From positions 682,001 through 746,000 of the forward strand of contig NZ_JAQFFK010000003.1 in assembly GCF_027594145.1 (NCBI RefSeq): DNA of 64,000 nt, written 5' to 3'. This stretch comes from Methanococcoides alaskense. GTDB lineage: Archaea; Halobacteriota; Methanosarcinia; Methanosarcinales; Methanosarcinaceae. Within the stretch, counting starts at the first letter, position 1; each line of letters begins with the position of its first letter. The notes below the pieces were generated by a model. That model was not told where the DNA came from. It made no database searches and saw nothing but the letters and a program-made list of their open reading frames with translations. This document shows positions 1 through 64,000 of the stretch, piece by piece. The position numbers were made by a program, and so were the translations under genes.

Positions 1-61
1 TAGTTAACCTCGACAACATGAAAAATACTGTGGTCTCATTACTTCAAACCGTTGAGTAGAA

Positions 62-364
62 CACCCTGAGCATAAGTTCGATGGTGAGAGTGGGATTCTT
101 GAGAGGAAGCATGTTTATGCTGATGGTGTTGTTTACATCGGGAAGGAAGCTAACAATGTTGATGAGCAGGAATTGGATGTGAAGAAGGCTCAAGAATTTT
201 TGAATAAAAAAGACATTATGCAGAAGATACTTGCTTTACCTCAAAAGCAGGCTGAAAAATGGGGAGTTGATAGGAAGACTTTCCAGAGAATCAAAAAAAA
301 GATACTTGAGGATGGAGACATTAAATTGAATACTCCAGCTGTAAAGCGAATAGTATCAATTTAA
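62..364 (+). pseudogene. Decayed C-terminal copy of a B-family DNA polymerase-like gene
   Basis: The frame is open from about 62 to the TAA at 362-364 and reads EHKFDGESGILERKHV and later NNVDEQELDVKKAQEF. It matches closely, in DNA and protein, the C-terminal part of the pseudogene at 5088-6038. Relative to that copy it lacks about 20 bases near position 60, and a TGA lies in frame just upstream, so the fragment is not a functional gene. The last 60 residues form a lysine-rich, helix-turn-helix-like tail. A short frame starting at ATG 173 could be translated but has no clear ribosome binding site. The identification as polymerase-like rests on the longer copy. Confidence 0.6.
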
Positions 365-439
365 GAATACTGTATTTAACCTACTCAAATTGAGTGAATT
401 TATAAACAATAAAATACTAATTTTTGAAGAGGTGATGTT

Positions 440-805
440 ATGAAAAAAACAATTTAGGTTGCTGTGGCTTGAATTATGAGGAGTGTCCTGTATTCATTGC
501 TACAGTCAATAATGATGATAAACTGGGACAAAAAAACTGCTGAAGAATGGTCGAAGCTATATGCTGAATATCTTGGAAAGGGTTTGACTTTAAAAGATAT
601 GAATTGTAAAGGTTGCTGATCAGAAAGCAGTGTTTTCATAGGATGTTCAAACTGTCCTATAAGGAAATGCTGTAAAGGAAAGGAGTTCAGCACATGTGCG
701 AGTTGTGATGAATATGAAACATGCAATATGTTAAAAGGCTTCTTTTCAGTCCCAAACCATCAAAATGCAGAAAGCAATTTGGATAAGATAAGAGGGAATA
801 AATGA
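440..805 (+). pseudogene. DUF3795-type cysteine-rich protein, broken
   Basis: A strong ribosome site (GAGGTGATG) precedes ATG 440. The protein can be read only by changing frame twice at A-runs: near 443-449 one A appears to be missing, and near 530-536 one A appears to be extra. A TGA then interrupts the third segment at about 617-619. The pieces spell NNLGCCGLNYEECPVF, then AEEWSKLYAEYLGKGL, then IGCSNCPIRKCC and CASCDEYETCNMLKG, which is the paired-cysteine layout of DUF3795 proteins (probable metal binding, function unknown). The end overlaps the next gene (ATGA at 802-805), so the two were probably translationally coupled. Three lesions make sequencing error unlikely. Confidence 0.7.
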
Positions 806-1371
806 AAGAAAAATTAGAGACAATGTACTCAAAAGATCGCGAAGAATGGCGATCATGGTTACAAAAAAATTATCTTTCAGAAAAAAATGTCTGGCTGATC
901 TATTATAAAAAACACACAAAAAAATTGTCTATTCCTTATAGCGATGCTGTTGAGGAGGCTATTTGCTTTGGTTGGATTGATGGTCAGATACAGACAATTG
1001 ATGATGATAGATATATGCAGCGTTTTAGTCCTCGAACATCCAAAAGCCATTGGTCTGTCATCAATATTGAAAGAGCAAAAAAAATGATTAAGCAAGGACG
1101 TATGACAGAAAGAGGTCTTAGGATATTTCAGAATGGAATCAAGAATCAAGAAATAGTTCCATCAAGTAAAGATTTTTCTGTGCCAGATGATCTTAAATCA
1201 GCTTTGGAAAAGAATAAGAAAGCACTAAATAACTTTGAAAACCTTGCTCCTTCAGCAAAATTAGCTTATGTTTATTGGGTTAATAGTGCAAAGAAAGACG
1301 AAACTAGACAGAAAAGAATTAAAAACTCAGTAGAGTTAATAGAACAAAATAAAAAATTTGGAGGAAAATAA
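802..1371 (+). CDS. YdeI/OmpD-associated family protein
   Basis: This 189-residue protein has the YdeI/OmdA family pattern: an N-terminal WRSWLQKNYLSEKNVWLIYYKK segment (residues about 16-37), a central EEAICFGWIDGQ motif, then FSPRTSKSHWS and a C-terminal helix-rich part with YWVNSAKK...RQKRI. Members are small soluble proteins annotated as bacteriocin-protection or YdeI/OmpD-associated, with no firmly known reaction. Its ATG overlaps the stop of the broken DUF3795 gene, which suggests an old two-gene operon in which only this member remains intact. The size matches the family and I see no lesions. Confidence 0.85.
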   Translation: MKEKLETMYSKDREEWRSWLQKNYLSEKNVWLIYYKKHTKKLSIPYSDAVEEAICFGWIDGQIQTIDDDRYMQRFSPRTSKSHWSVINIERAKKMIKQGRMTERGLRIFQNGIKNQEIVPSSKDFSVPDDLKSALEKNKKALNNFENLAPSAKLAYVYWVNSAKKDETRQKRIKNSVELIEQNKKFGGK

Positions 1372-1413
1372 AATATCTAAGTTCTCAGAATTTAAATTCA
1401 TTGCCAAGATTCT

Positions 1414-1785
1414 TTATTTCGTATTTTTATCTTCTTCCCAAAGGCCAATGGTATTATTTTCAGTATCATTAAAAATTGCATAAAATCCCAATCCAGCCAC
1501 AGCTGTTTTAGGCTCAAGCACTTTCCCACCGAGTATTTCAACTTTATCAATGCATTCATCTACTGATGGAACTCCAATAAAGGTGGTAATTTTCTGATCG
1601 GCATTTTCTCTTTTTGCCATCCCACCACTGAGGCCTTCTTCACCGCTTAGAGTTGTTGTTTCAATAGAGTAGTATTCTAATGGCTCTGGAATCTTTTCAA
1701 TCTTCCAATCAAATAGTTCGCCATAGAATTTCTTTGCACGTTCTATAACATCTACTGGTAAGTCAAAATAAACAATTGTTGGCAT
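1414..1785 (-). CDS. VOC (glyoxalase/bleomycin-resistance) family protein
   Basis: The 123-residue product opens with MPTIVYFDLPVDVIERAKKF and FYGELFDWKIEKIPEP, the usual start of a single-domain vicinal oxygen chelate protein, and ends with the beta segment YAIFNDTENNTIGLWEE carrying the last metal-ligand glutamate. The central part (GGMAKRENADQKITTFIGV) is typical of short VOC members annotated as glyoxalase/bleomycin resistance; the substrate cannot be predicted. A GGGGGAG ribosome site lies just upstream of the ATG. It is convergent with the YdeI-like gene. Confidence 0.85.
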   Translation of the reverse strand: MPTIVYFDLPVDVIERAKKFYGELFDWKIEKIPEPLEYYSIETTTLSGEEGLSGGMAKRENADQKITTFIGVPSVDECIDKVEILGGKVLEPKTAVAGLGFYAIFNDTENNTIGLWEEDKNTK

Positions 1786-2104
1786 TTATACTACTCCCCC
1801 AAACATATTTGATTCACAATCATTTAATATTGCCGGTTTAGATTTTTATCAAAATTTAATTAAATATGCAGCTATTAATTAAAGTTGCTTTTTTCAAAAG
1901 AATAAGTGAATTAATTAAAAGAGTGGCATTTTTACGAGTTACCTATATCCCCGATAGATTATGCGGGGATATAGGTAAGTCTATTTTTTTGTACGCTATA
2001 ATTACAAATTGCCAAATATAATCATCCGATTATAAATGTTGATGTTGAAATATAATTAATTTGAATGGTAAAGTATTTGTATTGATGATTTCGTTATAAA
2101 GCTA
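1786..2104. other. Intergenic region between the VOC gene and the retron RNA
   Basis: No gene is seen. The stretch is AT-rich, holds the palindromic element at 1928-1996, and ends in TATA-rich sequence that could carry the promoter for the retron RNA (for example around 2085-2100). Confidence 0.5.
1928..1996. repeat. Dispersed palindromic element, copy A
   Basis: Two perfect 13-base arms (ACCTATATCCCCG at 1941-1953 and its complement at 1964-1976) enclose a 10-base loop. The flank TTTTTTTGTACGC at 1984-1996 is, read on the other strand, the GCGTACAAAAAAA start seen in copies near 7196 and 7264. This is the best-preserved palindrome of a family with members near 7264, 7340, 7783, 13875 and 31324. 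Confidence 0.75.
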
Positions 2105-2268
2105 AGTTGTCCTCAGAAACTATCTCTTGTGAAAGAGGTATGTGTGGTGTAACATCATGCAAATGGCATACTAAGCAAAGGTAAACCTTTACCTGAGGAA
2201 TATGAAATTCCGCTTCGCTATTTCAATTTCATATTTCAGAAAAGCGTTCCGCTTTTGTGAGGACAACT
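2105..2268 (+). ncRNA. Retron-like msr-msd non-coding RNA
   Basis: Perfect 11-base terminal arms (AGTTGTCCTCA at 2105-2115 and its complement at 2258-2268) act as a1/a2. A G follows a1 directly at 2116, where retrons carry the branching guanosine. Inside are small stem-loops (CTCTT/AAGAG at 2124-2137; ATGC/GCAT at 2157-2169), a 7-base stem at 2179-2194, a 10-base stem AATATGAAAT/ATTTCATATT at 2199-2235, and AAAAGCG/CGCTTTT at 2240-2256. The first stems fit an msr and the later ones an msd. It ends 43 bases before the start of a reverse transcriptase with retron signature motifs. The assignment is by layout and folding by eye; no known retron RNA was compared. Confidence 0.8.
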
Positions 2269-2311
2269 ATTTTTCAAAATCGTATTCTAAGTTGTGTTTG
2301 GTGGGCAATTG

Positions 2312-4900
2312 ATGGATAAATTACCAAATGATAATAAATTACAAATTTAGTTTAATCATTATATTGAAATAGGTATTATTCCGAAGTTAAGTAGCAATGA
2401 ATATATAAATAATTTTAATTCATTTAAAAAATTGTATATTAACAATTTGCCATACATATACGACCGAGATCATTTTTGTAGTTTGTCAAATTCATCTTCA
2501 AAACAAATTGGTTATTTTTTATCTAAAAAAGAAAAAGCTTACTCTACGTTTAATTTACCCAAAAAAAATGGTAGTTTGAGAGAGATTAGTGCTCCTGCAA
2601 AACCAATGAAATATGTACAAAGATGGATTCTTGATCATATTTTATATAAATTAGACGTTGGAGATTTTTCTCATGGTTTTGTTCCAGGCAAATCAATTGT
2701 GACAAATGCGTCTATTCATGTTAATCAAGATTTAGTACTAGGAATCGATCTCAAAGACTTTTTCCCAAATATCCAATTTAATTCTGTTCGTAATATCTTC
2801 AAATCTGCTGGATACTCCCCAAAAGTTGCTTCGTTACTAGCTGACATATGCACCCATCATCGTACATTACCCCAAGGTGCTCCAACAAGTCCTACACTTT
2901 CTAATTTAGTGGCTTTAAAAATTGATGAAAAAATTGATGCATATTGCGCAAAAATAAATTTTAAATATTCAAGATATGCAGATGATATCACCATTTCTGG
3001 TGGTTCTAATCTTCCAAAACATAAACAAATTATAATAGAAATTATTGAAGAAAATGGTTTTATCGTTAATGAAGATAAAACGAGAATGTTTTCACAAGGT
3101 TCAAAACAAAAAGTAACTGGATTAGTTGTTAATGACAAAGTGAGCATCGGTAGAAAAAGGAAAAAGAATATACGAGCGACTGTACACAATATCCTTAAAA
3201 ATGGTCCCGAAATGGAGAATAGAGAAAACAATCCTTTCTTCAAAGAGAAGATTTTTGGGGAATTAGCATTTGTTAAAATGGTCGACCCTGATTTTGCAAA
3301 TCCTTTAATACAGAAGCTTAAAAGTTTAGATTGGATAAATTACAACAAAAAGTTAAGCAATCCAAGGGAAACGGAACTTGTGGTCCGATCTCTTCAGAAA
3401 AATAGTAAAATCAACCCTGAAACTTATGATCAACCTATTGATTCAGAAGGTGACTTCTTACAAGTTATTTGTGATGTCATTGCAGAAATGAAGCTTGGTA
3501 TGGAAAGACAAAAGTTTTATCCGACATTTTGGAATGAGGAATCTTTTGTGATATTAGATGGTACTAAACATAAAGTATCTCCTACTCCTAAAATACAATC
3601 AAGTGTTCATAAAATAATTTTTTCGTTTATTGAAGAGCGTCTATTACACAAAAATATTCAAACTATAGAAGAGTTTGATGAAGAAATTAAATATTTTGGC
3701 TTTAAGTTTTTGTTTACTACACAAAAAAGAATAGAGCTGAACGTTTCCACTGGACTGGAATTAGCCCATGACGCTCAATTAGAAAATAGTTTAACTAAAA
3801 AATTACCTTCATATATGGAAACAAGTTCTTCTAAATCAGGACTCTTTATTGTTATGTGGTTTAAAGATAAAAATGGAATATTTTTTGAAAAACCAACTAA
3901 TAAGAGCAAATCCGAGATGGTCGAACATCTGGAAAAAAATACAAAAGAAGTTAACGAGAAGGATAATTTAAAGATAGAGTCAATTTTAATCGATGTATCC
4001 AATAAATCTTCTGCTTCAAAAATTTCAGCTAATGTTTCTAAGCATCGTGATTTTTCGACTGTCAATATTTCACATACTGAAAAAAGAGTTGTAAAAATTA
4101 TAGCTGTACAGCTTGCTTATGAATTGTCCACTGAAGAGTTTCCTCCTCAGATTATTGATGAAAATAGGTTGAAAACAAAAGTTTTGAATGCGCTGGCTAA
4201 GGCATTTGATTTAGGAGCTGATATTGTTTGCTTGCCAGAACTTTGTGTACGCGAAGATTGGATTGAAGGCATCCAAAATACATATACGGATATGGTGATT
4301 GTAGCAGGGAGTTACTATGATAACGAAAATCACAATGTTTGTAAACTGATAGTTGATTCAAACATATCTATTCCTTTACAAATGAAAATAACCCCTTCAC
4401 CTTTTGAGAACCCAGGAATAACGGACGAAAATATGGTCCCTGGGAGTGAGTTATATATTTATAATACAAAGGTTGGAAAAATTTCTATACTCATTTGCAG
4501 AGATTTTTTAAATTTAAGAGATAGGCTTCGAGGAAACCAAAAACCAGACATTATTTTTATTCCTTCTTATAATTCAGCAACAGAAAGATTCTATGACGAT
4601 GCACATAACCACACTACTAATAGTGCTGTATACATTGTTATATCAAATACATCTCTTTATGGAGGAACTTCAGTATTTGGTTTAATTCGCCCTGAATCTC
4701 AGGGTGCCCTTGTAAGAAGAGGTTTCAAAGATGAAAATGATCGCCAAAATAAATTATGCAAACTAAGAAAAGGAGAAGAAGGATTTGTTATTGCTGATTT
4801 CAACTTAATCCATAAGTCACTTCAGAATCCAATGCCAGCTGATCCAGCTGAAGAAATAAAACCAGTTTCAAATATAGATAAGAAATTAATTGAGTTTTAA
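2312..4900 (+). CDS. Retron reverse transcriptase fused to a nitrilase-like domain, with in-frame TAG
   Basis: The N-terminal third is a reverse transcriptase with the retron marks NASIH (NAxxH), IDLKDFFPN, PQGAPTSP, YADD and VTG. A middle region of about 250 residues is unrecognised. The last 280 residues resemble a carbon-nitrogen hydrolase: CLPELC (Glu), QMKITP (Lys) and LICRDF (Cys) give the Glu-Lys-Cys triad. Such RT-nitrilase fusions are known in anti-phage RT systems (UG1/DRT1-like); here the RT motifs are retron-type. An ATG-to-stop frame without interruption begins only at TTG 2432, but the same frame runs upstream to ATG 2312 behind a GGTGGG ribosome site, broken only by TAG at 2348-2350. 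The 40 added codons read like the usual retron N-terminus (NEYINNFNSFKKLYINNLPY), so I place the start at 2312 and infer readthrough, possibly as pyrrolysine at residue 13. Full length about 862 residues. Confidence 0.85.
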
Positions 4901-5087
4901 TTCATGAGCTTATCCAAAAATTAATTTCTTCTCACATTTCCGACCCCTACATAACGTGAATATTGAGAGGAAAACAACTTTTCATTAATATTCAATCTGA
5001 AATTTGCTCTTGATATATACTTTCCCGACAGGCAGCACTTTTACTTTGTGAAAGTTAATGGAAGTTTTTCAGTAACCATTATCATAC

Positions 5088-6038
5088 ATGGAAGCCACTC
5101 CTGAACATGCTCAGGAGGTCATTGATTATTTTCAACCCCTCAATCCTTATAGCCTTGATATTGATTAATTGAAGCCTGAAAAAGACGATATGTGGTTTTA
5201 TGGAATCTCTTCAAAACGGTATGCACTTTATACTTTTGAGAATGGAAAGATTAAGTTCATGGAAGGGGAGAGATCTTTCAAATTGCATGGACTTGGACAT
5301 TTAACAAATCCATTTCCAAAGGATGTAGAGGATTGGCAGGCTGAGATATGGGAAGACATTGTTAAACTTCATTATGGAATGATCTCTGAATTGGATATTG
5401 AAGAGAAGTATTCAAACGTGTATGCTATTTCAAGGCTCACTGTTTCAACTGCAAACGTGTTGCACAGATTTGATGCTATCAATAAAGAGAAAGAATGGAA
5501 AGATCAGATTAAACCGTTCAATTTCTATCATGTTGGGTTTCAAGTTACTGAAGATGATGGCAAGGCAGTCAAGCCTTTATCTCCTTTCTCAAATGATCCT
5601 CAGAGTATTGTTTATGAACCGTTTATTGATTATGCAACTGGAGAGCTTAAAGAAGGATCTCATTATTTCAAACCGTTGAGCAGGACAATTATGCAATATG
5701 TAGATCATCTTGAGCATAAGTTTGATGGGGATATTGGTGTTCTTGAGAGAAAGCATGTTCATGCTGATTCTGTGATTTATATTGGAAAGGAAGCTAACAA
5801 TATTGATGAACAGGAATTGGATGTGAAGAAGGCTCAGGAGTTTATTAATGAGAAGTTAGTTTATGATTATATCTTGAAGCTTACTCCTGAGAAAGCAAGA
5901 GAAATTGGAATTAAACATAGGAGTGCTTTGGCTTATTTGAAGAAAAAAGCAAAAGAAGGAAGTTTGAATTTAAAAGCTAGGAATGTTAGAAAGATTTTTA
6001 CTAATATGACCATTAATCAATTTTTACAATATCAATAA
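5088..6038 (+). pseudogene. C-terminal remnant of a B-family DNA polymerase-like protein
   Basis: The frame from 5088 reads MEATPEHAQEVIDYFQPLNP, meets TAA at 5166-5168, then continues for 289 residues with KPEKDDMWFYGISSKRYALY. The SKRYAL block resembles the KKRY motif that follows the catalytic Asp motif in B-family polymerases, and the order of blocks fits the palm C-terminus and thumb. Everything upstream of about 5040, including the catalytic motifs, is missing. The last part (NNIDEQELDVKKAQEF) repeats at 130-200. The 3' end runs 26 bases into the convergent gene at 6013-7005. The open part may still be expressed from TTG 5169, but no ribosome site is visible. Polymerase kinship is moderately sure. 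Confidence 0.6.
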
Positions 6039-7005
6039 TGCAATTTGTATGGTCATAGTTATCATGCCATGACTTCAAGTCAATGAATTTAGGTTTAAGG
6101 TGGAAAATGAGATTTTGTTTTTTTGTTTTATTTTTGATGGAATAAGTTATATCGACAAAAAGTTTTGCTGTGAATTCTTTCATGGCATAACGAGTATAAT
6201 AAAATTCATCTTTTTCTGATATTTCGCCAAAATCATCAGTAGATTTGATTGGTCTTTTATGTTCAAATACACGAAGTAGATTCCACTTTGAAAGTATTTT
6301 TAACACTTCTCCCATTGGATCATTTTCAGAAACTTTTTTGGATGACTCCGAGCCTATTATTCCCAACTCGTATGTTTTAACAAAGTCTCTTTTATCATCT
6401 GCTTCGACATTTATGGTAATAGTAACATCGTCAACATCAAATATTCCTTTGTTTTTGATAGATAATTTGCTCGATGGGTAATCGTAAATAAACCTGTTGA
6501 AGTAAATAGACCAGTTGACGTCTAAACTTTTATTTGATTTTAAGTCAGATTTAACAATTTGCTTTACACTATCTTGTAGATTTTTTATAGAAGGCGGGTT
6601 TATTCCATAAACTTTATGGCATTTTGTACACATGAGTGTTTTTTCTGAAGTTGTGTTGGATGTCTCTAAAAGATCACAATCGCAATTTGGGCATAGAGGA
6701 TCACTGAGATATATTATTTTATTGCCAATAAGATTAATTTTCCAAATAAAACCGTGTCTATTTAGAATACATTTCTCATGATTTAGTAAATATATGGTTA
6801 ACATATAAATTAATACTAAAATTAGAACAAACGTAATTACCTTCCAAACGTGTATTTCGTAGGTAAGTATTTTGTAAATATATTCCTTAAGTGTTACAGC
6901 AATAGCTAAAATAATAAATGCTATAATAGCTTTAAAATGATCTTTTAAAGCATCTAAATATGTGCTGTATACAAAATTTTTAAGCTTAATATATATTTTA
7001 CTCAT
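6013..7005 (-). CDS. Membrane protein with zinc-ribbon, unknown function
   Basis: I do not recognise this 330-residue protein. Two hydrophobic helices lie at about residues 26-40 and 53-74, followed at about 107-130 by a CPNCDC...CTKCHK zinc-ribbon. The remaining 190 residues are a soluble, beta-rich segment (TITINVEADDKRDFVKTYEL; KLFVDITYSIKNK) that may face the cytoplasm. A hairpin at 7067-7098 lies about 60 bases upstream of the start and could be regulatory. The TAA end overlaps the pseudogene at 5088-6038 tail to tail. The gene is intact and AT-rich like the rest of this accessory region. Confidence 0.65.
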   Translation of the reverse strand: MSKIYIKLKNFVYSTYLDALKDHFKAIIAFIILAIAVTLKEYIYKILTYEIHVWKVITFVLILVLIYMLTIYLLNHEKCILNRHGFIWKINLIGNKIIYLSDPLCPNCDCDLLETSNTTSEKTLMCTKCHKVYGINPPSIKNLQDSVKQIVKSDLKSNKSLDVNWSIYFNRFIYDYPSSKLSIKNKGIFDVDDVTITINVEADDKRDFVKTYELGIIGSESSKKVSENDPMGEVLKILSKWNLLRVFEHKRPIKSTDDFGEISEKDEFYYTRYAMKEFTAKLFVDITYSIKNKTKKQNLIFHLKPKFIDLKSWHDNYDHTNCIIDIVKID

Positions 7006-7066
7006 TGTCGATTATTCCGACCTAACAGGTGAACATATCATATATATACTTTTTTAAAATATATGC

Positions 7067-7098
7067 TTTGTCCAATAAATACCATATTTTTTGGACAA
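7067..7098. repeat. Hairpin with conserved loop, copy 1
   Basis: Arms TTGTCCAA (7068-7075) and TTGGACAA (7091-7098) enclose the 15-base loop TAAATACCATATTTT. The same loop, with one difference, lies between different but still complementary arms at 27319-27351. The arms differ at matching positions, which suggests that pairing is selected. It may be an operator, an RNA hairpin or the end of a small mobile element. Confidence 0.6.
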
Positions 7099-7195
7099 CA
7101 CATGAATTTTCGGAATAAATGATATTATTCGGTTAAAGCGGGTATTTCTACAAACTTCAAAATATAAATTTGAATAAGATCTGGTTAAAATATTT

Positions 7196-7385
7196 GCGTA
7201 CAAAAAATAGAGTTACTTTTTTTATATACTTTAGTATCGGTTGTGCAAGCATCATACATAAACCCGTACAAAAAAATAGAGTTACCTATATCCCCTAGAA
7301 ATTGTGTGAGGGATGAAATCCGAACTCCCTATAAATCTGGCGTACACTTTTCGAAATTAGCTATATCCCCGCACAATGGTGTGTC
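7196..7385 (+). repeat. Dispersed element, copies B, C and D in tandem
   Basis: Three starts of the family are seen: GCGTACAAAAAATAGAGTTA at 7196 (truncated), CGTACAAAAAAATAGAGTTA at 7265 running into CCTATATCCCC, and GCGTACACTTTTCGAAATTA at 7340 running into GCTATATCCCCGCAC. The right arms are imperfect (GTGTGAGGG, GGTGTG). The copies decay at different points, which suggests old insertions or remnants of element ends. Confidence 0.6.
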
Positions 7386-7440
7386 GATGCCTAGACTAAG
7401 GGAACTTCTAAAATAAACCGCAATCTATTTTAATATCTAT

Positions 7441-7587
7441 ATGGTAGTACAGTCGATGAACTGGCCAGACATAATACAGTGGACTATAGTTTTGGTTGGA
7501 GCGTTTATTGTGTACAGTGCAGCATTACAGGATATGCGTGATGGTGTGTACAGAGATAGACTGTTCTCTACAAAACGTAATAAGTAA
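7441..7587 (+). CDS. Small single-span membrane protein, 48 residues
   Basis: ATG 7441 opens a 48-codon frame (MVVQSMNWPDIIQWTIVLVG, then AFIVYSAALQDMRDGVYRDR) ending in TAA 7585. It has one hydrophobic helix at about residues 11-30 and a basic C-terminal tail. An alternative start is the second methionine. No strong ribosome site is visible, so translation is uncertain. It lies 26 bases before another small frame with a good ribosome site, suggesting a two-gene transcript. I do not recognise the family. Confidence 0.4.
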   Translation: MVVQSMNWPDIIQWTIVLVGAFIVYSAALQDMRDGVYRDRLFSTKRNK

Positions 7588-7613
7588 AGCACACTTAAAA
7601 ACGGAGTGATAAG

Positions 7614-7715
7614 ATGGATCTTAATGAAAACTTGTTCATCTTGTCAGAAAATATTCAGAACTTGATCGAGAATAAATATCTCGATGGTGAAGAGAAGGAG
7701 ATTATCGCACAATAG
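7614..7715 (+). CDS. Small acidic protein, 33 residues
   Basis: An excellent ribosome site (GGAGTGA) precedes ATG 7614. The product MDLNENLFILSENIQNLIEN plus KYLDGEEKEIIAQ is amphipathic and acidic. It ends in TAG 7713-7715, a rare stop in this window; readthrough would add about 12 residues before the next TAG. Function is unknown. Confidence 0.4.
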   Translation: MDLNENLFILSENIQNLIENKYLDGEEKEIIAQ

Positions 7716-8027
7716 TGTGGGTATATAGCTATTTCAAAAAAAGTTACTAAATAGGTTTAAGCAATTGTTGTTTTTATTTTAAGAGTTCCGTTTTTTCAAC
7801 TTATCTATATCTCCGACTTACTGTGCGAGTGATTAGATTTGAATCCATTTATCCCATTCAAATCTTAATATTAACATTCATAATGCAGAACTGTTAATAT
7901 TAAAAGTAATTCGATTGCTATCGTTTCTCTTATTTTTATATCGTATTCCATCTCATAATTTCATAATTTGAAAAACTGCCAGATCAACACAGTTATCCAC
8001 GGTACTGCCAAAACCATCCTTCTTTTC
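7716..8027. other. Intergenic region
   Basis: No gene is seen. It contains a diverged copy of the dispersed element at 7783-7842; the rest is AT-rich sequence leading to the promoter at 8028-8077. Confidence 0.5.
7783..7842 (+). repeat. Dispersed element, copy E
   Basis: GTTCCGTTTTTTCAACTTAT leads into CTATATCTCCGACTTACTG and TGCGAGTGATTAGATTTGAA. This is the same order as the other copies (T-run, TATATCCCC, GTGC, then a GAATCC-like tail), but the palindrome is degraded. Confidence 0.45.
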
Positions 8028-8077
8028 TCAGTACTTAACCACGTATATATACGGCTGCGATAATGTAGCAGTACTGA
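8028..8077 (+). promoter_or_regulatory. TATA box inside an 8-base inverted repeat
   Basis: TCAGTACT (8028-8035) and AGTACTGA (8070-8077) flank the TATA element GTATATATAC at 8043-8052, about 50 bases before the HTH gene at 8098. This is a likely operator, perhaps for autoregulation by that gene. Confidence 0.55.
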
Positions 8078-8097
8078 CAATTAATGGCGGTGATTCA

Positions 8098-8445
8098 ATG
8101 ATAGACTTCGCATGTAAAGAATTCAAAATTAAAGATGTGATTAAATGTGCTCTGAACCTGACACGGGCTGACATGAAAGTATTGGAGTACTTCTTTGAAG
8201 AACCCGATAATTGGAGCAAAACGGAACAGATTGCAATTCTTGTGGAACTCGACCTTTCAACGGTACAGAGGTCTGTCAAGAAGTTGCATGAAAAAGGTAT
8301 ACTCACACGATCACAGAATAATCTCGACGGAGGCGGTTATTCATTCATTTACAAAATAAACAACAAGAAAGAGATCAAGGGACTGATAATGGGAATTGTC
8401 AGCAAATGGGCGGCAAAAGTGGAACAGGAACTGGAGGATTGGTAA
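8098..8445 (+). CDS. Winged-helix transcriptional regulator
   Basis: This 115-residue protein carries a MarR/TrmB-like winged helix: ADMKVLEYFFEEPDNWSKTE, then the recognition helix STVQRSVKKLHEKGILTRS and the wing GGYSFIYKI. A GGTGA ribosome site lies before the ATG. Its stop is directly followed by the ATG of the polyferredoxin-like gene, so the two form an operon, probably with the large FAD/Fe-S dehydrogenase beyond. An inverted repeat around the TATA box is a plausible target. The signal sensed is unknown; the linkage to Fe-S electron carriers suggests redox or substrate control (inference). The C-terminal amphipathic helix (MGIVSKWAAKVEQELEDW) may dimerise. Confidence 0.85.
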   Translation: MIDFACKEFKIKDVIKCALNLTRADMKVLEYFFEEPDNWSKTEQIAILVELDLSTVQRSVKKLHEKGILTRSQNNLDGGGYSFIYKINNKKEIKGLIMGIVSKWAAKVEQELEDW

Positions 8446-9063
8446 ATGCTTAAAATAACCCCTTATCTTGGTCCATCGGTACTCATAGTCTCCATTGCAG
8501 GTCTCTGGTATCCGATGCTTGGTTACTTCATGCTCCTTGTCATGGGAACATTGTTCATTAGCAGTATTTTCAGAGGCCGTTGGTTCTGTGGAAATCTCTG
8601 TCCACGTGGGAGCTACTTCGATTACGGTATCATCAAGATATCAAAGAAAAGAAAGATCCCCAAGGTCCTGTCAAGTATGTGGGTCAGGATCCCGGTATTC
8701 AGTCTCATGATGGCTTTCATGTTGTACCGTATTTCAGTAACGATTGCAGCACAGAATACCATTGAACTTATTGGTATGATCTTTGTGTCAATATGTCTGG
8801 TGACCACAGTCATTGGTACAATGCTTGGAGGCTACTTCAACACAAGGTCCTGGTGTAACTTCTGCCCAATGGGAACGATGCAGAGGTTTATCGGCGGTAA
8901 GAAATACCAGCTTAAGATGGATCATGAGTCATGCATTGACTGCAAGAAATGTGAAAAGGTCTGCCCGATGGAACTTAAGGTTCGTGATATCGGAAATAAC
9001 CCGGATTGTATCAAATGTGGTCGATGCATTGAGATCTGTCCCAAGGATTCATTGTCATTTTAA
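8446..9063 (+). CDS. NapH/CcoG-like 4Fe-4S membrane ferredoxin
   Basis: The 205-residue product has about four membrane segments (residues about 5-40, 82-100 and 108-132) with two short cysteine motifs between them, CGNLCPRGS and CNFCPMGT. The C-terminus is a 2[4Fe-4S] ferredoxin: CIDCKKCEKVCP and CIKCGRCIEICP. This is the layout of NapH-type membrane electron carriers. It likely moves electrons between the membrane and a soluble or peripheral partner; the FAD/Fe-S dehydrogenase 110 bases downstream is the obvious candidate. It starts on the base after the stop of the HTH gene. Cysteines are complete in all motifs. Confidence 0.88.
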   Translation: MLKITPYLGPSVLIVSIAGLWYPMLGYFMLLVMGTLFISSIFRGRWFCGNLCPRGSYFDYGIIKISKKRKIPKVLSSMWVRIPVFSLMMAFMLYRISVTIAAQNTIELIGMIFVSICLVTTVIGTMLGGYFNTRSWCNFCPMGTMQRFIGGKKYQLKMDHESCIDCKKCEKVCPMELKVRDIGNNPDCIKCGRCIEICPKDSLSF

Positions 9064-9173
9064 TTGGAGATGATTTGTTTCCAATTTCTTTTTTTTTAAA
9101 TTGGACAAGATCTCCATATCATGTTTAAAAAGTTTATATTGAATGACTACCCAACCTATAAGGGGGAGAACAT
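9064..9173 (+). promoter_or_regulatory. Terminator-like T-run and promoter of the dehydrogenase gene
   Basis: A T-run with TTTCTTTTTTTTT follows the NapH-like gene at about 9085-9098. A TATA-like AGTTTATATT at 9131-9140 and a strong GGGGGAG ribosome site at about 9162-9168 precede ATG 9174. Confidence 0.5.
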
Positions 9174-12100
9174 ATGGTAATAAACACAGCAGATCTGAAT
9201 TCCTCTCAGCAGGAAGAAATTGCCGCCATATTTGGCGACCGTGTGAACTTAAGCAAAAGAGAAAGACACTTCTACTGCCATGATGTCGGTGCATTGCCTT
9301 CAATGGCAAAGATGATGTTAGGCAATACCGATCCTGCAGCAATTGTAAAATTGCGTAATGAGGATGATATTGTCAAACTGATGGAATTCGCGCGAAAATA
9401 TTCTATTCCTATTGTCCCCCGTGCAGGTGCATCATCCGGTTATGGTGGTGTCATTCCTACAAAAGGTGGTATCGTTGCAGACGTCAATCTGCTGAATGAT
9501 ATTGTATCCATTGATACTGAGAACATGACAGTGACCGTTGGAGCAGGTCTCGTTTGGGAACGCCTTGAAAGAAAGCTCAACAAAGAGAACCTCTCCGTAT
9601 GTGCCATGCCTTCAAGTGCTCCGGCAGCAACGGTCGGTGGCTGGCTTGCACAGAACGGTATCGGTTATGGCAGCTATGAATACGGCTGGTCCCAGGATAC
9701 AATGATCTCTGCAAGGGCAGTATTGCCAAACGGTGAGATCAGGGATTTCTCAGGCGATGAGATGGATGCCATCATTGGAAGTATGGGTACCATAGGCATC
9801 ATCACACAGATCACCCTTAATATACGAAATAAAGAAGATACCGCTATAATCTCTGCGGAATTTGCTGATCCGGCATCCATGCAGAAAGCTCTCCAGGCGG
9901 TAAAAGAAGCAAAAGTGCCGCTGTGGTCTATCGCATTTATAAATCCCGATTGGGCAGGCATGAAAAATGAAATGCCATTTTCTACCCATCATGGGGAACC
10001 GGTTGTCGAGGACAGACCGGAATTGCCTAAGTCATATATTTGTAACTTCATTTATCCTGAGTCAAGGGATGTTAGTGCCCTTGAAAATATTATCACCAGC
10101 AATGGTGGAAAAGTCCTTTCTGATTCTATCTCCAAACATGAAGCTGGAGAATGGTTCCGCTCCATGAAGGTAAAAAGGCTTGGTCCTTCCTTTATTCCTG
10201 CAGAGATTATCGTACCTCTGGACAAGGTGGGTAAAGTTGTCAGCGAGATCAAGCAGAAGATAGATCTGCCTGTGCTCATGGAAGGTATGGTGGCAAAGGA
10301 TGGCAATGTCATACTGCTCTGTTTCATACCTCACTCTGAAAGGTCGTTCAAGTTCAACCTCGCATTCACCTTGGGTATCAGTATCGTCAAGATCGCGGAA
10401 GAGAACGGCGGAAGGATATATGCTTCCGGGCTTTATTTTGCAAAAGAGGCAGAGAAGGTCTATGGTAGCCGTCTCAATAAAATGCTTGACCTTAAACAAC
10501 AGGTAGATCCTGCTGACATAATGAACCCTGAGACAATTTCAGGCAAAGGTATTCTCAAGACCGGAATTACATTATCAAAAGCATTCGAGCCAATGATGAG
10601 GTTCGTGGGTAACCGTAGTGGTGTCGGGGTCGAGAAGTTCACTAAACAGAAGGACATTGAAGCCGACATTGTTTCTCATGCTTACACCTGTGCTCAATGT
10701 GGTTATTGTGTCGAGGAATGTGACCAGTACTACGGTCGTGGCTGGGAATCCCAGTCTCCAAGAGGCAAGTGGTTCTTCATCAAGGAATACCTCGCCGGCA
10801 GGGACAAGATGACACAGGAACAGGTGGACACGTTCCTTGCCTGTACTACCTGTGAGCTTTGTGATCACAGATGCCAGCTCGATCTCCCAATTAATGATTC
10901 CTGGATGACCCTGAGGAAAGAACTGGTACTGAACCGTGGCAAGATGACCATCCCACCGTTCGAGATAATGGCTTCCAGTTTGCTTAAAGAGCGAAACATT
11001 TGGGGAGAATATCTTAAGAATAGGGAAGAATGGATTCCTGAAGACCTTAAACCAAAGATCAAGGACAAAGCAGAATACGCCTACTTTGCAGGATGTACTG
11101 CATCCTTTGTGGAGAAGGACATTGCTGAGGCTTCAGTCCGTCTGCTCACAGATGCAGGCCTGGAGATAACATACCTTGGCAAGGAAGAGTCCTGTTGTGG
11201 TATCCCGATGCTTGCAGCCGGTAAGTGGGATGTTTTCGAAAAGATCATGAGAATGAACATCGAGAACATGAAGAAGAAGGGTGTTAAGACCGTTATCACT
11301 TCCTGTCCGGCATGCTGGTTAGTATGGAATACTTTCTATCGCCAGTGGGCAGAGAAGCTTGGCATCGAATACAACTTCGAGGCCAAACACTATTCACAGG
11401 TGCTGGAGGACAAGCTCGATGTGCTTTCTGAGAAGTTCGTCAAACCGCTCGACAAGGTCGTAACTATACACGATGCATGTCACATGGGTCGTGCAGGCGG
11501 AATCTACGAACCACCAAGAAACCTTATTAAAGCAGTACCCGGCGTTGATTTCCGTGAAATGGAACATAACAGGGAGAATGGTCATTGCTGTGGTTCAGTG
11601 CTAACACTGGTCGCAAATCCAGAAGTTGCGAGTGTTGTTGGTAACGTGCGATTGAAGGAAGCCGAGGACATCGGTGCCGAGATCATGGTTGCAGCCTGTC
11701 CATGCTGTCAGGTACAGTTGAGAATAGCTGCCGAGAATAGTGGCAGTCCGGTGGACGTTCAGGATCTTTCGGCAACGGTTGCCCGTAGTCTTGGTTATGA
11801 CATACCTGACACCACGAACGCTGCACTCACAGCCTGGTTAACGTTCGACCAGATGATCCATCTGCTAAGACCTGAGAACATGACCGACCTGATGGTAGAG
11901 CTGCTTCCAGAAATGATGGCTGCAATGCCTGCTCCGCTGCGTGGTATGATGAAGATGGTAAAGTACGTGCCAGGCATGGACCTCATGATGAAGCCAATGA
12001 TGCCTATCATGATGCCAATGCTTCTGCCAGGCATAATGCCAAAGGTCATGCCGGAGATGCTCGAAGCTGTGGGAAGGCGTGTTCAGATGTCCGATGATCT

Positions 12101-12221
12101 GAGAGAACAGATGCCTGATCTCATGCCAGAGGCTATGGGGAATCTGATGCCGAACATGCTTCCGCAGATCGTTCCGCTGCTGACACCGAGGATGATCAAG
12201 TATATTAAAGAGGAATATTGA
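9174..12221 (+). CDS. FAD-linked oxidoreductase with Fe-S and CCG domains and a Met-rich tail
   Basis: The 1015-residue protein fuses a GlcD-like FAD domain (PCMH block PRAGASSGYGG; ENMTVTVGAGLVWERLE) to a GlpC-like part. The latter has ferredoxin motifs CAQCGYCVEECD and CTTCELCDHRC, then two CCG cysteine-rich domains (FAGCTASF...SCCGIP, SCPACW; HDACHMGR...HCCGS, CPCCQVQL), as in heterodisulfide reductase D. D-lactate or glycolate dehydrogenases have this order. Residues about 900-1005 are an unusual tail dominated by Met and Pro (MMPIMMPMLL; MPDLMPEAM). The upstream polyferredoxin-like membrane protein is a likely electron partner. The actual 2-hydroxyacid is not predictable. A GGGGGAG ribosome site supports the start. 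Confidence 0.88.
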   Translation: MVINTADLNSSQQEEIAAIFGDRVNLSKRERHFYCHDVGALPSMAKMMLGNTDPAAIVKLRNEDDIVKLMEFARKYSIPIVPRAGASSGYGGVIPTKGGIVADVNLLNDIVSIDTENMTVTVGAGLVWERLERKLNKENLSVCAMPSSAPAATVGGWLAQNGIGYGSYEYGWSQDTMISARAVLPNGEIRDFSGDEMDAIIGSMGTIGIITQITLNIRNKEDTAIISAEFADPASMQKALQAVKEAKVPLWSIAFINPDWAGMKNEMPFSTHHGEPVVEDRPELPKSYICNFIYPESRDVSALENIITSNGGKVLSDSISKHEAGEWFRSMKVKRLGPSFIPAEIIVPLDKVGKVVSEIKQKIDLPVLMEGMVAKDGNVILLCFIPHSERSFKFNLAFTLGISIVKIAEENGGRIYASGLYFAKEAEKVYGSRLNKMLDLKQQVDPADIMNPETISGKGILKTGITLSKAFEPMMRFVGNRSGVGVEKFTKQKDIEADIVSHAYTCAQCGYCVEECDQYYGRGWESQSPRGKWFFIKEYLAGRDKMTQEQVDTFLACTTCELCDHRCQLDLPINDSWMTLRKELVLNRGKMTIPPFEIMASSLLKERNIWGEYLKNREEWIPEDLKPKIKDKAEYAYFAGCTASFVEKDIAEASVRLLTDAGLEITYLGKEESCCGIPMLAAGKWDVFEKIMRMNIENMKKKGVKTVITSCPACWLVWNTFYRQWAEKLGIEYNFEAKHYSQVLEDKLDVLSEKFVKPLDKVVTIHDACHMGRAGGIYEPPRNLIKAVPGVDFREMEHNRENGHCCGSVLTLVANPEVASVVGNVRLKEAEDIGAEIMVAACPCCQVQLRIAAENSGSPVDVQDLSATVARSLGYDIPDTTNAALTAWLTFDQMIHLLRPENMTDLMVELLPEMMAAMPAPLRGMMKMVKYVPGMDLMMKPMMPIMMPMLLPGIMPKVMPEMLEAVGRRVQMSDDLREQMPDLMPEAMGNLMPNMLPQIVPLLTPRMIKYIKEEY

Positions 12222-12301
12222 TATTTTTGTGTGTTATTTATGGCATGTTCACCATCCCATAAATCTATTTTTTTAATTCATCAATTGTTAGCTGGAGTTT
12301 A

Positions 12302-12390
12302 AGGGCACTTTGCATTACATGAAGCAGAATGCTAGAAGTGATATGACCTTTACTCTCAATGCTCATGTTAGGGGGAGGTTGGAATTATGG
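12302..12390 (+). mobile_element. Transposase C-terminal remnant 1
   Basis: The frame GTLHYMKQNARSDMTFTLNA then HVRGRLELW has no start and no upstream gene. Nearly the same peptide is coded at 30580-30661, with weaker copies at 26947-27027 and 28456-28500. I take these as tails of one decayed transposase family; the family name cannot be given from a tail alone. Confidence 0.5.
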
Positions 12391-12443
12391 CACATATAAA
12401 AAATAAATGTTTCTATTATTTCAAATAGAAGTAAATAGTTTGA

Positions 12444-13766
12444 TTATTTTTTTTGTAATTTTACCAAAAATTGAGTGCTTTGTTTTTGGTGTATAGGAGG
12501 GCACCACAAAAAAAGAGAATTGCCCTTAGTAAAAATTTGTGAATCAAATTCAGAATTATTTTTGTCCCATGTATTTGAATATTGACCATAAGTCCTATTC
12601 ATGGTTAATTGAACTGGTTCATAATCTGAATCTATATGTACTTCGATATAATCAATATTAATTTCATATGTGATATTATTCGTTAAATTGATGTGAAACA
12701 TTTCCACGTTATCAACGTACTTTGGTAATATCTTGTTACTAATTTTTAATTCTGTAGACAAATTAATTTCTTCGGATACAATAGTAGTAATATTTACTTT
12801 AGATGAATCATTGACTACAAAATAGTTATTCTTGTTGATGTCATAATTGTAGTGTTTACCATTAACCGTATTATAAGCTTGTTGTATATGCATATCTGAT
12901 GTTATTTTTACCTATTTCAGAGCTATAGGTGGGTTAATAGTGTAGTACTCAGAGGATATTCTTTCAGCAGAAATATACTTTGGTGGATTCATAGGTAAAA
13001 TTTCAATAGATAGTTCTTTGACTTCTTGTCCTGTTTTAACAATTGAGTAACTAAACAATATATACCCGAATAAACAAGGCACTATAATCAATAAGACTAA
13101 AACGATTATCCGGCTTTTTGCCTTGTATTTGTTATTGAACAGTTCGATGTTCTCTTTGATGTAAGACTGTATATTTGTTAATTCTTTTTTATGTATAGCC
13201 AAATGGATAATACTAAAAATTAATAGCAGTAAAATATTGATGTATAAAGTACCATATATTATTGGAAAATATTCCCTATATCCACTTATTAGAGCAATTA
13301 AACAAAAATCAATTGTGAATATTATTAGAAAAAAGAAAATGATAAAATAACCCATGAATATTTTTTTTACACACGTGTGATTATCGTATAATGCATTTGG
13401 TGACAAGGTTCTAAGATAAGATATTCCTATTAAAAGAACCGCATATACAATGATGTATAAATTCATTAAATAACTGGAAGTATATGAAAATAAATCAAAA
13501 CCATAATAAAAATTAAGGGTTAAAAGATATATTTGAGAGATAGGGAAAACAATTAAGAAAAAAGTAATTGGAACACTAATGATTGAAATTGAAAGTTTTT
13601 CAAAATCTGATAAATCGTTCCATACCTTGCTCTTATAAAAATAAGGGAATACTATAATGAAGCCAATAATGCTTATCAGACTAGATGAAAAACTATGGTC
13701 TGCGAATTCCTTAATAACCATACTTATAAAATCATATAGCATTTGATACATTATGTTCTCATACAA
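12444..13766 (-). CDS. Six-span membrane protein read through an in-frame TAG
   Basis: Two frames, 13766-12912 and 12893-12444, lie in the same phase and are separated only by TAG at 12914-12912 and seven sense codons. Joined, they give about 440 residues: six hydrophobic helices (residues about 24-42, 53-80, 92-117, 130-158, 163-190, 218-240), then a soluble C-terminal domain that runs without a break through NPPIALK, the TAG, VKITSDMHIQQAYNTVNGK and ends in CPPIHQKQSTQFLVKLQ. With TAG nearly unused as a stop here, readthrough as pyrrolysine at residue 285 is the simplest reading; a nonsense mutation is the alternative. No ribosome site is evident before ATG 12893, which speaks against a separate second gene. 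I do not recognise the family. Confidence 0.65.
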
Positions 13767-13874
13767 AATATAAACATTTCTATCTTGTTTTAGATTAAAT
13801 AATAAGCTAGTTTTAATAAAATATAGAAGTAAGTATTCGATTGTGCGACTAACTCACAAAACACCGTTGCCATA

Positions 13875-13925
13875 TTTTTCTTTGTATATATCCCCGATTT
13901 TATGTGCGGGGAGTAGGATTCTAAC
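13875..13925 (+). repeat. Dispersed element, copy F
   Basis: TTTTTCTTTGTATATATCCC leads into CGATTTTATGTGCGGGGAG and a TAGGATTCTAACC tail. The arm CCCCG / CGGGG is retained. It lies in the 245-base gap between the six-span protein and the TfoX-like gene, which holds no gene. Confidence 0.5.
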
Positions 13926-14011
13926 CTATAACACAATCAAAAAAATTAGATATGTATCGATCTTTTTTTATTTTCAATATGGTTATAGATAGAGCTGATA
14001 TACAGATCGCA

Positions 14012-14398
14012 TCAATCTTCTGTCTTTTTTGTTTTCTTTGAAGTTTTTTCCTTTTTCTCTTTCTTTGGAAGAGAGCTCACATAAGCATATGATATATCCA
14101 GCCATTTCCTTAACTCGATCTCATCATCGTAAACAGATGGCGGAAGTATTGCATATTCTCTCATTTGCCTTCCATTTGGTGTGAAAGGTGCTGCTTCATC
14201 GTGTTCAGCATACAATTTTTGCTGGTCCTCTTCTTTAAGGCGTAGCATTATGCCATCGCCATGAACGCCCACGAACATGTTCCCCCTTACAAAATGAACT
14301 GGACTGCCGAACATTTTCCTGAACTCAGCATCGTATTCTGCCACGTATTCTCCGACCAGTTCCCCAAGTTCTTCAGAAGCCTTTTTCCATTTTGTCAT
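14012..14398 (-). CDS. TfoX N-terminal domain protein
   Basis: The 128-residue product has the TfoX/Sxy N-terminal domain pattern: FRKMFGSPVHFVRGNMFVGV, GDGIMLRLKEEDQQ and a C-terminal LRKWLDISYAYVSSL. The last 20 residues are lysine-rich and disordered (KKEKKEKTSKKTKKTED). In bacteria the family includes competence regulators, but stand-alone N-domains in archaea have no known job. The gene stands alone between two long non-coding stretches. Confidence 0.85.
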   Translation of the reverse strand: MTKWKKASEELGELVGEYVAEYDAEFRKMFGSPVHFVRGNMFVGVHGDGIMLRLKEEDQQKLYAEHDEAAPFTPNGRQMREYAILPPSVYDDEIELRKWLDISYAYVSSLPKKEKKEKTSKKTKKTED

Positions 14399-14779
14399 AC
14401 TAAAAACTATCAGGAAGATAAGATATATAGATAACGTCAGGAAGAAGTGGAGATCACAAAAGTGCTAATTTTCTCTTCTGTAAGCGACCACTTATCCATG
14501 CCAGTCTTCCTCTTAGTAAGAAATCAAGTTTGACTTCTACTTTTAGACATTTCTAAACCTTTTCACATATAATATTTGAAGCAATATTTCCTGTGGGCAG
14601 AATATAGATAGTTACTTTGCTTTTCTTGTGATGGAATTTGATCCTTTTTTTCGACACAGGAAAGTATTGAGCTATTGGCTTCAAGTTATAATATCCCAAA
14701 TTTATCATTCAGTAAGCCTAATTTAATCTTATTATCCTTCATTTCTGTCGGATAGATGTTGTGTAATTTGGAACAATTC

Positions 14780-14808
14780 GTGTTATTTTAACTTGATATA
14801 AATAACAC
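14780..14808. promoter_or_regulatory. Inverted repeat GTGTTATTT / AAATAACAC
   Basis: Perfect 9-base arms at 14780-14788 and 14800-14808 with an 11-base spacer. It lies upstream of the AT-rich promoter region of the transporter operon (TATA-like ATACTTTTTAAATAAATAC around 14846-14865) and may be an operator. Confidence 0.45.
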
Positions 14809-14880
14809 AAAATTAGAAATATGTATTAATTAATATGTAAAAAATATACTTTTTAAATAAATACTTTCATATAATATTCG

Positions 14881-14982
14881 TGTGGAATAGTATTCAAAAT
14901 CCTTTACTAAAAGGGAGTTTCATATTATCCTTCGGAGTAATAATGTTATTCCTATAAACCTATTCTCATAAACCTATTCCAC
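14881..14982 (+). promoter_or_regulatory. Structured leader of the transporter operon
   Basis: GTGGAATAG at 14881-14889 pairs perfectly with CTATTCCAC at 14974-14982. Inside, the 12-mer ATAAACCTATTC occurs twice in a row (around 14954 and 14969). The leader ends about 22 bases before the start codon. It could be a folded control element or operator repeats; I know no matching riboswitch class. Confidence 0.4.
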
Positions 14983-15004
14983 ATCGGAAGGAAGTCACTA
15001 GCTA

Positions 15005-15634
15005 ATGAATTCGGAACTTTTAAAATATAATGATATCTCTCTCAGGTATGGTGAGAAGGACGTTTTGTCTCACTTCAACCTTGATATTAAGAAGGGAGAT
15101 CGTATCCTGTTGAAAGGTAGGTCAGGTGCAGGCAAATCCACACTTTTGAAGATGCCCATGGGTTTTGCTCATCATACAAGTGGGAGTCTCTATTTTAATA
15201 ACAAGCTCCTTGATGCTAATACTGTATGGGATGCAAGAAAAAGGATCGCTTATGTCTCTCAGGACCTTGATATCTATGAAGGGTCTGTTAATGAATTTAT
15301 TGAGGAAGTATTTTCCTATTCGTTCAATGAAGGAAAACTTGACAGGACCAAGCTCAGAAGACTTCTTGTTTATCTGGGGTTTGAAAAGGACGTTCTTGAT
15401 ATGGATTTCGAAGACCTGTCCGGTGGTGAAAAGCAGAGGATAGGCATAATCATGTCAGTGCTCATAGGAAAGGATATCTATCTGCTCGATGAGATCACTT
15501 CATCTCTTGATAGTGCACTGAAGGAAAAGGTCGCCAATTATTTCCTGGAACGCAAGGATTGGACACTTGTGATAATTTCCCATGATGATGTGTGGGAAAA
15601 GGAAAATGTCAGGGTCGTACCGGTGGGTGTTTGA
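15005..15634 (+). CDS. fetA: ABC transporter ATP-binding protein, FetA-like
   Basis: The 209-residue ATPase has Walker A GRSGAGKSTLL, the Q-loop YVSQD, the signature LSGGEKQR, Walker B IYLLDEITSSLD and the switch His in VIISHDD. Short length and direct linkage to a UPF0014/FetB permease identify it as the ATPase of a FetAB (YbbLM)-type exporter, which in bacteria exports iron and protects from oxidative stress. A GGAAGGAAG ribosome site precedes the ATG. The stop and the next ATG overlap to TGAATG, so the pair is one transcript. The true metal in archaea is not established. Confidence 0.88.
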   Translation: MNSELLKYNDISLRYGEKDVLSHFNLDIKKGDRILLKGRSGAGKSTLLKMPMGFAHHTSGSLYFNNKLLDANTVWDARKRIAYVSQDLDIYEGSVNEFIEEVFSYSFNEGKLDRTKLRRLLVYLGFEKDVLDMDFEDLSGGEKQRIGIIMSVLIGKDIYLLDEITSSLDSALKEKVANYFLERKDWTLVIISHDDVWEKENVRVVPVGV

Positions 15635-16432
15635 ATGGAAGCCTATGATATTAGCTATCTGTCCCTTGTAGCATGTTTTCTTTTGCTTGCAATTCCGCTT
15701 TTAGTGAGTCACTACCTTAAGCTCGGGATAATACGCGAAACTGTTGTTTCGGCTTCAAGAATGACCTTACAACTTGTTTTTGTGGGTTTTTTCCTTACCG
15801 TACTTTTTGATCTGAACAATTCGATCGTGAACCTTTTGTGGTTATTCGTAATGATCCTCATGGCAACACATGCTACGATAAATGATATCGGGCTTGATAT
15901 GAAGAAGTTGCTTTTGCCGACGGTACTTTCATTTATAGTAGGAAATTTTCTGATATTACTTTACTTCAATACGTTCGTAGTGAACCTTGAGAACCTTTTC
16001 GATGCCCGATATTTGATCCCCATATTCGGAATGTTCCTTGGAAACTCTCTTCGTGGTAATCTCGTAAGTATAAGCAACTTTTATGATAGTATCAGGAGGA
16101 ACGAGAATCGTTATCTCTACAGTTTGTCACTGGGTGCCAAGAAGTCTGAAGCCATTCTTCCCTATGCCCGAAAAAGTATCAAGCTCGCATTGAAACCTTC
16201 TATCGCAAGCATGTCCACGGTAGGTATAGTCTCATTGCCGGGAATGATGACCGGTCAGATAATTGCAGGTTCTAGTCCTATCCTTGCTATCAAGTACCAG
16301 ATGGCCATAATGATCGGGATATATGTTTCCACTGTGATGACGGTCACCATTGGTATATTCATGACGATCCGCTCAAGTTTTGACGATTATGGTATCCTTA
16401 AAGAAGACATCTTCAAGTCAAAAATCGACTGA
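15635..16432 (+). CDS. fetB: ABC transporter permease, FetB/UPF0014 family
   Basis: The 265-residue membrane protein has about seven hydrophobic segments and family blocks SASRMTLQLVFVGFFLTVLF, MFLGNSLRGN and SLPGMMTGQIIAGSSP, all typical of the UPF0014 (FetB/YbbM) family. It forms the transmembrane part for the preceding ATPase. The gene starts at the ATG directly after the ATPase stop and ends before a T-rich stretch (TTTACCTTTTCTTTTTTT at about 16442-16459) that may terminate transcription. Confidence 0.9.
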   Translation: MEAYDISYLSLVACFLLLAIPLLVSHYLKLGIIRETVVSASRMTLQLVFVGFFLTVLFDLNNSIVNLLWLFVMILMATHATINDIGLDMKKLLLPTVLSFIVGNFLILLYFNTFVVNLENLFDARYLIPIFGMFLGNSLRGNLVSISNFYDSIRRNENRYLYSLSLGAKKSEAILPYARKSIKLALKPSIASMSTVGIVSLPGMMTGQIIAGSSPILAIKYQMAIMIGIYVSTVMTVTIGIFMTIRSSFDDYGILKEDIFKSKID

Positions 16433-16581
16433 AAAACCATTATTTACCTTTTCTTTTTTTGTTGAATTTCTTGCTTCTTAAGACTACGAATTACTTTGTA
16501 GCTTAAATAAAGACTTTATATCCACGAGCTATTTGTTATATTATAGATTCATAAAATCGACACATTAAGGAACCGATTATC

Positions 16582-17076
16582 ATGAAAAACAAATATCTCA
16601 CATTAGGATTGACATTATTGATCCTCATTGCATCCGCTTTTGCAATGGGCTGTACGGACAACACTTCTGAATCCGGTATTGACGTTGATATGGATGATGG
16701 AGTGGATGCAGGTGAATCTGTATTAGAAAGCGATGGTGTTCTGGGATATATCATCTTTGACGAACCTGTGGAATCCTTCACTAATGCAACCATCTATCTG
16801 AAAGTTGAGGATGTAAGCCTCCAGGACGTAGCTTCTGTGATCATGTCCGAGGATTCAATTACTGGCGTATCCATGGATGCAGACAATGTTCAGCTAGTGC
16901 CATATCTGATCCACCACCCTGAACTCGAGGAAAGAATGACGTATTCCCTTTCAGTCCATGTGGATGTAGATGGTGATGGAAGCCTCTCAAATGGCGATTA
17001 TTACAGCACCTGGCGCAATCCTGTACCTACGGAACCGGGTATTCAAGATCTTGATGTTCATGTGGAAATGATCTGA
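16582..17076 (+). CDS. Secreted lipoprotein, YbaY/YscW-like
   Basis: The 164-residue product begins with a hydrophobic signal and lipobox (LLILIASAFAMGC at residues about 12-24) followed by an acidic linker. The mature domain (GYIIFDEPVESFTNATIYLK; LEERMTYSLSVHVDVDGDG; PTEPGIQDLDVHVEMI) resembles YbaY-type lipoproteins with a transthyretin-like beta fold. DVDGDG looks like a calcium-binding loop. It is probably anchored outside the cell membrane by a lipid-modified cysteine. TATA-like ACTTTATATCC at about 16511 gives a promoter. It precedes two ArsR-type genes but function is unknown. Confidence 0.7.
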   Translation: MKNKYLTLGLTLLILIASAFAMGCTDNTSESGIDVDMDDGVDAGESVLESDGVLGYIIFDEPVESFTNATIYLKVEDVSLQDVASVIMSEDSITGVSMDADNVQLVPYLIHHPELEERMTYSLSVHVDVDGDGSLSNGDYYSTWRNPVPTEPGIQDLDVHVEMI

Positions 17077-17109
17077 TAATTACTTCTAAAGAAAAAAGGG
17101 GATATCGTT

Positions 17110-17439
17110 ATGGACTGTGCAGCAAATCCTGTGAACGTTGATAAATTCCTGATCCTTCCAATTGCTGAAGGGTCAAGGACTGTAACTGAAGTACTTTCAA
17201 AAGAGGGTTCTTTCAAGATACTGGAAGTGCTTTCGGAAGATCTACTTTCTGTAAGGGAAATTTCCCGAAAGACCGGTCTTCCTTTTGTGGATGTTGAAGA
17301 TAAGATCATGGCTCTGATGGAGTCCGATCTTGTGGAGAGAAAGAGACTATCCTCCGGTCTGGAAAGGGAAGAAGATATCTACGGACCTTCCAATAGGTTC
17401 GTTGTATTCTCTTCTGAAGACAATACTAATGTTGTATGA
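17110..17439 (+). CDS. ArsR-like winged-helix protein
   Basis: The 109-residue protein has the archaeal ArsR-type pattern: LILPIAEGSRTVTEVLSKEG, SFKILEVLSEDLLSVREISR, KTGLPFVDVEDKIMALMESD, LVERKR. The N-terminal half is very like that of the next gene, suggesting tandem duplication. It lacks any membrane part, so it may compete with or pair with the membrane-bound partner on DNA. Its end overlaps the next gene by 4 bases (ATGA), so the two are co-translated. Confidence 0.8.
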   Translation: MDCAANPVNVDKFLILPIAEGSRTVTEVLSKEGSFKILEVLSEDLLSVREISRKTGLPFVDVEDKIMALMESDLVERKRLSSGLEREEDIYGPSNRFVVFSSEDNTNVV

Positions 17440-18974
17440 GATCAACCCCTGGTGCAAATATGGTCACTAAAGACGTTGAAAATAAGAACAAGAATGAAAC
17501 TGAAGATGCAGATCAGGGTAGTTCGGAAAATGTAGTTGTACTTCCTCTCAACGAAGATTCAAAGAAGATCACCCAGACGCTTTCCAATGAGAAGTCACTG
17601 AAGATACTGGACCTTCTATCCGAAGAACCTATGTCTGCAACGGATATCTCGAAAAAGCTCGGTCTTTCCATTACCACTATCAAGTACAACATTGACAGTT
17701 TGCTGGAATCCGATCTTATCAAGGTACACAGGATAAAATGGAGTGCCAAAGGCCGTGAGGTCAAGCTCTATGAGCCGGTACAGAAACTGATCATTGTAGC
17801 TCCGGGGAACATGAATATCAGCAGGGCTTCCATAATCAGTATGCTACAACAGTATATCGGTGTCATAGGTGCTGCATTCCTTGGTGCTGCAGGTCTTCAA
17901 TACCTGTCAAAACCGGTTGCCATCGAGAACGGAGGTGCCTTCTCAGCACCTGCAATGATGGATGTTGCCATGGAGTCTGAAGTTCTCCGTGATGCACCCA
18001 TGGATATGGCCCCGTCACTTGCTTCTGATGAGGTGGTGGAAGAAGTTGCAAGGGCAGTTCCTGAAGCAGCTGGTCCTCAGATAATGGATAGTATGCATAC
18101 TTTCTTTTCGAACCTTTCAGATAACATAGGGCTCTGGTTCTTCCTGGGATGTCTTTTTGCAGTTATGTTGATGATGTTAAAAGGACGCTACTATGACAAT
18201 GCCAGCAGTTCCACAAAAAGGTCTGTAAAACGCTACCTTCTACCATTGATGCTTGTTGGTGTGGTTATAGCTGCACTTTCTGTGGGAATGGCTCCGACAG
18301 AAGATGACCAATTCATTTATCCTGAGATCGAGAAAATACCAGCTGACCATGTGTTCACAGAAGGGGATAATGGCAGTATAGTATCGGTTCAAGCCGGAAG
18401 CATTGTGCGTATCGATCTTGATGCACCTTCGGAAGGCTACTGGGATCTTTCAGGAAAAGATGACCTGTCAACTAAAGAAGAAGGCTATGGATATTCATCA
18501 TCCTACAGTCCTGTAGATGATGATTCTGTCTATGGATGGACCTTTGAAACCTCGTCCATTGGTGAGAAATCCATTATGGTGGAATACAATTCATGGAATG
18601 GTCAGTCTTCTGTTCCAAGCGACTTCGAGATGACCCTGATAGTGGAAGGGGATAATGAACTGTATCCGTCATTTATAGTGGATGGCTACTATTATGGTGA
18701 TGCGATCGAACTTGAACAAGGCGAGTGGATGCTTATCAGATTGTTCGAATCCACAGCTGATACATATGTCTGGAACATGACGTTGACGGAAGGCCTCCAG
18801 GTCAAAGGGGATAAGTTCATCCCGCAATCAGAGGGCTCCCTTTATGGAATGCATGAGTGGAAGATCGAGGCAGTTGCGGCTGGTGAACAGAATATCTCCG
18901 CCATAAACATGCAGCCAGAGGTTAACCTTACAGGATATGAACAGACCTTTGACCTTACGGTCAGGGTCATTTGA
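17436..18974 (+). CDS. Membrane-bound ArsR-type regulator with chagasin-like outer domains
   Basis: The 512-residue protein has an N-terminal ArsR winged helix (residues about 40-125: KSLKILDLLSEEPMSATDIS; LSITTIKYNIDSLLESDLIK), two hydrophobic helices (about 232-250 and 268-288) and a beta-rich C-terminal half. The latter contains two segments like inhibitor family I42 (chagasin): SEGYWDLS with YGWTFETSSIGEKSIMVEY, and MHEWKIEAVAAGEQNISAI. The order suggests a one-component regulator with DNA binding inside and ligand or protease sensing outside (inference). It is in operon with the soluble ArsR-like gene, overlapping by 4 bases. If the upstream ATG at 17436 is not used, ATG 17460 is possible. 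Confidence 0.75.
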   Translation: MRSTPGANMVTKDVENKNKNETEDADQGSSENVVVLPLNEDSKKITQTLSNEKSLKILDLLSEEPMSATDISKKLGLSITTIKYNIDSLLESDLIKVHRIKWSAKGREVKLYEPVQKLIIVAPGNMNISRASIISMLQQYIGVIGAAFLGAAGLQYLSKPVAIENGGAFSAPAMMDVAMESEVLRDAPMDMAPSLASDEVVEEVARAVPEAAGPQIMDSMHTFFSNLSDNIGLWFFLGCLFAVMLMMLKGRYYDNASSSTKRSVKRYLLPLMLVGVVIAALSVGMAPTEDDQFIYPEIEKIPADHVFTEGDNGSIVSVQAGSIVRIDLDAPSEGYWDLSGKDDLSTKEEGYGYSSSYSPVDDDSVYGWTFETSSIGEKSIMVEYNSWNGQSSVPSDFEMTLIVEGDNELYPSFIVDGYYYGDAIELEQGEWMLIRLFESTADTYVWNMTLTEGLQVKGDKFIPQSEGSLYGMHEWKIEAVAAGEQNISAINMQPEVNLTGYEQTFDLTVRVI

Positions 18975-18979
18975 TCATT

Positions 18980-19528
18980 TTAGTTAATTATCAGTAGAGC
19001 TAAGGTATTCAGTGTGGGGTCAAGGAGCTTTCGAGGCCCTTTATCTCCAAACCAGTTGCCACCACCAAGATAATTGTTATCTTCAGCAACAGGAGTCTCT
19101 TCCCATAGCTCAAAGTGGAGCATGCTGGAATCCTTATCTTTTAGTTTTTGGATGTATTCGGGAGCATTCTTGTCTATCTTCTTGCTGTTCAGCACAGCTC
19201 CGACATGCCCGATCAATTGACCAGATTCAACAGTATCTCCAACTTTTACGTTTGAGAAACCAAGTTCACCGTATTTGTAGAAAAGTCCTGAATGGTTCCG
19301 AATGATGATATAATAGGTTTTATTCCAGTAAGGGATCATTTCAGGTGATGTCATAATCCCAACGTTGGTGACTTCACCGTTCTCAATGACAATAACAGGG
19401 TCACCTTCAGGCGCATAAAGGTCGATACCGCAATGTCGGCGGTCTTTCCTGTCTTCCCAGAAAGCTCCACTCTCTCCGTTTTTCTGAAGGATTCTGTCCT
19501 TCCTGTTGGGTAAGGGAAACTTTCTCAT
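18980..19528 (-). CDS. M23-family metallopeptidase-like protein
   Basis: The protein carries an M23 (LytM-like) domain: HCGIDLYAPEGDPVIVIENG with the zinc-binding H-x-x-x-D, YYIIIRNHSGLFYKYGEL, VKVGDTVESGQLIGHVG, and the last ligand in MLHFELWE. Homologues cut peptide bridges of bacterial walls; in methanogens without murein the target is unknown, and gain from bacteria is likely. I chose ATG 19528 (MRKFPLPNRKD); a start at 19570 would add 14 mostly hydrophobic residues. No clear signal peptide or ribosome site is seen. It is convergent with the membrane regulator, with only 5 bases between them. Confidence 0.8.
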   Translation of the reverse strand: MRKFPLPNRKDRILQKNGESGAFWEDRKDRRHCGIDLYAPEGDPVIVIENGEVTNVGIMTSPEMIPYWNKTYYIIIRNHSGLFYKYGELGFSNVKVGDTVESGQLIGHVGAVLNSKKIDKNAPEYIQKLKDKDSSMLHFELWEETPVAEDNNYLGGGNWFGDKGPRKLLDPTLNTLALLIIN

Positions 19529-19803
19529 GTATTTGTTTATGATTAACAAGGTCGTATATATTCCTATCAATTATCGTTGGTGTTTGCGCTAAATGCCCTT
19601 CGTGGATATAATGTGGTGAGAAGGGAGGATTTTGTTTCCCTGCGATTGGTAAGAGTAGCTGTATAAGCGAGGAAAAAGGCTGAATTTGCGGTGGTTGTCC
19701 TATGACCGAAAAATTGGGTCTTAAGAACGGATTCTACTGCACACGCGGTTCCAAAAAAGAACAGCTTGGGATGTAATATCCATCCCTTTTTACTGTTTTT
19801 TAG

Positions 19804-20784
19804 TTATACTGCCCGGTAGTACATTCCATTTTCTGAGCTTATGCCGATGATCTTGTGCTCCTCGACCAGTCCTTCAATTATCGGGGAGAGTTCTTCTTTA
19901 TCAATATCAAGAGATCGAACGACCTGATCAAATGTACAGGGTCTTCGAAGTATGAGATCATATACCTCGTCCGTAGGGTTCTCATGTTCTATATTCGACC
20001 TTTTTCTTTTCAGACCTTTGAGTACCAGTCTTACCCTTTCCCTTCCCAGTTTCTCATCGAACTTCTGTGCGATCTCTTTAAGCCTTGTTTCAGTTACCGG
20101 GATGATAAATTCTTCAGCAGACGGTCGGCTTATGGTCAATATCTCTATCTCATCCGGATCGATGAACTTGAGAACTTCGATCAGTTTCTCGATTTCCTGA
20201 TCGCTTGAATTTGTAAGGTAGCCATTATTTGAGTCAAGTAGCATGACCTCTATGGCAACCCTTGAGCCTTTCATTTTCTGCAGTTCTCTTAGTCCTTTGA
20301 TTATATCCTGAAGTTCGATCCCTTCTGCAGGTCTGTTTATGGACTGGAACGTCTCTTCATTTCCTGACACAAGTGTAGCAACTACAAGATCGGCTTTTGA
20401 AAGACTATTTCTGACATCCTCTCTGTTCACGAGTGATGAATTTGTAATTACACAAATGGGAACATCACTTATGTTCCTTATCTGTTCGATCATGTTACCC
20501 AGTTCCAGGTTCAATGTAGGTTCACATGTACCTGAAAATGTTATGTAATCAAGATCATCCACTTTCTTGTGATAGTTAGCGAGGCTGTCGATCACTTCTT
20601 CAGTTGTTACAAGATCTGTAACATCTGATGGTGTCGATATTTTCCAGTCCACATGTCCAAGCTGGCAGTAGACACAATCGAAATTGCAGTTCTTCCTGAA
20701 TTCACTCTTTTTGATGATGTCAATTCCAAGCGACCTTCCAAGTCTTCTTGAAAGGATTGGTCCGTAGATTATCCTTGATCCCAT
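19804..20784 (-). CDS. Radical SAM protein (COG0731-like)
   Basis: The 326-residue enzyme has the radical SAM cluster CNFDCVYCQLG (CxxxCxxC) at about residue 33-43, preceded by GPILSRRLGRSLGIDI, and the SAM-binding GTCEPTLNLELGNMI block. The C-terminal part (residues about 265-326) looks like a small winged-helix domain (LILRRPCTFDQVVRSLDIDK). This family is common in methanogens and related to wyosine-type enzymes, but the substrate is unknown. It lies head to tail with the DUF134 gene upstream, with a 66-base gap. Confidence 0.85.
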   Translation of the reverse strand: MGSRIIYGPILSRRLGRSLGIDIIKKSEFRKNCNFDCVYCQLGHVDWKISTPSDVTDLVTTEEVIDSLANYHKKVDDLDYITFSGTCEPTLNLELGNMIEQIRNISDVPICVITNSSLVNREDVRNSLSKADLVVATLVSGNEETFQSINRPAEGIELQDIIKGLRELQKMKGSRVAIEVMLLDSNNGYLTNSSDQEIEKLIEVLKFIDPDEIEILTISRPSAEEFIIPVTETRLKEIAQKFDEKLGRERVRLVLKGLKRKRSNIEHENPTDEVYDLILRRPCTFDQVVRSLDIDKEELSPIIEGLVEEHKIIGISSENGMYYRAV

Positions 20785-20850
20785 TTTAATCCCATTTGTT
20801 GATTTTTCTTCTTCTGTTTTTGTGTGGCTGAAGTTAAATGTTCCTCTTGA

Positions 20851-21396
20851 TCATTTTCGGATCATAAGGTTTCCACATTTAGGGCAGTTTGCCTGAGCGC
20901 AGGGGATTCCTAGCTGATGAGTTTGTTCATAACCACAGTTTGGACATTTGCATTCTCCTCCGGGTCCGGCAAACCCACTTCCATTTCCACCGCGGAATCC
21001 TCTTTGTCCTCGGCCTTGGTTCTGTCCCCCGACCATTCCTCCATTCTGACCTCTATTTTGTCCTCCTATTGGTCCTTGTCCCATAGGTCCTGTTCCATCC
21101 TTTCCTGGCATTGTATAATCTCCTCCTTCTACTCGTATTGATTTTCCATTTACTAATGCATCTGCTATTTTCTGCAATGTTCTTTGGAGCGTCCTTTGAA
21201 AGGTGGACTGGTGTATTTGCATCGTCTGAGCTGCATTTTCTTGTTTCATTTTTTCAAGAGTGCTCAGCCTGAGGGTTTCCAGTTCATCAATGGTTATGTT
21301 GACCTCTTCCAGATCTTTCAGGCAAACGCCTGAGGGTTTGAAATGCCTTACATCGTGGTCAAAATTAACCATTCTTCTTTTTCTTGGGCGTCCCAT
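20851..21396 (-). CDS. DUF134 DNA-binding protein with Gly/Gln-rich linker and zinc-ribbon
   Basis: Residues 1-85 are a DUF134 (UPF0251) helix-turn-helix domain: MGRPRKRRMV, IDELETLRLSTLEKMKQENA, MQIHQSTFQRTLQRTLQKIA. A long Gly/Gln/Asn/Arg linker (residues about 95-145) follows and the end is a zinc-ribbon with CKCPNCGYEQTH and CPKCGNLM. DUF134 proteins often accompany nitrogenase-cofactor-like or iron-sulfur cluster biogenesis proteins. I place the start at ATG 21396, directly after the 22-base perfect palindrome at 21397-21418; the palindrome holds further ATGs, and a start at 21405 adds three residues. Autorepression through this palindrome is likely (inference). Confidence 0.85.
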   Translation of the reverse strand: MGRPRKRRMVNFDHDVRHFKPSGVCLKDLEEVNITIDELETLRLSTLEKMKQENAAQTMQIHQSTFQRTLQRTLQKIADALVNGKSIRVEGGDYTMPGKDGTGPMGQGPIGGQNRGQNGGMVGGQNQGRGQRGFRGGNGSGFAGPGGECKCPNCGYEQTHQLGIPCAQANCPKCGNLMIRK

Positions 21397-21418
21397 ATTA
21401 TGCATTATAATGCATAAT
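21397..21418. promoter_or_regulatory. 22-base perfect palindrome on the start of the DUF134 gene
   Basis: ATTATGCATTA is followed directly by its reverse complement TAATGCATAAT, with no spacer. It abuts the start codon of the DNA-binding gene at 20851-21396 and is a strong candidate operator. Confidence 0.65.
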
Positions 21419-21598
21419 GCAGATAAACTTAACGTTCATCTTCAAAATATATGTAATGAACATATTGGATATTTTCAGTTTAATTTGTTTTTATTATTTA
21501 GTGCTGACAAGAAGAGAAATCTGATGACAACAAAATATCATCTAGTATCAATTATCAAAAAAGCATCTTTAGAATCCAAGTATCTATTGTTATCCGTT

Positions 21599-21670
21599 CT
21601 AGGTGAGATGTAGTTCATCAAAGACCCAGTCTACCCATGCCTGCTCTTCTTTACTGAGAAAAGCAGACAT
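21599..21670 (-). CDS. Possible 23-residue peptide or gene remnant
   Basis: ATG 21670 opens MSAFLSKEEQAWVDWVFDEL then HLT and ends in TAG. It lies just downstream of the carbonic anhydrase gene on the same strand. The peptide looks like the N-terminus of a larger helical protein, so it may be a remnant. No ribosome site stands out. Weak call. Confidence 0.25.
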   Translation of the reverse strand: MSAFLSKEEQAWVDWVFDELHLT

Positions 21671-21691
21671 TTTTACACTATCTGTCTGAAT

Positions 21692-22207
21692 TCATTCATT
21701 CAGTGCTGTTCTATATTCGGTTGCCAATCTAACATACTCGGCTGCATTTTCAGCTATCATCTGTATGTCTTCAGCATTTGCTTCCCTTCTGATCTTCCCG
21801 GGAACTCCGGTGACAACACTGTTAGGTGGGATTATCTTTCCAGGTGGGATAAGGGCGTTGGCACCGATGATACAGTTCTCCCCGACCTCTGCACCATCAA
21901 GAACAGTTGAGTTCATTCCCACTAAGACATTGTTACCTATCGTGCAACCATGGAGAATTGCTCCATGACCGATGCTTACATTGTCTCCGATCTTTACTTT
22001 AAAGGGAGGGTCGGTGTGGATAACACAATTGTCCTGGATGCTGCTTCTTTTACCTACAATGATCTCATCCTTGTCTCCTCTGATGGTCGCATTGAACCAG
22101 ACACTTGAACCTTCTCCAATTTTTACATCACCGATGATATCTGCGGATCCTGCAACAAATGATGTCTCTGATATCGAAGGTTCTTTGTTTTTGAATTTTA
22201 ATATCAT
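21692..22207 (-). CDS. Gamma-class carbonic anhydrase family protein
   Basis: The 171-residue protein is a left-handed beta-helix hexapeptide protein: SSVWFNATIRGDKDEIIVGK, SIQDNCVIHTDPP, DNVSIGHGAILHGCTIGNN, VLVGMNSTVLDGAEV. The three zinc-ligand histidines (IHTD, GHGAILHG) are present. The length fits the short CamH/YrdA-like subgroup rather than the longer secreted Cam, and there is no signal peptide. It may interconvert CO2 and bicarbonate in the cytoplasm, although many short members have no measured activity. It is followed by, and co-oriented with, the flavoprotein and ferritin-like genes upstream. Confidence 0.9.
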   Translation of the reverse strand: MILKFKNKEPSISETSFVAGSADIIGDVKIGEGSSVWFNATIRGDKDEIIVGKRSSIQDNCVIHTDPPFKVKIGDNVSIGHGAILHGCTIGNNVLVGMNSTVLDGAEVGENCIIGANALIPPGKIIPPNSVVTGVPGKIRREANAEDIQMIAENAAEYVRLATEYRTALNE

Positions 22208-22234
22208 TATATACCCGCAATGATCTTGTTTAGC

Positions 22235-22810
22235 TTAATCGTTCAGCTTTTTCAGAAGCCATGCCATATTCTGTCCGAGGGTTTGCATGGTCTGTATCCC
22301 TTCCATATCGGCTTCAACATCTACCGGTAAAAACCCGATCCCAATGTTCCAGTAGCTTGAACCTGGAATTATCATCTGGGATATTGTAAATAAATGATTG
22401 ATCGAGTCAAAGGCATGAATTGCACCTCCTCGTCTGGCAGCGACAACAGCAGCACCTACCTTGCGTTTGAAGAGATCATCGTTCGCTTTCGCCACAAATC
22501 CTGCTCTTTCTATAAGGGCTTTAGTTCCTGCATTAACATCTGCAAAATATGTAGGTGATGCAATGATTATGCCATCCGCCTCTTTCATTTTTTTGATGCA
22601 ATCATTTACGATGTCACTTTTTATAACGCATTGCTCGTCTTTGTTCTCAAAACATTTCATGCAGGCGGTACATCCACTCAATGTATTGTTACCTATCTGT
22701 ATGATCTCGGTTTCAATACCTTCATCTTCAAGTTCAGTAAGGACATGTTTGAGTAAAAGTGATGTATTTCCTTCTTTTCTTGGACTTCCATTAAATGCAA
22801 CAACTTTCAT
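22235..22810 (-). CDS. Iron-sulfur flavoprotein (NADPH-dependent FMN reductase family)
   Basis: The 191-residue protein starts with the flavodoxin-like FMN site FNGSPRKEGNTSLLLKHVL and carries a compact cysteine motif CTACMKCFENKDEQC that binds a 4Fe-4S cluster in methanogen Isf proteins. ASPTYFADVNAGTKALIER and RRGGAIHAFDSINHLF are family blocks. Isf moves electrons from ferredoxin, and in Methanosarcina it helps reduce O2 or peroxide. It sits 18 bases after the ferritin-like pair, so an oxygen/iron stress operon is plausible (inference). Confidence 0.9.
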   Translation of the reverse strand: MKVVAFNGSPRKEGNTSLLLKHVLTELEDEGIETEIIQIGNNTLSGCTACMKCFENKDEQCVIKSDIVNDCIKKMKEADGIIIASPTYFADVNAGTKALIERAGFVAKANDDLFKRKVGAAVVAARRGGAIHAFDSINHLFTISQMIIPGSSYWNIGIGFLPVDVEADMEGIQTMQTLGQNMAWLLKKLND

Positions 22811-22828
22811 GATAAATCTCCTGAAAAC

Positions 22829-23098
22829 TTAATTCCTCGCGAGTGAGTAATCTGCGAGAACCTTGAGATACACGCTATCAACTTCCATTAATACTGTTTC
22901 GAACATAGCGATATGTACCATTTCCTCTCTGGCCACTTCCAGAAGCACTGCCTTCAGGTCTTCATCTTTTGTAAGAGAGGCCATTTGTTCATAGAAATTA
23001 ACAGCATCCAGCTCAGCTATCATGCCAATTCTGATAAGTTCCTTGTCGAGATCTTCCTTACTTAGATTTTCAGGTATTATCGGCATTTCAGACATCAT
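22829..23098 (-). CDS. Small ferritin-like protein, copy 2
   Basis: The 89-residue protein has two helices with the metal-binding pattern E(L)DAVNFYEQMASLTKDEDL and VAREEMVHIAMFETVLM, that is E...YE and EExxH. This half-ferritin size, needing two chains for a four-helix bundle, is like encapsulated-ferritin cargo and related rubrerythrin-like proteins. It is about half identical to the neighbour at 23114-23395, so a gene duplication is evident. The linked flavoprotein may supply electrons. No encapsulin gene lies nearby. Confidence 0.75.
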   Translation of the reverse strand: MMSEMPIIPENLSKEDLDKELIRIGMIAELDAVNFYEQMASLTKDEDLKAVLLEVAREEMVHIAMFETVLMEVDSVYLKVLADYSLARN

Positions 23099-23113
23099 TT
23101 GTTTCTTCCCCCT

Positions 23114-23395
23114 TTATTTTGTCATCTCATCAACTTCAAGCTTGCCTTTTTCCATTTCCTGTGCCTGTTGTTCATCTTCTCTTAACAGGAGTGTTTGGAA
23201 TTCTCCGACATGCGTTTTCTCTTCCTTTGCGATGTCCAGAAGTACTCCTTTCACTTCTTTGTTATCTGTCAGCGCTGCCATCTGCTCATAAAGATTAATC
23301 GCATCCAGTTCAGCGATTATGGCTGCACGAAGGATCTCTTTGTTGATGTCTTCAGGTTTGACCTTTGATATGTCTATAGGTATTTTCGATAGCAT
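23114..23395 (-). CDS. Small ferritin-like protein, copy 1
   Basis: From ATG 23395, behind a GGAGATG ribosome site, a 93-residue protein reads MLSKIPIDISKVKPED, then AIIAELDAINLYEQMAALTD and IAKEEKTHVGEFQTLLL, again the E...YE / EExxH ferritin-like pattern. A longer frame to 23482 has no such site. It ends in a charged tail (QQAQEMEKGKLEVDEMTK) that copy 2 lacks and that might target or dock the protein. It leads the operon with copy 2, the flavoprotein and the carbonic anhydrase. A promoter with TATTTATATG lies at about 23496, shared divergently with rsgA. Confidence 0.75.
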   Translation of the reverse strand: MLSKIPIDISKVKPEDINKEILRAAIIAELDAINLYEQMAALTDNKEVKGVLLDIAKEEKTHVGEFQTLLLREDEQQAQEMEKGKLEVDEMTK

Positions 23396-23564
23396 TGGCT
23401 TACATCTCCATTTATTGTTGGTTGTGGGAATCTGTAAGATATGGTCTATGTCAATAAGATGATCTAAACTCCCCAATAACATTCATCTTTTACATTATTT
23501 ATATGTTAAGGAACGATGGCACAACCCAAAAGACCTATACCTGTTAAAATAAGAATTACTATTT

Positions 23565-24662
23565 ATGGATGATCGATCAAAATCCGAAAACCCTGATAAC
23601 CTTGATCTTGAAGTGATCCCCGGGTGGAACGATGGGCTTGAAGTGGCATTATCTGCTTACAAGGGCCCATACATAGCTGGAAGAGTTGCAGCTCAGCATA
23701 AGACGGTCTGCGATATTCTCATTCCGGGTGGTATGGTACAGGCAGCGATCTCAGGTGCAATGCGCAGGGCTGGCAAACAGCCGGTTGTCGGAGATTTTGT
23801 TGTTCTGCTGGACCAGGCTGAGATCAACTCATACACTATAGTGGATATCCTGCCCCGGAAGACCTGTCTTGCAAGAGGCTCTACGGGAGATGGCAGTGAT
23901 GAGCAGGTGATAGCTGCAAACATCGATACTATTTTCATCGTTACAGCAGTTGGAAATGATCTGAATTTGCGAAGACTTGAAAGGTATCTGACTATCGTTT
24001 ACTCATCCGGTGCAAACCCTGTTATTCTTATTAATAAGATCGATCTTGTTGATGATCCGGCACAACTGATACAAGAAACGCAGGATATTGCAGGCGATGT
24101 CCCGGTCATTGCTATAAGTGCTCTTTCAAAGGACGGATTGGACAAACTTGCTCCCTACATCAATCCTGCTGAAACGGTGGCGCTCATCGGTTCATCCGGG
24201 GTTGGAAAGTCCACACTTATCAACGCTTTTTTTGGTGAGGCTATACAGAAGACCCTTGGTGTTCGGGAAGATGACGACAAAGGCAAACATACTACTACAG
24301 TAAGACAGCTGTTCCTTCTTCCAAACGGCGGGATCTTCATTGACAACCCCGGCATTCGTGAGATCCAATTGGGGGACAGTTCTGACGGAATTGACAGGAC
24401 ATTCTCAGATATCACTGATCTGGCCCAAGGGTGCAGGTTCAAGGACTGCACACATCGTGATGAACCCCATTGCGCTGTCCAAAGAGCTGTGCATCAGGGT
24501 CTTATCCCTCAGGAGCGGCTTGACAGTTTCTTCAAATTAACCGCTGAACTTACTTTCCAGTCAGAGAAAGCTGAGCTTGGCCTGAAAGGAATTGAGAAGA
24601 AAAAGTATAAGGCAATATCACAAGGTGCGAGAAAATATAGGGAGTTTACCGGCAAGCCGTGA
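23565..24662 (+). CDS. rsgA: Ribosome-biogenesis GTPase RsgA/YjeQ
   Basis: The 365-residue protein has an OB-fold N-terminus ([15 protein letters not shown]), the circularly permuted GTPase motifs NKIDLVDDP (G4), [10 protein letters not shown] (G5), [14 protein letters not shown] (G1) and DNPGIREI (G3), and the C-terminal zinc finger [16 protein letters not shown]. RsgA matures the small ribosomal subunit in bacteria and is not general in archaea, so transfer from bacteria is likely for this methanogen lineage. It is divergent from the ferritin-like genes. A short leader precedes ATG 23565 with no strong ribosome site. Confidence 0.92.
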
Positions 24663-24739
24663 GTATCGATGATCCTTTCATCAAATACTCCATCTGCCAG
24701 GAATGCTACGATTCTCCAATTGGACAATTAATAGTATTT

Positions 24740-25390
24740 TCAGTACTTCCTATTCCCGAATATTGCAGAACCGACGCGTACCATTGTAGCCCCTTCCTCG
24801 ATGGCAACCCTGTAGTCATTGGACATTCCCATTGATAGTTCCTGTATATCGATGTTATCCTGATCGACCTGCTTCAGCTCATCAAAAAGTGCTTTCATCT
24901 TCTTGAAATATGAACGTGTTCGTTCAGGGGACACAAAAGGCGGTATGCACATGAGTCCTTTCACCTGAACGTTCCTGAGGGAATGGATCTGCGTTATCAC
25001 CTGTCCGATCTCATCCGATCCAAAACCGAATTTCTGAGGCTCGTTGCCTATATTGACCTGAAGGAATACCTTCTGTACCTTGTCAATGGCTTCGGCTTTC
25101 CTATCAATATCCTGTATCAATTTCAAGGAGTCAACTGACTGGATCACATCAAAGAGTTGAACGGCTTTTTTAACTTTGTTTGTCTGTAAATTTCCGATTA
25201 GGTGTTTTTCACAGGGCAGGATCTCAGCACATTTCTCCTCGAATTCCTGGACTCTATTCTCACCTATGATGGTGGCTCCGGCTCTGATGGATTCATTTAT
25301 CCTATCAGGGTCGATGGTCTTGGTGACGCAGACAAGTTTTGTTCTTCCAAGTTCGTTAAAGATCCTTTTTATATTTTCATCGACTGTCAT
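24740..25390 (-). CDS. YggS-type pyridoxal-phosphate homeostasis protein
   Basis: The 216-residue protein matches the PLPBP/YggS family: TKLVCVTKTIDPDRINESIR with the PLP lysine, GENRVQEFEEK, HLIGNLQTNKVKKAVQLFDV, QSVDSLKLIQDIDRKA, LQVNIGNEPQKFGF, LMCIPPF, ELSMGMSNDYRVAIEEGATM and VRVGSAIFG. It binds pyridoxal phosphate in a TIM barrel and controls vitamin B6 and amino-acid pools. It is convergent with rsgA and stands alone. The length is near the low end for the family but all blocks are present. Confidence 0.92.
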   Translation of the reverse strand: MTVDENIKRIFNELGRTKLVCVTKTIDPDRINESIRAGATIIGENRVQEFEEKCAEILPCEKHLIGNLQTNKVKKAVQLFDVIQSVDSLKLIQDIDRKAEAIDKVQKVFLQVNIGNEPQKFGFGSDEIGQVITQIHSLRNVQVKGLMCIPPFVSPERTRSYFKKMKALFDELKQVDQDNIDIQELSMGMSNDYRVAIEEGATMVRVGSAIFGNRKY

Positions 25391-25637
25391 TCATATTCCC
25401 AAAACGGTTTTATTAAAAATATAATTTATTAAAATGATTACAATTGTGGTCTATATGGTTTAAATGAATGAATTTCATATAAAACGTTCGTTTGTTTCAG
25501 CGGATCATTTCGTTCTTTTTCCTACGGAAATTAGAAATAGGCTTTATGCAAAGCCAAATTTAGAAGTATATTTTTACAGAGAAGTAACCAATATACTAAA
25601 TACTAATCTTGTTTGATATTTATGGGGGTTATAAAGA

Positions 25638-25940
25638 ATGTTATTTATGATCAGTCTTGAGCATACACCTGAACAGTGTTTTGCAAGAGACGAATACAAG
25701 GCAGAAATGAAGCAATGGGCTGGGGAAATGAAAAGCTCAGCAGAGAAACTGGGTATAAAAATAAATGGAGCATATGTTTGCCCTAACGAGCATATTTTCT
25801 ATTTCATCCTCGAATCAGACAGTTTGATGGCAGTTTCGGAATTCTTAAAACCGCCGATGTTAACGCATCACACCGCAAAGATCACTCCTATACTGACAAT
25901 AGAAGAGACTGTCAAAGGGTCCACATTGCTAAAAAGCTAA
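25638..25940 (+). CDS. Small conserved-looking protein, unknown (possibly DUF3303-like)
   Basis: The 100-residue product MLFMISLEHTPEQCFARDEY...YVCPNEHIFYFILESDSLMA...ITPILTIEETVKGS looks like a ferredoxin-fold dimeric alpha/beta-barrel protein, near DUF3303 in pattern; this is a weak match. A GGGGG tract precedes the ATG by about 12 bases and a TATA-like TAATCTTGTTTGATATTTAT lies further up. A hairpin followed by a T-run at 25990-26039 ends the unit. No operon partner. Confidence 0.6.
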   Translation: MLFMISLEHTPEQCFARDEYKAEMKQWAGEMKSSAEKLGIKINGAYVCPNEHIFYFILESDSLMAVSEFLKPPMLTHHTAKITPILTIEETVKGSTLLKS

Positions 25941-26272
25941 ATCGTTTCGTAGACTATAGGGGATCTCGAAGAATTGGGATAATTTGATTGGTAGAAAAGT
26001 TTGAAAATAAACAAATTTCAAAACTCTACCTCCTTTTTTCTAACTGATTCCACAAGCACACGATTAAGGATTGTGTGCTACTGTTGAATGATAGTGGTTC
26101 CATAAGGGAACTTTTCACAATATTTTACCCATACGGAAAGGCGGTTTCTATAAATGATTATATAAATAAGTCCGAATGAATATGTGAATTCTATCTGAAG
26201 AAATTACGATTTAATGCTTTCTCAATACGTGGACAATAAATAGATATATTGTTACTGATCTATGTTTTGGGT
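25941..26272. other. Intergenic region before the DUF2284 gene
   Basis: No gene. It holds the terminator at 25990-26039, a second hairpin with arms AGCACAC (26055-26061) and GTGTGCT (26073-26079), and AT-rich promoter sequence (ATTATATAAATAAG at about 26157-26170). Confidence 0.55.
25990..26039 (+). terminator. Hairpin plus T-run after the 100-residue gene
   Basis: GGTAGA (25990-25995) pairs with TCTACC (26025-26030), and the inner AGTTTGAAA faces TTTCAAAAC with one bulge. CCTTTTTTC follows at 26032-26040. Confidence 0.6.
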
Positions 26273-26929
26273 ATGAGAATCACTGAATCTAATTACACGC
26301 TTTTGGAGCAAACAGCCAAAGAGCATGGTGCAAACAGTGTCAGATTGATACCTGCTGAGGATATCATCGTAGAGAACAGGACGATATTAAAGTGTATATT
26401 CGGATGCAATGGTTACGGAAGCCAAGTATGTCCACCGTTCATACCAACAGTGGATGAATTTCGGGTCATGCTCAAAGAATATGAGTGGGTTCTGCTTGTA
26501 GATTGGAAGTCTGACAACCTTTTTTCCAAAGATATCAGTGAAAATTTCATCAAATACAGTATCATCCCTCCTGAAGATCCAGATATCAAACAACAGTACC
26601 AAGATACATTAAAAACAGTGATGAAAGAACGCAAGGAAATAATACAGCCGGGTAGTATCGAAATTGAGAAACTTTCCTGGAGCCTTGGATATAACACTGC
26701 CCTTGCAACTTTTCCAGGTATGTGCACATGGTGCGCCAACAGTGATTATTCCGGTGTCAACTGTGCTGGATCAGATGGACCATGCCACCATCCCACTATA
26801 CGCAGACCATGCATCATGGGTCTTGGCATAAGAATGGACAAAACATTGGAGAAACTGGGTACACCCCTCCAAAAATTCCCAATGGATAATGAGGTTCCAT
26901 CTCAGTATACACTGATCTTCCTGGATTGA
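26273..26929 (+). CDS. DUF2284 predicted metal-binding protein
   Basis: From ATG 26273 a 218-residue protein shows the DUF2284 cysteine pattern: CIFGCNGYGSQVCPPFIPT in the N-half and CTWCANSDYSGVNCAGSDG, PCHHP, RRPCIMGLGIRM in the C-half. About nine cysteines probably hold Fe-S or zinc. These proteins are frequent in methanogens and anaerobes; the reaction is unknown. A TTG start at 26249 is possible but unneeded. It stands alone after a hairpin-rich spacer. Confidence 0.85.
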   Translation: MRITESNYTLLEQTAKEHGANSVRLIPAEDIIVENRTILKCIFGCNGYGSQVCPPFIPTVDEFRVMLKEYEWVLLVDWKSDNLFSKDISENFIKYSIIPPEDPDIKQQYQDTLKTVMKERKEIIQPGSIEIEKLSWSLGYNTALATFPGMCTWCANSDYSGVNCAGSDGPCHHPTIRRPCIMGLGIRMDKTLEKLGTPLQKFPMDNEVPSQYTLIFLD

Positions 26930-26946
26930 GGTGTAGGTGTTAATAG

Positions 26947-27027
26947 GTTGAAATTGTAGTGTATTAAACAGGATACAAAGATTGATAAGTTGTTTACTCT
27001 CAATAATCATGTTAAGAGACGGTTAGA
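26947..27027 (+). mobile_element. Transposase C-terminal remnant 2, degenerate
   Basis: Across a TAG the frame reads KL, CIKQDTKIDKLFTLNNHVKR, RL. It aligns with the tails at 12302-12390 and 30580-30661 (KQNAKSDKLFSLNVHVRERL). Confidence 0.4.
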
Positions 27028-27318
27028 TGCAAATTAAATATTTAACTATGCTTCAGAATCTATATGAGTATAATTATTTTTTAAGAAAAAAACGAAGCCA
27101 ACTGTTGAATCAAGGGCAATTCTTTTTTACACATAACTGAAATTCTCCCCACCTGTTTTTTTTAAATCATTTTCATACTCTTCAGCAGATTCATAATCAC
27201 TTATTTTTACTTTTATGCTACTCAATAGCTTAATTTTATATCTAAAAGGTTCTTGATTTTTGTAGCGTTGTAATTTCTAATTATCTCTTTGCTTTATATC
27301 TTGAACTATATTGGACAC

Positions 27319-27351
27319 TTTGACCGATAAATACCCTATTTTTCGGTCAAA
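27319..27351. repeat. Hairpin with conserved loop, copy 2
   Basis: Arms TTTGACCGA (27319-27327) and TCGGTCAAA (27343-27351) enclose TAAATACCCTATTTT. The loop matches 14 of 15 bases of the one at 7076-7090, while the arms differ in a compensated way. It lies about 100 bases upstream of the exporter gene. Confidence 0.6.
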
Positions 27352-27448
27352 ATATTTTCAAGCAAAGCACATTTTGCCAAAAACTACAAATAAAACTTCG
27401 GCACAATTAGATTTTAATATTTATTAAAAATACTAAAAGGTAATATGC

Positions 27449-27766
27449 ATGGAATGGATATATTTATTAATTGCAGGAATACTTGAAACTGGATGGGCAG
27501 TTGGACTGAAATATAGTGATGGTTTAACCAAGTTTTATCCAATGGTGTTTACAGTAATTACTTTGATTTTAAGCATGTATTTATTGGAAAAAGCTTTGAG
27601 AACGTTGCCTGTTGGGACCGCCTATGCAGTTTGGACAGGTATTGGGATCATTGGGACAACAGTATTGGGTGTAGTTCTTTTCAACGAATCAATGAATCTG
27701 CCCAGGATATTTTTCATTGGACTAATTGCTGTTGGAATTGGTGGTTTAAAATTGGTATCAGCTTGA
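27449..27766 (+). CDS. sugE: SMR-family exporter, Gdx/SugE type
   Basis: The 105-residue protein has four membrane helices and the SMR glutamate in AGILETGWAVGLKYSDGLTK. The GLKYSDG...FYP block and WTGIGIIGTTVLGVVLFNES fit the Gdx (guanidinium exporter) branch better than the multidrug EmrE branch. Gdx works as an antiparallel dimer exchanging guanidinium for protons. No guanidine riboswitch is recognised upstream, only a hairpin at 27319-27351. A TCATGCATTG spacer separates it from a GbsR-like regulator that may control it. Confidence 0.88.
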   Translation: MEWIYLLIAGILETGWAVGLKYSDGLTKFYPMVFTVITLILSMYLLEKALRTLPVGTAYAVWTGIGIIGTTVLGVVLFNESMNLPRIFFIGLIAVGIGGLKLVSA

Positions 27767-27821
27767 TCATGCATTGTACCAATATTGTAATAGAAAACAT
27801 TCAGATAAGTGGATGAGAAAA

Positions 27822-28310
27822 ATGAATGACATTGAAAAAAAGATAATTGACATTGGTCATGAGATCTTTAAGGGCTATGGAGTTGATAATTCCACTGCAC
27901 AAATTCTATCGATACTTAATTTTGAATCCAATGCAATAAGTATGGAGGAACTGGCAGAGAGGACAGGGTATAGCCTTGCCTCTATAAGCCTTAAGATCAA
28001 AAATATTGAGAATTTTTGGAGTATAAAAAGGTTGCATAAGCCCGGATCCCGCAAGACATATCTGCATATGGAAAAAAATCTGTTAGATGCTTTTGCTATC
28101 CAGATCAGGAATGGCTTTGAAACCGAATTAGATATTGCAAAAACGAAAATAGATCCTCTTATAGAAGAATACAGAGGCAATGCCATTACCCAAGAACAAA
28201 AGATCAAACTACATACTTATGAAAATTATCTCTCAGAGATAAATAAGTTTGAAGAATTAATTCGAAATATATACGATCAGATCGATCATTTAAAAAAGAA
28301 TCAATTTTAA
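27822..28310 (+). CDS. GbsR/MarR-like transcriptional regulator
   Basis: From ATG 27822 (behind GGATGAG) the 162-residue protein has a winged helix of the GbsR type: IFKGYGVDNSTAQILSILNF, MEELAERTGYSLASISLKIK, WSIKRLHKPGSRKTYLHME, then a long helical C-terminus. GbsR-like proteins often regulate osmolyte or transporter genes; here the exporter 56 bases upstream is the obvious target (inference). Starts at 27813 or 27774 have no ribosome site. Ends in TAA and is followed by a hairpin at 28355-28380. Confidence 0.82.
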   Translation: MNDIEKKIIDIGHEIFKGYGVDNSTAQILSILNFESNAISMEELAERTGYSLASISLKIKNIENFWSIKRLHKPGSRKTYLHMEKNLLDAFAIQIRNGFETELDIAKTKIDPLIEEYRGNAITQEQKIKLHTYENYLSEINKFEELIRNIYDQIDHLKKNQF

Positions 28311-28793
28311 GCTGTTGTGCACTCTCTTTCAAGTGAGCTTATTACACTTTGGACAGGGCAAAGTTTCAAATATTTGCCCTACTCACATTGGCCAATATTT
28401 CGTTTTTCATGTAGAACCCCCCCATTTAGCATAGTTATTTTAGCCACACTTCCAATCTTTCTCTCAATGCTCATGTAGGGAAGAGATTGGAGAATTGGAG
28501 AGTTTTTTAATTTCCTAATCTTTTTAGACTTTAACTGATCATGGCCAGTGGTAATAGACTGAATTGATTATTTCACAGTCCACAGTTGAACCTGTTTTTG
28601 ATAAATAAAGGAACGTTTGTTTCGTTCATTATTTTTATGAAGATGGTTATATGATCGAAGAGGGTGGCGATGCTGCTTATCGGAAACGATACCGTGAGCC
28701 AAATTATACCTTCCTCAATAAATGCGATTCAAATGATTGCAACACTCTTAAATAAATGTCAATGCATATCTCATATTAGCAGGGGGAGTGCTA
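28311..28793. other. Intergenic region before the cytochrome gene
   Basis: No intact gene. A perfect hairpin AGGGCAAA / TTTGCCCT lies at 28355-28380 (10-base loop), the transposase tail at 28456-28500, and promoter-like AT-rich DNA near 28620-28650. Confidence 0.55.
28456..28500 (+). mobile_element. Transposase C-terminal remnant 3, short
   Basis: CTTTCTCTCAATGCTCATGT followed by AGGGAAGAGATTGGAG matches in DNA the end of the tail at 12302-12390 (TTTACTCTCAATGCTCATGT, AGGGGGAGGTTGGA). Confidence 0.4.
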
Positions 28794-29906
28794 ATGAACC
28801 AAAGGTTCCAATTTATCCAAAATTTCCGCAATACATCTGGAAATAAACTATACACAAATTATATCGTAAGTATCGTTCTTGTAATGGTCTCAGCTTTTTT
28901 TATCCTGACGGCAAATGTTGCTTTTGCAATTGAAGAACCTGTATCTGAATTTGAAAGCTGTGAACCTTGCCATTCAGATATTACTGCTAATTTTTCATCT
29001 TCTCTTCATTACACCGGCAGCAGCATGAAAGGAGAATATGAGAAAGGGGCAGCAGGTGAATTTGGAATTGATATGCATGTTTTCTATGAGGAAAGGGGGT
29101 GCTCTTCATGTCATGCAACCTCCTGTACATCATGTCATACAGGTGAAGGAGGGCATGGAGGCGATATAACTCTGGAAACATGTGACCAATGCCACTTTAA
29201 AAAACAGACATCATATTTCCAGGGAGAGCTTCCAGCACATAAGGGTGTAGCTCCGAATGCAGATATCCACTATGAAAAGGGACTTGACTGCACAGATTGC
29301 CATACAGCAGAAGAGATACACGGTGACGGAGTTACTTACGAATCCCAGATGGAAGCCGTAAAAATTACCTGTGCTGATTGTCATAGTGATCCGGAAAAGT
29401 CGGTAAAGGGTATGGATGTTACACAGTATTCTCAGGATATTCCTGCACATAGCATACATGACGGGAAACTTGATTGTTCAGCCTGTCATTCCGGTTGGGC
29501 TATCACTTGTGAGAACTGCCATCTTGAAACAGGTCAACTGGATAAAATTGATGTGGATAGGTTCTACCTTGCTAGATCTGTCGATGGCACTATCAAACCT
29601 TTCATCAATATGACTACCTCTTATAACAATTCCATACATACGGCTTTTGCTGAATGGACACCTCACACAACTACCACGGAAGCAAAGGATTGTGTATTCT
29701 GCCATGAGAATACTGAAATATTCTGTGGAGATTGTGAAGGTGTGATACTTGGTGCTGGTGGCTCGTTCCTCTCACAGGAAACAATTGACAGGATAGCTGA
29801 AGCCCCGCTTGAAGTTGAAACTGAGAGTGAGGACACACCGGGATTCGTGACCTTTATGGCGATAGCAGGAATAATAGCAGTCTATTTCGTTATGAGACGT
29901 ATCTGA
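28794..29906 (+). CDS. Membrane-anchored multiheme cytochrome c, nine CxxCH
   Basis: From ATG 28794 behind GGGGGAG the 370-residue protein has a signal helix (IVSIVLVMVSAFFILTANVA), nine CxxCH haem sites (CEPCH, CSSCH, CTSCH, CDQCH, CTDCH, CADCH, CSACH, CENCH, CVFCH), a tenth degenerate CGDCE, and a C-terminal membrane helix (FVTFMAIAGIIAVYFVMRRI). It should sit on the outer face of the membrane. Comparable methanogen cytochromes such as MmcA pass electrons from the membrane to ferredoxin-type or external acceptors; this one has more haems and a tail anchor. No cytochrome maturation gene is adjacent. Confidence 0.9.
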   Translation: MNQRFQFIQNFRNTSGNKLYTNYIVSIVLVMVSAFFILTANVAFAIEEPVSEFESCEPCHSDITANFSSSLHYTGSSMKGEYEKGAAGEFGIDMHVFYEERGCSSCHATSCTSCHTGEGGHGGDITLETCDQCHFKKQTSYFQGELPAHKGVAPNADIHYEKGLDCTDCHTAEEIHGDGVTYESQMEAVKITCADCHSDPEKSVKGMDVTQYSQDIPAHSIHDGKLDCSACHSGWAITCENCHLETGQLDKIDVDRFYLARSVDGTIKPFINMTTSYNNSIHTAFAEWTPHTTTTEAKDCVFCHENTEIFCGDCEGVILGAGGSFLSQETIDRIAEAPLEVETESEDTPGFVTFMAIAGIIAVYFVMRRI

Positions 29907-30004
29907 AAGAACTGATTCTGTAAAAAGGTCAGAATAATCTATAAAAGTAATATTTGAAAAGATATTTACATAGAAATATTTGAAATTGAAGGTAGGTGAC
30001 ATGT

Positions 30005-30493
30005 ATGGAAATTATAAAAGAGCCAGAGATAAAAGAAATAGAAGAAAGAAATGTAGCATATGTTTCCTTTGTTGGTAACTATATTGGAAATTCCAAGGTA
30101 TTTGAAGAATTATTTGGTAAACTTTGTGGCTGGGCAGGTCCGAAACAATTGTTTGGACCGGATACTCATTTTCTGTCTGCATATTATGATGATCCAGGTG
30201 TTACCCCTCCAGAAGAACTTAAGCTGGATGTGTGTATGACCATTGAAGAGGACCTTGAAGTTGAAGGTGAGATCAAAAAGCAAAAGCTTCCCGGGGGAAA
30301 GTACGTAGTAATGCGTGCAGAACTGACAGGAGCAGAAGAATATGGTCCTGCATGGGAAAAGGTCGTTGAATGGCTGATACAAAATAACCTTGAAATTGAC
30401 ATGTCCCGGGCAAGTTATGAGATATATTTAAACTCCCCTGAAGAACATCCAGAAAAGCATCATATTCTTGATATATGCATGCCAGTCGTGTGA
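30005..30493 (+). CDS. GyrI-like/effector-binding domain protein
   Basis: From ATG 30005 (ribosome site GGTAGGTGA) the 162-residue protein has a SOUL/GyrI-like fold pattern: IKEIEERNVAYVSFVGNYIG, FGPDTHFLSAYYDDPGVTPP, KLPGGKYVVMRAELTGAEEY, ASYEIYLNSPEEHPEKHHIL, DICMPV. It is the effector domain of AraC-type regulators without a DNA-binding part. It may bind small hydrophobic ligands. A start at GTG 29996 is possible. It stands alone after the cytochrome gene. Confidence 0.85.
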   Translation: MEIIKEPEIKEIEERNVAYVSFVGNYIGNSKVFEELFGKLCGWAGPKQLFGPDTHFLSAYYDDPGVTPPEELKLDVCMTIEEDLEVEGEIKKQKLPGGKYVVMRAELTGAEEYGPAWEKVVEWLIQNNLEIDMSRASYEIYLNSPEEHPEKHHILDICMPVV

Positions 30494-30579
30494 ATAAGAT
30501 ATAGGGGGCATTTCTGAAGTCTAAATGCTCTCTTTACAAAAGTAATCTGGGGATTTGAAGGGGGAGGTTTGGATTCTCC

Positions 30580-30661
30580 AAATGTACTTTGCACTACATG
30601 AAGCAGAATGCTAAGAGTGATAAACTGTTTAGCCTTAACGTTCATGTTAGAGAAAGATTGA
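30580..30661 (+). mobile_element. Transposase C-terminal remnant 4, best preserved
   Basis: The frame KCTLHYMKQNAKSDKLFSLN then VHVRERL has no start of its own. It matches 12302-12390 in DNA (ACTTTGCACTACATGAAGCA against ACTTTGCATTACATGAAGCA) and marks a lost insertion sequence. Confidence 0.5.
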
Positions 30662-30680
30662 AAAATTGGGGAGGGTGAAT

Positions 30681-31304
30681 TTAAAATTGAATCTGAAATA
30701 ATTCTATTTCTTTTTTTAAGGTTTTAAGATGGCCAAAATATACCATAACCGAACTACTTTTGGAACTCAGATTGGATTCATTGATGTTTTCAAATTTATC
30801 ATCCTGGTAATCATTTATAATGTTGTTAATTGTAGATACTCTTTCAAAAAGTGATATAATTTCCTCCCTTGTTCCTTTTTTCAGATTACTCAGATATTTA
30901 TAATTATCATAATAAAAACTTAAATCGTATTGTGACCCTAGTGTTTTTGGTTGATTACCTATTAAGGCATAAACTAAATCAATTTCCTCTGTTTGATTTT
31001 TACTTAGGTTATATGCTTCATATAGCCTGTCAATATCATTGTTTACTCGTTTTTTGAGTCTTTCAATATCCATTACAAAGGACTCTTGAATATGTTTTTT
31101 TTCCGTTCTTCTTTTTATTCGTTCAAGAAGCGTATTTCCTATGAGGCCTACAATAAAAGTAAAATTTGGTAAGATAAAATCGCCTATATTCATAGTATCA
31201 TACTTTATGAATTGCTTTAGTTTTAAAAACGTTGTTGTCTTTAATATTATAAATATATATATTAATACGATGTTATAATATGTGTGGATCAATTTACTTT
31301 TCAA
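30681..31304 (-). CDS. Membrane-associated coiled-coil protein, unknown
   Basis: I do not recognise this 207-residue protein. The first helix (residues about 8-26, YYNIVLIYIFIILKTTTFLK) is hydrophobic and a second hydrophobic stretch lies at about 43-60 (LPNFTFIVGLIGNTLLERI). The rest is helical and charged with probable coiled coils (KKHIQESFVMDIERLKKRVN). A later start at ATG 31193 would drop the first helix. It lies just left of the tRNA-Leu fragment and one copy of the dispersed repeat and may belong to accessory DNA. Confidence 0.5.
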   Translation of the reverse strand: MKSKLIHTYYNIVLIYIFIILKTTTFLKLKQFIKYDTMNIGDFILPNFTFIVGLIGNTLLERIKRRTEKKHIQESFVMDIERLKKRVNNDIDRLYEAYNLSKNQTEEIDLVYALIGNQPKTLGSQYDLSFYYDNYKYLSNLKKGTREEIISLFERVSTINNIINDYQDDKFENINESNLSSKSSSVMVYFGHLKTLKKEIELFQIQF

Positions 31305-31323
31305 ATTAAGTCACTAATATATT

Positions 31324-31390
31324 AGCGTACACTTTTTTCGCCTTGTATATATCCCCACACTATTGTGCTAGGGGTAAAATTCAAACTCCG
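31324..31390 (+). repeat. Dispersed element, copy G
   Basis: GCGTACACTTTTTTCGCCTT leads to GTATATATCCCCACACTATT and GTGCTAGGGGTAAAATTCAA. It shares its start with copy D (7340) and its tail with copy C (7264). It lies 65 bases from the tRNA fragment used as attachment site. Confidence 0.6.
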
Positions 31391-31455
31391 CATAACTCGG
31401 AATTTATAAAAAATACTCTCATTTAATTTTTAACAATATCCATCAAAAAGAGTTT

Positions 31456-31509
31456 TGGTGCGAGAGAAGGGATTCGAACCCTCGAACTCCTACGAGACTA
31501 GGCTCTGAA
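31456..31509 (-). tRNA. 3' fragment of tRNA-Leu (CAG), likely att site
   Basis: On the minus strand the piece runs from TTCAGAG (loop with anticodon CAG) through CCTAG, a long variable arm TCTCGTAGGAG, the T arm GAGGG-TTCGAAT-CCCTT, acceptor CTCTCGC, A and an encoded CCA. The 5' half (acceptor GCGAGAG and D arm) is not found upstream, where sequence turns AT-rich. Integrases of archaeal elements cut inside tRNA genes and leave such 3' halves, and an integrase starts 54 bases away. Identity as Leu rests on the loop and class II variable arm. Confidence 0.75.
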
Positions 31510-31562
31510 TATAGTTTATATTATGGAGCAAGACTTATTAACTATGTAAACAATTATTGTTC

Positions 31563-32693
31563 ATGAAAGAAAAGCAACCTATATTCGAAGATCCAAACAA
31601 AACAATAATTGAAAAATATGTATTGTCTGCTAGATTAAAAAGTAAAAAGGAATCTACTATAACAGGCGAAATGTGGCAAATGGTTTCTTTTTTAAGATTT
31701 ATTAATAATAAGGATCTACACGAAGTCACGAAGAATGATATAGAAATGTTTTACTTGCATAGGCGTGATACATGCCAACCATCCACAGTCCATGACAACA
31801 TAGTTACTTTGAAAGTGTTTTTTAAGTGGCTACTTCCTGGTAATGATTTATTTGATAATGTGAATCACAAAACACCTAAAAACACACTTCCAGTTGAAGA
31901 ACTTATTTTAGAATCAGATGTTATGCAATTACTATCTGGATGCACTAAACAAAGGGATAGAGCACTAACTTCTTTGTTGTGGGATAGTGCTGCAAGGATT
32001 AGTGAAATACTTGATATGAACTTAAAGAACATTGAGTTTAACAAAAATGGTGGTACTATCATTGTTTCAGGAAAGACGGGAATGCGAAGAATCCCCTTAA
32101 TCATGTCAGTCCCTGAGCTCCGATTATGGCTTAATCATCATCCAGACAGAGATAATCCTAATGCACCAATCTTTATAACTGATAGGAAGTATGAGGGTGA
32201 CTTTAGACGATTACATAGGCATACTGCTGGCAACATGCTCAAAGGTTTAGCTAAAAAGGTGAATGCAAAGAAAAACATCTATCCTCATGCTTTCAGGCAT
32301 GGAAGGTTAACCGATCTTGCTAAACTTGGAGTTAATGAAATGGAGTTAAGAAAATTTGCAGGATGGGAAACCAACTCCGATATGCCAGCTACATATTTGC
32401 ATTTATCAGGTGCAGATGTTGAAAGTAAGATCTTATCAATACATGGAATCATCACAGAGAATGACCATAAACCCCAATTAGAGATGATGCCTAAAGATTG
32501 TCCAGTATGTACGACAAAGAACGCGTTTGATGCAAAATTTTGTGTACAGTGTGGTCAAGTATTAGATTCAAAAACAGCTATTGAGATGCAGGAAGCTACA
32601 AAGCCAGCAGAAGATGGACTTGCAGAGCTGATAGATGCAAAATTAGAATCGTTAATCGAAGAACGATTGAATCACAAACTTAAGAATTTGTAA
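31563..32693 (+). CDS. Tyrosine recombinase (integrase) with C-terminal zinc-ribbon
   Basis: The 376-residue protein has the SAM-like N-terminal arm-binding domain (LKSKKESTITGEMWQMVSFL; PSTVHDNIVTLKVFFKWLLP) and the catalytic domain: first Arg in LLWDSAARISEILDM, HAFRHGR with the HxxR pair, FAGWETNSDMPATYLHLSG with the nucleophile Tyr. A zinc-ribbon CPVCTTKN...FCVQCG follows, as in many archaeal XerD-like integrases. It faces away from the tRNA-Leu fragment at 31456-31509. This is the probable integrase of the element that holds the DNA to its right. Start ATG 31563; a TTG at 31557 is also in frame. Confidence 0.9.
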   Translation: MKEKQPIFEDPNKTIIEKYVLSARLKSKKESTITGEMWQMVSFLRFINNKDLHEVTKNDIEMFYLHRRDTCQPSTVHDNIVTLKVFFKWLLPGNDLFDNVNHKTPKNTLPVEELILESDVMQLLSGCTKQRDRALTSLLWDSAARISEILDMNLKNIEFNKNGGTIIVSGKTGMRRIPLIMSVPELRLWLNHHPDRDNPNAPIFITDRKYEGDFRRLHRHTAGNMLKGLAKKVNAKKNIYPHAFRHGRLTDLAKLGVNEMELRKFAGWETNSDMPATYLHLSGADVESKILSIHGIITENDHKPQLEMMPKDCPVCTTKNAFDAKFCVQCGQVLDSKTAIEMQEATKPAEDGLAELIDAKLESLIEERLNHKLKNL

Positions 32694-32990
32694 AGAGGAG
32701 ATTTGACATCCCTCCTAATTTTTCGGATATTTTCTTTATTTTTAATGTCATGAAATTACATGCGGCACTGTTTGCATTATTACTATTACTGCCAGTACAA
32801 AAAATTGGCATTTAAACACTTTTTTCATTGCAAGGTTAATATAAATTGCTTTCAATAGTTGCTTTAACTCTCGTTTTCTCTCCTTCAAAACCATGGAATT
32901 TACAAAAGCTTATATACTGTATTTAGTACCTATTTTAATATTAAGTATTAATATTTGGAAAATTGTCGCACCACTATAGAAGGAAATAAC

Positions 32991-33221
32991 ATGAAAAATC
33001 TAATATTGAAAATTAGATACAAACAAGCAAATCGGAACAGGTCGTTAACAGTACTTTCCGAAATTGTGGAACAGACAAATGCGGATTTATCCACCGTAGA
33101 ACAGATGAATTCGAGAATTTCATATAGACCAGTAGTTTTGAGTGCAGCGGCCTACAGTACCATCCGTGACCGCAACAACTCTGCAGACGAACACAAAAAA
33201 GAGGTGTTCGACTATGATTGA
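32991..33221 (+). CDS. Small basic protein, unknown
   Basis: From ATG 32991 behind AGAAGGAAA a 76-residue protein reads MKNLILKIRYKQANRNRSL, VLSEIVEQTNADLSTVEQMN, RISYRPVVLSAAAYSTIRDR. It overlaps the next frame by 8 bases and the next start has a GAGGTG ribosome site inside this gene, so they are coupled. The first half is basic and could bind nucleic acid. No family recognised; position beside the integrase suggests a mobile-element gene. Confidence 0.55.
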   Translation: MKNLILKIRYKQANRNRSLTVLSEIVEQTNADLSTVEQMNSRISYRPVVLSAAAYSTIRDRNNSADEHKKEVFDYD

Positions 33222-33399
33222 TAGCCCTCTGATTGATAAAACAATTTCGGCCGAAGTGCTCGATCAGTTACCACGGTCACTAAAGTTGTTTTACACCATC
33301 GACGAGCAGGCGCAGACAAAGTTTGATAAGATCATGTCGGATATTGAAACAGGTAAGACAACCCTTGAAGCCGTGAAGAGGGAGAGAGGAATTTTGTAA
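33214..33399 (+). CDS. Small helical protein, unknown
   Basis: ATG 33214 with a GAGGTG site opens a 61-residue protein: MIDSPLIDKTISAEVLDQLP, RSLKLFYTIDEQAQTKFDKI, MSDIETGKTTLEAVKRERGI, L. It is amphipathic and helical and overlaps the preceding gene, from which it is likely co-translated. The pair could be a toxin-antitoxin or a partition-like unit, but nothing in the sequence decides this. Confidence 0.5.
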   Translation: MIDSPLIDKTISAEVLDQLPRSLKLFYTIDEQAQTKFDKIMSDIETGKTTLEAVKRERGIL

Positions 33400-33693
33400 T
33401 GATCACAAGGATAAGATTCCAAGATCAACTGTTGAAGTGTGTAAATATATAGTAAATAACCACTGCGTTGAAGAAACGCAAAACTGATTTATCTCTCTGT
33501 ATGAGAGATAATATATTTTTTTTGAATAACTGTGCTGTACTTCCTTTGTATTGTCACTGAGAATTGATGTATTATTTCACAGCGAAGATTTCATGTTTCA
33601 TCCACATTCTTTTGTGGCTCTTACTAAAAAGACCTTATAATTGCAAATAAGAAGGGGTTTGTAGAAATCCTCATTTGTATTTCGTAAGCACAA
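33400..33693. other. Intergenic region
   Basis: AT-rich; a 34-base inverted repeat-like stretch TCTCTCTGTATGAGAGAT at about 33491-33508 may be a hairpin. No gene is seen. Confidence 0.4.
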
Positions 33694-33918
33694 ATGAGTG
33701 GTCATGAAGTTCTTTGCGAAAAGGTTTATACTAGGTATACAAAGGCCAACAATAATTTATTTGATGCTTTAAAGTACTATCGTAGAGTATATATTTTTGA
33801 TAATTCTGAATAAATGGAGTTAATCGCTAAGAAGAACCCTGATGTTTCTTTGGATCTATTAGTAGATTATCTTACGTCAGATTGGTTTAATGAGTACGTA
33901 CTCTCCAAAATTAAATGA
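33694..33918 (+). pseudogene. Remnant of a zeta-toxin-like ATPase
   Basis: The frame MSGHEVLCEKVYTRYTKANN, NLFDALKYYRRVYIFDNSE is followed by TAA (33811-33813) and, in the same frame, MELIAKKNPDVSLDLLVDYL, TSDWFNEYVLSKIK and TGA. The blocks GHEV..EK...RY..., YRRVYIFDNS and WFNEYVLSKI resemble the C-terminal half of zeta-toxin/COG4185 kinases. The P-loop half is absent. Toxin remnants of this kind are common on integrated elements. Confidence 0.55.
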
Positions 33919-34211
33919 GAGTATTCAATGTTGATTCTTTGGTATGGTTTAAAATTATTGATGTAGTTCTCAAGTAACACGATATCAATTGTGTTTAGAA
34001 GAATTCGGATAAAAGAGCTACACCAAATAGATTCTATTTCAGATGTATGTTTAGCATTGCTAAAAGTGTACTGTATCACGATATTATAATGAATAATTGA
34101 TCAAAAAGTAAAAATGGGTATCCCCCTTCTTTAAAAATGATTAATTGTAGTTTGTCATGTCATTCAAGCACTTGTAAACTTCTGGGATCAGATCAGGTAA
34201 GTCCAACCAAT
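33919..34211. other. Intergenic region between remnants
   Basis: A 70-codon minus-strand frame at 34079-33867 overlaps the zeta remnant and has no coding signs. Otherwise nothing is seen. Confidence 0.4.
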
Positions 34212-34460
34212 TTATTTAGGGTAGCCATAAATCTCTGATTTATTATCATATGCCCTTATTATTTCAGCATCAAACCAGTCTTTATAGTTTGCCAATATTT
34301 CTGTAGTGGTATAAGGTCCATATGGAAGTATCAGCAGATACGTTTTAAATGTTGGACTATAGTGTACCTATTCTACATGCTTTATTTCAGGATTTGTGTG
34401 GAAGCATCCAAGTAACTTTAATTTTTATATCGATTATAGTACAAAGTACTTCATTTTCAT
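34212..34460 (-). pseudogene. Remnant of an unidentified small protein, with TAA and TAG in frame
   Basis: Starting at ATG 34460 the frame reads MKMKYFVL, TAA, SI, TAA, KLKLLGCFHTNPEIKHVE, TAG, VHYSPTFKTYLLILPYGPYT, TTEILANYKDWFDAEIIRAY, DNKSEIYGYPK and TAA. The part after the second TAA is protein-like and would span one TAG if read as pyrrolysine. The TAAs suggest decay, though a start further down could be used. No family recognised. Confidence 0.4.
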
Positions 34461-34769
34461 TATGGTCATGTATTAGTATGCGCGATTGAATCAGTTATTT
34501 ATTATTTTAATAATTACATATTATTTATCTTGTATTCGATTTACTTCTCTGGCAAGGTTACAGATCAAAAGTATGGTTAATTAATTACATTTTTTAGATT
34601 TAATAACACATTAGTTTCACTATTATGAAATAATAACACATTTATAAAACAAATGTGTTTTTATGTGTGTCAATATATTTGTAAAACGATGTAATATCTT
34701 ATTAAGGGAGTATTGGCATACATTTAGGCACGATGGGCACTTGTAACGATACAAAAAAAGAGTGAAAAT
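34461..34769. other. Intergenic region
   Basis: No gene. Short AT-rich direct repeats such as AATAACACATT occur at about 34600-34645 (AATAACACATTAGTTT and AATAACACATTTATAAAACA). Confidence 0.4.
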
Positions 34770-35114
34770 ATGAAATTGGTACTTGATATTGACAGAAAAT
34801 AAATTGAAGTGAAAATTGAAGATGAGATATTCAGTTTAACAACTCCACACTCTGATATTCAGTTCGGGATAAGTTGGGGCCTTGCAGTTAAGATGATACA
34901 GCAATTTGGTACAATCCTTAGTCCTCCATTCATACAGATACAAGGCTTAGCAGAAACAGTGGATGGCAAGCTCTTGATGATGGATTTTGCAATGAGCAGG
35001 AATGATTTATGGGTGATGGACCTAAGTCATGGCGATAATAAGTTCTATGCAGAGATGTCAAAAAATGATTTTGGAAGAATTGCATATGTCTTAGATACTT
35101 ATTTAAACAGTTAA
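34770..35114 (+). pseudogene. Small protein with an in-frame TAA near its start
   Basis: ATG 34770 reads MKLVLDIDRK, TAA (34800-34802), IEV and then a 101-residue frame from GTG 34809: MKIEDEIFSLTTPHSDIQFG...QIQGLAETVDGKLLMMDFAM...FGRIAYVLDTYLNS. The first peptide and the rest look like one beta-rich protein cut by a nonsense codon, but GTG 34809 could start a working shorter form. I do not recognise the family. Confidence 0.45.
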
Positions 35115-35251
35115 TGTGGTACATTTCTGTACAATTATAAAAATATCTATAGATAATTCATATCCGAAAGAGCAAGTAAAGGTCAATTATATTTGATACA
35201 AATATCCATTTTCAAAGATCACTATACTATATTAGGTAACAGGAGCACAAT

Positions 35252-38200
35252 ATGACATCAAAAGGACTTAACAAAGGTCAATCCAAAGCTGTAGATTACA
35301 CAAGTGGTCCTCTGCTGATTCTAGCAGGACCAGGGTCAGGCAAGACTCTGACAATTGCAGAAAAAGTTGTAAAATTGATCAAGGATGGCACAGCTCCTGA
35401 GCGAACACTGGCATTGACATTCTCTGAAAAAGCTGCAGGGGAAATGCAGGAGAGGATCGAGAAGCAGATAGGTACTGATAGTGGGATCACAGTTTCTACA
35501 TTCCATTCATTTTGCAATGACCTTATCCGAGATTTTTCACTTCATTTAGGTATAAATCACAATGTAAAGCTGATCCCAAAAGAACATGCTTATGTCTGGG
35601 GAATGAACAACATTGATTCTTTCGGTCTTGAATACATAGAGATCCCAACTCATCCTTACGATCTTATATCAAGCATGCTTGAAGGTGTTTCCCAATTCCA
35701 TGATCATTTAATCACTCCGTCTGAGTTGCAAGATCACGTAACTCATCGTTTGACAAATGAGCCAGATCTTCATGAAAGTGTAATAGATCGTCTCCAAATG
35801 CTTAGTGATCTGACAAAATTCTACGAACATTATCAGCAGTACAAGAAAGACAATAATTTCATTGATTTTGATGATATGATCAATATCGCCTGCAACCTTT
35901 TAAAAGACAATGAAATTGTGAGGAATCAGGTAAGGGATAGATATGACTACATTCTTGTGGATGAGTTCCAGGACACTAACTATGCACAGCTTTTCCTTAT
36001 CCATCTGATCGCCGATGGTGACAACCTGACCTGTGTAGCGGATGATGATCAATGCATATATCGTTTCAGGGGTGCATATCTTTCCAATATCACGCAGCTT
36101 CAGGATTACTACAATTCACTTGAAAAAATACCGCTTGAGATCAACTACAGATCAACATCACAGATCGTTGAAGTTTCACAGCAGCTCATCAGGAATAATC
36201 CTGAAAGGCAGGTAAAAGATCTCGTGTCACACAATGGGGATGGGGACAAGGTAATGGTGGTAAAGACTCCTGATGAGATAAATGAAGCCGACTGGGTTGC
36301 TGATGAGATCAAGAAGCTTGTTACTGAAGGAAAATTAGAACCTAACGATATCTATGTACTTACCAGAAAAAGAGCTGATGGACAGAAATTTAATGATGCT
36401 TTAAAGAGCAGGATGATCCCAGTTGAGTATGTTGGAAGCCTTCAACTGACGAGTTATCCGATAATTCAGGAAGCTCTGGCATACATCTGCGTTGTTTCTG
36501 ATCCTTTTAATAATGGTATTTCCTTTGCGAAAATATTTGCAAGGGAAGGCGTGACCGAACACAATTTACAGAAGATCAATCTGCTTGCCAGAAAGCTTAG
36601 CAGAAAGTACAAGCTTGCAGGAGATGGAATATATCTTGCACTTTGTGACCATTTCGATGAGATCGATATAACACAGAAAAGCCTTGTGAATACGATATTG
36701 GGCAGAGTACAACATTTGCTGGATTTCAAGAAGAACCACCTCCCGTCAGATACTGTGAAATATCTGTTGATGGAGGACACTGATCTCTATCGTAGTCAGA
36801 TGCAGGATGATGATACAAATTCCAGAAAGAATATCCATCTGTTGAATTCACTTGTTAAGATGGTGAAGGACCTTGAACTTGTAGATGGGGGTTCTAATTT
36901 TGATACTGCGATGGAATATGTAGATCTTGTTTTCGGGATTGATGTTGCAGATGGTGAGTCAAGTGAGGAGAATACTGTCAAAGTAATGACCATACATCAG
37001 TCCAAGGGCAAGGAAGCTAAAGCGGTCTTTGTATGTGATATGGCGGCAAGACATCTTCCTTTGCAGCATATGAAAAAAACATTTACTGTACCTTCTCAAC
37101 TTGCAAAGGGAGTTCAAAGGGATGAGATCGAAGGTATCCTACATATGGAAGAAGAGCGAAGGCTTGCATATGTTGCTATGACACGTGCTCGTGAACATCT
37201 CTATCTTGTGTTCCCTGACAAATATTCAGGAAATAAGAGGTCGGTAAAGCCGAGTGCGTTCCTGGATCAGATCGAATATCTTTCTAATCCTCAGATCGAA
37301 TATATTGAGACCACAGCTTCAACAGTTACTGCAGGACCTGATCTAAAATCTCCTCTTGAAGTTAAGAAAGATGAGTTCCAGCGCCTTGTGAGTATATATT
37401 CCAGACAAGGGCAGGTCAAAGAAGCCATGGAAGCTCTTGTAGTTCTTGCACAACTAAGGGAAGTTGAAACACATGGAAATCTTGCTACTTTTGATCTTAA
37501 AAACTTGCTTAGGGTAAACCCTAAAGAACCGAAGGAATTGGAAGACCTGATTGACAACCGTGTTCCTCCACTTGTTGATCTTGATATGCGTTTCTCGGCT
37601 TCGAAGATTAAGGAGTATATAGATTGCCCATTGAGGTTCAAATATAATTCAATTCTTAATATACCAACCCCACAGATGTCCTTTTTCCAGGTTGGTACCA
37701 GTGTGCATTCTGTGTATGAGCAGATGTCGAAGCTCAAGATGCAGGGAGAGTCTATAGATATGAAACTTGCCAATAAAACACTGGATGATTCATGGGATGG
37801 ATCAGTCTTCTCGTCAGACACACAGGAGAAGCAGGAACATGGCAAGATGAAAGAGATGATTGAATTCTGGTTCGAACTTGAAAAGGAGTGTAAAGATGAG
37901 ACCATTTCAGTGGAGGAATGGTTTGAGCTTGAGATAGATGGTCATTCATTTGGTGGTTTTATCGACCGTATTGATCAAACTCCAGACGGGGAGTATGTTG
38001 TTATTGATTACAAGACAGGCAAGACCACTACTCCGAAGAAGAAGCTGAAAGAAGATGTGCAGATCGCATTGTATTGTCTTGCTGTAAAAGAGAAGTATGG
38101 TAAGCTTCCAGTTCAGGCAGGTCATTTGTATGTGAATCCTAATGTGCAGGAGTTGAGGCTTGTAGATGTTGTTGAGGAAGAGGTTGAGGCTGTCGTTGGT

Positions 38201-38314
38201 AGGATCAAGGAAACTGTGAACAGTATCATGGATGAGGATTTCGAGGTTAAGGATAAGCCGAATTGTTATTGGTGTAATTATGGTGGAATCTGCAGTTGGG
38301 TGAATGGGAAGTGA
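35252..38314 (+). CDS. UvrD/PcrA-type helicase fused to a RecB-like nuclease
   Basis: The 1020-residue protein has superfamily 1A helicase motifs: GPGSGKTLTIAEK (Walker A), TFSEKAAGEMQERI, DEFQDTNYAQ (Walker B), DDDQCIYRFRGA, LEINYRST, VMTIHQSKGKEAK and RLAYVAMTRAREHLY. The last 220 residues are a PD-(D/E)xK nuclease: ASKIKEYIDCPLRFKYN, GGFIDRIDQTPDGEYVVIDY-KTGK, QIALYCLAV, and a cysteine cluster ending NCYWCNYGGIC that with the DCP cysteine should hold a 4Fe-4S cluster, as in AddB/Cas4. It could process DNA ends in repair or attack invading DNA. It is followed within 100 bases by the GHKL-HNH gene on the same strand. Confidence 0.92.
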   Translation: MTSKGLNKGQSKAVDYTSGPLLILAGPGSGKTLTIAEKVVKLIKDGTAPERTLALTFSEKAAGEMQERIEKQIGTDSGITVSTFHSFCNDLIRDFSLHLGINHNVKLIPKEHAYVWGMNNIDSFGLEYIEIPTHPYDLISSMLEGVSQFHDHLITPSELQDHVTHRLTNEPDLHESVIDRLQMLSDLTKFYEHYQQYKKDNNFIDFDDMINIACNLLKDNEIVRNQVRDRYDYILVDEFQDTNYAQLFLIHLIADGDNLTCVADDDQCIYRFRGAYLSNITQLQDYYNSLEKIPLEINYRSTSQIVEVSQQLIRNNPERQVKDLVSHNGDGDKVMVVKTPDEINEADWVADEIKKLVTEGKLEPNDIYVLTRKRADGQKFNDALKSRMIPVEYVGSLQLTSYPIIQEALAYICVVSDPFNNGISFAKIFAREGVTEHNLQKINLLARKLSRKYKLAGDGIYLALCDHFDEIDITQKSLVNTILGRVQHLLDFKKNHLPSDTVKYLLMEDTDLYRSQMQDDDTNSRKNIHLLNSLVKMVKDLELVDGGSNFDTAMEYVDLVFGIDVADGESSEENTVKVMTIHQSKGKEAKAVFVCDMAARHLPLQHMKKTFTVPSQLAKGVQRDEIEGILHMEEERRLAYVAMTRAREHLYLVFPDKYSGNKRSVKPSAFLDQIEYLSNPQIEYIETTASTVTAGPDLKSPLEVKKDEFQRLVSIYSRQGQVKEAMEALVVLAQLREVETHGNLATFDLKNLLRVNPKEPKELEDLIDNRVPPLVDLDMRFSASKIKEYIDCPLRFKYNSILNIPTPQMSFFQVGTSVHSVYEQMSKLKMQGESIDMKLANKTLDDSWDGSVFSSDTQEKQEHGKMKEMIEFWFELEKECKDETISVEEWFELEIDGHSFGGFIDRIDQTPDGEYVVIDYKTGKTTTPKKKLKEDVQIALYCLAVKEKYGKLPVQAGHLYVNPNVQELRLVDVVEEEVEAVVGRIKETVNSIMDEDFEVKDKPNCYWCNYGGICSWVNGK

Positions 38315-38410
38315 AAATTGGAATGTAATAGCATATTTAATAAATCAATCATTTCATATTTTGAGACCTGGTTAACGCTTACATATAATATTCAATATTA
38401 AGTGATTAAA

Positions 38411-41400
38411 ATGTATTCTGAAATTGAATCTAAAGATATAATAGATAGTATCCGTATTGAAAAATCAGGTGAAGGATTAGAAGGACTTGAGAGCGATCCA
38501 AGATCAAAAAAAGCATTTTTAGCTTTACAATCCTCTTTACATAGATCACTTGAAGAACTTGCAGTTGATTTGAATACTGAAAATACACATTTTGTCCTAG
38601 AGCTAATTCAGAATGCTGAAGACAATAAATATTCTGATCAAGTTTCTCCATATATTAAATTTTCAATTGATGAGAAAATCATACTTATTCAAAATAATGA
38701 AGTTGGCTTTGACAAAGAAAATGTTGAGGCAATATGTGATGTAAGGAGAAGTACAAAAGAAAAAAAAGATGGTTATATTGGTGAAAAGGGAATTGGCTTT
38801 AAGTCTGTTTTTAAAATAAGTGATGAACCACATATTTTTTCAAATGGTTTTCGATTCAAATTTAAGAGTAAAGCTGAGGTAAATAATCTTGGTTTTATTG
38901 TTCCATATTGGCTTGAATCAATTCCACAAATAATTAGTCCTGAATGCACAAATATATTGCTTCCTATTAGAGATGATGCTAAAGAAGGCTTGATCCAATT
39001 TAATGACATAGATGCTCACTTGATATTATTTTTGAAAAAATTGAAACGCATTGAACTTATAAATAAAATGGATGAATCACACATTCTAATTTCAAAGGTT
39101 GAAAAAGGAAATTCTATCGAATTAAAAAGTTCAAACGATTTATACAATTATAAAGTAATAAGAAAAACATTAAAAGTTCCTTCAAATATTCAAGAAGAAA
39201 AACGAATAAATGTAAAAAAAACGGAGATCATTCTTGTATTTCCAGTGTCAATGGAAGAGAAGCCGCTAATAGATAATCAAAAAGTTTTTTCGTATCTTCC
39301 TACAAATGAGTATGGTTTTACATTTATAATCCAAGCTGATTTTCTTCTAACAGCTAACAGAGAATCTATTATAAAGAATACTGTGTGGAATGAATGGATA
39401 AGAGACAATATTCATGAAGTATTTTTGGATTCAATCAATTACTTTAAAAGTAAAGAAAATCTGAGAACTACTTTTTATAAATATATTCCATTAAAAGATG
39501 ATATCCATGATGATTTTTTCAGCCAAACGGTCGAAGATCTGTATTATAGCTTAAAAGGGTACGAGTGTATTTTAACAGAATCGGGTTCTTGGGCAAAGCC
39601 TTGCGACGTATTGAAAATCCCGAACAAATTAAAAGAACTAATTTCCAATGAAGATTTGAAAAAAATATATGGGAAAGAGATAGTTTCAAGCAACATATCA
39701 TTAAATACCTCTTTGGCAGTAGAACTAGAAATAAATTCCTTCTCACAGAATGACTTTTTAGAAATACTAAATGAAGAAAACTTCATTGAAACTAAGGACG
39801 ATAGTTGGCTTGTTTCGTTGTATAAATATCTGAGTGAAAATATCGATGATTTCGAAAAACTAAAAAAGTTATCGATGTTTAAACTTAGTGATGGAACATA
39901 TTCTTCTTCTGAAGATTTAACTCTATTTTTCTATTTGAACAAAGAAGGAATAAAATATGAATTTGAGGAAGATTTAAAAAATTCAATTGGCATATTAGAT
40001 TCTGATTTATTCAAGCGGATTGAACAAGAAAAATCTATAATGGATTTGTTTACCGAGTTAGATGTAAAAAATCCTGATTCTTACGAAATTATCAATAATT
40101 ATATACTTCCACTTTATAAAAATGATAATTGGAAAGATAAAAGTGGTGGTGTTTTACGAGAACACACCAAATATATTAAAGATAATATCAATGATTATAA
40201 AAGTAAAACTGAATCCCTTGATTATTTAAAAAACACATTGCTTTTAAAGACAGTTAAGACTAAAGAAGGAGTAAATTATTATAGTCTTCCAGATAAAACA
40301 TACTTGCCTAATATCTATTCTTCTAAATATGATCTAAACAGCTTATTTTTAGGTATTGATGAGTTGAATGAAAATTTTGTAGATTCTAATTATCTCCAAA
40401 AAGAATTAGAAAATTATGATAATAAAATTAGAGACTTAAATAAAAAAGTTGAAGGCAGATCAAAAACATGGATGAAAAAACACAAGAAAGAAGTGAAAGC
40501 AATAAATACAGAATTAATTCAACTGACGAAATTGAAAAATAAGATTATTTCTGGTTGGAGATCCTTTTTCCTTGAGATTGGAGTTAATAATAGCATAACT
40601 GTCAATGAACTGTCTTCATCTCATGAAAGCAAAGAAATTGATGCTATTTTTAAAAGATTGGATAACTATGATTATTCCGACAAGAAAGAAACTGTACACA
40701 TATTGTTCAATATATTCAACAATAATTGGAGTAAATACAAGCGTTTTAAATTTGAAAAATATAGTTCTTCTGAATACTCAAGTTTATTTTCACGACTAAG
40801 AGAAACGGCTTGGATTCCAACAAAAAATAGTACATACTTAAAACCATCCGAAGTTTTCTTTGATAACGTTATAAATAAAGAAATAATGGGAGATAAAGTC
40901 GATTATTTAGATTCAACTATAAGTAAAAGTCCAAATAACGAATTTTTAAATGATATAGGCATTATATTATCTCCATCTGTTAACGTGGTAATTGATAAGT
41001 TAATCAATTTATCTGAAAATAAACATCAAGATAAGGAACTAATTAATAATTTTTATTCGTATTTGAACAAACATTATAAAGAAGACCCTTATTTAATCAA
41101 TCGTTCATTCTCAGAGAATCAAATTATTTTTGATCCTGATTCAAATAAATACTTTTCATTGAACGATGTATTCTGGAGTAATTATTCTGATATATTTGGA
41201 GATACAAAATGTTATTTACAAAAGAATTATTCTCATTTTAAATCACTCTTTTTAGAAAAACTTGACATTAGAACACCAAGTTCAGAAGATTATGCCAAAA
41301 GATTAATTCAATTGTCAAAAGAAGAAGTGTCAAATGATAACAACTCTATCATTAAATATGACCGGATAGTCAAAAAGATATACAAAATCTTAAATGATGA

Positions 41401-43105
41401 ATTAAACCCTGAAAAAAATGAAATAATTATATCTGACGCTGATTGGTGGAATGAATATGATCTAGAAAATCAGTATATTTTATGGACAAATAAAAATTGT
41501 TTTTGGAAAAATGATGCTGATGTGTTCATAAACGATGATGACACTATTTTTTCATTATTTGAGGATAAAGAAAACTTAGCCTTTTTAAAAATACCTAATG
41601 ATTCTTACCCTAAGTTTCAATATTTCATAAAAACTTTCAATATTCAATATGCTTCAAAATCAGTTCAAACTGAGCTGTTAACTGTTAATGGAGAAAAAGA
41701 AAATAATGAGTTAACAGAACTGCTCCATAAGCGTATTGAGCACATTAAAAGATATTTGTACTTTGAAGAAAATGACACCTATACTAACCTCACACAAAAT
41801 GGTGTTTTATCGCACATAGAAGAGATTAAAATTTGTGATGCAGACAATATTGTTGTAAAATATGTTTTATCTGAAGAAGAAGTCACTACCAATGCAAAAA
41901 AATCATTGACTCATAATGAAAAAATATATTTATTAAATAATTCCCCCGATCGAAATTATCTGGGTGTAGCGTTGTCTAAGATATTTGGTGGCTTGAAAGG
42001 TTTAGATGATTTTTTAATATTGATATTTTATCAAAGCGATGAAGAAATAGAACACTTGATGGCTACAAAAGGAATTGGGCATATTCCAATTGATGGGGTA
42101 GATGAAGAAGAAACGCTTGTAGATAAGATGGATGCTAATGAAAACAGTTCTATAAAAGATACTGATGCAGAAGACTCGGAAGTCCTTGAGGATAATTCTC
42201 GAGCAGTTATTGATTCAGAAGACTTGGAAGTCCTTGAGGATAATTCTCGAGCAGTTATTGATTCAGAAGACTTGGAAGTTCCTGAGGATAATTCTCGAGC
42301 AGTTATTGATTCAGAAGACTTTGAAGTTCCTGAGGATAATTCTCGAGCAGTTATTGATTCAGAAGACTTTGAAGTTCCTGAAGATAATTCCCGAACAGTC
42401 ATTGATGCTGAAAAATCAGAAGTCCATTCGTATGACCCAAATGATAAACTAAAAAGTAAAAAAACAAGAAAATCAAATCGTAAGCAAAAAAATAGATTCA
42501 GAAAAGAGTTAACAGGAAAAACACATAAAAGTAGTAAATCAAACCATACTGCTAATCAATCTGATATAACTCCAAACCGTGAAGATGTAAGTAGTGATCC
42601 ATCTGGAGATAAAGCGCCAAAAACGAATTGGAACTCTGAAAGATCCAAATCATTGGTTGAAAAACCAGATCGAAGTAAGGAAGTAGCAGATTGGGTGAAA
42701 AAGCAATATGGTTATCATTGTCAAATTTGTTTGTCTAAAGAGACTCCAGAGTTACTAACACACCACAAATCTTATGCTTCGTATAATATAAACAGAAAAT
42801 CGATAATGGAAGCACATCATTTGAATCCTGTAGGCGGTCAAGGACATGATCATCCAGGGAACTATTTATCTCTGTGTAAATATCATCATGATTTGCTTCA
42901 TAGTTTAATGCTGAATTTGGAAGATATAAGTGAGTCGTTAAAAACTATCTCTGATAAAAAAATAATCTGGAACAAAGATGAATGTTACCATTGGAAATTA
43001 ATTAGTCTTCCAGATCCATACAAAGATAATAAGGAAACAATACGAATAGTTATATCTCCTGATCATCTAAATGAATTGAAGGGGTATGTGAAAATTATTT
43101 CATAA
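38411..43105 (+). CDS. Giant GHKL ATPase (sacsin-like) with C-terminal HNH nuclease
   Basis: The 1564-residue protein begins with a sacsin/NOV-type GHKL ATP-binding domain: VLELIQNAEDNKYSDQ (N box), NNEVGFDKENVEAICDV, GEKGIGFKSVFKISDEP (G1 box). A long helical middle without recognised domains follows (coiled coil near 670-705). At residues about 1252-1338 is an acidic stretch of 16-residue tandem repeats (EDLEVPEDNSRAVIDS), then a lysine-rich linker, and at about 1435-1500 an HNH nuclease: CQICLSKETPELLTHH, EAHHLNPVGGQGHDHPGN, CKYHHDLLH. ATP-dependent sensing tied to DNA cutting is the likely role, and defence the likely context (inference). Start ATG 38411; GTG 38402 also in frame. Confidence 0.85.
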   Translation: MYSEIESKDIIDSIRIEKSGEGLEGLESDPRSKKAFLALQSSLHRSLEELAVDLNTENTHFVLELIQNAEDNKYSDQVSPYIKFSIDEKIILIQNNEVGFDKENVEAICDVRRSTKEKKDGYIGEKGIGFKSVFKISDEPHIFSNGFRFKFKSKAEVNNLGFIVPYWLESIPQIISPECTNILLPIRDDAKEGLIQFNDIDAHLILFLKKLKRIELINKMDESHILISKVEKGNSIELKSSNDLYNYKVIRKTLKVPSNIQEEKRINVKKTEIILVFPVSMEEKPLIDNQKVFSYLPTNEYGFTFIIQADFLLTANRESIIKNTVWNEWIRDNIHEVFLDSINYFKSKENLRTTFYKYIPLKDDIHDDFFSQTVEDLYYSLKGYECILTESGSWAKPCDVLKIPNKLKELISNEDLKKIYGKEIVSSNISLNTSLAVELEINSFSQNDFLEILNEENFIETKDDSWLVSLYKYLSENIDDFEKLKKLSMFKLSDGTYSSSEDLTLFFYLNKEGIKYEFEEDLKNSIGILDSDLFKRIEQEKSIMDLFTELDVKNPDSYEIINNYILPLYKNDNWKDKSGGVLREHTKYIKDNINDYKSKTESLDYLKNTLLLKTVKTKEGVNYYSLPDKTYLPNIYSSKYDLNSLFLGIDELNENFVDSNYLQKELENYDNKIRDLNKKVEGRSKTWMKKHKKEVKAINTELIQLTKLKNKIISGWRSFFLEIGVNNSITVNELSSSHESKEIDAIFKRLDNYDYSDKKETVHILFNIFNNNWSKYKRFKFEKYSSSEYSSLFSRLRETAWIPTKNSTYLKPSEVFFDNVINKEIMGDKVDYLDSTISKSPNNEFLNDIGIILSPSVNVVIDKLINLSENKHQDKELINNFYSYLNKHYKEDPYLINRSFSENQIIFDPDSNKYFSLNDVFWSNYSDIFGDTKCYLQKNYSHFKSLFLEKLDIRTPSSEDYAKRLIQLSKEEVSNDNNSIIKYDRIVKKIYKILNDELNPEKNEIIISDADWWNEYDLENQYILWTNKNCFWKNDADVFINDDDTIFSLFEDKENLAFLKIPNDSYPKFQYFIKTFNIQYASKSVQTELLTVNGEKENNELTELLHKRIEHIKRYLYFEENDTYTNLTQNGVLSHIEEIKICDADNIVVKYVLSEEEVTTNAKKSLTHNEKIYLLNNSPDRNYLGVALSKIFGGLKGLDDFLILIFYQSDEEIEHLMATKGIGHIPIDGVDEEETLVDKMDANENSSIKDTDAEDSEVLEDNSRAVIDSEDLEVLEDNSRAVIDSEDLEVPEDNSRAVIDSEDFEVPEDNSRAVIDSEDFEVPEDNSRTVIDAEKSEVHSYDPNDKLKSKKTRKSNRKQKNRFRKELTGKTHKSSKSNHTANQSDITPNREDVSSDPSGDKAPKTNWNSERSKSLVEKPDRSKEVADWVKKQYGYHCQICLSKETPELLTHHKSYASYNINRKSIMEAHHLNPVGGQGHDHPGNYLSLCKYHHDLLHSLMLNLEDISESLKTISDKKIIWNKDECYHWKLISLPDPYKDNKETIRIVISPDHLNELKGYVKIIS
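42164..42424 (+). repeat. 48-bp in-frame tandem repeat, five units plus a partial sixth
   Basis: Units start at 42164, 42212, 42260, 42308 and 42356; a partial sixth begins at 42404. Each codes for D-S-E-D-L/F-E-V-L/P-E-D-N-S-R-A-V-I. Units 2-4 differ by only a few bases, so copy number has changed recently. The region links the ATPase body to the HNH end. Confidence 0.92.
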
Positions 43106-43228
43106 TGTATAAATGAAAGTACAATTACACCACATATTTTATTTTTTACACATGTATAGTTCGAAGTAATTTGTTAGCGCTATGCTGTTCGTTATAAATA
43201 GCTGTTTATTGTCCACTCTACTCCAATC

Positions 43229-45274
43229 TCAACTTATGAACAAAGCCTTGTGCACAGCATCAATTGGCTCATCATAAAATGCTAACTGGAACTTGCTCAG
43301 CAACTCAGGAGGCACCGTTCCCAATTTCACAGTAGCAGATGCAGGAATTAAAACTTTCTTTGCACCAGCATCCAAGCATACCTGTAATAAGTCTGCCAGA
43401 TTTTCAGTGTTCTGTATTGTTCCACCAATCGTCATGGTACCAATAATCGCGGTTTGCTCTGTTACAGAACGTTCAAGAGCACCTGAGCATAATGCAATAA
43501 AAGCAGCAAGATTTGCACCTTCTGCCATACCAACGCCATAAATGTCCTGTACGTTCAGGAAATAATCCCTTTCTTTGGTCGAGATAGATTGGCTGATAGA
43601 CTTTGCATTTGCTTTAAAGTAGTTCACAGCAGTTTTGATCGATTCTTTTGTTTTCGAATTTGAACCAAGTCCAGATGTATTATATTTTCCATTACCTGCA
43701 GTAACCTGAAGTTCGGTCTTGTATACTCCTACTTTTCCATTTTCAGTCGCAGCTACAGCAAAACACTGTCCTGGTTTTAGCATTCCAGGAGGGATGATCT
43801 GATTTCCACCGCTCTCAGGAACATTGACAAAATTCTCGCTCATGTCCTCATTGTCTATATAAGAGAAATTAACATCGAAGAATTCCATTCCTCCGATCTT
43901 TTTGAGCTGTTCCTTTACCCTTCTTCTGCCTACAAGAGCATACTCTAAGATCTCTTGTACTTCTTCTTTTGTAGCATTTTCGTCAGGATATACAAGCTTC
44001 ATAAGCCCTGAAACAGTCTTTTTGACAGCGATAACATCTCTCTGATTGAGATTATTTCCCAGATTATAATGTTTGAAAATAATATCGCTGTACGATCGTT
44101 TTCTCATTTCTCTTAGGAATTCTGCCAGATAATCTACAATGAATCCATAATGATCTGTGAAATGCTCCGGTCTGAATTTTGGGACTTCCCATCCGGGGAG
44201 ATAATAATGCATCCTATCAAAGAATGCACTGTCATTGTTCATTGCATCTGGGAAGGGAGCAAAAAGGTGGAATGTTTTAAGTAACGAAGATATGCTTTGA
44301 TTAACATTCCCGACAAAAACGATAGATGAATTCGCATTTATTTGGTTCTTTCCACGTGCGAAGGAACCTGATGCCATATAGTCTTTAAGGATTTGTATTC
44401 CATCCTTATCTTTGAAATTGATGCCTGCAACTTCATCAAATGCTACTACATCCCAGTGCCCTACAAGACCTACCTGTCTTGTGCTCATGTTGTAGAATAG
44501 ATTTGCTACTGTTGTCTGACCACCGGACATTAGGATGGAGTTTGGTGATATCTCTTTGTAAACATGTGATTTACCAGTGCTTCTTGGGCCAAGTTCACAG
44601 AGGTTGTAATTGTTCTCTACAAGAGGTACAAGACGTTCGAGAAGATGCCATTTTACATCGTTTTCCAATAATGTTGGTTCCATTCCAATTGTTCTTAACA
44701 AAACGTCTATCCATTCTTCTTTTGTAAAGTTCTTTCTTTGCTCGATAAGTTCATCGACTTTTACGTTTGGTATCTGTATGGGTTTTAAGTCTGCTATCAC
44801 AAATGGTGAAAAGGATGAATCAGTGGAGTATTCCATCTTGATAATGCACCATATTCCGCCACCAAGAAGTTTGTCGTACATTTTTACGTAGCTGGAATCT
44901 ACTTCTACGTTAGTTATGCCAAGATTGTTGAAAGTTGCTTCATAGATGTCTTTCCTTTCGTTGAGCTTGACGACAACATTGTCTATGATGGTGTAATATC
45001 CATTTTCCCTTATTTTCGATTTTATCTTTTCTGCTTCATGAGGACTGACATAATTGTCAGAGAGAATCTTTTTGACCTTCTGGATGCCTTCCTGAATAAG
45101 AGCTTCATCATTGGTAGCACAGTTTATTCCTAACAGGTATTCAAGTACATATACTGGAACATTGTGACCGATCTTGATGAGCTTCGTGAGATCTTTCCTA
45201 ACAACTCGTCCTGAAAAATGCTCATTGAGCTTTCTATCTGTTTCAAGGTCTGGTACTGTGTCTATCATTTTCAT
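43229..45274 (-). CDS. brxL: BREX protein BrxL (Lon-like)
   Basis: The 681-residue protein has the BrxL AAA+ core: ELGPRSTGKSHVYKEISPNS, GGQTTVANLFYN, GLVGHWDVVAFDEVAGINF, DYMASGSFARGKNQINANSS, VFVGNV, FDRMHYYLPGWEVPKFRPEH. The C-terminal 200 residues follow the Lon protease fold (VYKTELQV, IGTMTIGGTIQNTENLADLL, AGAKKVLIP), but where Lon has DGPSAG with the catalytic Ser it reads MAEGANLA, and the Lys position is also changed. It is therefore probably not a peptidase; BrxL acts as a DNA-binding ring ATPase. It is last in the BREX operon, 24 bases after pglZ. Confidence 0.92.
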   Translation of the reverse strand: MKMIDTVPDLETDRKLNEHFSGRVVRKDLTKLIKIGHNVPVYVLEYLLGINCATNDEALIQEGIQKVKKILSDNYVSPHEAEKIKSKIRENGYYTIIDNVVVKLNERKDIYEATFNNLGITNVEVDSSYVKMYDKLLGGGIWCIIKMEYSTDSSFSPFVIADLKPIQIPNVKVDELIEQRKNFTKEEWIDVLLRTIGMEPTLLENDVKWHLLERLVPLVENNYNLCELGPRSTGKSHVYKEISPNSILMSGGQTTVANLFYNMSTRQVGLVGHWDVVAFDEVAGINFKDKDGIQILKDYMASGSFARGKNQINANSSIVFVGNVNQSISSLLKTFHLFAPFPDAMNNDSAFFDRMHYYLPGWEVPKFRPEHFTDHYGFIVDYLAEFLREMRKRSYSDIIFKHYNLGNNLNQRDVIAVKKTVSGLMKLVYPDENATKEEVQEILEYALVGRRRVKEQLKKIGGMEFFDVNFSYIDNEDMSENFVNVPESGGNQIIPPGMLKPGQCFAVAATENGKVGVYKTELQVTAGNGKYNTSGLGSNSKTKESIKTAVNYFKANAKSISQSISTKERDYFLNVQDIYGVGMAEGANLAAFIALCSGALERSVTEQTAIIGTMTIGGTIQNTENLADLLQVCLDAGAKKVLIPASATVKLGTVPPELLSKFQLAFYDEPIDAVHKALFIS

Positions 45275-45297
45275 CTATCCTTAATGGTCATAATACG

Positions 45298-47913
45298 TCA
45301 GAAGAAATCATTTTTTAATAAGAGATCAACATTGAAATCAATTGGATCGAATATTTCTTTGTTAAGTGCTTTATCGTCTTCATCGATGGCATGAAGATAA
45401 TATATCTTATTTTCAACATCATTGGTTAATGTCAGCGTAACTGAATATACTCTTTCCTTTGCATCATTTGATGTGCTATCAGCAATGATAAGCTTCTCAT
45501 CACTTATCTTTTTGTCACCATTACGATTCCATAATGACACTTTACAATGAAGTGGCAACATTTTGTCTGTCACTTTTTCTGATTGTAAGAAGCTGATCTT
45601 GAATGTAGTGTTCGTGATCTTCCTGTTAGGTGTGGTAAGGATCAAACTGACCTTTCCTGTTTTGATGCCTTTCTTTTCGAGTTGAGCAGTCTTTTTGTAG
45701 CTATACTTTAGGAGAGGAACCACAATTTCCTGCGGAGATGCTCCACCATGTACAAAGTTGTTTCCAGCCCCTTGTACTTTGAACCTGAGATCAGCTTGAG
45801 GTGTATAAAGGAATAATTTATCCCCAGAGTTGAAAGTATCTGCCATGTCAAATTTGTGCGTGTTCTTTAACTGAATGTCTTCAGTTGTTAAAACGTAGCG
45901 TTTGTTAGACTCAATGATCTGTTCTTTGTCAAAGTCGGAGAGGTCCCTTTTATCAATATTACCAAGATCATCCCTCTTGTAAATAAAACCATGATCGGAA
46001 GTAATTATTATGTTATTTACAATTTGAGATCTTGCTAATTTGTCAATCACTTTTTTAATATCCTCAATCGCTTTTTCGGCAGCATTGAATACATTATGTT
46101 CTGAAGCAGAATGGTCTCCTGTGGCATCGATTTCGTCGTGATAAACATAGAATAAGCGAATTCCTTTAAACTGTTCTCTTGCTTGTTCTGTTGTAAGATC
46201 AATTACGGCTTTAGAGTTTATAACAATCGAATCTGCGAAAGTATTTTTTAAGATCTTCTCGCGGTTTTGTGAGCCTTCGGTGCTAATTCCATCTGCAATG
46301 ATACGACCACTTTTATATTCGAGATCTTTATGTGGCAATAGGCTTGCCATACCCAATTTTGTATAGGAGGGTAAATTTCCTGTTATAGCATTTAGCTCAA
46401 TGATGCCTGGAGTTTCTCTGTTAAGCACTTCCTGAAGCTCTGCAGCAACTTCATACCTTAGTGCATCAGAGATAATGACTGCAACTTTATCTCGGTCATT
46501 ACGGCTTAAGATCCTATCAACATGTCTTTTGTAGAACTCATTTTGGTGATCTACAAGTTCTACATTCCATTTTCCATTCGTCTCATTGTTGATAGCTTCA
46601 CTCCATTGACCAAGAAGACGATCCATGAGCACATTATTGTAGAGTTTTTCGACAAGTTCACGAGTATTCTTGAGAATGTCCTCTTCCCTGCTCTTGTCGT
46701 AATAGTAATAGAACTTGCGATAATATTGGTCCATTAGGTAATGCTTGTCGGTGTAGGCATGAAAAAGGTCCTTTAAGTTCTTATCACAGAGGTCTTCGAC
46801 CCTGAACTCTTTTGCAAATTTATGCAATAAAATAGCATATTCAAGTGCAAGATAAAGATCGCTGTATTTTGGATACCAGTGTTTTGTTTTTCTTATTGCG
46901 ATCCAATTCAGATAGGATTCGAAATCTTCTTGTCCATTTTCGATATCGATTGCAATGTTATTGATAACTGCTCTGTCAAAGATATCTGTGGACTCGGCTT
47001 CAATATAATCAGGGATATCTGAATTTTTGATGATGTTCTTGAGATCGCTTTCTAACCTTGAGCTATTCTCTTCCATTACTACTTTAGAGAAATCATCGAA
47101 TCCTTGTGAGTCCTTTGAATGATCCATCCAGTTGCGTATGAATATCTCACACTCGTTGCCTTTGGAATTGATATAAGATTTGTAGGTATCCAATTTAAGG
47201 CCAGTGTTTCTGACAATATGGGTTATGATGAAGCTTAAGAACAGCTTTTTAAGAGTTGGTTCTTTCGAATGATAACCGAAGTAACGATTAATAATATTCC
47301 AGAAATCATCTACGAGGTCAAATTTGACAATGTCTTCCCATACCTTGTTATCTTCTTCTTCAAGAGATATCTTTAAAAGCTCTCTCAAGATCTCACGGAG
47401 ATCAGTTGATCGAGAATTCGTAAAAACGGATAAGAAGCCTATTAAGAACTCATCTTTTTTCCAGTCAGCCTGATATAAGCGTAAAAAGGGTTCTGTTCTT
47501 TTCTTGCTAATGAAGAACTTGTATCTTTTTTCGAGGAATTCGTCAAGATCATGCCCATCTATTTCCAATACACTTTTTATGTCCGATATCCTGCTGTTCT
47601 CGAACCTGCCTGAATACATCTGAATGTCAAGAAGCCAGTTATCTTCATAACCTCGTTCATCATCTGGAGAGTAGATCAGATAGTTGGAAGCGGTATCTTC
47701 GACCTCTAACAGCTTCTTTATAGCAAAATAGTTGTTATCAAGTGTTTTAGTCTTGATGTTGTGTTTTGCCAGCTCCTCTTCGATCAGAGCAAGGCTCTCT
47801 TGATCTGCTGTTCTTTCATTGTCATACCAAAAGACTATCTTACGGTCTTCGTAGTCTTCCTTTTCAGCAAATTTCTTGAGAAGCGTTAGGTTTGTTTTCT
47901 CTATGTTAACCAT
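45298..47913 (-). CDS. pglZ: BREX protein PglZ (alkaline-phosphatase fold)
   Basis: The 871-residue protein carries the PglZ domain: the metal site in KVAVIISDALRYEVAAELQE, NAITGNLPSYTKLGMASLLP, GIRLFYVYHDEIDATGDHSA, NNIIITSDHGFIYKRDDLGN, and GGASPQEIVVPLLKY. These are the phosphatase-superfamily metal-ligand blocks. N-terminal 400 residues are helical as in BREX type 1 PglZ. It is needed with BrxC and PglX for methylation and phage exclusion in studied systems. It lies between the RloB-like gene and brxL on one strand. ATG 47913 is followed by MVNIEKTNLTLLKKF. Confidence 0.92.
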   Translation of the reverse strand: MVNIEKTNLTLLKKFAEKEDYEDRKIVFWYDNERTADQESLALIEEELAKHNIKTKTLDNNYFAIKKLLEVEDTASNYLIYSPDDERGYEDNWLLDIQMYSGRFENSRISDIKSVLEIDGHDLDEFLEKRYKFFISKKRTEPFLRLYQADWKKDEFLIGFLSVFTNSRSTDLREILRELLKISLEEEDNKVWEDIVKFDLVDDFWNIINRYFGYHSKEPTLKKLFLSFIITHIVRNTGLKLDTYKSYINSKGNECEIFIRNWMDHSKDSQGFDDFSKVVMEENSSRLESDLKNIIKNSDIPDYIEAESTDIFDRAVINNIAIDIENGQEDFESYLNWIAIRKTKHWYPKYSDLYLALEYAILLHKFAKEFRVEDLCDKNLKDLFHAYTDKHYLMDQYYRKFYYYYDKSREEDILKNTRELVEKLYNNVLMDRLLGQWSEAINNETNGKWNVELVDHQNEFYKRHVDRILSRNDRDKVAVIISDALRYEVAAELQEVLNRETPGIIELNAITGNLPSYTKLGMASLLPHKDLEYKSGRIIADGISTEGSQNREKILKNTFADSIVINSKAVIDLTTEQAREQFKGIRLFYVYHDEIDATGDHSASEHNVFNAAEKAIEDIKKVIDKLARSQIVNNIIITSDHGFIYKRDDLGNIDKRDLSDFDKEQIIESNKRYVLTTEDIQLKNTHKFDMADTFNSGDKLFLYTPQADLRFKVQGAGNNFVHGGASPQEIVVPLLKYSYKKTAQLEKKGIKTGKVSLILTTPNRKITNTTFKISFLQSEKVTDKMLPLHCKVSLWNRNGDKKISDEKLIIADSTSNDAKERVYSVTLTLTNDVENKIYYLHAIDEDDKALNKEIFDPIDFNVDLLLKNDFF

Positions 47914-47955
47914 ACTGATGCATCCGATGAGTATATTGAAGCCAACTGTACGTTT

Positions 47956-48567
47956 TTATGAATTGAAGTTTAGAATCGTTTCAATCATTCTGTGAACTTG
48001 TGTAGATGGATTGCTTTTTGTACTGTTAAGTTCTGTTCCATTGTCAAGATGATATTTTTCCAGCTTTTTAGAGTTCTTGATCGCTGTAACCATTAAAGGT
48101 TCAAGTACTTTATAATAATTTTCACTCTTGCTGTATTCAGATATATTTCTTTTCAATAGTTCTATCAAACCTTTATTTTCAAGAGGAGAATTGTTATAAC
48201 TGAAGTGCAATAAGAACCAAAGTTCAAATGAAGGATTCGAAAAACACATGTTGATAGATCTGCCAGCTTCTTTGTAAGCACTTGATATTGTTTGGTCTGT
48301 ATTTTCATCACGATCAAATACACACCAAATCGAATCTCCACTTTCAATATCCAGCTCATCCAGCTTCTTTTTGGCAAAACCTACTATGTTTACAACGTCT
48401 TTACGATTCGATGGTATCGTGATCACATCGAGGTTGTTCTGTCGTGTTCGATAATTGTTGAAGTAGAGGGGTTCGGTCTTCTCACCTTCACAAATGATTA
48501 CCATTTTATTCCTTGTAGGTCGTTGCCCTCGGTTTCTTCGGCTATAGTCAGACATTCCAGACCCCAT
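47956..48567 (-). CDS. rloB: RloB-like TOPRIM-type protein
   Basis: The 203-residue protein matches the RloB family: RNKMVIICEGEKTEPLYFNN with the TOPRIM-like Glu, IWCVFDRDEN with the Asp pair, SNPSFELWFLLHFSYNNSP. RloB/AbiLii-type proteins pair with an AAA ATPase and act in phage abortive infection or with restriction systems. Here the ATPase gene ends exactly where this one begins (TAA then ATG), so they are a co-translated pair. It sits inside the BREX operon just before pglZ. An internal ATG at 48555 is an alternative start. Confidence 0.88.
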   Translation of the reverse strand: MGSGMSDYSRRNRGQRPTRNKMVIICEGEKTEPLYFNNYRTRQNNLDVITIPSNRKDVVNIVGFAKKKLDELDIESGDSIWCVFDRDENTDQTISSAYKEAGRSINMCFSNPSFELWFLLHFSYNNSPLENKGLIELLKRNISEYSKSENYYKVLEPLMVTAIKNSKKLEKYHLDNGTELNSTKSNPSTQVHRMIETILNFNS

Positions 48568-49824
48568 TTAAGATGAAATAAAAGGTAAAGCTCCATATCT
48601 TCCCATCAGGTATCCTTTTAGAAGATTCTGATCTTTGCGAGGTTTGAACTCTACTAATGAGTAAAGGTCTGTACTCCCCGAATCTGCATCCTTTTCAGTA
48701 AACCAGATCTGATCTCTTCTGAATATCTCATCGTTGAGCAAGTTGGTGTTATGAGTTGTAATTATTAACTGAGCATTGTTCTTATTATAGTTCTTATCAT
48801 GGAACAATTTGATCAAATGCTCACTCAACATCGGATGTAATTTCAGTTCAAGTTCATCAATGAGTAGAACATGTCCATTTTCAAGTGCATCCAACCATGG
48901 TCCGATAAGTGAGAACATCCTCTTTGTTCCTTCTGATTCTTCTGTTTCAAAATTGAACCAAACTTTTTGTTTGTTTCCACTTTCATCTGTTCCAAGATGA
49001 TATGAGTTTATTTCTATCCTCTGGAGCTCACCGTTATCCATATCAAAGCTGCGTGGGAGTTTATCCACTACTTCCTGAGGTGCATCATTCGGCTTGAATA
49101 GTTTTATTTCAGCATCAACATCCACAAGCCCAAGATCCGCCCGTTCAAGAGCCTTGATGATGTCTCTTTTTGAACTATCATTCTTTAACATCTCGATTGT
49201 TGAGTAGTCCTGAACTACTGGCATTGATCCTACAATATGTAAGTTCTCTTTGAACCATTTGAACGCTTCAAGGGTCTTACCATAGTTCTGCTGAGCAGAG
49301 TTCGACAAATAAAGGACATTATCCAACGTCCTTTTCGAAATATCATTCTGAACCCTTTTGTCAGTTGTAAATCTAAATTCCGTAGTGTCTGTTCTTTCAA
49401 AGACCAAAGCTTCCCGATTATTGGGATAATAGTAAAGGAATTCATCAATAATCTTTTCACTATCAAATGATACTCTATACTTGTACCTGACATTGTTCTT
49501 AACAAAGAACACCGTAAACTTTGTCGGCTTCGCCCCATACTCCGTCGCAAGCTTAAATGGAGAATACGGAAGCACATCCCCGATCTGATTCCTAACCGAA
49601 TTGACCACCAGTGCCTGCAGATTGTACATTGCCGCAAGAACATTAGTCTTCCCCGAAGCATTAGCCCCATAGATAACAGAACTTCGAAGTAACCGATCAT
49701 CCTTTTTTAATATATCCAGCTCGATCAAGTTCCCATCGAGTGCCTTATCCGATGATGCCAGTAAACTAAAAGTAATCTCATCCCGAATTGATCTGAAATT
49801 TTCAGCTTTAAATTCAATTAACAT
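48568..49824 (-). CDS. AAA ATPase partner of RloB (RloA/AbiLi-like)
   Basis: The 418-residue protein starts MLIEFKAENFRSIRDEITFS and has the split ABC-type ATPase of the OLD/RloA class: Walker A VIYGANASGKTNVLAAMYNL, late motif FETEESEGTKRMFSLIGPWL, and Walker B VLLIDELELKLHPMLSEHLI with ITTHNTNLLN. The ending FKPRKDQNLLKGYLMGRYGA is typical for this family. It probably senses a cue and activates the TOPRIM-type partner. I chose ATG 49824; a TTG at 49839 has no advantage. A 167-base gap separates it from the dGTPase gene upstream. Confidence 0.88.
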   Translation of the reverse strand: MLIEFKAENFRSIRDEITFSLLASSDKALDGNLIELDILKKDDRLLRSSVIYGANASGKTNVLAAMYNLQALVVNSVRNQIGDVLPYSPFKLATEYGAKPTKFTVFFVKNNVRYKYRVSFDSEKIIDEFLYYYPNNREALVFERTDTTEFRFTTDKRVQNDISKRTLDNVLYLSNSAQQNYGKTLEAFKWFKENLHIVGSMPVVQDYSTIEMLKNDSSKRDIIKALERADLGLVDVDAEIKLFKPNDAPQEVVDKLPRSFDMDNGELQRIEINSYHLGTDESGNKQKVWFNFETEESEGTKRMFSLIGPWLDALENGHVLLIDELELKLHPMLSEHLIKLFHDKNYNKNNAQLIITTHNTNLLNDEIFRRDQIWFTEKDADSGSTDLYSLVEFKPRKDQNLLKGYLMGRYGALPFISS

Positions 49825-50006
49825 GTTGATAACACCCAAATATTGAGATTTAATTGCATTTTTTGTGATTTTTACGTGTATATTGTTGTTTGAACTAGAT
49901 AATATTTAAGTTAATTGCTAAAAACAAATGTGGTTTTTGTTCATTGAATATATGAAAAGAAGAATGCTAAATTCAAAATAATCCTCTAGCATCCTGTATT
50001 ATAATT

Positions 50007-51632
50007 TTAATCTACCAAATATAATTTTTTATATTCATCCTTTGCATAGTTATCAGTCATGCCTGCAATATAATCACATATTGTAGAGAGATAAGCATAA
50101 TTATTTTCTAACAACCATTTAACGAATCGATCAGAATCGTTCTCGATTTCAGAAGTACCTATTTTATTTATAGATTCAAATATTGATTCTTTATCGTGGC
50201 CATTTATATCATAGGGATTTTTAATAATCGGGCCTTGCATGTATATTATAGGAATGTCATCAAGTTTTAACAATTTAATTAACATGGTAATGTCTTTCTT
50301 TGTTCCATTTTTAAAGATATCACTAAGACGTAAATCTATACCATAGAACTGAAACTTATCACGAATTGCTTTTTCTAGCCTCATTAAAACATATGAAGGC
50401 ATTTGTAGAGGATTATTATAATATGCTTTACATAATTGTCTGATAATGAATTTCGATTTTCCATCAAACATGTTCACACCATGTGAATTTATAATTTGAT
50501 GATTTATGTAGCTTTCAATTTTGTTATCCAGAATTGTCCCTAACTCCGAAAAAGATACAAGATTTTTGTCAAGAATTGTACCATTACAAGCATTCGTTCT
50601 AGAGATGTCTAATTCGGAAATCGAGATATTATAATTTGTTGTTCGATAAACATCGATAATAAAATATTCAATGATATCTCTTACTAAACTGTCAATCATA
50701 TAAAGTTTATTTTTGGATTCTTTATTAACTTCGAGTTTGTTTTTTAATATATCCAATGAATTATAACAATCATTCAGATAAACTTTTTCTTGGTGACTAC
50801 ATGACTTACAGTTAACAGGTTTAGCATCGACAATCTCACCTATAAAGCTTATTATTTTTGAATAAACATCATTAGAATCCAATCTCAATGAAGCGTCACG
50901 TAATCCATCATCAAGATCATGTTGACGTTGAGCGATCTCATCGGCAATTGAAACAATTTGACCTTCAAGTGTTACAGAAAAATTAAAATCTAAATACAAA
51001 GTATCAATTAATTTTTTATCATGAATAAATCTTTTGATGTCCCAGCAGTTCCCACATTTAGTACAATCTTCTTCTTTACATCTTTTTGTTCTGGTGTGTT
51101 TTAAGATTCCTTCTAAAACTTGCCAGCTCAGGTTTAATCCAGGTTTATCCTGATATTTTAATGTAGTAATATCCAATACTCGGACACTATTAAAATTGTG
51201 CTTAAAACCGCCATGATTTATTTTAAATCTCGTCATTCCAAGATTGTCATTCCCACTCATCACATCATCTAACACCCTTTCACCTTCATGTCCGAATGGC
51301 GTATGTCCAATGTCATGACCAATTGCAATAGCTTCTACTAAATCTTCATTCACTGAAAGATATCTGGCAAGACTTCTTGATAATTGGGAAACTTCTAATG
51401 TGTGAGTAAGCCTAGTTCTATAGTGATCACCTTTCTCATTAGAGTAGATCTGTGCTTTGTGTTGTAATCTTCGAAAAGCTCTTGAAAAAAAGATTCTATC
51501 TCTGTCTCTTCCAAATTCGCTTCGAATCATTTCTTGCAATATAGGATCTTTTAAAGACAAGTCTTTGTTAGCATCTTCATAAAATCGATCACTTTCTTTA
51601 AATTCTTGTTTCAAATCGGAACTTGATATCAT
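50007..51632 (-). CDS. dGTPase-like HD phosphohydrolase
   Basis: The 541-residue protein has the dNTPase HD motifs: RAFRRLQHKAQIYSNEKGDH, YRTRLTHTLEVSQLSRSLAR, AIAIGHDIGHTPFGHEGERV, and later IVSIADEIAQRQHDLDDGLR with the last Asp. It should cut dGTP to deoxyguanosine and triphosphate. Two inserted cysteine groups (CKEEDCTKCGNC; CKSCSH) may bind zinc. dGTPases starve phages of nucleotides, and its place between pglX and rloA/rloB suggests a defence role here (inference). A GGTGGTAG site before ATG resembles those of brxC and pglX. Confidence 0.9.
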   Translation of the reverse strand: MISSSDLKQEFKESDRFYEDANKDLSLKDPILQEMIRSEFGRDRDRIFFSRAFRRLQHKAQIYSNEKGDHYRTRLTHTLEVSQLSRSLARYLSVNEDLVEAIAIGHDIGHTPFGHEGERVLDDVMSGNDNLGMTRFKINHGGFKHNFNSVRVLDITTLKYQDKPGLNLSWQVLEGILKHTRTKRCKEEDCTKCGNCWDIKRFIHDKKLIDTLYLDFNFSVTLEGQIVSIADEIAQRQHDLDDGLRDASLRLDSNDVYSKIISFIGEIVDAKPVNCKSCSHQEKVYLNDCYNSLDILKNKLEVNKESKNKLYMIDSLVRDIIEYFIIDVYRTTNYNISISELDISRTNACNGTILDKNLVSFSELGTILDNKIESYINHQIINSHGVNMFDGKSKFIIRQLCKAYYNNPLQMPSYVLMRLEKAIRDKFQFYGIDLRLSDIFKNGTKKDITMLIKLLKLDDIPIIYMQGPIIKNPYDINGHDKESIFESINKIGTSEIENDSDRFVKWLLENNYAYLSTICDYIAGMTDNYAKDEYKKLYLVD

Positions 51633-51686
51633 ACTACCACCTAAAATATCATCAACATACCTTAAAGTAGAAAATAGGAACGATAA

Positions 51687-53426
51687 TCATATCTTCCCAA
51701 CCAACCCTTCAAACTTCGCATAATTAACCTTGACCCCATCATCCAGATCGATTTCAATATAAGCATCTGCCTTATTCTTCAGCACCTCATCATACTCCAT
51801 GATCTCCCGAATCTGTCCAGCCAGCTTATCTCTCTGAGAAGTAACTTTATCCCCATCCAACATCCCTTTCTGAGCATCCATTTTACTTTCAAGCTCCAAC
51901 AAATAATCCATCCTCATCTTAGCCAAAGTCTGCTTATCATACCGATGCATATAGACCAAAGCATTGAAAGCCTTCCCCTTTCCCGAAGTAAACATCCAGT
52001 ATATCGGTCTCTTCTTGTACATCTTCAAATGATCCTTGTAGAAATCCTTGATAAAGTAATCCCGAATAACCTGCTCTGACCCCTTGCCACCTTTCTTCGC
52101 CAAAGCCCCTGCTATAAAGTCCAGATTTACCGACAATGTCTCTGCCCCAAACGTAAACTTAAGGAATTCCTTGAATCTGCCCACAATATCATCCGAGAAA
52201 TACTCATTATCCAGCACCGGAATAATATTATCCTCATCCGGCATGAAATCCACATTAGGTACTTTTGCCTTGAAGTCTGCGAGTGTTTCACCTTGATTTG
52301 CGAGTATTAGCCCGGGCTTTTCGGGTGAGTAGCGACCGAACATGCAGCCGACAGCGTAGGAGATAAACTGCTTAATAATTACATCTTTTTTGAATGAAAG
52401 TTTGCCATTCCTAATTTCTGTTTCAGTCTTAAGAATTGTAATATCTTTCAATGGTACATCTGGTGTTAACTCATCCTCAAGGCCATATATGTCAATGAAA
52501 ATACGATTGAGTTCTTCTTCGTTTGTATGGAGTTGATGGAATTTTTCTTTCCAGTAGGTGCAGTAGTTATTGTAAGCATCTTCTAGAGTTAATGTTGTTT
52601 TATAGTGGATTAGTTCGTTAATGTTGAAGTCCCATGATATTTCTCGAGAATCCCATTCTTCGCAAGAAATATCGATGCATTGTTGAGTTAATTTACTGAT
52701 CTGAATCTCGTCTGTTGATGAAGGTACTATAAACGGTAAGTTCACAAGATTACCTACGAGGATGCTAAGACCATCTCTAATGTAGCTTAGAAGTAGCATT
52801 GTGGGTTTTGAATTTAAAAGAGCCATTATATATGTTAGATTACTATTTTTTTCAAATGCTGACAACCCAACAGCATCAAAAATTGAGCCTATTTTAGCAT
52901 AACGCACACTGATTTGATTACTTGTAATTTTAGACCAAGTTATTGATTCTCTAAAATAGTATTTTTGATTTCTTATTGTTGATTTTAGTTTACCGTGTTT
53001 ATCAACAAAATGTTTAATGTCATATCCATCATTTTGATAATTTATAATCAAATCATTGTTCCCAAACCATTTACGAGTAGTTCCTCCACTTTTGCATGGA
53101 AACCACTTAAAGCCGGAATCAATAGAATTTTGAACATTTTCAGAGTTAAAGTATATATTATTAAATTGAATTTCAAACCAACTTCTCATAAATTTTGTGT
53201 TGTCACCAGTAGTAATTCCAGTTTTAAAATCAGCAACATCTTTTAAACTATTATTTAATTTAAAAATATCAATAATTTTATCATTTGATTCATAACAAAT
53301 CGTTTTGCCAGGAATATTTAAAAAAACAGACTGATCCAAAATAAATTTTCGATTGTCATCATTGAAAAATTCATTCTCTTTTTCATTACTTGAATTGTAA
53401 TTTATCAAATTTATAAATGTAGTCAT
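51687..53426 (-). CDS. pglX: PglX, C-terminal half as separate cistron
   Basis: The 579-residue frame begins MTTFINLINYNSSNEKENEF and continues with the recognition and C-terminal parts of BREX PglX (FKWFPCKSGGTTRKWFGNND; YYFRESITWSKITSNQISVR; GCMFGRYSPEKPGLILANQG; YDKQTLAKMRMDYLLELESK). In known type 1 systems this is one chain of about 1200 residues with the preceding methylase half. Here the N-half ends in TAA four bases upstream and this ORF is in another phase. An AAGGAAG site overlapping that stop sits at good distance from ATG 53426, so it can be translated on its own. See finding on the split. Confidence 0.88.
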   Translation of the reverse strand: MTTFINLINYNSSNEKENEFFNDDNRKFILDQSVFLNIPGKTICYESNDKIIDIFKLNNSLKDVADFKTGITTGDNTKFMRSWFEIQFNNIYFNSENVQNSIDSGFKWFPCKSGGTTRKWFGNNDLIINYQNDGYDIKHFVDKHGKLKSTIRNQKYYFRESITWSKITSNQISVRYAKIGSIFDAVGLSAFEKNSNLTYIMALLNSKPTMLLLSYIRDGLSILVGNLVNLPFIVPSSTDEIQISKLTQQCIDISCEEWDSREISWDFNINELIHYKTTLTLEDAYNNYCTYWKEKFHQLHTNEEELNRIFIDIYGLEDELTPDVPLKDITILKTETEIRNGKLSFKKDVIIKQFISYAVGCMFGRYSPEKPGLILANQGETLADFKAKVPNVDFMPDEDNIIPVLDNEYFSDDIVGRFKEFLKFTFGAETLSVNLDFIAGALAKKGGKGSEQVIRDYFIKDFYKDHLKMYKKRPIYWMFTSGKGKAFNALVYMHRYDKQTLAKMRMDYLLELESKMDAQKGMLDGDKVTSQRDKLAGQIREIMEYDEVLKNKADAYIEIDLDDGVKVNYAKFEGLVGKI

Positions 53427-53430
53427 TTTT

Positions 53431-55131
53431 TTACTTCCTTAATACAAAAGATGTTGTAGAAACAACTTCACCACCAATTTGTTCAAAAGCTCTTGCTCCT
53501 AAATGAACCATGGTATCAATACAATGATTTTGTAATATATTCACTCTCAACTTTTCAAAAGAAGAAAGAAACATCCATGATTGCATTGTGATCATTGAAG
53601 TAAAACAATTATTTGATGTGTAATCTAGACATCTTTGAATAAATACAGAAAATAAGTCACTTTTTGAATCGGGATAATCCTTTGCTACTCTTTTCTTCAA
53701 TTTAGAGTTCATTCCACTTGCATTCATATACGGCGGATTCGTCACCACACAATCATACAAGCCTGCCATCACTTTTGCCTGCTTGACAATATCATCAACG
53801 CCAAATGATACTGAAAAAGAATCTAACGATGGCTGCTCCTTAAATCGTTCGTATTCCTCATCGATCTTTGCAAAATCGAATTTAGGGAGTTTCAGGATAG
53901 AGCCGTACTCTTTGGCATCGATGAAGAAATCATAGAGGCGGTGTAATTGAGGGTATGTTGAAGCGTCTATCTGGAGATGGTTGGTTTCCTGTATGGGGCA
54001 GAGGTTTAGGTTTATCTGCTTTTTGAACAGGTCCTTATCATACTTTCTTGCCTGCATCATCAGGGCGAAGCCTGCAAGTTGGGTGGCACGGTTGTCGATC
54101 TCTAAACCGTAGAGATTATTGTTGAGGATGAGGGGGGCTATTTCTTCATCGAGGTAGCCCATGGAGTGGTAGAGTTCATAGAAAACATCGAAAGCATAGA
54201 CAAGGATATGACCAGAACCCATGGCGGGGTCGAGGAGGGTTATTTCTTCGAGATTGTGGGTTTTGTTTTCAGGGGTTGGAGATTCCTGTTCTATGAAGTA
54301 TTTGAACTTTGATTGCAGGGTTGGGTTTGGATTGGATTCAAGCCATAGTCTGCCGAGGGAGTTTTCAACCATGTACTTGACTATCCATTTAGGAGTGAAT
54401 AGTTGGGTAGCAGCAGGGATGTTCTCTTTGCTTATTTTGATGTTCTTTTTCAGGTCTTTGAACACTTCGGTCTTTCTTGGATTAACATAATCTTGATAGA
54501 TCCAACCGATGACCTCAACTTCACGCCAGTCAGCTTCATCGATGATGCCGTTAATATCGTGGATAATTGAATCGGTGTGGAGCAGGTCTGCTGGAAGCAG
54601 GAGTTCGGTGTAATCCTCAATGCGTTCGAACAGGAACGGCATGATCTCATTAAGATAATTGCAGGTCTTGAGGATAAGGTATCTGTAAAGTTCTTCGTCC
54701 TTGTTATCGGTTTTAAGGTCGAGAATGTGAGAGCGGTCAAGGTCGAGGAAATCTATGGATGTTGCCTGAGTGAAAAGTTCAGGTTCATTGTCGTGGTCGT
54801 ATGGGTCTTTGGAGGAGAACACTTTTACGGGGAGGTAAGCGTTGGCTTCCATGAATTTGAGAGCAACAAAACGGTTGAACCATGTGTATGTGACTTCATC
54901 CATCACTTGGACGTAGCCATTCTCTTCAACTGCTCTTACAAGTTGCTCACGCTGGTGCATGATCTTCTTATCTAAGACTTTGCCACCTACAATAATGGCA
55001 TCTTCTGTTGTGCTGTCCACGGGGTGGATCGTTTCGGGAGTAATACCAAGGTTAAATGCTTGGTTCTTTATTTCTGTGAGGAGCTTGTCTCTCACGGTAT
55101 TTGAAAATGCCTCTATCTTTTTCTTATCCAT
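53431..55131 (-). CDS. pglX: PglX, N-terminal methyltransferase half
   Basis: The 566-residue frame holds the adenine-N6 methylase motifs: ITLLDPAMGSGHILVYAFDV (motif I) and CVVTNPPYMNASGMNSKLKK (motif IV, NPPY), with the helical N-terminus AATQLFTPKWIVKYMVENSL. It ends in FEQIGGEVVSTTSFVLRK and TAA, a place where one-chain PglX continues as FVxRK...GTYxRL. The enzyme marks host DNA in BREX. ATG 55131 is preferred; GTG 55143 is also in frame. A 198-base gap with a small frame separates it from brxC. Confidence 0.9.
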   Translation of the reverse strand: MDKKKIEAFSNTVRDKLLTEIKNQAFNLGITPETIHPVDSTTEDAIIVGGKVLDKKIMHQREQLVRAVEENGYVQVMDEVTYTWFNRFVALKFMEANAYLPVKVFSSKDPYDHDNEPELFTQATSIDFLDLDRSHILDLKTDNKDEELYRYLILKTCNYLNEIMPFLFERIEDYTELLLPADLLHTDSIIHDINGIIDEADWREVEVIGWIYQDYVNPRKTEVFKDLKKNIKISKENIPAATQLFTPKWIVKYMVENSLGRLWLESNPNPTLQSKFKYFIEQESPTPENKTHNLEEITLLDPAMGSGHILVYAFDVFYELYHSMGYLDEEIAPLILNNNLYGLEIDNRATQLAGFALMMQARKYDKDLFKKQINLNLCPIQETNHLQIDASTYPQLHRLYDFFIDAKEYGSILKLPKFDFAKIDEEYERFKEQPSLDSFSVSFGVDDIVKQAKVMAGLYDCVVTNPPYMNASGMNSKLKKRVAKDYPDSKSDLFSVFIQRCLDYTSNNCFTSMITMQSWMFLSSFEKLRVNILQNHCIDTMVHLGARAFEQIGGEVVSTTSFVLRK

Positions 55132-55181
55132 AGTAGCTACCACTTGATTATTGTAAAATTGTTGTGTTCAATAAGAGCAAA

Positions 55182-55271
55182 TCATACGTTTTGATCTGCT
55201 TGTTCGTTTTTTAAGAATTTGTGAGCTTTGGAGGTCAGGCGATATTTTTGTTTACTGCTGCGAGGTTTCAT
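55182..55271 (-). CDS. Possible 29-residue basic peptide between brxC and pglX
   Basis: A GTGAGG site about 10 bases upstream precedes ATG 55271, which opens MKPRSSKQKYRLTSKAHKFL, KNEQADQNV and TGA. It resembles the start of a winged-helix (KYRLTSKAHKFL). It may be a small gene or a leftover of a lost one. Confidence 0.3.
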   Translation of the reverse strand: MKPRSSKQKYRLTSKAHKFLKNEQADQNV

Positions 55272-55340
55272 CGAACTTGGTCCTCACATGATTCCTCGGT
55301 TGTTAAACTTCGCAACAAATTTTAATCTGGTATTTAATAA

Positions 55341-58300
55341 TCAGAACTTAATATTACTCTCCTCAAGTATAGCAATAAGCTTAGATCTCAAACTTTCGAG
55401 ATACTTGTCAAGCTCTTCTTCAGATCGAATTGTATTCGGAGTGCGGAATACAGCATGTTCGATCATTTTTGTTCCACGAACAACAGGCATTGGATCAGGA
55501 ATACCTGACTCACCATCAACCTCAACAGGTGCCGTGGCCTCCTTAATGACCTGCAACTGTTTACTGATCTCATCAAACACTATCCTCAGCTCACCTTCAA
55601 GTCTATCAAGCTGAAGTTTCACAAAAGAACACTCATCTGAACTTGTAACATCAACTTCCAGTTTCTCAAATGGTTTTAACACAGAAAGTTTGAAGTCATT
55701 GGACAATGTCGCATGATGTCCAAATTCATCCTCTATCTCTATCTTAACACTTTCAAGTCTATCAAAGAACTGCTTCTTTAAAATCTCAAGACTTGCTTTA
55801 AGGGAGCTATCTATAGATATTTCATATCCGGTCAAAGTCTTTATTTCAGGATATGGCTGCTCAAGAGCTAATATCCTCCCAATGTCCTTAACAGCAAACT
55901 TTCCATCAGCATCAAGGAATTGCTCGTTCCTCTTGAATGAACCGATCTTCTTCGCAACCTTCCTGAAAATATCAACCTGTGGACTTCCAAAGAATCTCAT
56001 CACAGGACTTACTTTTTCTTTTAGATCATGAAGAATTACCTTATCTTCTGAAAGCTTACCAAGGAATTGAGAAGGATCAGTGATACTCAATAAACGTTTC
56101 AAAAACTTCTCATAAGCAAGAATATCTTTCTCACCTGGGTAGCGTTTCTCCTCAGCATACTTGCCAGCAATTCTCTCAACGCTTCCCATCTCTTCACTAA
56201 TTATCTCATAACAAAGATCGAAAAGGTCCTTCTCCTTATCAGGAATAGCCGTTCTATCAAACACATCTCGAAGGATCGACTTAACATCATTGATTATTTC
56301 CATTCCAGCAGGCTTACGTATCTCAAGGATCACACGTTCAGCATCATCTTTTCTTGTAAGGTATCTGGCAATTTCCTCTGGATTTCCCTGAAGCGTTGTC
56401 TTTTGGTATCTAAGTCTGATATCCTCGTTTGTAAAAAGAGTCGCAACAAGACCGGATATTGTCAGATCATTCCAGCCATATGGCTTTCCTGAAAATCTAC
56501 TCTTAACTTCCTTTAGAACAACATTATCGTTCTTTTCAGTACGAATATCCACATAATCTAAAACTTCTTTCAAAGCTCTTTTATTAGTATCTGATTTACC
56601 GATGCCATACTTTTCAAGATCATTTGATCTTAGAATCTTTAGAACATCACTATCGGAATCAAATTTTCTTGTAACATATCCATACTTACTGTAAACATTC
56701 TCAAAAAGAACATCTAATCCTTCCTTTACCCTTTCCTTGGGGTTCTTGTTCCCAATACTTGACACTTCTTTACCATGAACAAATATTCGTGCTTCAGATG
56801 CTCCATCCAATATACCTCTAACAGCAGACTCTTTAAGCCTCTCAAGGTCCTGTTTTTTATCCAATAATATACGGTGGCGAATATCGTTATCTGATCTTGA
56901 GCTGTTTTGAGTAAGATATTTGTTGATCCTCAAATATTTTTTAACTATATCTACAAAATCACTCTTTTCAGGGAAAATGAAAAGTAACGTATCCTTAGAA
57001 TCAATATTGCTTAAATTATCACCCGACAACGACCTCTGACCACTGCCTCTTGTTACCTCATCAGACATTGGGGTCAGGAATTTAACAGTAATATCTGCAT
57101 TGTTTGCAGATTTAGTTTTATCATCAAGTGCTCTATCAAAAACATATTTGCTATGCTTAACAGGACAAATATCATTAGAATTAAAAACAACATTGAAAAT
57201 ATCATCAAGGATCAAATGCCTGTCAACATCAAGGTTCTTGATCTCACGATTGATCTCCTGCTCCTCGTTGGTCAGGAATGAATAACTATCTCCTGATTTA
57301 TTGATAAGTGTCTGTCCTTCCAACTTAATCAAAGACTCAGCGACACTTTTCTTAAGTTCAAGCTTATCCTCATTAACACTCGAAACTGACAAAGCCACCA
57401 GATTCTCAAGATTTGCCTGAACATCTACCACATGACGAATCATGAACAACATCTTTAAAATATCGCAATCAGCATTGTTTAAAACATCATTTGCTTCTGC
57501 TTGTTTGATAGTACGCGTAATAATCGGGTCAAGAAAACTCTCAACGGTACTATAAAATGAAGAGAACGGCACAAGAACGCCAATTTCATTATCACAATAT
57601 TTCTCACTTGCTTCCTTGAAAGCATTAAGCATAGACCTCTCACCTTTTGCAAGGTGTTTTCCTGTATATCCAGTCTGCCTGATCTGGTCAAACACTTTCT
57701 GCAAAATAATGAACTGGTAAGGAACAAATGGATAAACATTAACAAAATCATCAGAACTAGAATACAATTTCATCTGTGCTGTGCCATTTGAGAACAATAA
57801 CAAATTCTTCAGTATGGTTTGATTATCTCCATAATATACTGAAAGCATATCCTTGTAATCATCCTTTTTATCAAGAATCCTTCTTTTGATAACCTCGTCC
57901 ACATTAGCACTGGAAAGGCTTAATCGAGTATCAAAACGTCCCTGAATTTTAGAAAAATCATAACCTTTTACTTTTTCCTGAGTAATAAGATCAATATCAG
58001 CCTGCGATGTGACAATTACCCATGCTTTCCCTACAAGTTTAGTACCAAGCTCTTCAACGATCGTTTGGAGATTCAGCATTAGCTCACTATTCGCACCAAT
58101 ATATTGTCCTATCTCGTCAATAAGGAAAATGACCTGATGATCATTTCCTTTTGAATCACAATATTTCTTCAGTTTTTCAGCAAACTTCTCAACATCAAAA
58201 TGATATGCTTGACCATCGTTATCGAAAAGTCTCTCATTAGCTTCACGACTTTGATAGCCACAATTTACCAACGCTTCAACAATATCATCCTGTTCAAAAG

Positions 58301-58913
58301 AATAGCTACTTCTCTTGTTTTCCCAAGTATCACCATTGATCTTCAAAAACTCCTCTTTAAATGAACCATAGAGACCTTTATTGTCCATATCTTCTTCCAT
58401 TTCAGCGATCCAGAAAACATCCCTGTAGTACCCTCTCTTCTCATTGAACGCACGCATCATCACATTAACAATAAGCTCATTGTCTCTGTCAACAGTACTT
58501 GCTTTAGAATCGATATTGAACAGGATGACATCTTTTGTACCATAATTGACCGATCTTTCAATGCTATCGAAAATAAGTGCATCTTCAATTTTGTCCCTGA
58601 AAAAATCAAGAGATGTTTTTCCATGTACAGTCCTATTTTCCATCAAATATGAAAGTATTTTTATGAAATGAGACTTACCTGAACCGAAAAAACCCGATAC
58701 CCAAACACCGATCTTATCAGTAGATTCCTGTGTGGCATTTAAGTATCTGGAAAAGAACTTATCAAAATGTTCCCTTGATTCTTTTGTAACAACATACTCA
58801 TCAAGTTCAGTATAAATACTGGCATCATCATCTTGATCGACCTTAATGACACCATTGATATTTCGTTTAACGTCTTTTAAAAAGAGGTCTTCTATTTTGG
58901 TTCCACTTGTCAT
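55341..58913 (-). CDS. brxC: BREX ATPase BrxC
   Basis: The 1190-residue protein has the BrxC ATPase signature: GVWVSGFFGSGKSHFIKILS (Walker A), QVIFLIDEIGQYIGANSELM (Walker B), WVIVTSQADIDLI, and the helical arms that follow (GYTGKHLAKGERSMLNAFKE; VDVQANLENLVALSVSS). Length and order match type 1 BrxC. It forms large assemblies with BrxB and PglZ. ATG 58913 follows a GTGGTAG site; GTG 58922 is also open. brxB lies 20 bases upstream and pglX downstream. Confidence 0.93.
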   Translation of the reverse strand: MTSGTKIEDLFLKDVKRNINGVIKVDQDDDASIYTELDEYVVTKESREHFDKFFSRYLNATQESTDKIGVWVSGFFGSGKSHFIKILSYLMENRTVHGKTSLDFFRDKIEDALIFDSIERSVNYGTKDVILFNIDSKASTVDRDNELIVNVMMRAFNEKRGYYRDVFWIAEMEEDMDNKGLYGSFKEEFLKINGDTWENKRSSYSFEQDDIVEALVNCGYQSREANERLFDNDGQAYHFDVEKFAEKLKKYCDSKGNDHQVIFLIDEIGQYIGANSELMLNLQTIVEELGTKLVGKAWVIVTSQADIDLITQEKVKGYDFSKIQGRFDTRLSLSSANVDEVIKRRILDKKDDYKDMLSVYYGDNQTILKNLLLFSNGTAQMKLYSSSDDFVNVYPFVPYQFIILQKVFDQIRQTGYTGKHLAKGERSMLNAFKEASEKYCDNEIGVLVPFSSFYSTVESFLDPIITRTIKQAEANDVLNNADCDILKMLFMIRHVVDVQANLENLVALSVSSVNEDKLELKKSVAESLIKLEGQTLINKSGDSYSFLTNEEQEINREIKNLDVDRHLILDDIFNVVFNSNDICPVKHSKYVFDRALDDKTKSANNADITVKFLTPMSDEVTRGSGQRSLSGDNLSNIDSKDTLLFIFPEKSDFVDIVKKYLRINKYLTQNSSRSDNDIRHRILLDKKQDLERLKESAVRGILDGASEARIFVHGKEVSSIGNKNPKERVKEGLDVLFENVYSKYGYVTRKFDSDSDVLKILRSNDLEKYGIGKSDTNKRALKEVLDYVDIRTEKNDNVVLKEVKSRFSGKPYGWNDLTISGLVATLFTNEDIRLRYQKTTLQGNPEEIARYLTRKDDAERVILEIRKPAGMEIINDVKSILRDVFDRTAIPDKEKDLFDLCYEIISEEMGSVERIAGKYAEEKRYPGEKDILAYEKFLKRLLSITDPSQFLGKLSEDKVILHDLKEKVSPVMRFFGSPQVDIFRKVAKKIGSFKRNEQFLDADGKFAVKDIGRILALEQPYPEIKTLTGYEISIDSSLKASLEILKKQFFDRLESVKIEIEDEFGHHATLSNDFKLSVLKPFEKLEVDVTSSDECSFVKLQLDRLEGELRIVFDEISKQLQVIKEATAPVEVDGESGIPDPMPVVRGTKMIEHAVFRTPNTIRSEEELDKYLESLRSKLIAILEESNIKF

Positions 58914-58933
58914 AACTACCACACATTAAACTA

Positions 58934-59499
58934 TTAAATATTGATCAACCTAAATGCTCTATAATAATTCTTAGCAGTCAGTTTTCCAAACAAACTCAGA
59001 TCAAACTCACTATATTCCCCTGGATAGAACATAACAAGGGGCGTATTATCAAACACTGGTTGTAAATTGTTCAAGATCGAATGTGACCTTATCATTGGCC
59101 ATGCCTTCCCAGCACCTGTCAGAAAAATAATATCTGGACTTTCGGCTTCTTCGACCTTGTTCATTATTGTATTTTTAAGAACATCCGGCTTTAGCATAAG
59201 TTTAAGCTTTTTGAGCAACGCATCTGAACCTTTCCTCTTTTCAAGAGCAATGATCTTCTCTTCAGGAATCTGTTGCAATATTTCAAGACAAGTATCGTAC
59301 AGATCGATATTGAGGATAGAAATGGATTCATTTTCGAGACTTGTTATGATCTTGTTGATCTTGTTTCTAACAAGAAGTTCTTTATCTGCTGGATAGTCAA
59401 ATATCCAGAATGGAATCTCATTTCCAAGCCCTCTTGCTTTTAAGAAGTCTTCTTTTTGAGCTCATCTTTTAATTGCTCTAAACGTTCCTCGAAAGTCAT
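58934..59499 (-). pseudogene. brxB: BrxB (DUF1788) with a one-base frameshift
   Basis: ATG 59499 reads MTFEERLEQLKDELKK, then hits a stop (KTS, TAA). Shifting phase at the T5 run 59453-59457 (A5 on the coding strand, one A short) restores EDFLKARGLGNEIPFWIFDY, PADKELLVRNKINKIITSL and onward to DIIFLTGAGKAWPMIRSHSI, NNLQPVFDNTPLVMFYPGEY and FGKLTAKNYYRAFRLINI. The restored 188 residues match BrxB in size and in the GxGxxWPxxRxH and FYPGxY blocks. As given, only a 114-residue C-terminal piece from TTG 59278 could be made. Sequencing error, mutation or slippage control are all possible. Confidence 0.82.
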
Positions 59500-59643
59500 T
59501 GATATCACATGTGTCTAAATTTATTTAAATGTAGTTAATTCATTTTCATTATGAAAGCATCTAATTGGTTCATATTGAGCTTTTCAAATTTGGTTCTATT
59601 TATATCGATTATAACAAATTCTGGTTAAGTATCAATTAAACTT

Positions 59644-60630
59644 TCATGCAGGCCAATAGATCTTAGCCAATGGCACCAACAACTTCGTTTCCACATCAAA
59701 CTCATCATAATTCTGAATTATCAATTCAACCAATCTATCAGAATCAATCAATGTTAACTGCTCAATGCTTCTATCTGCTTCATACTTTGCTTCCTTAGAA
59801 AAACCGCCAGTAGAAATATACAACCCCTTTCTACCTCTCAACACAGAATGAAAGCTACGAACCTCTGGTGCACCCATTTTTCCACTGCGGTGCTTTACTT
59901 CAGCCAATATTCTTGGCTCTTCCAACATCATGCCATCAGGGGAAGCTTCAATATCCTTACCTCTATCAGAACCACGTTCTGTGACCAGTGTCTTGTAACC
60001 CATTGATCTTAGAACTCCTGCGACCAGTTTTTCCATTTCTTCCCAATCAAGTGCAATTATCTTATCTTTAATGAGTTCATGAGCACGTGAGACCATATCC
60101 TCTTTCAGTTCTTCTTCGCTTATCTCTTCTAGCTCTTCATCAGGATGTGTTTTCTTTCCTTCAAGTATCTCGATGATCTCTTCTGCAGCATCATCGTTGA
60201 TCGCAAATATAGTAGTAATAGCACCGAGGCTATTTCGTGTTGAAGTTGAGAGGTCATCTCTTCTTACTTCTCCAACCCAATCAACCTTTCTTGTGTGGTA
60301 ATAGTCACTTATTTCAGTATTATATTCATAGTCAGATCGGATCAGGCCTAGAATATAGATCCTGTTCGCAGGGTCGTATGATATCACATAGTCATCTTTT
60401 TTGAAATCGAAACGGAACCTATTCATCTGGCCAGCAGCATTACTTATCTGGCTTTTCTTGGAAAAATATGTGCATGTTTGTTCAACAAGTTCTTTCACTT
60501 GATCTTTGTTTTCAACTTTGCTGATATCTCCAATATCCCATCCAATAGCAACATAGTTTTTGTTTTTGAAATCGTCTATCAGGTAAGCATTTTCGCCCGC
60601 TCTAACCATCCACATGTTTGTTTCTGACAT
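59644..60630 (-). CDS. Mrr-like type IV restriction endonuclease
   Basis: The 328-residue protein has an N-terminal PUA/EVE-like domain (WMVRAGENAYLIDDFKNKNY; VAIGWDIGDISKVENKDQVK; DYVISYDPANRIYILGLI) and a C-terminal Mrr nuclease domain: LVAGVLRSMGYKTLVTERGS, DRGKDIEASPDG with the Asp, ILAEVKHRSG with the E-x-K, and GLYISTGGFSKEAKYEADR. Such enzymes cut DNA with modified bases, which suits a locus that also modifies DNA by PglX. It lies just before the BREX operon on the same strand and may be co-transcribed. Confidence 0.9.
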   Translation of the reverse strand: MSETNMWMVRAGENAYLIDDFKNKNYVAIGWDIGDISKVENKDQVKELVEQTCTYFSKKSQISNAAGQMNRFRFDFKKDDYVISYDPANRIYILGLIRSDYEYNTEISDYYHTRKVDWVGEVRRDDLSTSTRNSLGAITTIFAINDDAAEEIIEILEGKKTHPDEELEEISEEELKEDMVSRAHELIKDKIIALDWEEMEKLVAGVLRSMGYKTLVTERGSDRGKDIEASPDGMMLEEPRILAEVKHRSGKMGAPEVRSFHSVLRGRKGLYISTGGFSKEAKYEADRSIEQLTLIDSDRLVELIIQNYDEFDVETKLLVPLAKIYWPA

Positions 60631-60655
60631 TGTTTCCCCTGTTTTTTAAATAATA

Positions 60656-60892
60656 CTAATCTGCAGCTAAGATTAAATTTCTACAGTTTCTCCTTCCAAC
60701 AATTCCCCATGTGATGGATGACAAGTAAACACCAGCACATGCTCCTAAATAAGCAGCTCCTTTAACAGCTTTATTGCCATCAACTTCTTTTATTTTTTCA
60801 CCTGCATATGCTAAACCATAATTAGTTGCATCAACGATTTTATCAACCACATCATCGTTTTGACTACTAACTGCAGGATCATCCAAATCCAA
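60656..60892 (-). CDS. Small protein with a hydrophobic helix, unknown
   Basis: The 78-residue frame begins at TTG 60892 (MDLDDPAVSSQNDDVVDKIV) and has a central small-residue helix AVKGAAYLGACAGVYLSSIT. It ends in TAG, one of the few TAG ends here; readthrough would add about 17 residues out of phase with the Mrr gene. It directly follows the DUF4429 frame. Unrecognised. Confidence 0.45.
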   Translation of the reverse strand: MDLDDPAVSSQNDDVVDKIVDATNYGLAYAGEKIKEVDGNKAVKGAAYLGACAGVYLSSITWGIVGRRNCRNLILAAD

Positions 60893-60896
60893 AACA

Positions 60897-61277
60897 TTAA
60901 TTGATTGATTGATTCAATTCATGAATACGCATTATAAATCTAACAACGAAATCATTGTTATTTTTAGTGATGACAACCGTTCCATCATCTTTATCAATCG
61001 CAAAAAAAGACAAGTAGCTTGCATCTTTGCCGATGGATATAAATCTAACATAACCTTTTTTAAAGCTACTTGCACGTCTAAAATGTATTTCTGAAATCTG
61101 GGATAAAGGCAGGGTATATTTTTCAGATAGTTTACTTCGCAGGAACTTGTGGAAGGGTAGCCGATCAACAACAAGATGATCTTCAAAAAGATTGATATGT
61201 CCATTTAATTCCTTGAACTGAAGTATTGGGTCAGGTTCATGATTAGTATTTGAAAAACGATCATTCTGAAATTTCAT
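60897..61277 (-). CDS. DUF4429/PH-like domain protein
   Basis: The 126-residue product reads QFKELNGHINLFEDHLVVDR, LPFHKFLRSKLSEKYTLPLS, QISEIHFRRASSFKKGYVRF, which is the DUF4429 pattern (a bacterial PH-like beta domain that often has a C-terminal SHOCT helix). The helix here is RFIMRIHELNQSIN. DUF4429 proteins often occur beside restriction or membrane genes with no known job. The stop is next to the start of the 78-residue frame, so the two may once have been one protein. Confidence 0.7.
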   Translation of the reverse strand: MKFQNDRFSNTNHEPDPILQFKELNGHINLFEDHLVVDRLPFHKFLRSKLSEKYTLPLSQISEIHFRRASSFKKGYVRFISIGKDASYLSFFAIDKDDGTVVITKNNNDFVVRFIMRIHELNQSIN

Positions 61278-61313
61278 TGATTCACACCTACATTATCCAA
61301 ATTTTTGCAAAAA

Positions 61314-62030
61314 TTATTTTAATGAAACAATTGATGTAATTATATCATCTAGTCCGGATTCAATATACATAATACCAAATACAGCTTCAACCATTGTCCC
61401 TTTTACATGATTAATTGTCTTTGTTTTGGCATTGGATTGATTTGGAATAAAGGGAATTCTATGATCAAACATATTCCATTTATCACATATTCTTGCTAAA
61501 TTTCCATTTGATGCAATCTTCGATCTATTTACGGACAGATCTCCAACATTAGAGATATTAGGCTGCCAAAGAACTTCTGCTAATGCTAAATCGATTGCTG
61601 CATCACCAATAAATGCTAAAACTTTGGCTGCTTCATCTAAATTTAAGTAAGGTTCAAAATTGTAATCAATGCCAGCTTTAGAATAGTATTTATTCACTTC
61701 AGCAAACAAATTTTTGATACTAGGTTGAATGAAAGATAAGACAAATAAATCGGGTTCATCAAACTTATAATTGAGATTTTGTTCCAATTCAACAAGTTTA
61801 TGTTCTTTTAAATATCGAATTGTTTCATTAATTTCTTTAATCTGATTTACCCATTTTGTGATTTTCATCTTATCGTTAATGTTATTTTCTGGAATCTGGG
61901 AGATTTGTGATTCTAATTGTTCTCCAATTGCAGGAATATCATCAAAAATTCCTTGTATATTCCATTTTAATTTTAAGCATGATTCGCCCACTTTGTTCTT
62001 CATTTGTTTTCCAGCTCCTTGTAATGGCAT
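61314..62030 (-). CDS. RNase III-like domain protein
   Basis: The 238-residue protein has a helical N-half and a C-terminal RNase III domain: LDEAAKVLAFIGDAAIDLAL (signature, with FIGDAAID like FLGDAVLx), VGDLSVNRSKIASNGNLARI, and HVKGTMVEAVFGIMYIESGL with the second acidic position. Archaea rarely have RNase III, and there is no double-stranded RNA-binding domain, so it resembles mini-RNase III types. It may cut structured or phage RNA in this defence island (inference). ATG 62003 with a GGAG site upstream is an alternative start. Confidence 0.75.
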   Translation of the reverse strand: MPLQGAGKQMKNKVGESCLKLKWNIQGIFDDIPAIGEQLESQISQIPENNINDKMKITKWVNQIKEINETIRYLKEHKLVELEQNLNYKFDEPDLFVLSFIQPSIKNLFAEVNKYYSKAGIDYNFEPYLNLDEAAKVLAFIGDAAIDLALAEVLWQPNISNVGDLSVNRSKIASNGNLARICDKWNMFDHRIPFIPNQSNAKTKTINHVKGTMVEAVFGIMYIESGLDDIITSIVSLK

Positions 62031-62377
62031 CCAACGATCAAAATTTAATTACTTTTCATTTTCAATTAGTAGACTAACAAAATCAGTCTAACTCATTTGA
62101 ACAAAATTGCTATGAAATTAAATTGCTTTTTACTACCAGTATTTTTTTATGCAATTAAATATAAAAAGATTTTAATGTATATATTACTTTTTAAATTGTT
62201 TAGTTCCTCTATGAATATTTATAATTTCGTAAATTCTAGTAAAATTCACAAACAACGAAATATAGCACTAATAAAATAATATACTTGGGTACAAATCAAA
62301 AAATATTAATACACCTCTCTATATATTACAGATGAATTATAATAATTTATTATTATTACTATGTTGAGGTAATCCAA
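62031..62377. other. Divergent promoter region
   Basis: No gene is seen; 62097-62279 is open but AT-rich and without coding signs. TATA-like CTCTCTATATATTAC at about 62313-62327 fits the promoter of the AAA ATPase gene. Confidence 0.5.
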
Positions 62378-63985
62378 ATGAATATTGACACAAAGATCAT
62401 AAATTTGATTGAGTCTGGAGCACCTATCATCCAGATTATAAGTTATGAGACTTTGAGAATTCATGCATCACTGATTGAAGCTGCTTCAAAAACAGGAAGA
62501 AGTGCATATGTATGGAATAGAACTGAGGGTCTCTGTGAATTGGATCAGAATGGTCAATTGATAGAAAAAGATGAAGAAATGAGAGATCCATCATCTATTC
62601 TTGAATGGTTCACTGAAGATGAATCAGAAGAGTCCTTATTATTGCTTGAAGATTTTCATCCAGATCTTACCGAGCAACAACCACATATTATCAACAGGTT
62701 GCGATGTATTGCACGTAGGATTTTAACGCAACAATTGAATGATCGAACTTTATTATTATCTCAACCCATACGGTATTTACCTCTTGAACTTGAAAAAGAT
62801 GTGCAAGTACTAGAACTACCATTACCAGGGAATAGCGAGATAAAACAAATAATGCGGAGTGTAAGACAGCGATTTGGTTTGCATGAACGTGACTATCAAG
62901 AATCATCTAGATTGATAGAAGCAGCACTTGGTCTTACGACCAGTGAAGCATCCCTAGCATTCTCTATGGCTGCTGTAGAAAATAAAAGACTGACGGATGA
63001 TGAAATTCCTTTAATCGCGGCAGAAAAAGAACAAGTGATAAAAAAACGCGGTCATCTTGAATTTTATCAACCAGATCAGGGATTGAATGATATTGGTGGT
63101 CTTGGCAGGTTAAAGGACTGGTTGGAACGTAGGGAGAGAGCATTTACAGAAGATGCAAGAGACTTCGGTCTAGAGTCACCAAGAGGGATACTACTTCTGG
63201 GTCTACCAGGTACTGGAAAAAGCCTAGCTGCAAAAGCAGTTTCGAGTGCATGGCAACTTCCTTTATTAAGATTGGATATGGGTCGTGTATTTGGGGGAAT
63301 TGTTGGGCAATCAGAAGAAAATATACGGGCTGCATTGAGTACAGCTGAAGCATTGGCACCCTGTGTTCTCTGGATTGATGAAATTGAAAAGGGAATGGCT
63401 GGAGCACAAAGCTCTGGTTCAACCGATGGTGGAACAACATCTCGTGTCCTTGGGACGTTCCTTACATGGATGCAGGAAAAGACAAAACCTGTATTCGTAC
63501 TTGCAACTGCAAATAACATCTCTCAGTTACCTCCTGAATTGCTCAGAAAAGGGCGTGTCGATGAAATCTTTTTTGTAGATTTGCCTGATGCAGATGATCG
63601 TAAAGATATAATTCGTATTCATCTTCGAAAACGCCGTCGAAATTCTGATCACTTCACTAATGAAGAATTGGAAAATCTAGTAGACATATCACGTGGGTTT
63701 ACAGGAGCTGAACTTGAAGAAGCGGTAAAAGAAGCAATGTTTAGAGCTTTTGATTATGGGAGGGAATTAACTGCAGATGATCTGGAAGATGCTATAAATG
63801 ATACTACTCCACTTTCCCATACAATGAGAGAAGTTATCCAATCCACGCGACAATGGGCAAAAGGGCGTGCAGTACCAGCAAGTGATAGAGAACCGGAATT
63901 GTTAGACAAAATTGATTCAAGGTCCAAGCAACCTAGGTTACGTCAAGAGATCGATAACCCATTTATCACGAATCCCAAGGAGTAA
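62378..63985 (+). CDS. AAA+ ATPase, Ycf46-like
   Basis: The 535-residue protein has an N-terminal domain typical of Ycf46-type ATPases (IDTKIINLIESGAPIIQIIS; SLLLLEDFHPDLTEQQPHII; LLLSQPIRYLPLELEKDVQV) and one AAA+ module: GIGGLGRLKDWLERR-like linker, GILLLGLPGTGKSLAAKAVS (Walker A), CVLWIDEIEKGMAG (Walker B), FVLATANNISQLPPELLRKG (sensor 1 and Arg finger), FTGAELEEAVKEAMFRA (sensor 2). Ycf46 homologues in cyanobacteria affect carbon use; in archaeal islands the role is unknown. It is followed by the start of another gene with a GGAG site, so an operon continues beyond the window. Confidence 0.88.
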   Translation: MNIDTKIINLIESGAPIIQIISYETLRIHASLIEAASKTGRSAYVWNRTEGLCELDQNGQLIEKDEEMRDPSSILEWFTEDESEESLLLLEDFHPDLTEQQPHIINRLRCIARRILTQQLNDRTLLLSQPIRYLPLELEKDVQVLELPLPGNSEIKQIMRSVRQRFGLHERDYQESSRLIEAALGLTTSEASLAFSMAAVENKRLTDDEIPLIAAEKEQVIKKRGHLEFYQPDQGLNDIGGLGRLKDWLERRERAFTEDARDFGLESPRGILLLGLPGTGKSLAAKAVSSAWQLPLLRLDMGRVFGGIVGQSEENIRAALSTAEALAPCVLWIDEIEKGMAGAQSSGSTDGGTTSRVLGTFLTWMQEKTKPVFVLATANNISQLPPELLRKGRVDEIFFVDLPDADDRKDIIRIHLRKRRRNSDHFTNEELENLVDISRGFTGAELEEAVKEAMFRAFDYGRELTADDLEDAINDTTPLSHTMREVIQSTRQWAKGRAVPASDREPELLDKIDSRSKQPRLRQEIDNPFITNPKE

Positions 63986-63988
63986 GAT

Positions 63989-64000
63989 ATGAGTTCTTCA
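63989..64000 (+). CDS. Start of a gene cut by the window end
   Basis: ATG 63989 follows an AAGGAG ribosome site (63978-63983) that overlaps the stop of the AAA ATPase gene. Only M-S-S-S is visible. Confidence 0.5.

Follow-up and report, generated by a model that had tools for sequence, protein, structure and literature searches.

The stretch of Methanococcoides alaskense DNA analysed here (the window, 64,000 nucleotides) holds a locus that is a retron by each feature testable from sequence, and it is quite probably a genuine single-gene retron of the Methanosarcinaceae, carried by a casposon and armed with a nitrilase effector that msDNA would restrain. Its retron RNA, its retron reverse transcriptase (RT), the nitrilase fold with an intact triad, the loss of nuclease residues from the domain between them and the casposon-type ends were all computed directly. 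Apparently new are the nitrilase as effector, the casposon as carrier and a retron RNA with support in this group of hosts. Putative archaeal retron RTs were reported earlier (Rest and Mindell 2003, cited in PMC6868368), and a retron with a nitrilase or with a casposon is not described in the literature surveyed (titles and abstracts of openly accessible papers).

The retron RNA lies directly upstream of the RT in all nine related archaeal loci. In the window, its parts and candidate promoter are:

2074..2082 (+), weak TATA-like box, candidate RNA promoter, TATTTGTAT, at about the same place as the TTTATA of homologues
2105..2115 (+), a1 arm of the retron RNA, AGTTGTCCTCA, pairing with 2258-2268
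2116..2116 (+), candidate branching G, directly 3' of a1, a sequence feature invariant in 10 of 10 RNAs
2121..2140 (+), msr stem-loop 1 of the predicted fold, 4 of its 8 pairs bearing double-sided changes among homologues
2141..2161 (+), msr stem-loop 2, the best-conserved core, TATGTGTGGTG..CATGCAAA, from the fold, alignment and covariance model
2197..2237 (+), long msd hairpin of variable sequence, presumed msDNA template, from the fold; homologues bear their own hairpins there
2240..2256 (+), 3' hairpin beside a2 in the predicted fold, AAAAGCG/CGCTTTT in the window RNA
2258..2268 (+), a2 arm, TGAGGACAACT, perfect complement of a1 over 11 bp

A sequence-only reading of this DNA had pointed to perfect 11-base arms, a G right after a1 and several inner stems, all of which are borne out: the arms are complementary, the G stands at 2116, and the stems are present in a fold of 2101-2275 that, at -56.9 kcal/mol, is far stabler than shuffled sequences (-34.3 +/- 4.0; z -5.6; 0 of 200 shuffles as good). 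In an alignment of the RNA from ten loci, from which the variable msd part was excised beforehand, 95.5% of cells are paired, and shifting the partners abolishes the pairing. Twelve pairs are altered on both sides in these loci, against 3.6 +/- 1.4 in shuffles (0 of 500 as high), a figure that is not a probability because the loci are related by descent. The a1/a2 helix is 98% paired across the ten loci, with 6 of its 11 pairs changed on both sides; complementary arms are thus present in the homologues and maintained by compensatory change, one such change distinguishing the window copy from its seven closest loci. The arms of the G448 locus diverge widely in sequence, with pairing retained but for one mismatch. 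These compensatory changes in the stems indicate that the RNA is a conserved retron RNA.

Elsewhere in the family the 3' hairpin reads AAATCG/CGATTT or AAAACGC/GCGTTTT, and TTTATA stands at -27/-28 from a1 in five homologous loci, the window version being weaker. A covariance model that includes stem-loop 2 (R1) has matches in 15 of the 238 genomes of the class. Rfam gave zero family matches anywhere in the window, and at the loci of the bacterial relatives the archaeal RNA model found no RNA, its best score being 15 bits (E 0.6). At seven Methanosarcina-type loci (L103-L109) an RT-less relative of the retron RNA lies immediately upstream of a gene resembling a membrane-type Mrr nuclease, and an eighth locus (L110) partly resembles them. 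These RNAs were considered as RT-less retrons and rejected, their arms and stems being eroded, and they are therefore likely to be retron fossils retained at one place.

Downstream of the RNA lies a single fusion gene, whose parts are:

2312..4900 (+), RT-(PD-(D/E)XK-like)-nitrilase fusion gene, from ATG 2312, 43 bases past a2; the N-terminus aligns with homologues
2348..2350 (+), in-frame TAG at residue 13, candidate pyrrolysine codon in a host with PylS and tRNA-Pyl
2312..3346 (+), retron reverse transcriptase domain, by PADLOC, NCBIfam, phmmer and tree
3347..4060 (+), middle domain of PD-(D/E)XK-like fold with catalytic residues lost, by alignment with intact sisters, secondary-structure order and faster evolution
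4076..4897 (+), nitrilase (C-N hydrolase) domain, putative effector, by PADLOC, triad, structural model and Foldseek

An RT with NAxxH, YADD and VTG motifs had been claimed 43 bases past a2 and taken to be of the retron kind, and both claims hold. All three motifs (NASIH, YADD, VTG) follow the ATG at 2312, with key residues invariant in 8 homologues. PADLOC assigned the RT to RT_III-A (6e-106), and its best 25 matches are retron RTs, save one that matches the nitrilase end. The NCBIfam model NF038233 scored 271.5 bits, retron_St85_RT being above its cut-off and Drt2 below its own, and phmmer against the solved Ec86 RT gave 3.5e-49. In a tree built without UG sequences, the window RT falls in an archaeal retron clade (support 100/98) beside bacterial retron RTs, which mostly have separate neighbouring genes. 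The RT was also checked against UG1, and membership of UG1/DRT1 was rejected on the RT family found by PADLOC and NCBIfam and on this placement among archaeal retron RTs.

Among the 238 genomes of the class, seven close relatives were found, their RTs being 58-64% identical by the search table. Searches of the phylum and of contigs brought in G448 and, in G151, a broken copy. The closest RTs outside archaea, from Lysinibacillus, Paenibacillus and Bacteroidota, are about 34-43% identical. Two sister retrons (in G160 and G162) have RTs 68% identical to that of the window and 75% to each other. The relatives differ in their effector ends: the proteins of G150, G085, G157, G073, G153 and G448 carry a different C-terminal domain with an HHGHE-type stretch, and behind the window RT comes a middle domain of the G160/G162 kind and then the nitrilase. 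At L005:2404-3057, L007:2404-3021 and L119 (G448) an end domain of about 210 residues has cysteine pairs and a HYTGTTGGHHHGHEIYDM stretch; Pfam gave no match for two of these domains and PADLOC none for the one examined. The RT-nitrilase retron was found in one example, in an assembly that is 77% complete. Matches in plasmid records are all shorter than the fusion, none covering 80% of it, and one distant RT was matched in viral contigs.

The sequence-only reading had left the middle domain unassigned; probably it is a nuclease domain of the PD-(D/E)XK kind, dead in the window and intact in the sister retrons. The G160 and G162 proteins consist of an RT and a C-terminal domain of about 226 residues with DFKF...AEFK, a PD-(D/E)XK signature shared with G114 and, at a greater distance, with other proteins. 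The active site D...ExK, intact in the G160, G162 and G114 copies, reads G...GxE in the window (D to G, E to G, K to E). Identity in this domain is 41-42% between the window and the sisters and 76% between the sisters, and its evolution is about twice as fast, the acceleration being confined to the window copy. The order of strands and helices in the structural model fits a PD-(D/E)XK core. Since Foldseek gave no match for this model at E<=0.001 (those to EndoMS and PaqCI were not significant), what supports the assignment is the motif, the order of the secondary-structure elements and the existence of intact relatives. An intact PD-(D/E)XK-like domain also occurs at L038:4819-6117, in a 433-residue protein with a different N-terminus and without an RT.

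A nitrilase-like domain fused C-terminally to the RT had been recognised correctly, PADLOC, structural model and Foldseek agreeing on it. Its triad (E 4238-4240, K 4385-4387, C 4496-4498) is invariant as Glu-Lys-Cys in 19 aligned sequences. The model has a pLDDT of 89 and matches mouse Nit2 in Foldseek (2e-11), with significant matches to amidohydrolases too. Measured against the window copy, dN/dS is 0.22-0.30 for the nitrilase and 0.09-0.16 for the RT, low values that indicate purifying selection on both. The suggested kinship of the fusion with UG1/DRT1-like RT-nitrilases does not hold for this domain, which lies nearer to CARF- and NACHT-linked nitrilases: PADLOC matched the CARF_m7 nitrilase at 2.9e-92, and the DRT1 and UG5 models matched weakly (3e-13 and 5.5e-16). 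A CARF-nitrilase effector of type III CRISPR was considered and rejected, the CARF_m7 match being restricted to the nitrilase half (model positions 187-454) and Cas1, the one cas gene searched for, not being found in the assembly.

Closest to the nitrilase are the domains that end DUF4062-NACHT-HEAT proteins (1466 and 2005 residues long) and a TPR protein. Other kin form the ends of CARF-like and TIR-like proteins beside type III CRISPR-like subunit genes (proteins and genes both labelled by eye), the CARF link being backed by PADLOC. Across Methanosarcinales loci (L021-L030), one nitrilase domain forms the C-terminal end of proteins of DUF4062-NACHT-HEAT, TPR, HEAT-like, CARF-like and TIR-like make-up, several of them with type III CRISPR-like subunit genes alongside, and it is perhaps a shared archaeal immune effector.

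The sequence-only reading passed over the TAG at 2348-2350. Because this TAG interrupts the frame from ATG 2312, the list of stop-free open reading frames opens this gene at TTG 2432, a start that would lose about 40 conserved N-terminal residues. Homologues have a sense codon at the TAG position, mostly Leu, and the remaining 850 codons of the fusion frame are open. The host PylS scores 430.6 bits, above its cut-off, with tRNA-Pyl adjoining it, and TAG terminates 1 of the 29 long ATG open reading frames of the window. Pyrrolysine is plausible here because of this decoding apparatus, the rarity of TAG as a terminator in the window (that 1 in 29) and the N-terminus conserved with a sense codon. 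The host can probably read the codon in this way; the TAG could instead be a plain nonsense, or knock-out, mutation.

The retron lies within an element, likewise unremarked in the sequence-only reading, whose recognisable features are:

1965..1995 (+), left terminal inverted repeat, casposon-type, GGGGATATAGGTAAGTCTATTTTTTTGTACG
5100..6002 (+), casposon PolB remnant, the C-terminal third with one stop, 67% identical to the PolB of the G160 casposon
7265..7295 (-), right terminal inverted repeat, then a tRNA-like remnant GAGGGATGAAATCCGAACTCCC

Between these repeats are the retron and the PolB fragment. The element ends, at 1965 and 7295, match as inverted repeats in 31 of their first 36 bases. 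Both open with the M. mazei casposon repeat, with one mismatch at the left end, and 15 of the first 17 bases of the left repeat equal the published sequence (PMC10359463). That repeat, GGGATATAGGTAACTC, bounds the casposon MetMaz-C1, which targets tRNA-Leu (PMC10359463). The window element lacks both cas1 and a clean target duplication, and a search of the assembly (77% complete) turned up no Cas1 gene. With such ends and a PolB remnant, and without cas1 or a clean duplication, it would therefore be a degenerate or non-autonomous casposon. In G160 a pair of 44-bp repeats encloses the sister retron along with Cas1, PolB and an HNH protein, and the site is the 3' end of a tRNA-Leu. Taking cas1 and polB between repeats and a target duplication as the marks of a casposon, the G160 element has them in full and the window element does not. 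In both elements the retron adjoins one repeat and is directed inward.

The G160 contig (C54:1-31000; L041/L032) carries tandem casposons at tRNA-Leu with Cas1 proteins 89% identical, the second alone holding a retron. To the left of the window element lie a further remnant of a PolB C-terminus and a further casposon end (56-361 and 1935-1953), so the window begins in a row of decayed casposons. Short matches of about 71% to the casposon Cas1 C-terminal tail occur at 12301-12393 and 30565-30669, distant from the element. A AAAAACGCAAC stretch raised the suspicion that the G448 retron, too, sits in a casposon, and a search found none.

Two precedents bear on how such a locus might work. In Eco2, an RT-Toprim fusion, the assembly of msDNA and RT is self-inhibitory and restrains the C-terminal effector within one protein, and a phage nuclease frees that effector (PMC12405507). 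In DRT1 an RT-fused nitrilase is the antiphage effector, requiring its catalytic Cys; its tetramer is the active form, filaments keep it dormant, and the defence works through abortive infection (PMC13275509). Taken together, these precedents make a nitrilase restrained by msDNA and freed on infection the best reading. Accounting in this way for msDNA synthesis, msDNA inhibition, trigger, substrate and defence role, the RNA at 2105-2268 would be the msr-msd template, and the RT, by homology, would prime at the G after a1 and copy the msd into msDNA. The RT-msDNA complex would most likely keep the nitrilase in an inactive assembly. A virus perturbing the msDNA would let the nitrilase form active oligomers and hydrolyse an essential amide- or amine-containing metabolite, and the infected cell would die or halt its growth, an abortive infection. 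The nitrilase would substitute for the activity of the upstream PD-(D/E)XK domain, which is now presumably dead and probably serves as a linker or as a surface for assembly; the casposon would have carried the retron unit.

It is very improbable that this is instead a DRT1-like system, whose RT would make protein-primed untemplated DNA controlling the nitrilase, with the upstream RNA incidental or regulatory. DRT1, too, acts as a single gene whose RT carries a nitrilase at its C-terminus (PMC13275509), and its nitrilase model, like that of UG5, matches the window domain weakly, but the window RT is a retron RT, an RNA with a1/a2 covariation accompanies it even in relatives without a nitrilase, and the nitrilase is far nearer to the CARF-linked ones. 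Least probable of all is that the middle domain is the effector and the nitrilase a passenger: the G160 and G162 sisters, with RT and middle domain only and D..ExK intact, would suit this, whereas in the window all three catalytic residues have changed, the domain has evolved about twice as fast and the nitrilase triad is intact.

A retron in decay, left behind in a dead casposon, disabled by the TAG and without present function, is unlikely. The TAG does break the fusion frame, the neighbouring PolB gene survives as a fragment, the assembly yielded no Cas1 gene, and RT-less fossil RNAs occur in the family. However, the host has PylS and tRNA-Pyl and probably reads TAG, the 850 codons past it are open, the catalytic residues of RT and nitrilase are intact with low dN/dS, and the a1/a2 helix is perfect, including a compensatory change absent from the seven closest loci. 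The msDNA-restrained, casposon-borne retron is preferred to these readings.

As far as the literature surveyed goes, published experimental retron work is bacterial, and an archaeal family whose RNA is well supported makes msDNA testable in genetically tractable Methanosarcina. The recurrence of the nitrilase behind several archaeal sensors suggests a general effector, and a retron within a Cas1 casposon joins two mobile-element worlds in one unit. A broader picture is tentative and rather doubtful: archaeal retrons might be a distinct, casposon-carried immune lineage with msDNA-RT as a swappable sensor, the nitrilase module passing between retrons, NACHT-type proteins and type III CRISPR; here the nitrilase might have supplanted the nuclease, whose active site was then lost, and expression might be tied to pyrrolysine decoding.

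Among known retrons, as defined in PADLOC 2.0.0 (types I-XIII), the effector is not matched by any type, and the RT part alone fits those models among the matches listed. The window shares a single gene, an upstream msr-msd and a retron RT (NAxxH/YADD/VTG) with a C-terminal effector with the fused-effector retrons I-C (RT-Toprim, Eco2/Ec67), XI (RT-protease) and XII (RT-TIR). It differs from them in its archaeal host and in its effector, a nitrilase preceded by a PD-(D/E)XK-like domain that is dead, and its RT is nearer to RT_III-A, RT_XIII and RT_II-A than to those of I-C, XI and XII. Types III-A and XIII and the bacterial relatives have the closest non-archaeal RTs (about 34-43% identical); in contrast to the window, the bacterial relatives mostly have separate upstream genes and no fusion, and their RNAs are unmatched by the archaeal model.

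DRT1 (UG1) and UG5 also combine an RT with a C-terminal nitrilase, whose Glu-Lys-Cys is present in the window. Their RTs belong to a different clade, an RNA partner is not described for them and their nitrilases are distant; synthesis in DRT1 is protein-primed and untemplated (PMC13275509). The window nitrilase belongs to the family of the CARF_m7 nitrilase of type III CRISPR-Cas and the Methanosarcinales NACHT-HEAT-nitrilases (39-63% identical), in which the sensor is CARF, NACHT-HEAT, TPR or TIR-type and not, as in the window, a retron. The putative RT of Methanosarcina acetivorans is of the archaeal retron type, like that of the window, and was noted from the RT sequence; the review passages on it describe no RNA, effector or carrier (PMC6868368). 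MetMaz-C1 of M. mazei has its terminal repeat in common with the window element, which differs in having no cas1 and only a PolB fragment, and in carrying a retron, which is unmentioned for MetMaz-C1 (PMC10359463).

What the first reader, a model, noticed from the sequence alone, without database searches (positions are those of the whole stretch)
2312..2434. In-frame TAG at codon 13 of the retron RT gene
ATG 2312 has a good ribosome site, and the frame to the RT is broken only by TAG 2348-2350. The 27 codons after TAG are protein-like (FNHYIEIGIIPKLSSNEYIN). TAG can be read as pyrrolysine in Methanosarcinaceae, so retron expression might depend on pyrrolysine supply.
Basis: partly seen in the sequence, partly recalled or inferred. 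Interest (0 to 1): 0.75.

Follow-up and report, generated by a model that had tools for sequence, protein, structure and literature searches.

The report
Pyrrolysine codon in an archaeal retron
An archaeal virus-defence-type gene (a retron reverse transcriptase joined to a nitrilase domain) carries a TAG triplet at codon 13 that is almost certainly read as the rare amino acid pyrrolysine, because in this genus TAG codes for an amino acid in many genes, including one for DNA replication; the unusual part is the make-up of the retron, not a special on/off switch.

Summary
Confirmed: TAG 2348-2350 is codon 13 of one 862-codon frame (ATG 2312 to stop 4898-4900). Seven retron reverse transcriptases (RTs) from related archaea align from query residue 2-4 through the TAG, so codons 1-40 are real coding sequence; all seven have leucine at the TAG.

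The genome is a Methanococcoides-like methylotroph (RubisCO nearly identical to PDB 5mac) with a complete pylT-S-B-C-D cluster. TAG is hardly used as a stop: 9 of 593 genes appear to end in TAG, and most of these continue as the same protein (PolD small subunit DP1, LarE, MttB, MtbB, a PAS histidine kinase). In a congener, all 4 of 324 apparent TAG ends lie inside enzymes. A Methanosarcina control has 22 of 437, 20 with no coding continuation. TAG therefore behaves as a sense codon genome-wide, most likely pyrrolysine. A retron-specific pyrrolysine switch is unlikely, because single-copy DP1 needs the same decoding.

The retron itself is more unusual: a covarying msr-msd RNA, an RT, a PD-(D/E)xK-like domain that has lost D, E and K, and a fused nitrilase with intact E-K-C. 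No other protein with RT plus nitrilase was found in 238 genomes of the class.

The parts
2105..2268 (+). Retron non-coding RNA (msr-msd): a1 2105-2115 pairs with a2 2258-2268; msr hairpins about 2121-2140, 2141-2161 and 2177-2190; msd hairpins about 2197-2237 and 2240-2256
   Evidence: Fold z-score -4.28; conserved upstream of seven RT genes with 33 consensus pairs, 96.9% of cells paired, 5 pairs with compensatory changes, slid controls 37-55% paired
2300..2305 (+). GGTGGG, ribosome-binding-like motif before the start codon
   Evidence: Sequence; same motif and spacing in L003, L004, L008
2312..4900 (+). RT / nuclease-like / nitrilase fusion gene, 862 codons with TAG as sense plus stop
   Evidence: seven homologues from residue 2-4 on
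2348..2350 (+). In-frame TAG, codon 13, most likely pyrrolysine; Leu in seven relatives
2393..3316 (+). Retron reverse transcriptase domain (residues 28-335; NAxxH at 132, YADD at 222, VTG at 268)
   Evidence: PDB Ec86 RT E=4e-50 over 28-297; NCBIfam retron_St85_RT 271 bits, cut-off 235; PADLOC RT_III-A 6e-106; motif positions
3434..4021 (+). PD-(D/E)xK-like domain, probably inactive: relatives have LDF...AEFK, here Gly463, Gly481, Glu483
   Evidence: Alignments; weak PDDEXK_9 hit, E=0.0049, in the G006 relative
4073..4897 (+). Nitrilase domain with Glu643, Lys692, Cys729 intact
   Evidence: PADLOC CARF_nitrilase 8e-92, RT_UG5-nitrilase 5e-16, RTasNitrilase 2.5e-13; E, K and C invariant in 17 aligned sequences

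Best explanation
This is a retron whose RT gene starts at ATG 2312 (or TTG 2309) and contains one sense TAG codon, read as pyrrolysine by tRNA-Pyl, because this Methanococcoides-like archaeon uses TAG as a general sense codon. Ribosomes insert pyrrolysine at residue 13, where relatives have leucine, and go on to make an 862-residue RT / nuclease-like / nitrilase fusion. Shown by sequence: the frame, homology on both sides of the TAG, the pyl cluster, TAG within other intact genes, and the non-coding RNA. Inferred: the amino acid inserted, near-constant readthrough, and function as a single-protein retron in which RT and msDNA hold the nitrilase domain inactive until infection, by analogy with DRT1 and with retrons that have a fused effector.
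For: Homology covers codons 2-12 and 14-40 in seven relatives. pylT-S-B-C-D cluster. mtmB twice with one TAG each. Apparent TAG ends 9/593 here and 4/324 in a congener, against 22/437 in Methanosarcina; here at least 6 of 9 and in the congener 4 of 4 continue as the same protein. PolD DP1, single copy, 608.7 bits end to end with one TAG. Fisher p=1.8e-4 raw, 7e-8 after removing read-through cases. RT between this gene and relatives under purifying selection, dN/dS about 0.13-0.19.
Against: No protein or expression data. Pyrrolysine identity rests on the pyl genes only. The assembly is 77% complete and a single base error cannot be excluded. dN/dS reflects the whole lineage, not the time since the TAG arose. 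Three of the nine apparent TAG ends are unresolved, so rare TAG termination is possible.
Confidence: 0.87

Rival explanations
1. The TAG is a recent nonsense mutation in a gene that has gone silent.
For: Relatives have Leu, and TTG to TAG is a single change. The middle domain has lost its putative catalytic residues. A decayed relative exists in G175.
Against: The other 849 codons are open and keep YADD, NAxxH, VTG and the nitrilase triad. The decayed G175 copy shows several stops and split frames, unlike this one. TAG does not act as a stop in DP1 and other genes here.
Confidence: 0.06
2. Translation stops at TAG or never starts upstream; the RT is made from TTG 2432 (codon 41).
For: TTG 2432 is the first standard in-frame start after the TAG. 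The solved Ec86 RT lacks a counterpart of residues 1-27.
Against: No ribosome-like site before TTG 2432 (sequence). The start would remove residues 28-40, which align with Ec86 and are conserved in relatives. Homologues start near residue 1.
Confidence: 0.03
3. The TAG is a sequencing or assembly error for a Leu codon.
For: Leu in all relatives; only one assembly seen; no second copy of the locus in the genome.
Against: TAG is found inside many other genes of this genome and a congener, so it needs no special excuse here.
Confidence: 0.03
4. Pyrrolysine supply is a specific switch for the retron: low supply shuts it off, methylamine growth turns it on.
For: A TAG near the start would give an all-or-none effect. 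In Acetohalobium arabaticum, a bacterium, pyrrolysine decoding depends on trimethylamine (PMC8211752, PMC11467909).
Against: Single-copy PolD DP1 has a TAG too, so decoding must continue for growth. The TAG is not conserved among relatives.
Confidence: 0.03

Closest known systems
Archaeal 'Pyl code' with all TAG read as pyrrolysine (Kivenson et al., Science 2025; from memory, not in the held library)
   Same: Methanosarcinaceae genome with pyl genes, almost no TAG stops, TAG inside ordinary genes
   Different: I know of no retron among the reported pyrrolysine proteins, but could not check the paper
Pyrrolysine in transposases and Thg1 of Methanosarcinales (cited in PMC8211752)
   Same: TAG inside non-methyltransferase and mobile-element genes
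   Different: Here a retron, in a genome where TAG is general sense
DRT1 (UG1) and DRT5 (UG5) RT-nitrilase defence systems (PMC13275509; PADLOC)
   Same: One polypeptide with an RT and a C-terminal nitrilase domain; DRT1 is described as a minimal retron
   Different: DRT1 makes template-free, protein-primed DNA with a UG/Abi-group RT; here the RT is a retron RT with its own conserved template RNA
Retrons with a fused effector (RT-Toprim I-C, RT-protease XI, RT-TIR XII in PADLOC)
   Same: Retron RT with an effector at the C-terminus and an upstream msr-msd RNA
   Different: The effector is a nitrilase behind a dead nuclease-like domain; RT is closest to type III-A models, whose effectors are a PRTase and a DNA-binding protein (PMC12548924)

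Membership tests
Pyrrolysine-decoding genome with TAG as general sense (Pyl code) | Complete pylT, pylS, pylB, pylC, pylD | tested here: met
Pyrrolysine-decoding genome with TAG as general sense (Pyl code) | TAG hardly used as a stop and found inside housekeeping genes | tested here: met
   three apparent TAG ends unresolved
Pyrrolysine-decoding genome with TAG as general sense (Pyl code) | Pyrrolysine seen in peptides at TAG positions | not testable with these tools
   No proteomics available
Retron | RT of the retron group with NAxxH, YADD and VTG | tested here: met
Retron | Upstream msr-msd RNA with a1/a2 inverted repeat | tested here: met
Retron | msDNA is produced | not testable with these tools
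   Needs DNA isolation from cells
Retron type III-A | Separate PRTase and DNA-binding effector proteins | tested here: not met
   The neighbouring genes match OmdA and glyoxalase families, or nothing; the effector is a fused nitrilase
DRT1 / DRT5 | C-terminal nitrilase domain with Glu-Lys-Cys | tested here: met
DRT1 / DRT5 | RT of the UG/Abi group | tested here: not met
   The best 25 matches of the whole protein are retron RT models and CARF_nitrilase; NCBIfam gives a retron RT above cut-off

The most novel reading that the evidence does not exclude
A new retron kind in which one polypeptide, containing a genetically encoded pyrrolysine, joins a template-using retron RT to a DRT1-like nitrilase after its own nuclease-like domain lost its catalytic residues; the TAG would confine the system to hosts that decode TAG.
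Probability: 0.5. Interest if true: 0.7.

Novelty: new variant of a known kind. Interest (0 to 1): 0.52.

Why it matters
Automated annotation with the standard code would start this protein at residue 41 or call it broken, and would cut PolD DP1, LarE and, in a congener, fumarase and biotin carboxylase. It suggests that sense TAG reaches virus-defence-type genes, where it would act as a barrier to transfer into hosts that stop at TAG. The fused retron-nitrilase would let one test whether templated msDNA can control a nitrilase effector as DRT1's untemplated DNA does.

Tried and rejected
Rfam scan of the upstream region: only sub-threshold chance matches. Viral contigs: no relatives of the whole protein or of the nitrilase domain. 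Genome-contig scan by peptide patterns: only one distant Rhizobium RT. Taking all 44 frames with in-frame TAG as evidence was rejected, because most have the TAG at codon 2-25 with no coding signal before it and are probably upstream-extended starts; only internal cases with domain or sequence support on both sides were used. By raw score the retron belongs to that doubtful class, and it is accepted only because homologues cover codons 2-12. Structure prediction was not run: the tool does not list loci from the genome search as allowed input, and a single-sequence model would be weak. The Pyl-code paper was not found in the library, nor a paper on a pyrrolysine-containing retron, nor, judging by titles and the passages read, one on a retron-nitrilase fusion.

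Full report
OBSERVATION. The sequence is as described. ATG 2312 opens a frame interrupted only by TAG 2348-2350; with TAG as sense it gives 862 residues to the stop at 4898-4900. GGTGGG at 2300-2305 precedes the start, and the same motif with the same spacing precedes the RT in relatives L003, L004 and L008.

IS THE N-TERMINUS REAL? Yes. tblastn against whole genomes of the class finds seven close RT relatives whose match starts at query residue 2-4. The alignment is gap-free across the TAG and all seven have leucine there; the six whose codons were printed use TTA or TTG. Downstream, the first standard in-frame starts are TTG 2432, 2447 and 2483, with no ribosome-like site before 2432. So the TAG falls inside the protein, not in front of it.

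WHICH ORGANISM? RubisCO from the same genome matches PDB 5mac over all 474 residues with few differences (1070 bits); from memory 5mac is the Methanococcoides burtonii enzyme. Genome sizes of the genus (2.3-2.8 Mb) and GC (41%) fit. The pyl cluster holds tRNA-Pyl, pylS, pylB, pylC and pylD in that order.

IS TAG A STOP HERE? I read 800 kb of this genome, 400 kb of a complete congener (G001) and 800 kb of a Methanosarcina (G083), and called genes by codon bias. Apparent TAG ends are 9 of 593, 4 of 324 and 22 of 437. In this genome MttB, MtbB, a PAS histidine kinase, the PolD small subunit and LarE run through the TAG, and a sixth (51144-52733 of the sampled stretch) may. In G001 all four are interior: MtbB by its sequence, and fumarase, biotin carboxylase and an FrhB-family subunit by Pfam domains that span the TAG. 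In G083 only two of 22 have a coding continuation. Fisher's test gives p = 1.8e-4 raw and 7e-8 after removing read-through cases (the second figure depends on my own sorting). PolD DP1 is single-copy in the assembly and matches its family end to end at 608.7 bits with one TAG inside. A cell that ended translation there could hardly replicate. This is the strongest argument that TAG is decoded all the time. It agrees with the archaeal 'Pyl code' reported by Kivenson and colleagues (Science 2025; from memory, not in the library).

WHAT IS THE GENE? The RT is a retron RT. Upstream, 2105-2268 is a retron RNA with an 11-bp a1/a2 stem, msr hairpins and msd hairpins, present in all seven loci compared, with compensatory changes. 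Behind the RT, relatives G081 and G079 carry a domain with an LDF...AEFK pattern like PD-(D/E)xK nucleases; in the window protein D, E and K are Gly, Gly and Glu. The nuclease assignment is tentative: Pfam gives only E = 0.005, in one relative. Then follows a nitrilase domain with Glu643, Lys692 and Cys729 intact, related to CARF-nitrilase and to the nitrilase of DRT1 and UG5 systems. Elsewhere in these archaea the nitrilase domain stands alone beside another gene (L100) or ends a 2005-residue protein (L105). No other protein in the 238 genomes of the class joins this RT and nitrilase.

HOW IT WORKS. Shown: gene structure, RNA, domain homology, sense TAG in the genome. Inferred: pyrrolysine at residue 13; msDNA made from the RNA; RT and msDNA restraining the nitrilase until infection. 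DRT1, an RT-nitrilase of another RT group, forms filaments kept dormant by its DNA adducts and is described as a minimal retron (PMC13275509). A plausible history is that a retron with a fused nuclease-like effector gained a nitrilase and lost nuclease activity; retrons that captured new effectors are known (PMC12548924).

A PYRROLYSINE SWITCH? Unlikely. The same decoding is needed for DP1. The TAG is peculiar to this gene among relatives, and the simplest origin is a Leu codon TTG changed to TAG where TAG is harmless. A side effect would be confinement: in a host that stops at TAG the gene would give a 12-residue peptide.

LIMITS. One assembly, 77% complete; no expression data; the genus rests on one protein and genome size; about 40% of the genome was sampled for stops; the paper on the code could not be read.

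Noticed in passing
window 56-210 and 5700-5854; 5169-6038: The retron lies between two fragments of the same family-B-polymerase-like gene (155-nt direct repeat, 83%). The 5169-6038 product is 68% identical to the C-terminal part of an 899-residue PolB-like protein that lies near the retron of G081 (L098), so the two may travel together.
   Followed up: partly
window 1936-1995 and 7265-7311: Long inverted repeat (31 nt, 97% complementary) around a palindrome containing GTTACCTATATCCCC, with weaker copies at 7354 and 7798; exact copies only at this locus in 800 kb. Possible ends of a mobile unit.
   Followed up: partly
L005, L006, L007, L008, L163 (RT C-termini): Another group of these retrons has a different RT C-terminal domain with GHYTGTTGGHHHGHEIYDM; no family assigned.
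   Followed up: no
L105 1084-7101: A 2005-residue Methanosarcina protein that ends in the same nitrilase domain and matches the HEAT-ARM model of type XIII retrons in its middle.
   Followed up: no
L039:15613-16899, L043:15894-16913, L071:5622-6608: HerA-like ATPase, Mrr-type and N6-methylase genes of this genome also carry an in-frame TAG; sense TAG may be common in defence or mobile genes.
   Followed up: no
L003 around 1500 (G081 retron): The RT of G081 has no ATG, GTG or TTG in frame between the preceding TAA and the conserved region, so it may use an unusual start codon.
   Followed up: no

Follow-up and report, generated by a model that had tools for sequence, protein, structure and literature searches.

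In the methylamine methyltransferases MtmB, MtbB and MttB, UAG is read as pyrrolysine (Pyl) by the pyl machinery, where this conserved residue is regarded as catalytic. The PYLIS element is reported to help this reading without being essential. Archaea that reportedly read all their TAG codons as pyrrolysine were the subject of a report in 2025. The tRNA-His guanylyltransferase Thg1 of Methanosarcina acetivorans contains a Pyl ascribed to neutral evolution (Heinemann et al. 2009, as cited in a review, PMC2933860), and in that review this Pyl is described as translated and not essential. A reporter gene with an introduced amber codon gave 20-30% full-length product in M. acetivorans (PMC2933860). 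The course reported for Thg1, an amber change made survivable by the pyl system, has been proposed in general for amber codons in genomes bearing the pyl genes (PMC3639795), and was argued for 'Ca. Methanomethylophilus alvus' from the low use of TAG as a stop codon (PMC4153887).

The gene described here lies in a stretch of 64,000 nucleotides from Methanococcoides alaskense (the whole stretch is called the window, and the genome G000). It resembles Thg1 in that a gene with no part in methylamine metabolism is interrupted by an amber codon in a single species: the TAG occurs in one genome, the homologues are single chains in which a sense codon takes its place, and the genome carries a complete pyl set. 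Thg1 is an enzyme in which Pyl was physically observed, whereas here we infer it in an uncharacterised membrane protein, where the residue lost is a conserved Trp. The likeness to 'Ca. M. alvus' (PMC4153887) lies in the rarity of TAG stops (1.6% there, 14 of 668 ORFs here) and in ambers scattered over a variety of genes and absent from their relatives, the products being predicted Pyl proteins; the two organisms belong to different orders of methanogens. The same pyl machinery that reads UAG in MtmB, MtbB and MttB would be at work, and mtbB with its TAG is present in this genome. In contrast to the conserved Pyl of those enzymes, however, the Pyl considered here would replace Trp in a single genome.

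Structure, homologues and setting of the interrupted gene

The first-pass annotation, made from the sequence of the window, had described two frames in the same phase separated by one TAG and seven sense codons, and this arrangement was confirmed on the minus strand. The first frame (13766..12912) encodes 284 amino acids and ends with the TAG, the second (12893..12444) encodes 149 amino acids and ends with TAA. Joined, they form the coherent 440-residue protein that had been claimed, with homologues aligning on both sides of the TAG. The 155 codons that follow the TAG without a stop would occur by chance with a probability of about 2e-6, given the gene's own base composition. Since the start of the homologues aligns with the ATG at 13742 (codon 9), the protein probably has 432 residues, with the TAG as codon 277; a start at the TTG (13766) is less probable. 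The proposed six-span topology with the TAG in a soluble domain agrees with the hydropathy profile, which has about six membrane segments within residues 25-238 and places residue 285 in the later polar part. AlphaFold2, run on an alignment of two sequences, gave a model of low quality (mean pLDDT 43) that likewise had helices followed by strands. Searches with the protein gave no match above the curated cut-offs in Pfam and NCBIfam, none at E <= 0.001 in PADLOC and PHROGs, and none of value among PDB sequences. The features of the locus are collected in Table 1.

Table 1. Positions in the window of the interrupted gene, its parts and its surroundings
Feature	Position	Strand	Remarks
Orphan polytopic membrane protein gene	12444..13742	minus	432 codons from homologue-supported ATG; one in-frame TAG; TAA end
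Alternative upstream start TTG	13743..13766	minus	Eight extra codons without match in homologues
In-frame TAG	12912..12914	minus	Codon 285 from TTG, 277 from ATG; Trp in 6/6 aligned homologues
About six predicted membrane helices	13029..13694 (residues ~25-246)	minus	Hydropathy and low-confidence AlphaFold2 model
C-terminal soluble, probably beta-rich domain containing the TAG	12447..13010	minus	Alignment and low-confidence model
AT-rich insert	12222..14000		1.8 kb; membrane-protein gene is sole cargo
FAD/FeS oxidoreductase gene flanking the insert	9174-12221	plus	
TfoX_N gene flanking the insert	14012-14398	minus	

Of 111 searched genomes from the family Methanosarcinaceae, eight have the gene, G000 among them, and a profile search across the order (185 genomes) yielded three further, remote homologues from a second family. 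In other genera the homologues are uninterrupted single frames of 427-447 amino acids covering residues 21-438; the expectation that they would be one chain rather than two genes thus held in both searches. Six of the ten homologous loci are intact (the close homologues in G032, G045, G060 and G061 and the remote ones in G157 and G182), and the other four are damaged, by a frameshift in G064 and G107, as a remnant in G059 and as a short truncated frame in G167. Loss is therefore common in this family, and the G000 copy may just have begun to decay. The frameshift that splits the G064 copy (L095:5025-6301) lies near a run of A and may reflect decay, a sequencing error or slippage. Ten further species of the genus were examined, and the gene is absent from all of them. 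Among the GTDB contigs searched for relatives there was one match, the G107 copy, and the viral contigs searched held no relatives.

The equivalent motif position in the three remote homologues is W, W and Y, so that with the six aligned homologues (Table 1) eight of nine have Trp at the site and one has Tyr. A sense codon, often for Lys, had been predicted there; the sense codon was found, the Lys was not. No homologue found in the family or the order has a TAG at this position, which is confined to G000. Most simply, the event would be a single TGG-to-TAG change. Exchanging Trp for Pyl where an aromatic residue is nearly invariant is drastic, which counts against the reading as Pyl preferred below.

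The gene has a GC content of 26.8%, compared with 36.4% for the window. The insert that carries it occupies a site that differs between sister species (loci L085, L087 and L088 were compared): in G016 and G025 the site is empty, with 34-46 bp between the oxidoreductase and TfoX_N genes in the aligned blocks, and in G022, G019 and G023 a different cargo lies between the two genes. The cargo of G022 is an uncharacterised 423-aa protein, that of G023 includes Mrr_cat, Abi_alpha and C2H2 zinc-finger proteins. No convincing target-site repeats were seen around the insert, and no conserved neighbours of the homologues were obvious. Because it lies alone at a variable site and its homologues elsewhere are solitary too, these comparisons mark it as an accessory gene of an often-decaying family. 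As such a cargo, it most likely codes for a dispensable cell-surface or envelope protein.

Readings of the amber codon

Absence of the pyl system from the strain had been named as an observation that would speak against Pyl, and a complete set was found: pylD, pylC, pylB, pylS and the tRNA-Pyl gene pylT (anticodon cta) are clustered at C1:26833-31203. Among the 11 genomes of the genus examined, pylB was found in all. In G000 pylB itself (G000:C1:28705-29817, minus strand) ends in TAG, with 42 more codons to a TGA and an overlap with pylC. A pylB ending in TAG has been reported for other methanogens (PMC2933860).

We consider it likely that the whole protein is made, with Pyl at residue 277 (285 from the TTG), and that the replacement of Trp is neutral or mildly harmful. 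The accessory gene would have been acquired first, and the conserved Trp codon would then have become TAG in this lineage, a change that the pyl system would make survivable. Pyl is proposed at this residue because the cell has a pyrrolysyl-tRNA with the anticodon CUA, which would read UAG as sense in many genes; ribosomes would insert Pyl here and continue to the ordinary TAA. Since the amber reporter of M. acetivorans gave incomplete readthrough (see above), a mixture is expected, in which some product would be truncated after the membrane part alongside the full form. What was observed directly is that the homologues are single chains with Trp at this position, that the pyl set is complete, and that other conserved domains contain TAG codons; we infer that the mRNA is translated, that Pyl is inserted here, and that the change brings no benefit, being neutral or mildly harmful. 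Nothing was found in support of a selected role for Pyl in this protein. The suggestion of a new Pyl protein outside the methylamine methyltransferases thus stands as far as the likely residue is concerned; as the site is Trp or Tyr in the homologues, it describes a Trp-to-amber change in one genome and not a new class of proteins using Pyl.

The main rival reading takes the gene for a dispensable accessory one on its way to becoming a pseudogene, with the TAG as its first lesion and any full-length Pyl protein incidental. We regard this as unlikely. The damage at other homologous loci, the absence of the gene from the ten other species examined in the genus and its solitary position in AT-rich DNA, inserted where the sisters have nothing or some other cargo, would all fit it. 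However, over 440 codons there is a single lesion, and it is the one kind of stop that can be read in this genome; TAG accounts for about 27% of the one-step nonsense targets in the gene (61 of 227), a share that indels would reduce. Identity to the homologues is alike before and after the TAG in most comparisons, though lower after it in two. An assembly or sequencing error, with TGG as the true codon and an ordinary protein as the product, is improbable. The case hangs on one base, by which the TAG differs from the Trp codon of the relatives, and the draft assembly is about 77% complete, but further conserved genes of the same assembly also contain TAG, in one case in common with the assemblies of other species (see below).

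The position of the TAG after the last membrane helix, where truncation would cut away most of the C-terminal domain, could also suggest a regulated switch, scarce Pyl giving a truncated membrane-only form and plentiful Pyl the full form, with Pyl selected for. Against this, the TAG occurs in a single genome and in no homologue, and the search for a PYLIS-like element after it was negative: Rfam gave no match to PYLIS or to any other family, and the RNA fold was not unusual (fold z-score +1.2). Such a switch is very doubtful, slightly more so than a sequence error. We hold it just as doubtful that the supply of Pyl would set the ratio of truncated to full form, making this an accessory protein responsive to methylamine metabolism in which Pyl works in the C-terminal domain. 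That two separate genes lie in phase by chance has next to no probability. Apart from an ATG eight codons past the TAG this reading is unsupported; the homologues are single-chain, and by eye no ribosome site is visible ahead of the second ATG, as the first-pass annotation had also stated. The second frame was ruled out as a gene of its own because the codons between the TAG and its ATG align with homologous residues (VKITSD here, VKIETN and VRVETE in homologues).

Under the preferred reading of the TAG as Pyl, the gene is a further clear case of amber codons drifting into ordinary genes where a genome reads TAG as sense, in this instance with loss of a conserved Trp. Pyl does not seem to have gained a new use here; the mutation appears simply to be tolerated. 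Standard annotation would split the gene in two or label it a pseudogene.

TAG codons elsewhere in the genome

Stop codons were counted in 864 kb of the genome, taken as stretches that included the window. The 668 called ORFs ended in TAG in 14 cases, in TAA in 309 and in TGA in 345. Coding-like sequence continued past the stop in 6 of the 14 TAG-ended ORFs compared with 49 of the 654 others (Fisher p = 4e-4). In at least 7 of the 14 the TAG lies inside a Pfam domain, the domains spanned being MtbB, Hydantoinase_B, N6_Mtase, PAS_3, HATPase_c, ABC_tran and the TnpB-like TNB; MtbB, a known Pyl enzyme, served as the positive control.

A PAS/GAF sensor kinase gene (G000:C3:809449-811559, minus strand) has its in-frame TAG within the PAS_3 domain. 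The same codon is TAG in two aligned sister species, three species in all, and the orthologue in a fourth genome also has one TAG (loci L019, L100, L101 and L102 were compared). Over the 592 codons past the TAG dN/dS was 0.07-0.08, indicating strong purifying selection. Upstream of it the ratio was 0.39-0.48, which is higher partly because the frame was delimited by a stop at either end, so that sequence ahead of the true start may have been counted in. These alignments make the kinase a conserved candidate Pyl protein outside the methyltransferases.

The TAG in a hydantoinase/oxoprolinase fusion gene (G000:C1:101329-104943, minus strand) is private to this genome. The sisters have CAG or CAT at the site, and the event appears as a private CAG-to-TAG change; one sister, G023, has an in-frame TAG of its own 46 codons earlier (loci L024, L096 and L098). 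The 463 codons past the TAG gave a dN/dS of 0.07-0.09. Because one of these TAG codons is common to the assemblies of other species, TAG inside genes is, as judged from the alignments, a real trait of the genus. The kinase and the hydantoinase show that intragenic TAG is in all likelihood read through in the genus; they are no proof of readthrough in the membrane-protein gene itself.

This wider result is more useful than the single gene: TAG has almost disappeared as a stop, several genes of the genus carry it within conserved domains, one such TAG recurs in several species in a gene under purifying selection, and the genome yields a list of candidate Pyl proteins.

The domain scan covered the TAG cases; in-phase extensions past TAA or TGA were inspected by eye, for those with a late ATG, and resembled neighbouring genes with one possible exception. 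The p-values calculated for domain interruption presuppose that at most one of these TAA or TGA extensions is mid-domain, and no conclusion here draws on them. A single TAA breaks one frame (G000:C3:606374-607297, plus strand), which lacks an ATG in the following 74 codons and is TIR-like by eye before the stop; it is possibly a truly damaged gene.

Follow-up and report, generated by a model that had tools for sequence, protein, structure and literature searches.

The helicase-nuclease gene HEL of Methanococcoides alaskense heads an exchangeable defence slot beside a BREX operon, and this pattern, a resident helicase-nuclease followed by swapped cargo, is real and testable. HEL and the giant gene that now follows it, TmtA, are both of known kinds; new are the wider set of partners, their fixed position on the 3' side of HEL, and the foreign composition of the slot. 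As the best explanation, with about even chances of being right, we propose that the two are separable defence modules: HEL would head the slot, Tiamat (the family of TmtA) would occupy it at present, and HEL would degrade DNA from the ends that TmtA makes.

Layout of the locus

The stretch analysed (the window, 64,000 nucleotides) lies on contig C3 of the 1.97-Mb genome G000. The features discussed are the following, in window coordinates.

35252..38314, + strand: HEL, a UvrD-like SF1 helicase with a C-terminal Cas4/RecB-type PD-(D/E)XK nuclease and Fe-S cysteines, 1020 aa
35267..37210, + strand: UvrD helicase core of HEL, residues 6-653 (PF00580, PF13361)
37589..38293, + strand: PDDEXK_1 nuclease domain of HEL, residues 780-1014 (Pfam, motif conservation)
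38378..38387, + strand: TATA-like stretch CTTACATATA, 24-33 bp before the ATG at 38411 (by eye, consensus likeness only)
38402..43105, + strand: TmtA (Tiamat family by match), giant GHKL-ATPase with a C-terminal HNH (PADLOC TmtA, domain matches)
38588..38845, + strand: sacsin/HSP90-like Bergerat ATP-binding region of TmtA, residues 63-148 (PF25794)
42163..42406, + strand: 48-bp (16-residue) tandem repeat, about 5 copies, in an acidic linker before the HNH of TmtA
42719..42889, + strand: HNH nuclease motif of TmtA, C1440 to H1496 (C-terminal profile, alignment)
43229..59278, - strand: convergent BREX locus (Pfam, PADLOC)

HEL and TmtA lie on the same strand, separated by 87 bp, which agrees with the earlier note that had placed them within 100 bases of each other. 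The two genes differ in composition by about 12 points (GC 40.8% for HEL vs 28.9% for TmtA). The TATA-like stretch in the gap is a possible promoter of TmtA's own, judged by its letters. The BREX operon, which the earlier note had also seen, converges on the two genes, and its BrxL gene ends 123 bp from the end of TmtA. It comprises BrxL, PglZ, RloB with an AbiLi-type ATPase, an HD/dGTPase-like gene (50007-51632, - strand, between PglX and the AbiLi-type ATPase and RloB pair), PglX, BrxC and BrxB. PglX is present as two ORFs on the - strand (53431-55143 and 51687-53426), in different frames and 4 nt apart. A PADLOC PglX model of 593 aa aligns to the second half beginning at its first residue, so that a naturally split form appears likely and a frameshift is less favoured. 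On the other side of HEL, positions 31557-34808 hold a tyrosine recombinase with a zinc ribbon, followed by ~2 kb with short ORFs only, up to HEL; this region is possibly an integration edge of the island.

The helicase-nuclease HEL

The HEL ORF is open and intact. Its Pfam matches (UvrD-helicase, E 3e-69; UvrD_C, E 2.3e-43; PDDEXK_1, E 1.1e-38) and motifs confirm the UvrD helicase, RecB-type nuclease and Fe-S site first read from the letters. The catalytic residues of the nuclease are D905, D919 and K921, and the Fe-S cysteines are C792, C1005, C1008 and C1014. This D...D-x-K site with its four cysteines is intact in 40-41 of 42 family members, and the Walker A Lys/Thr and motif II Asp/Glu are present in 41 of the 42. 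The match to the cas4 model TIGR00372 (E 5.5e-13) lies under the whole-protein cut-off of that model. With an N-terminal UvrD helicase and a C-terminal PF12705 nuclease that carries the Fe-S cysteines and the nuclease site, HEL is, by its domain content, a member of the UvrD-Cas4 fusion family, pfam12705 branch.

The AlphaFold model of HEL (24-sequence alignment) has a mean pLDDT of 78.6. UvrD, PcrA and Rep match its helicase, and AddAB and AdnB cover more of its length, with a TM score by query length of 0.54 for AdnB and of 0.51 for AddA. Sequence matches in the PDB are PcrA, AdnB, AddA and RecB. HEL is like AdnAB, AddAB and RecBCD in domain order and, as modelled, in fold (the model aligns with AdnB and AddA), but no second helicase-nuclease subunit stands beside it in the window, and it is placed in a defence island. 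A second helicase-nuclease of the same general type (924 aa) is encoded in the host genome, so HEL need not be the sole end-processor.

A 2017 study recognised the UvrD-Cas4 fusions as one monophyletic family with type III R-M and Dcm/Vsr neighbours, and predicted for it an ancillary role in several defence systems (PMC5704561, available part). HEL shares with that family the UvrD SF1 helicase joined to a pfam12705 Cas4-like nuclease, its presence in bacteria and mesophilic archaea and, at two loci (L077 and L080), a methylase and ResIII context of the type III R-M kind; it differs from the account in the available part of that paper by having Tiamat, Wadjet, McrBC, Dnd, type I-B Cas and BREX as neighbours, and by its fixed polarity and AT-rich, swappable slot.

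The giant protein TmtA

The TmtA ORF is open and has 1567 codons from a GTG; from the ATG at 38411 it encodes the 1564 residues given in the earlier note. The N-terminal part matches the sacsin SACS domain of Pfam (E 8.8e-10) and the sacsin ATP-binding domain (E 6.3e-21), and the ATP-binding region matches sacsin structures in a profile comparison (E 2.4e-8). A Pfam scan did not find an HNH domain in TmtA. A profile built from its C-terminus and those of two relatives matches TagI, an HNH enzyme (E 2.1e-5), and a 5-methylcytosine-specific McrA-type HNH enzyme (E 0.0014), with the CxxC, EAHH, N and LCxxHH elements aligned between them, and the reading as a sacsin-like ATPase ending in HNH holds. 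The AlphaFold model of this tail (pLDDT 44.5, 3 sequences) was poor and was left out. The domains of both proteins also support the claim that they are DNA-active. The 48-bp repeat before the HNH is in frame, with copies matching at 95%, and the acidic linker which it forms is probably variable in length.

Seven PADLOC TmtA models match the giant protein (PDLC03972, E 3.5e-162; PDLC03966, E 3e-130; and five more), and on these profiles it belongs to the Tiamat (TmtA) family. It is like Tiamat in these matches and in being a giant GHKL-ATPase. The neighbours of its close relatives vary, though 29 of 97 TmtA-like genes come directly after an SNF2 gene. It is unlike Tiamat in being archaeal and in its HNH nuclease, many close relatives having a DUF3883-like E-x-K tail. 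The tail differs among the relatives, with HNH in the window and L103, and the DUF3883-like form (named by eye) in L104, L105 and others; this modularity agrees with a sensor body that all share and a cutter that can be exchanged. At L104, L105 and L106 a conserved set of genes stands before the TmtA gene with the DUF3883-like tail: a helicase of the ResIII/SWI2 type, two small genes, an ATPase like HerA, and a gene of 440 aa for which Pfam gave no match. The closest relative of TmtA (54%) is in a Methanosarcinaceae MAG (L123). Tiamat also occurs in Pseudomonas defence hotspots (PMC12629846, available part).

In VcSduA, a tested protein and a GHKL-type Shedu, the N-terminal GHKL ATPase was proposed to control the C-terminal nuclease (PMC12137116, available part). 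TmtA is like it in combining, in a single gene, GHKL with a C-terminal nuclease, and unlike it in that VcSduA has a DUF4263 nuclease in place of HNH and a GHKL of the paraMORC3 type (same paper and part); the Pfam scan gave no DUF4263 match in TmtA. A viral or mobile-element origin was rejected for HEL and TmtA, neither having relatives in scans of viral_contigs, where a single-protein query reaches close relatives only.

Neighbourhoods of HEL in related archaea

A search of 392 genomes found HEL orthologues (~35-65% identity) in 39 of them, at 41 loci with the window included; three of the loci are partial matches (G328, G039, G351), and L118, with a helicase ~28% identical, was left out. Contexts were fetched as 40 stretches, each at most 20 kb long. 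Downstream genes were compared with the library or our own profiles at 17 loci. At 12 of these a defence system follows on the strand of HEL; at the other five (L063, L079, L082, L083, L084) the downstream genes gave no defence match. No marker from the set, which is incomplete, was found in the fetched stretch at 17 of the 41 loci.

The systems that follow HEL are diverse. They are McrC-McrB-Mrr on the same strand (L070); JetA, a 225-aa gene in the JetB position, JetC and JetD of Wadjet (L074, which also holds the single DUF3375 match in the 39 HEL genomes); a PbeA-like helicase with a CoiA-like gene (L075) or with two small genes on the strand of BrxL (L078); and, all on HEL's strand, type I-B Cas genes from Cas8b to Cas3 (L081), a 374-aa ORF and DndC-DndD (L085), ORFs of 259 and 203 aa and then BrxC (L087), a mad3-like gene (L097), SNF2, a 220-aa gene, an N6/N4 methylase and ResIII (L077 and L080), and a 209-aa gene, SNF2 and TmtA (L076). 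L087 also has an ORF of 1202 aa.

A ~200-aa gene adjoins HEL upstream in L084 and L087 and divergently in L075 and L076; by eye it looks like a CARF and helix-turn-helix regulator of the Csa3 kind. In L203, L204, L205 and L217 a distant HEL relative (~30% identical in L203) is convergent with a conserved pair of genes of 443-457 aa and ~1300 aa.

The slot between HEL and BREX

HEL converges on a BREX operon ending in BrxL at eight loci (the window, L063, L070, L073, L074, L075, L078 and L079). Cargo on the HEL side precedes BrxL in seven of the eight, and always on the strand of HEL. In L063 it consists of two genes, of 266 aa (no match) and 220 aa, and in L079 of one 218-aa gene without a match; the eighth locus, L073, has no HEL-strand gene before BrxL and carries a Mrr-like gene on BrxL's strand. 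The cargo has a GC content below both flanks in all seven cases, 6.9-15.7 points under HEL. The length-weighted values (GC %, in the order HEL, cargo, BrxL) are as follows.

Window: 40.8, 28.9, 39.0
L063: 44.3, 28.6, 43.6
L070: 44.7, 32.7, 43.1
L074: 47.4, 39.2, 45.5
L075: 46.4, 36.9, 47.1
L078: 43.2, 34.5, 43.5
L079: 38.9, 32.0, 42.8

The marker set first used had been picked mostly downstream of HEL, which inflates the downstream count; polarity was therefore measured with whole-genome censuses of BrxL and TmtA (392 genomes) and of McrC, HsdS and DUF3375 (39 HEL genomes). The control consisted of tRNA-synthetase genes (149 among the matches listed), and the half-domain rows of HsdS were merged manually into 68 entries. 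At a distance of up to 12 kb from HEL we find BrxL in 8 of 14 cases vs 3 of the 149 controls listed (Fisher 4e-8), TmtA in 5 of 6 (Fisher 5e-7, same controls listed) and McrC in 2 of 11 (Fisher 0.04, same controls listed), or in 7 of 11 within 40 kb (Fisher 2e-7), p-values which overstate independence since the HEL loci are related (all from one phylum, and the BREX ones from one family). HsdS shows no enrichment within 12 kb (2 of 68 vs 3 of the 149 controls listed, Fisher 0.65), which tells against HEL sitting beside every restriction system. Among the 16 loci with any census marker within 40 kb, four of which had unequal contig ends, the markers are solely 3' of HEL at 15, and solely 5' at one (G237, which is L093).

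This polarity bears on the possibility that HEL is a complete one-gene defence, that TmtA acts alone, and that their neighbours reflect the mere clustering of defence genes. We hold this, the main rival to cooperation, to be possible but somewhat unlikely. Clustering alone fails to predict markers that are 3' of HEL at 15 of the 16 loci, or cargo co-directional with HEL in all seven cargo-bearing BREX loci. The contexts of HEL are varied, as this reading would have it, some without a marker nearby, and the TATA-like stretch between the two genes suggests separate transcription of TmtA. Tiamat is said to have been presented by Millman and colleagues in 2022 as a single-gene anti-phage family, and the PADLOC models bear one name, TmtA. 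Immunity by a single nuclease-helicase protein exists in other families; Nhi combines nuclease and SF1 helicase domains, the two kinds of domain that HEL has.

A dedicated unit of HEL and BREX was considered on account of the BrxL enrichment and rejected, as at 32 of the 41 loci the contig carries no BrxL closer than 40 kb to HEL, and the identities conflict for some pairs. Across the eight BREX loci the HEL and BrxL identities are correlated (Mantel r 0.65, p 0.007), with clear conflicts: between the window and L073, BrxL is 91% identical but HEL 64%. Such conflicts for some pairs indicate that the HEL-BREX link has been reshuffled too.

HEL and TmtA as a pair

The earlier note had proposed HEL and TmtA as a candidate defence pair. 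Both belong to families tied to defence (Tiamat and the UvrD-Cas4 fusion) and both lie inside a defence island, and to this extent the proposal stands; the idea of a dedicated unit with a new domain set is not supported, in view of rare adjacency and a known family. TmtA-like genes were collected from 35 of the 392 genomes of the phylum with a match (contexts were fetched for the stronger ones) and from 80 loci of a GTDB genome scan; the resulting set of 106, less four duplicate loci (L134, L130, L125, L145), left 102 for the comparison of neighbours. Direct adjacency was counted where the HEL-family profile scored >1000 bits on the same strand. HEL adjoins the TmtA-like gene in 2 of the 102, upstream in the window and downstream in L093, and the gene-neighbourhood survey thus went largely against the pair, the earlier note having said that rare neighbourhood would refute it. 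As a conserved unit the pair is rejected; L093 keeps it as an occasional arrangement.

It is improbable that the two genes form a dedicated two-component system, in which HEL would unwind and trim and TmtA would clamp and cut. The shared strand and short gap in the window speak for it, as do the order SNF2 > TmtA-like > HEL in L093 with gaps of 13 and 6 bp, and the location of the genes within 12 kb of each other in five of the six genomes with both (a count that leaves out a 52-residue TmtA match in G011). Helicases often adjoin TmtA-like genes: an SNF2 helicase is directly upstream in 29 of the 97 with the upstream gene in view, and an NERD-SF1 helicase is directly downstream in 7 of 78. These counts show that TmtA-like proteins accompany helicases, usually not HEL. 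Against a dedicated system stand the adjacency count, the 12-point GC difference, the many other systems that adjoin HEL, and the closest TmtA relative, L123, where HEL is absent from the 9 kb upstream (the contig ends inside the gene, with the 3' side out of view). HEL and TmtA are probably separate antiviral tools and not a matched pair.

The upstream SNF2 helicase is DrmD-like in L109, L110, L153, L067, L076, L156, L159, L162, L165-L168, L178, L179, L181 and others; it has an N-terminal PLD domain in L067, and none was found in L093. SNF2-TmtA is a recurrent two-gene operon which the single-gene label of TmtA misses. In seven proteobacterial loci (L137, L139, L140, L142, L143, L144, L146) an SF1 helicase of ~570 aa lies immediately downstream of TmtA, and a NERD nuclease domain was found in the one scanned, L142. 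A similar setting was described in 2008 for the MORC/paraMORC families, where GHKL ATPases stand next to a variety of helicases and nucleases in operons resembling R-M (PMC2292703, available part).

The earlier note had also set the genes apart from Gabija (GajAB), and the domains agree. Gabija likewise has a UvrD-like helicase beside an ATPase-nuclease, and PADLOC GajB models match HEL, but there is no GajA (ABC ATPase with TOPRIM), HEL has its own nuclease, and the second gene is GHKL-HNH. A Gabija variant was rejected, there being no GajA-type partner and the second gene matching TmtA only in PADLOC and SACS in Pfam.

That HEL is a repair or recombination enzyme which marks the island edge, or aids cassette exchange by end processing, is very unlikely. 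In its favour, the content of the island is strictly polar relative to HEL, the tyrosine recombinase lies upstream of it in the window, and at four loci of the window's genus (L065, L066, L067, L069) conserved genes without a defence role run divergently from HEL (a PLP decarboxylase and others, with a sensor kinase in three). Against it, the orthologues are patchy and not universal, their chromosomal settings differ, and the other helicase-nuclease of the genome could serve repair.

Proposed mechanism and implications

In the reading that we prefer, of two separable modules, HEL would be the resident UvrD-Cas4 helicase-nuclease at the head of the slot, and the AT-rich TmtA would occupy it at present, inserted between HEL and the convergent BREX operon. 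By analogy with VcSduA, TmtA may act as a GHKL clamp whose ATP-driven closure gates the HNH nuclease, and upon some trigger it would nick or cut invader DNA. AddAB, AdnAB and RecBCD need DNA ends, and the same is expected of HEL. Resembling AdnAB and AddAB, it could load on ends made by TmtA or by another occupant such as McrBC, Wadjet or Cas, and would then unwind and degrade the fragments. Speaking against this reading are the lack of HsdS enrichment, the 17 loci without a marker, the reshuffling of HEL relative to BrxL, the relatedness of the loci, and the second helicase-nuclease of the genome. A broader version, in which HEL is a shared processor of archaeal immunity that stays put while Tiamat, Wadjet, McrBC, Cas, Dnd or BREX come and go behind it, is more speculative, and we regard it as rather unlikely.

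No description of the partner set, the 3' polarity or the foreign slot was found in the titles and abstract openings covered, a search outside which most subscription papers lie. The slot was likewise not found in the available parts of PMC3710099, PMC12458937 (where one passage concerns ARMADA), PMC12733681, PMC12407980 and PMC12409356, and a search inside PMC10853773 gave no match. The accessible part of a BREX survey (PMC12839542) makes no mention of GHKL, HSP90, UvrD, Tiamat, RecB or sacsin.

What had looked like a one-off pair becomes a general, testable pattern: an enzyme proposed as ancillary in 2017 stands with fixed polarity ahead of no fewer than seven kinds of defence system among methanogens and their relatives. 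The cargo at L063, L079, L082, L083 and L084 provides immediate candidates for new defence genes. If HEL boosts the occupant of its slot, it would account for the final destruction of cut viral DNA in these archaea, and if the broader version is true, HEL would be their common DNA-shredding step, as RecBCD is for bacteria. If HEL gives no such boost, the slot would still be a ready place in which to seek new archaeal defence genes.
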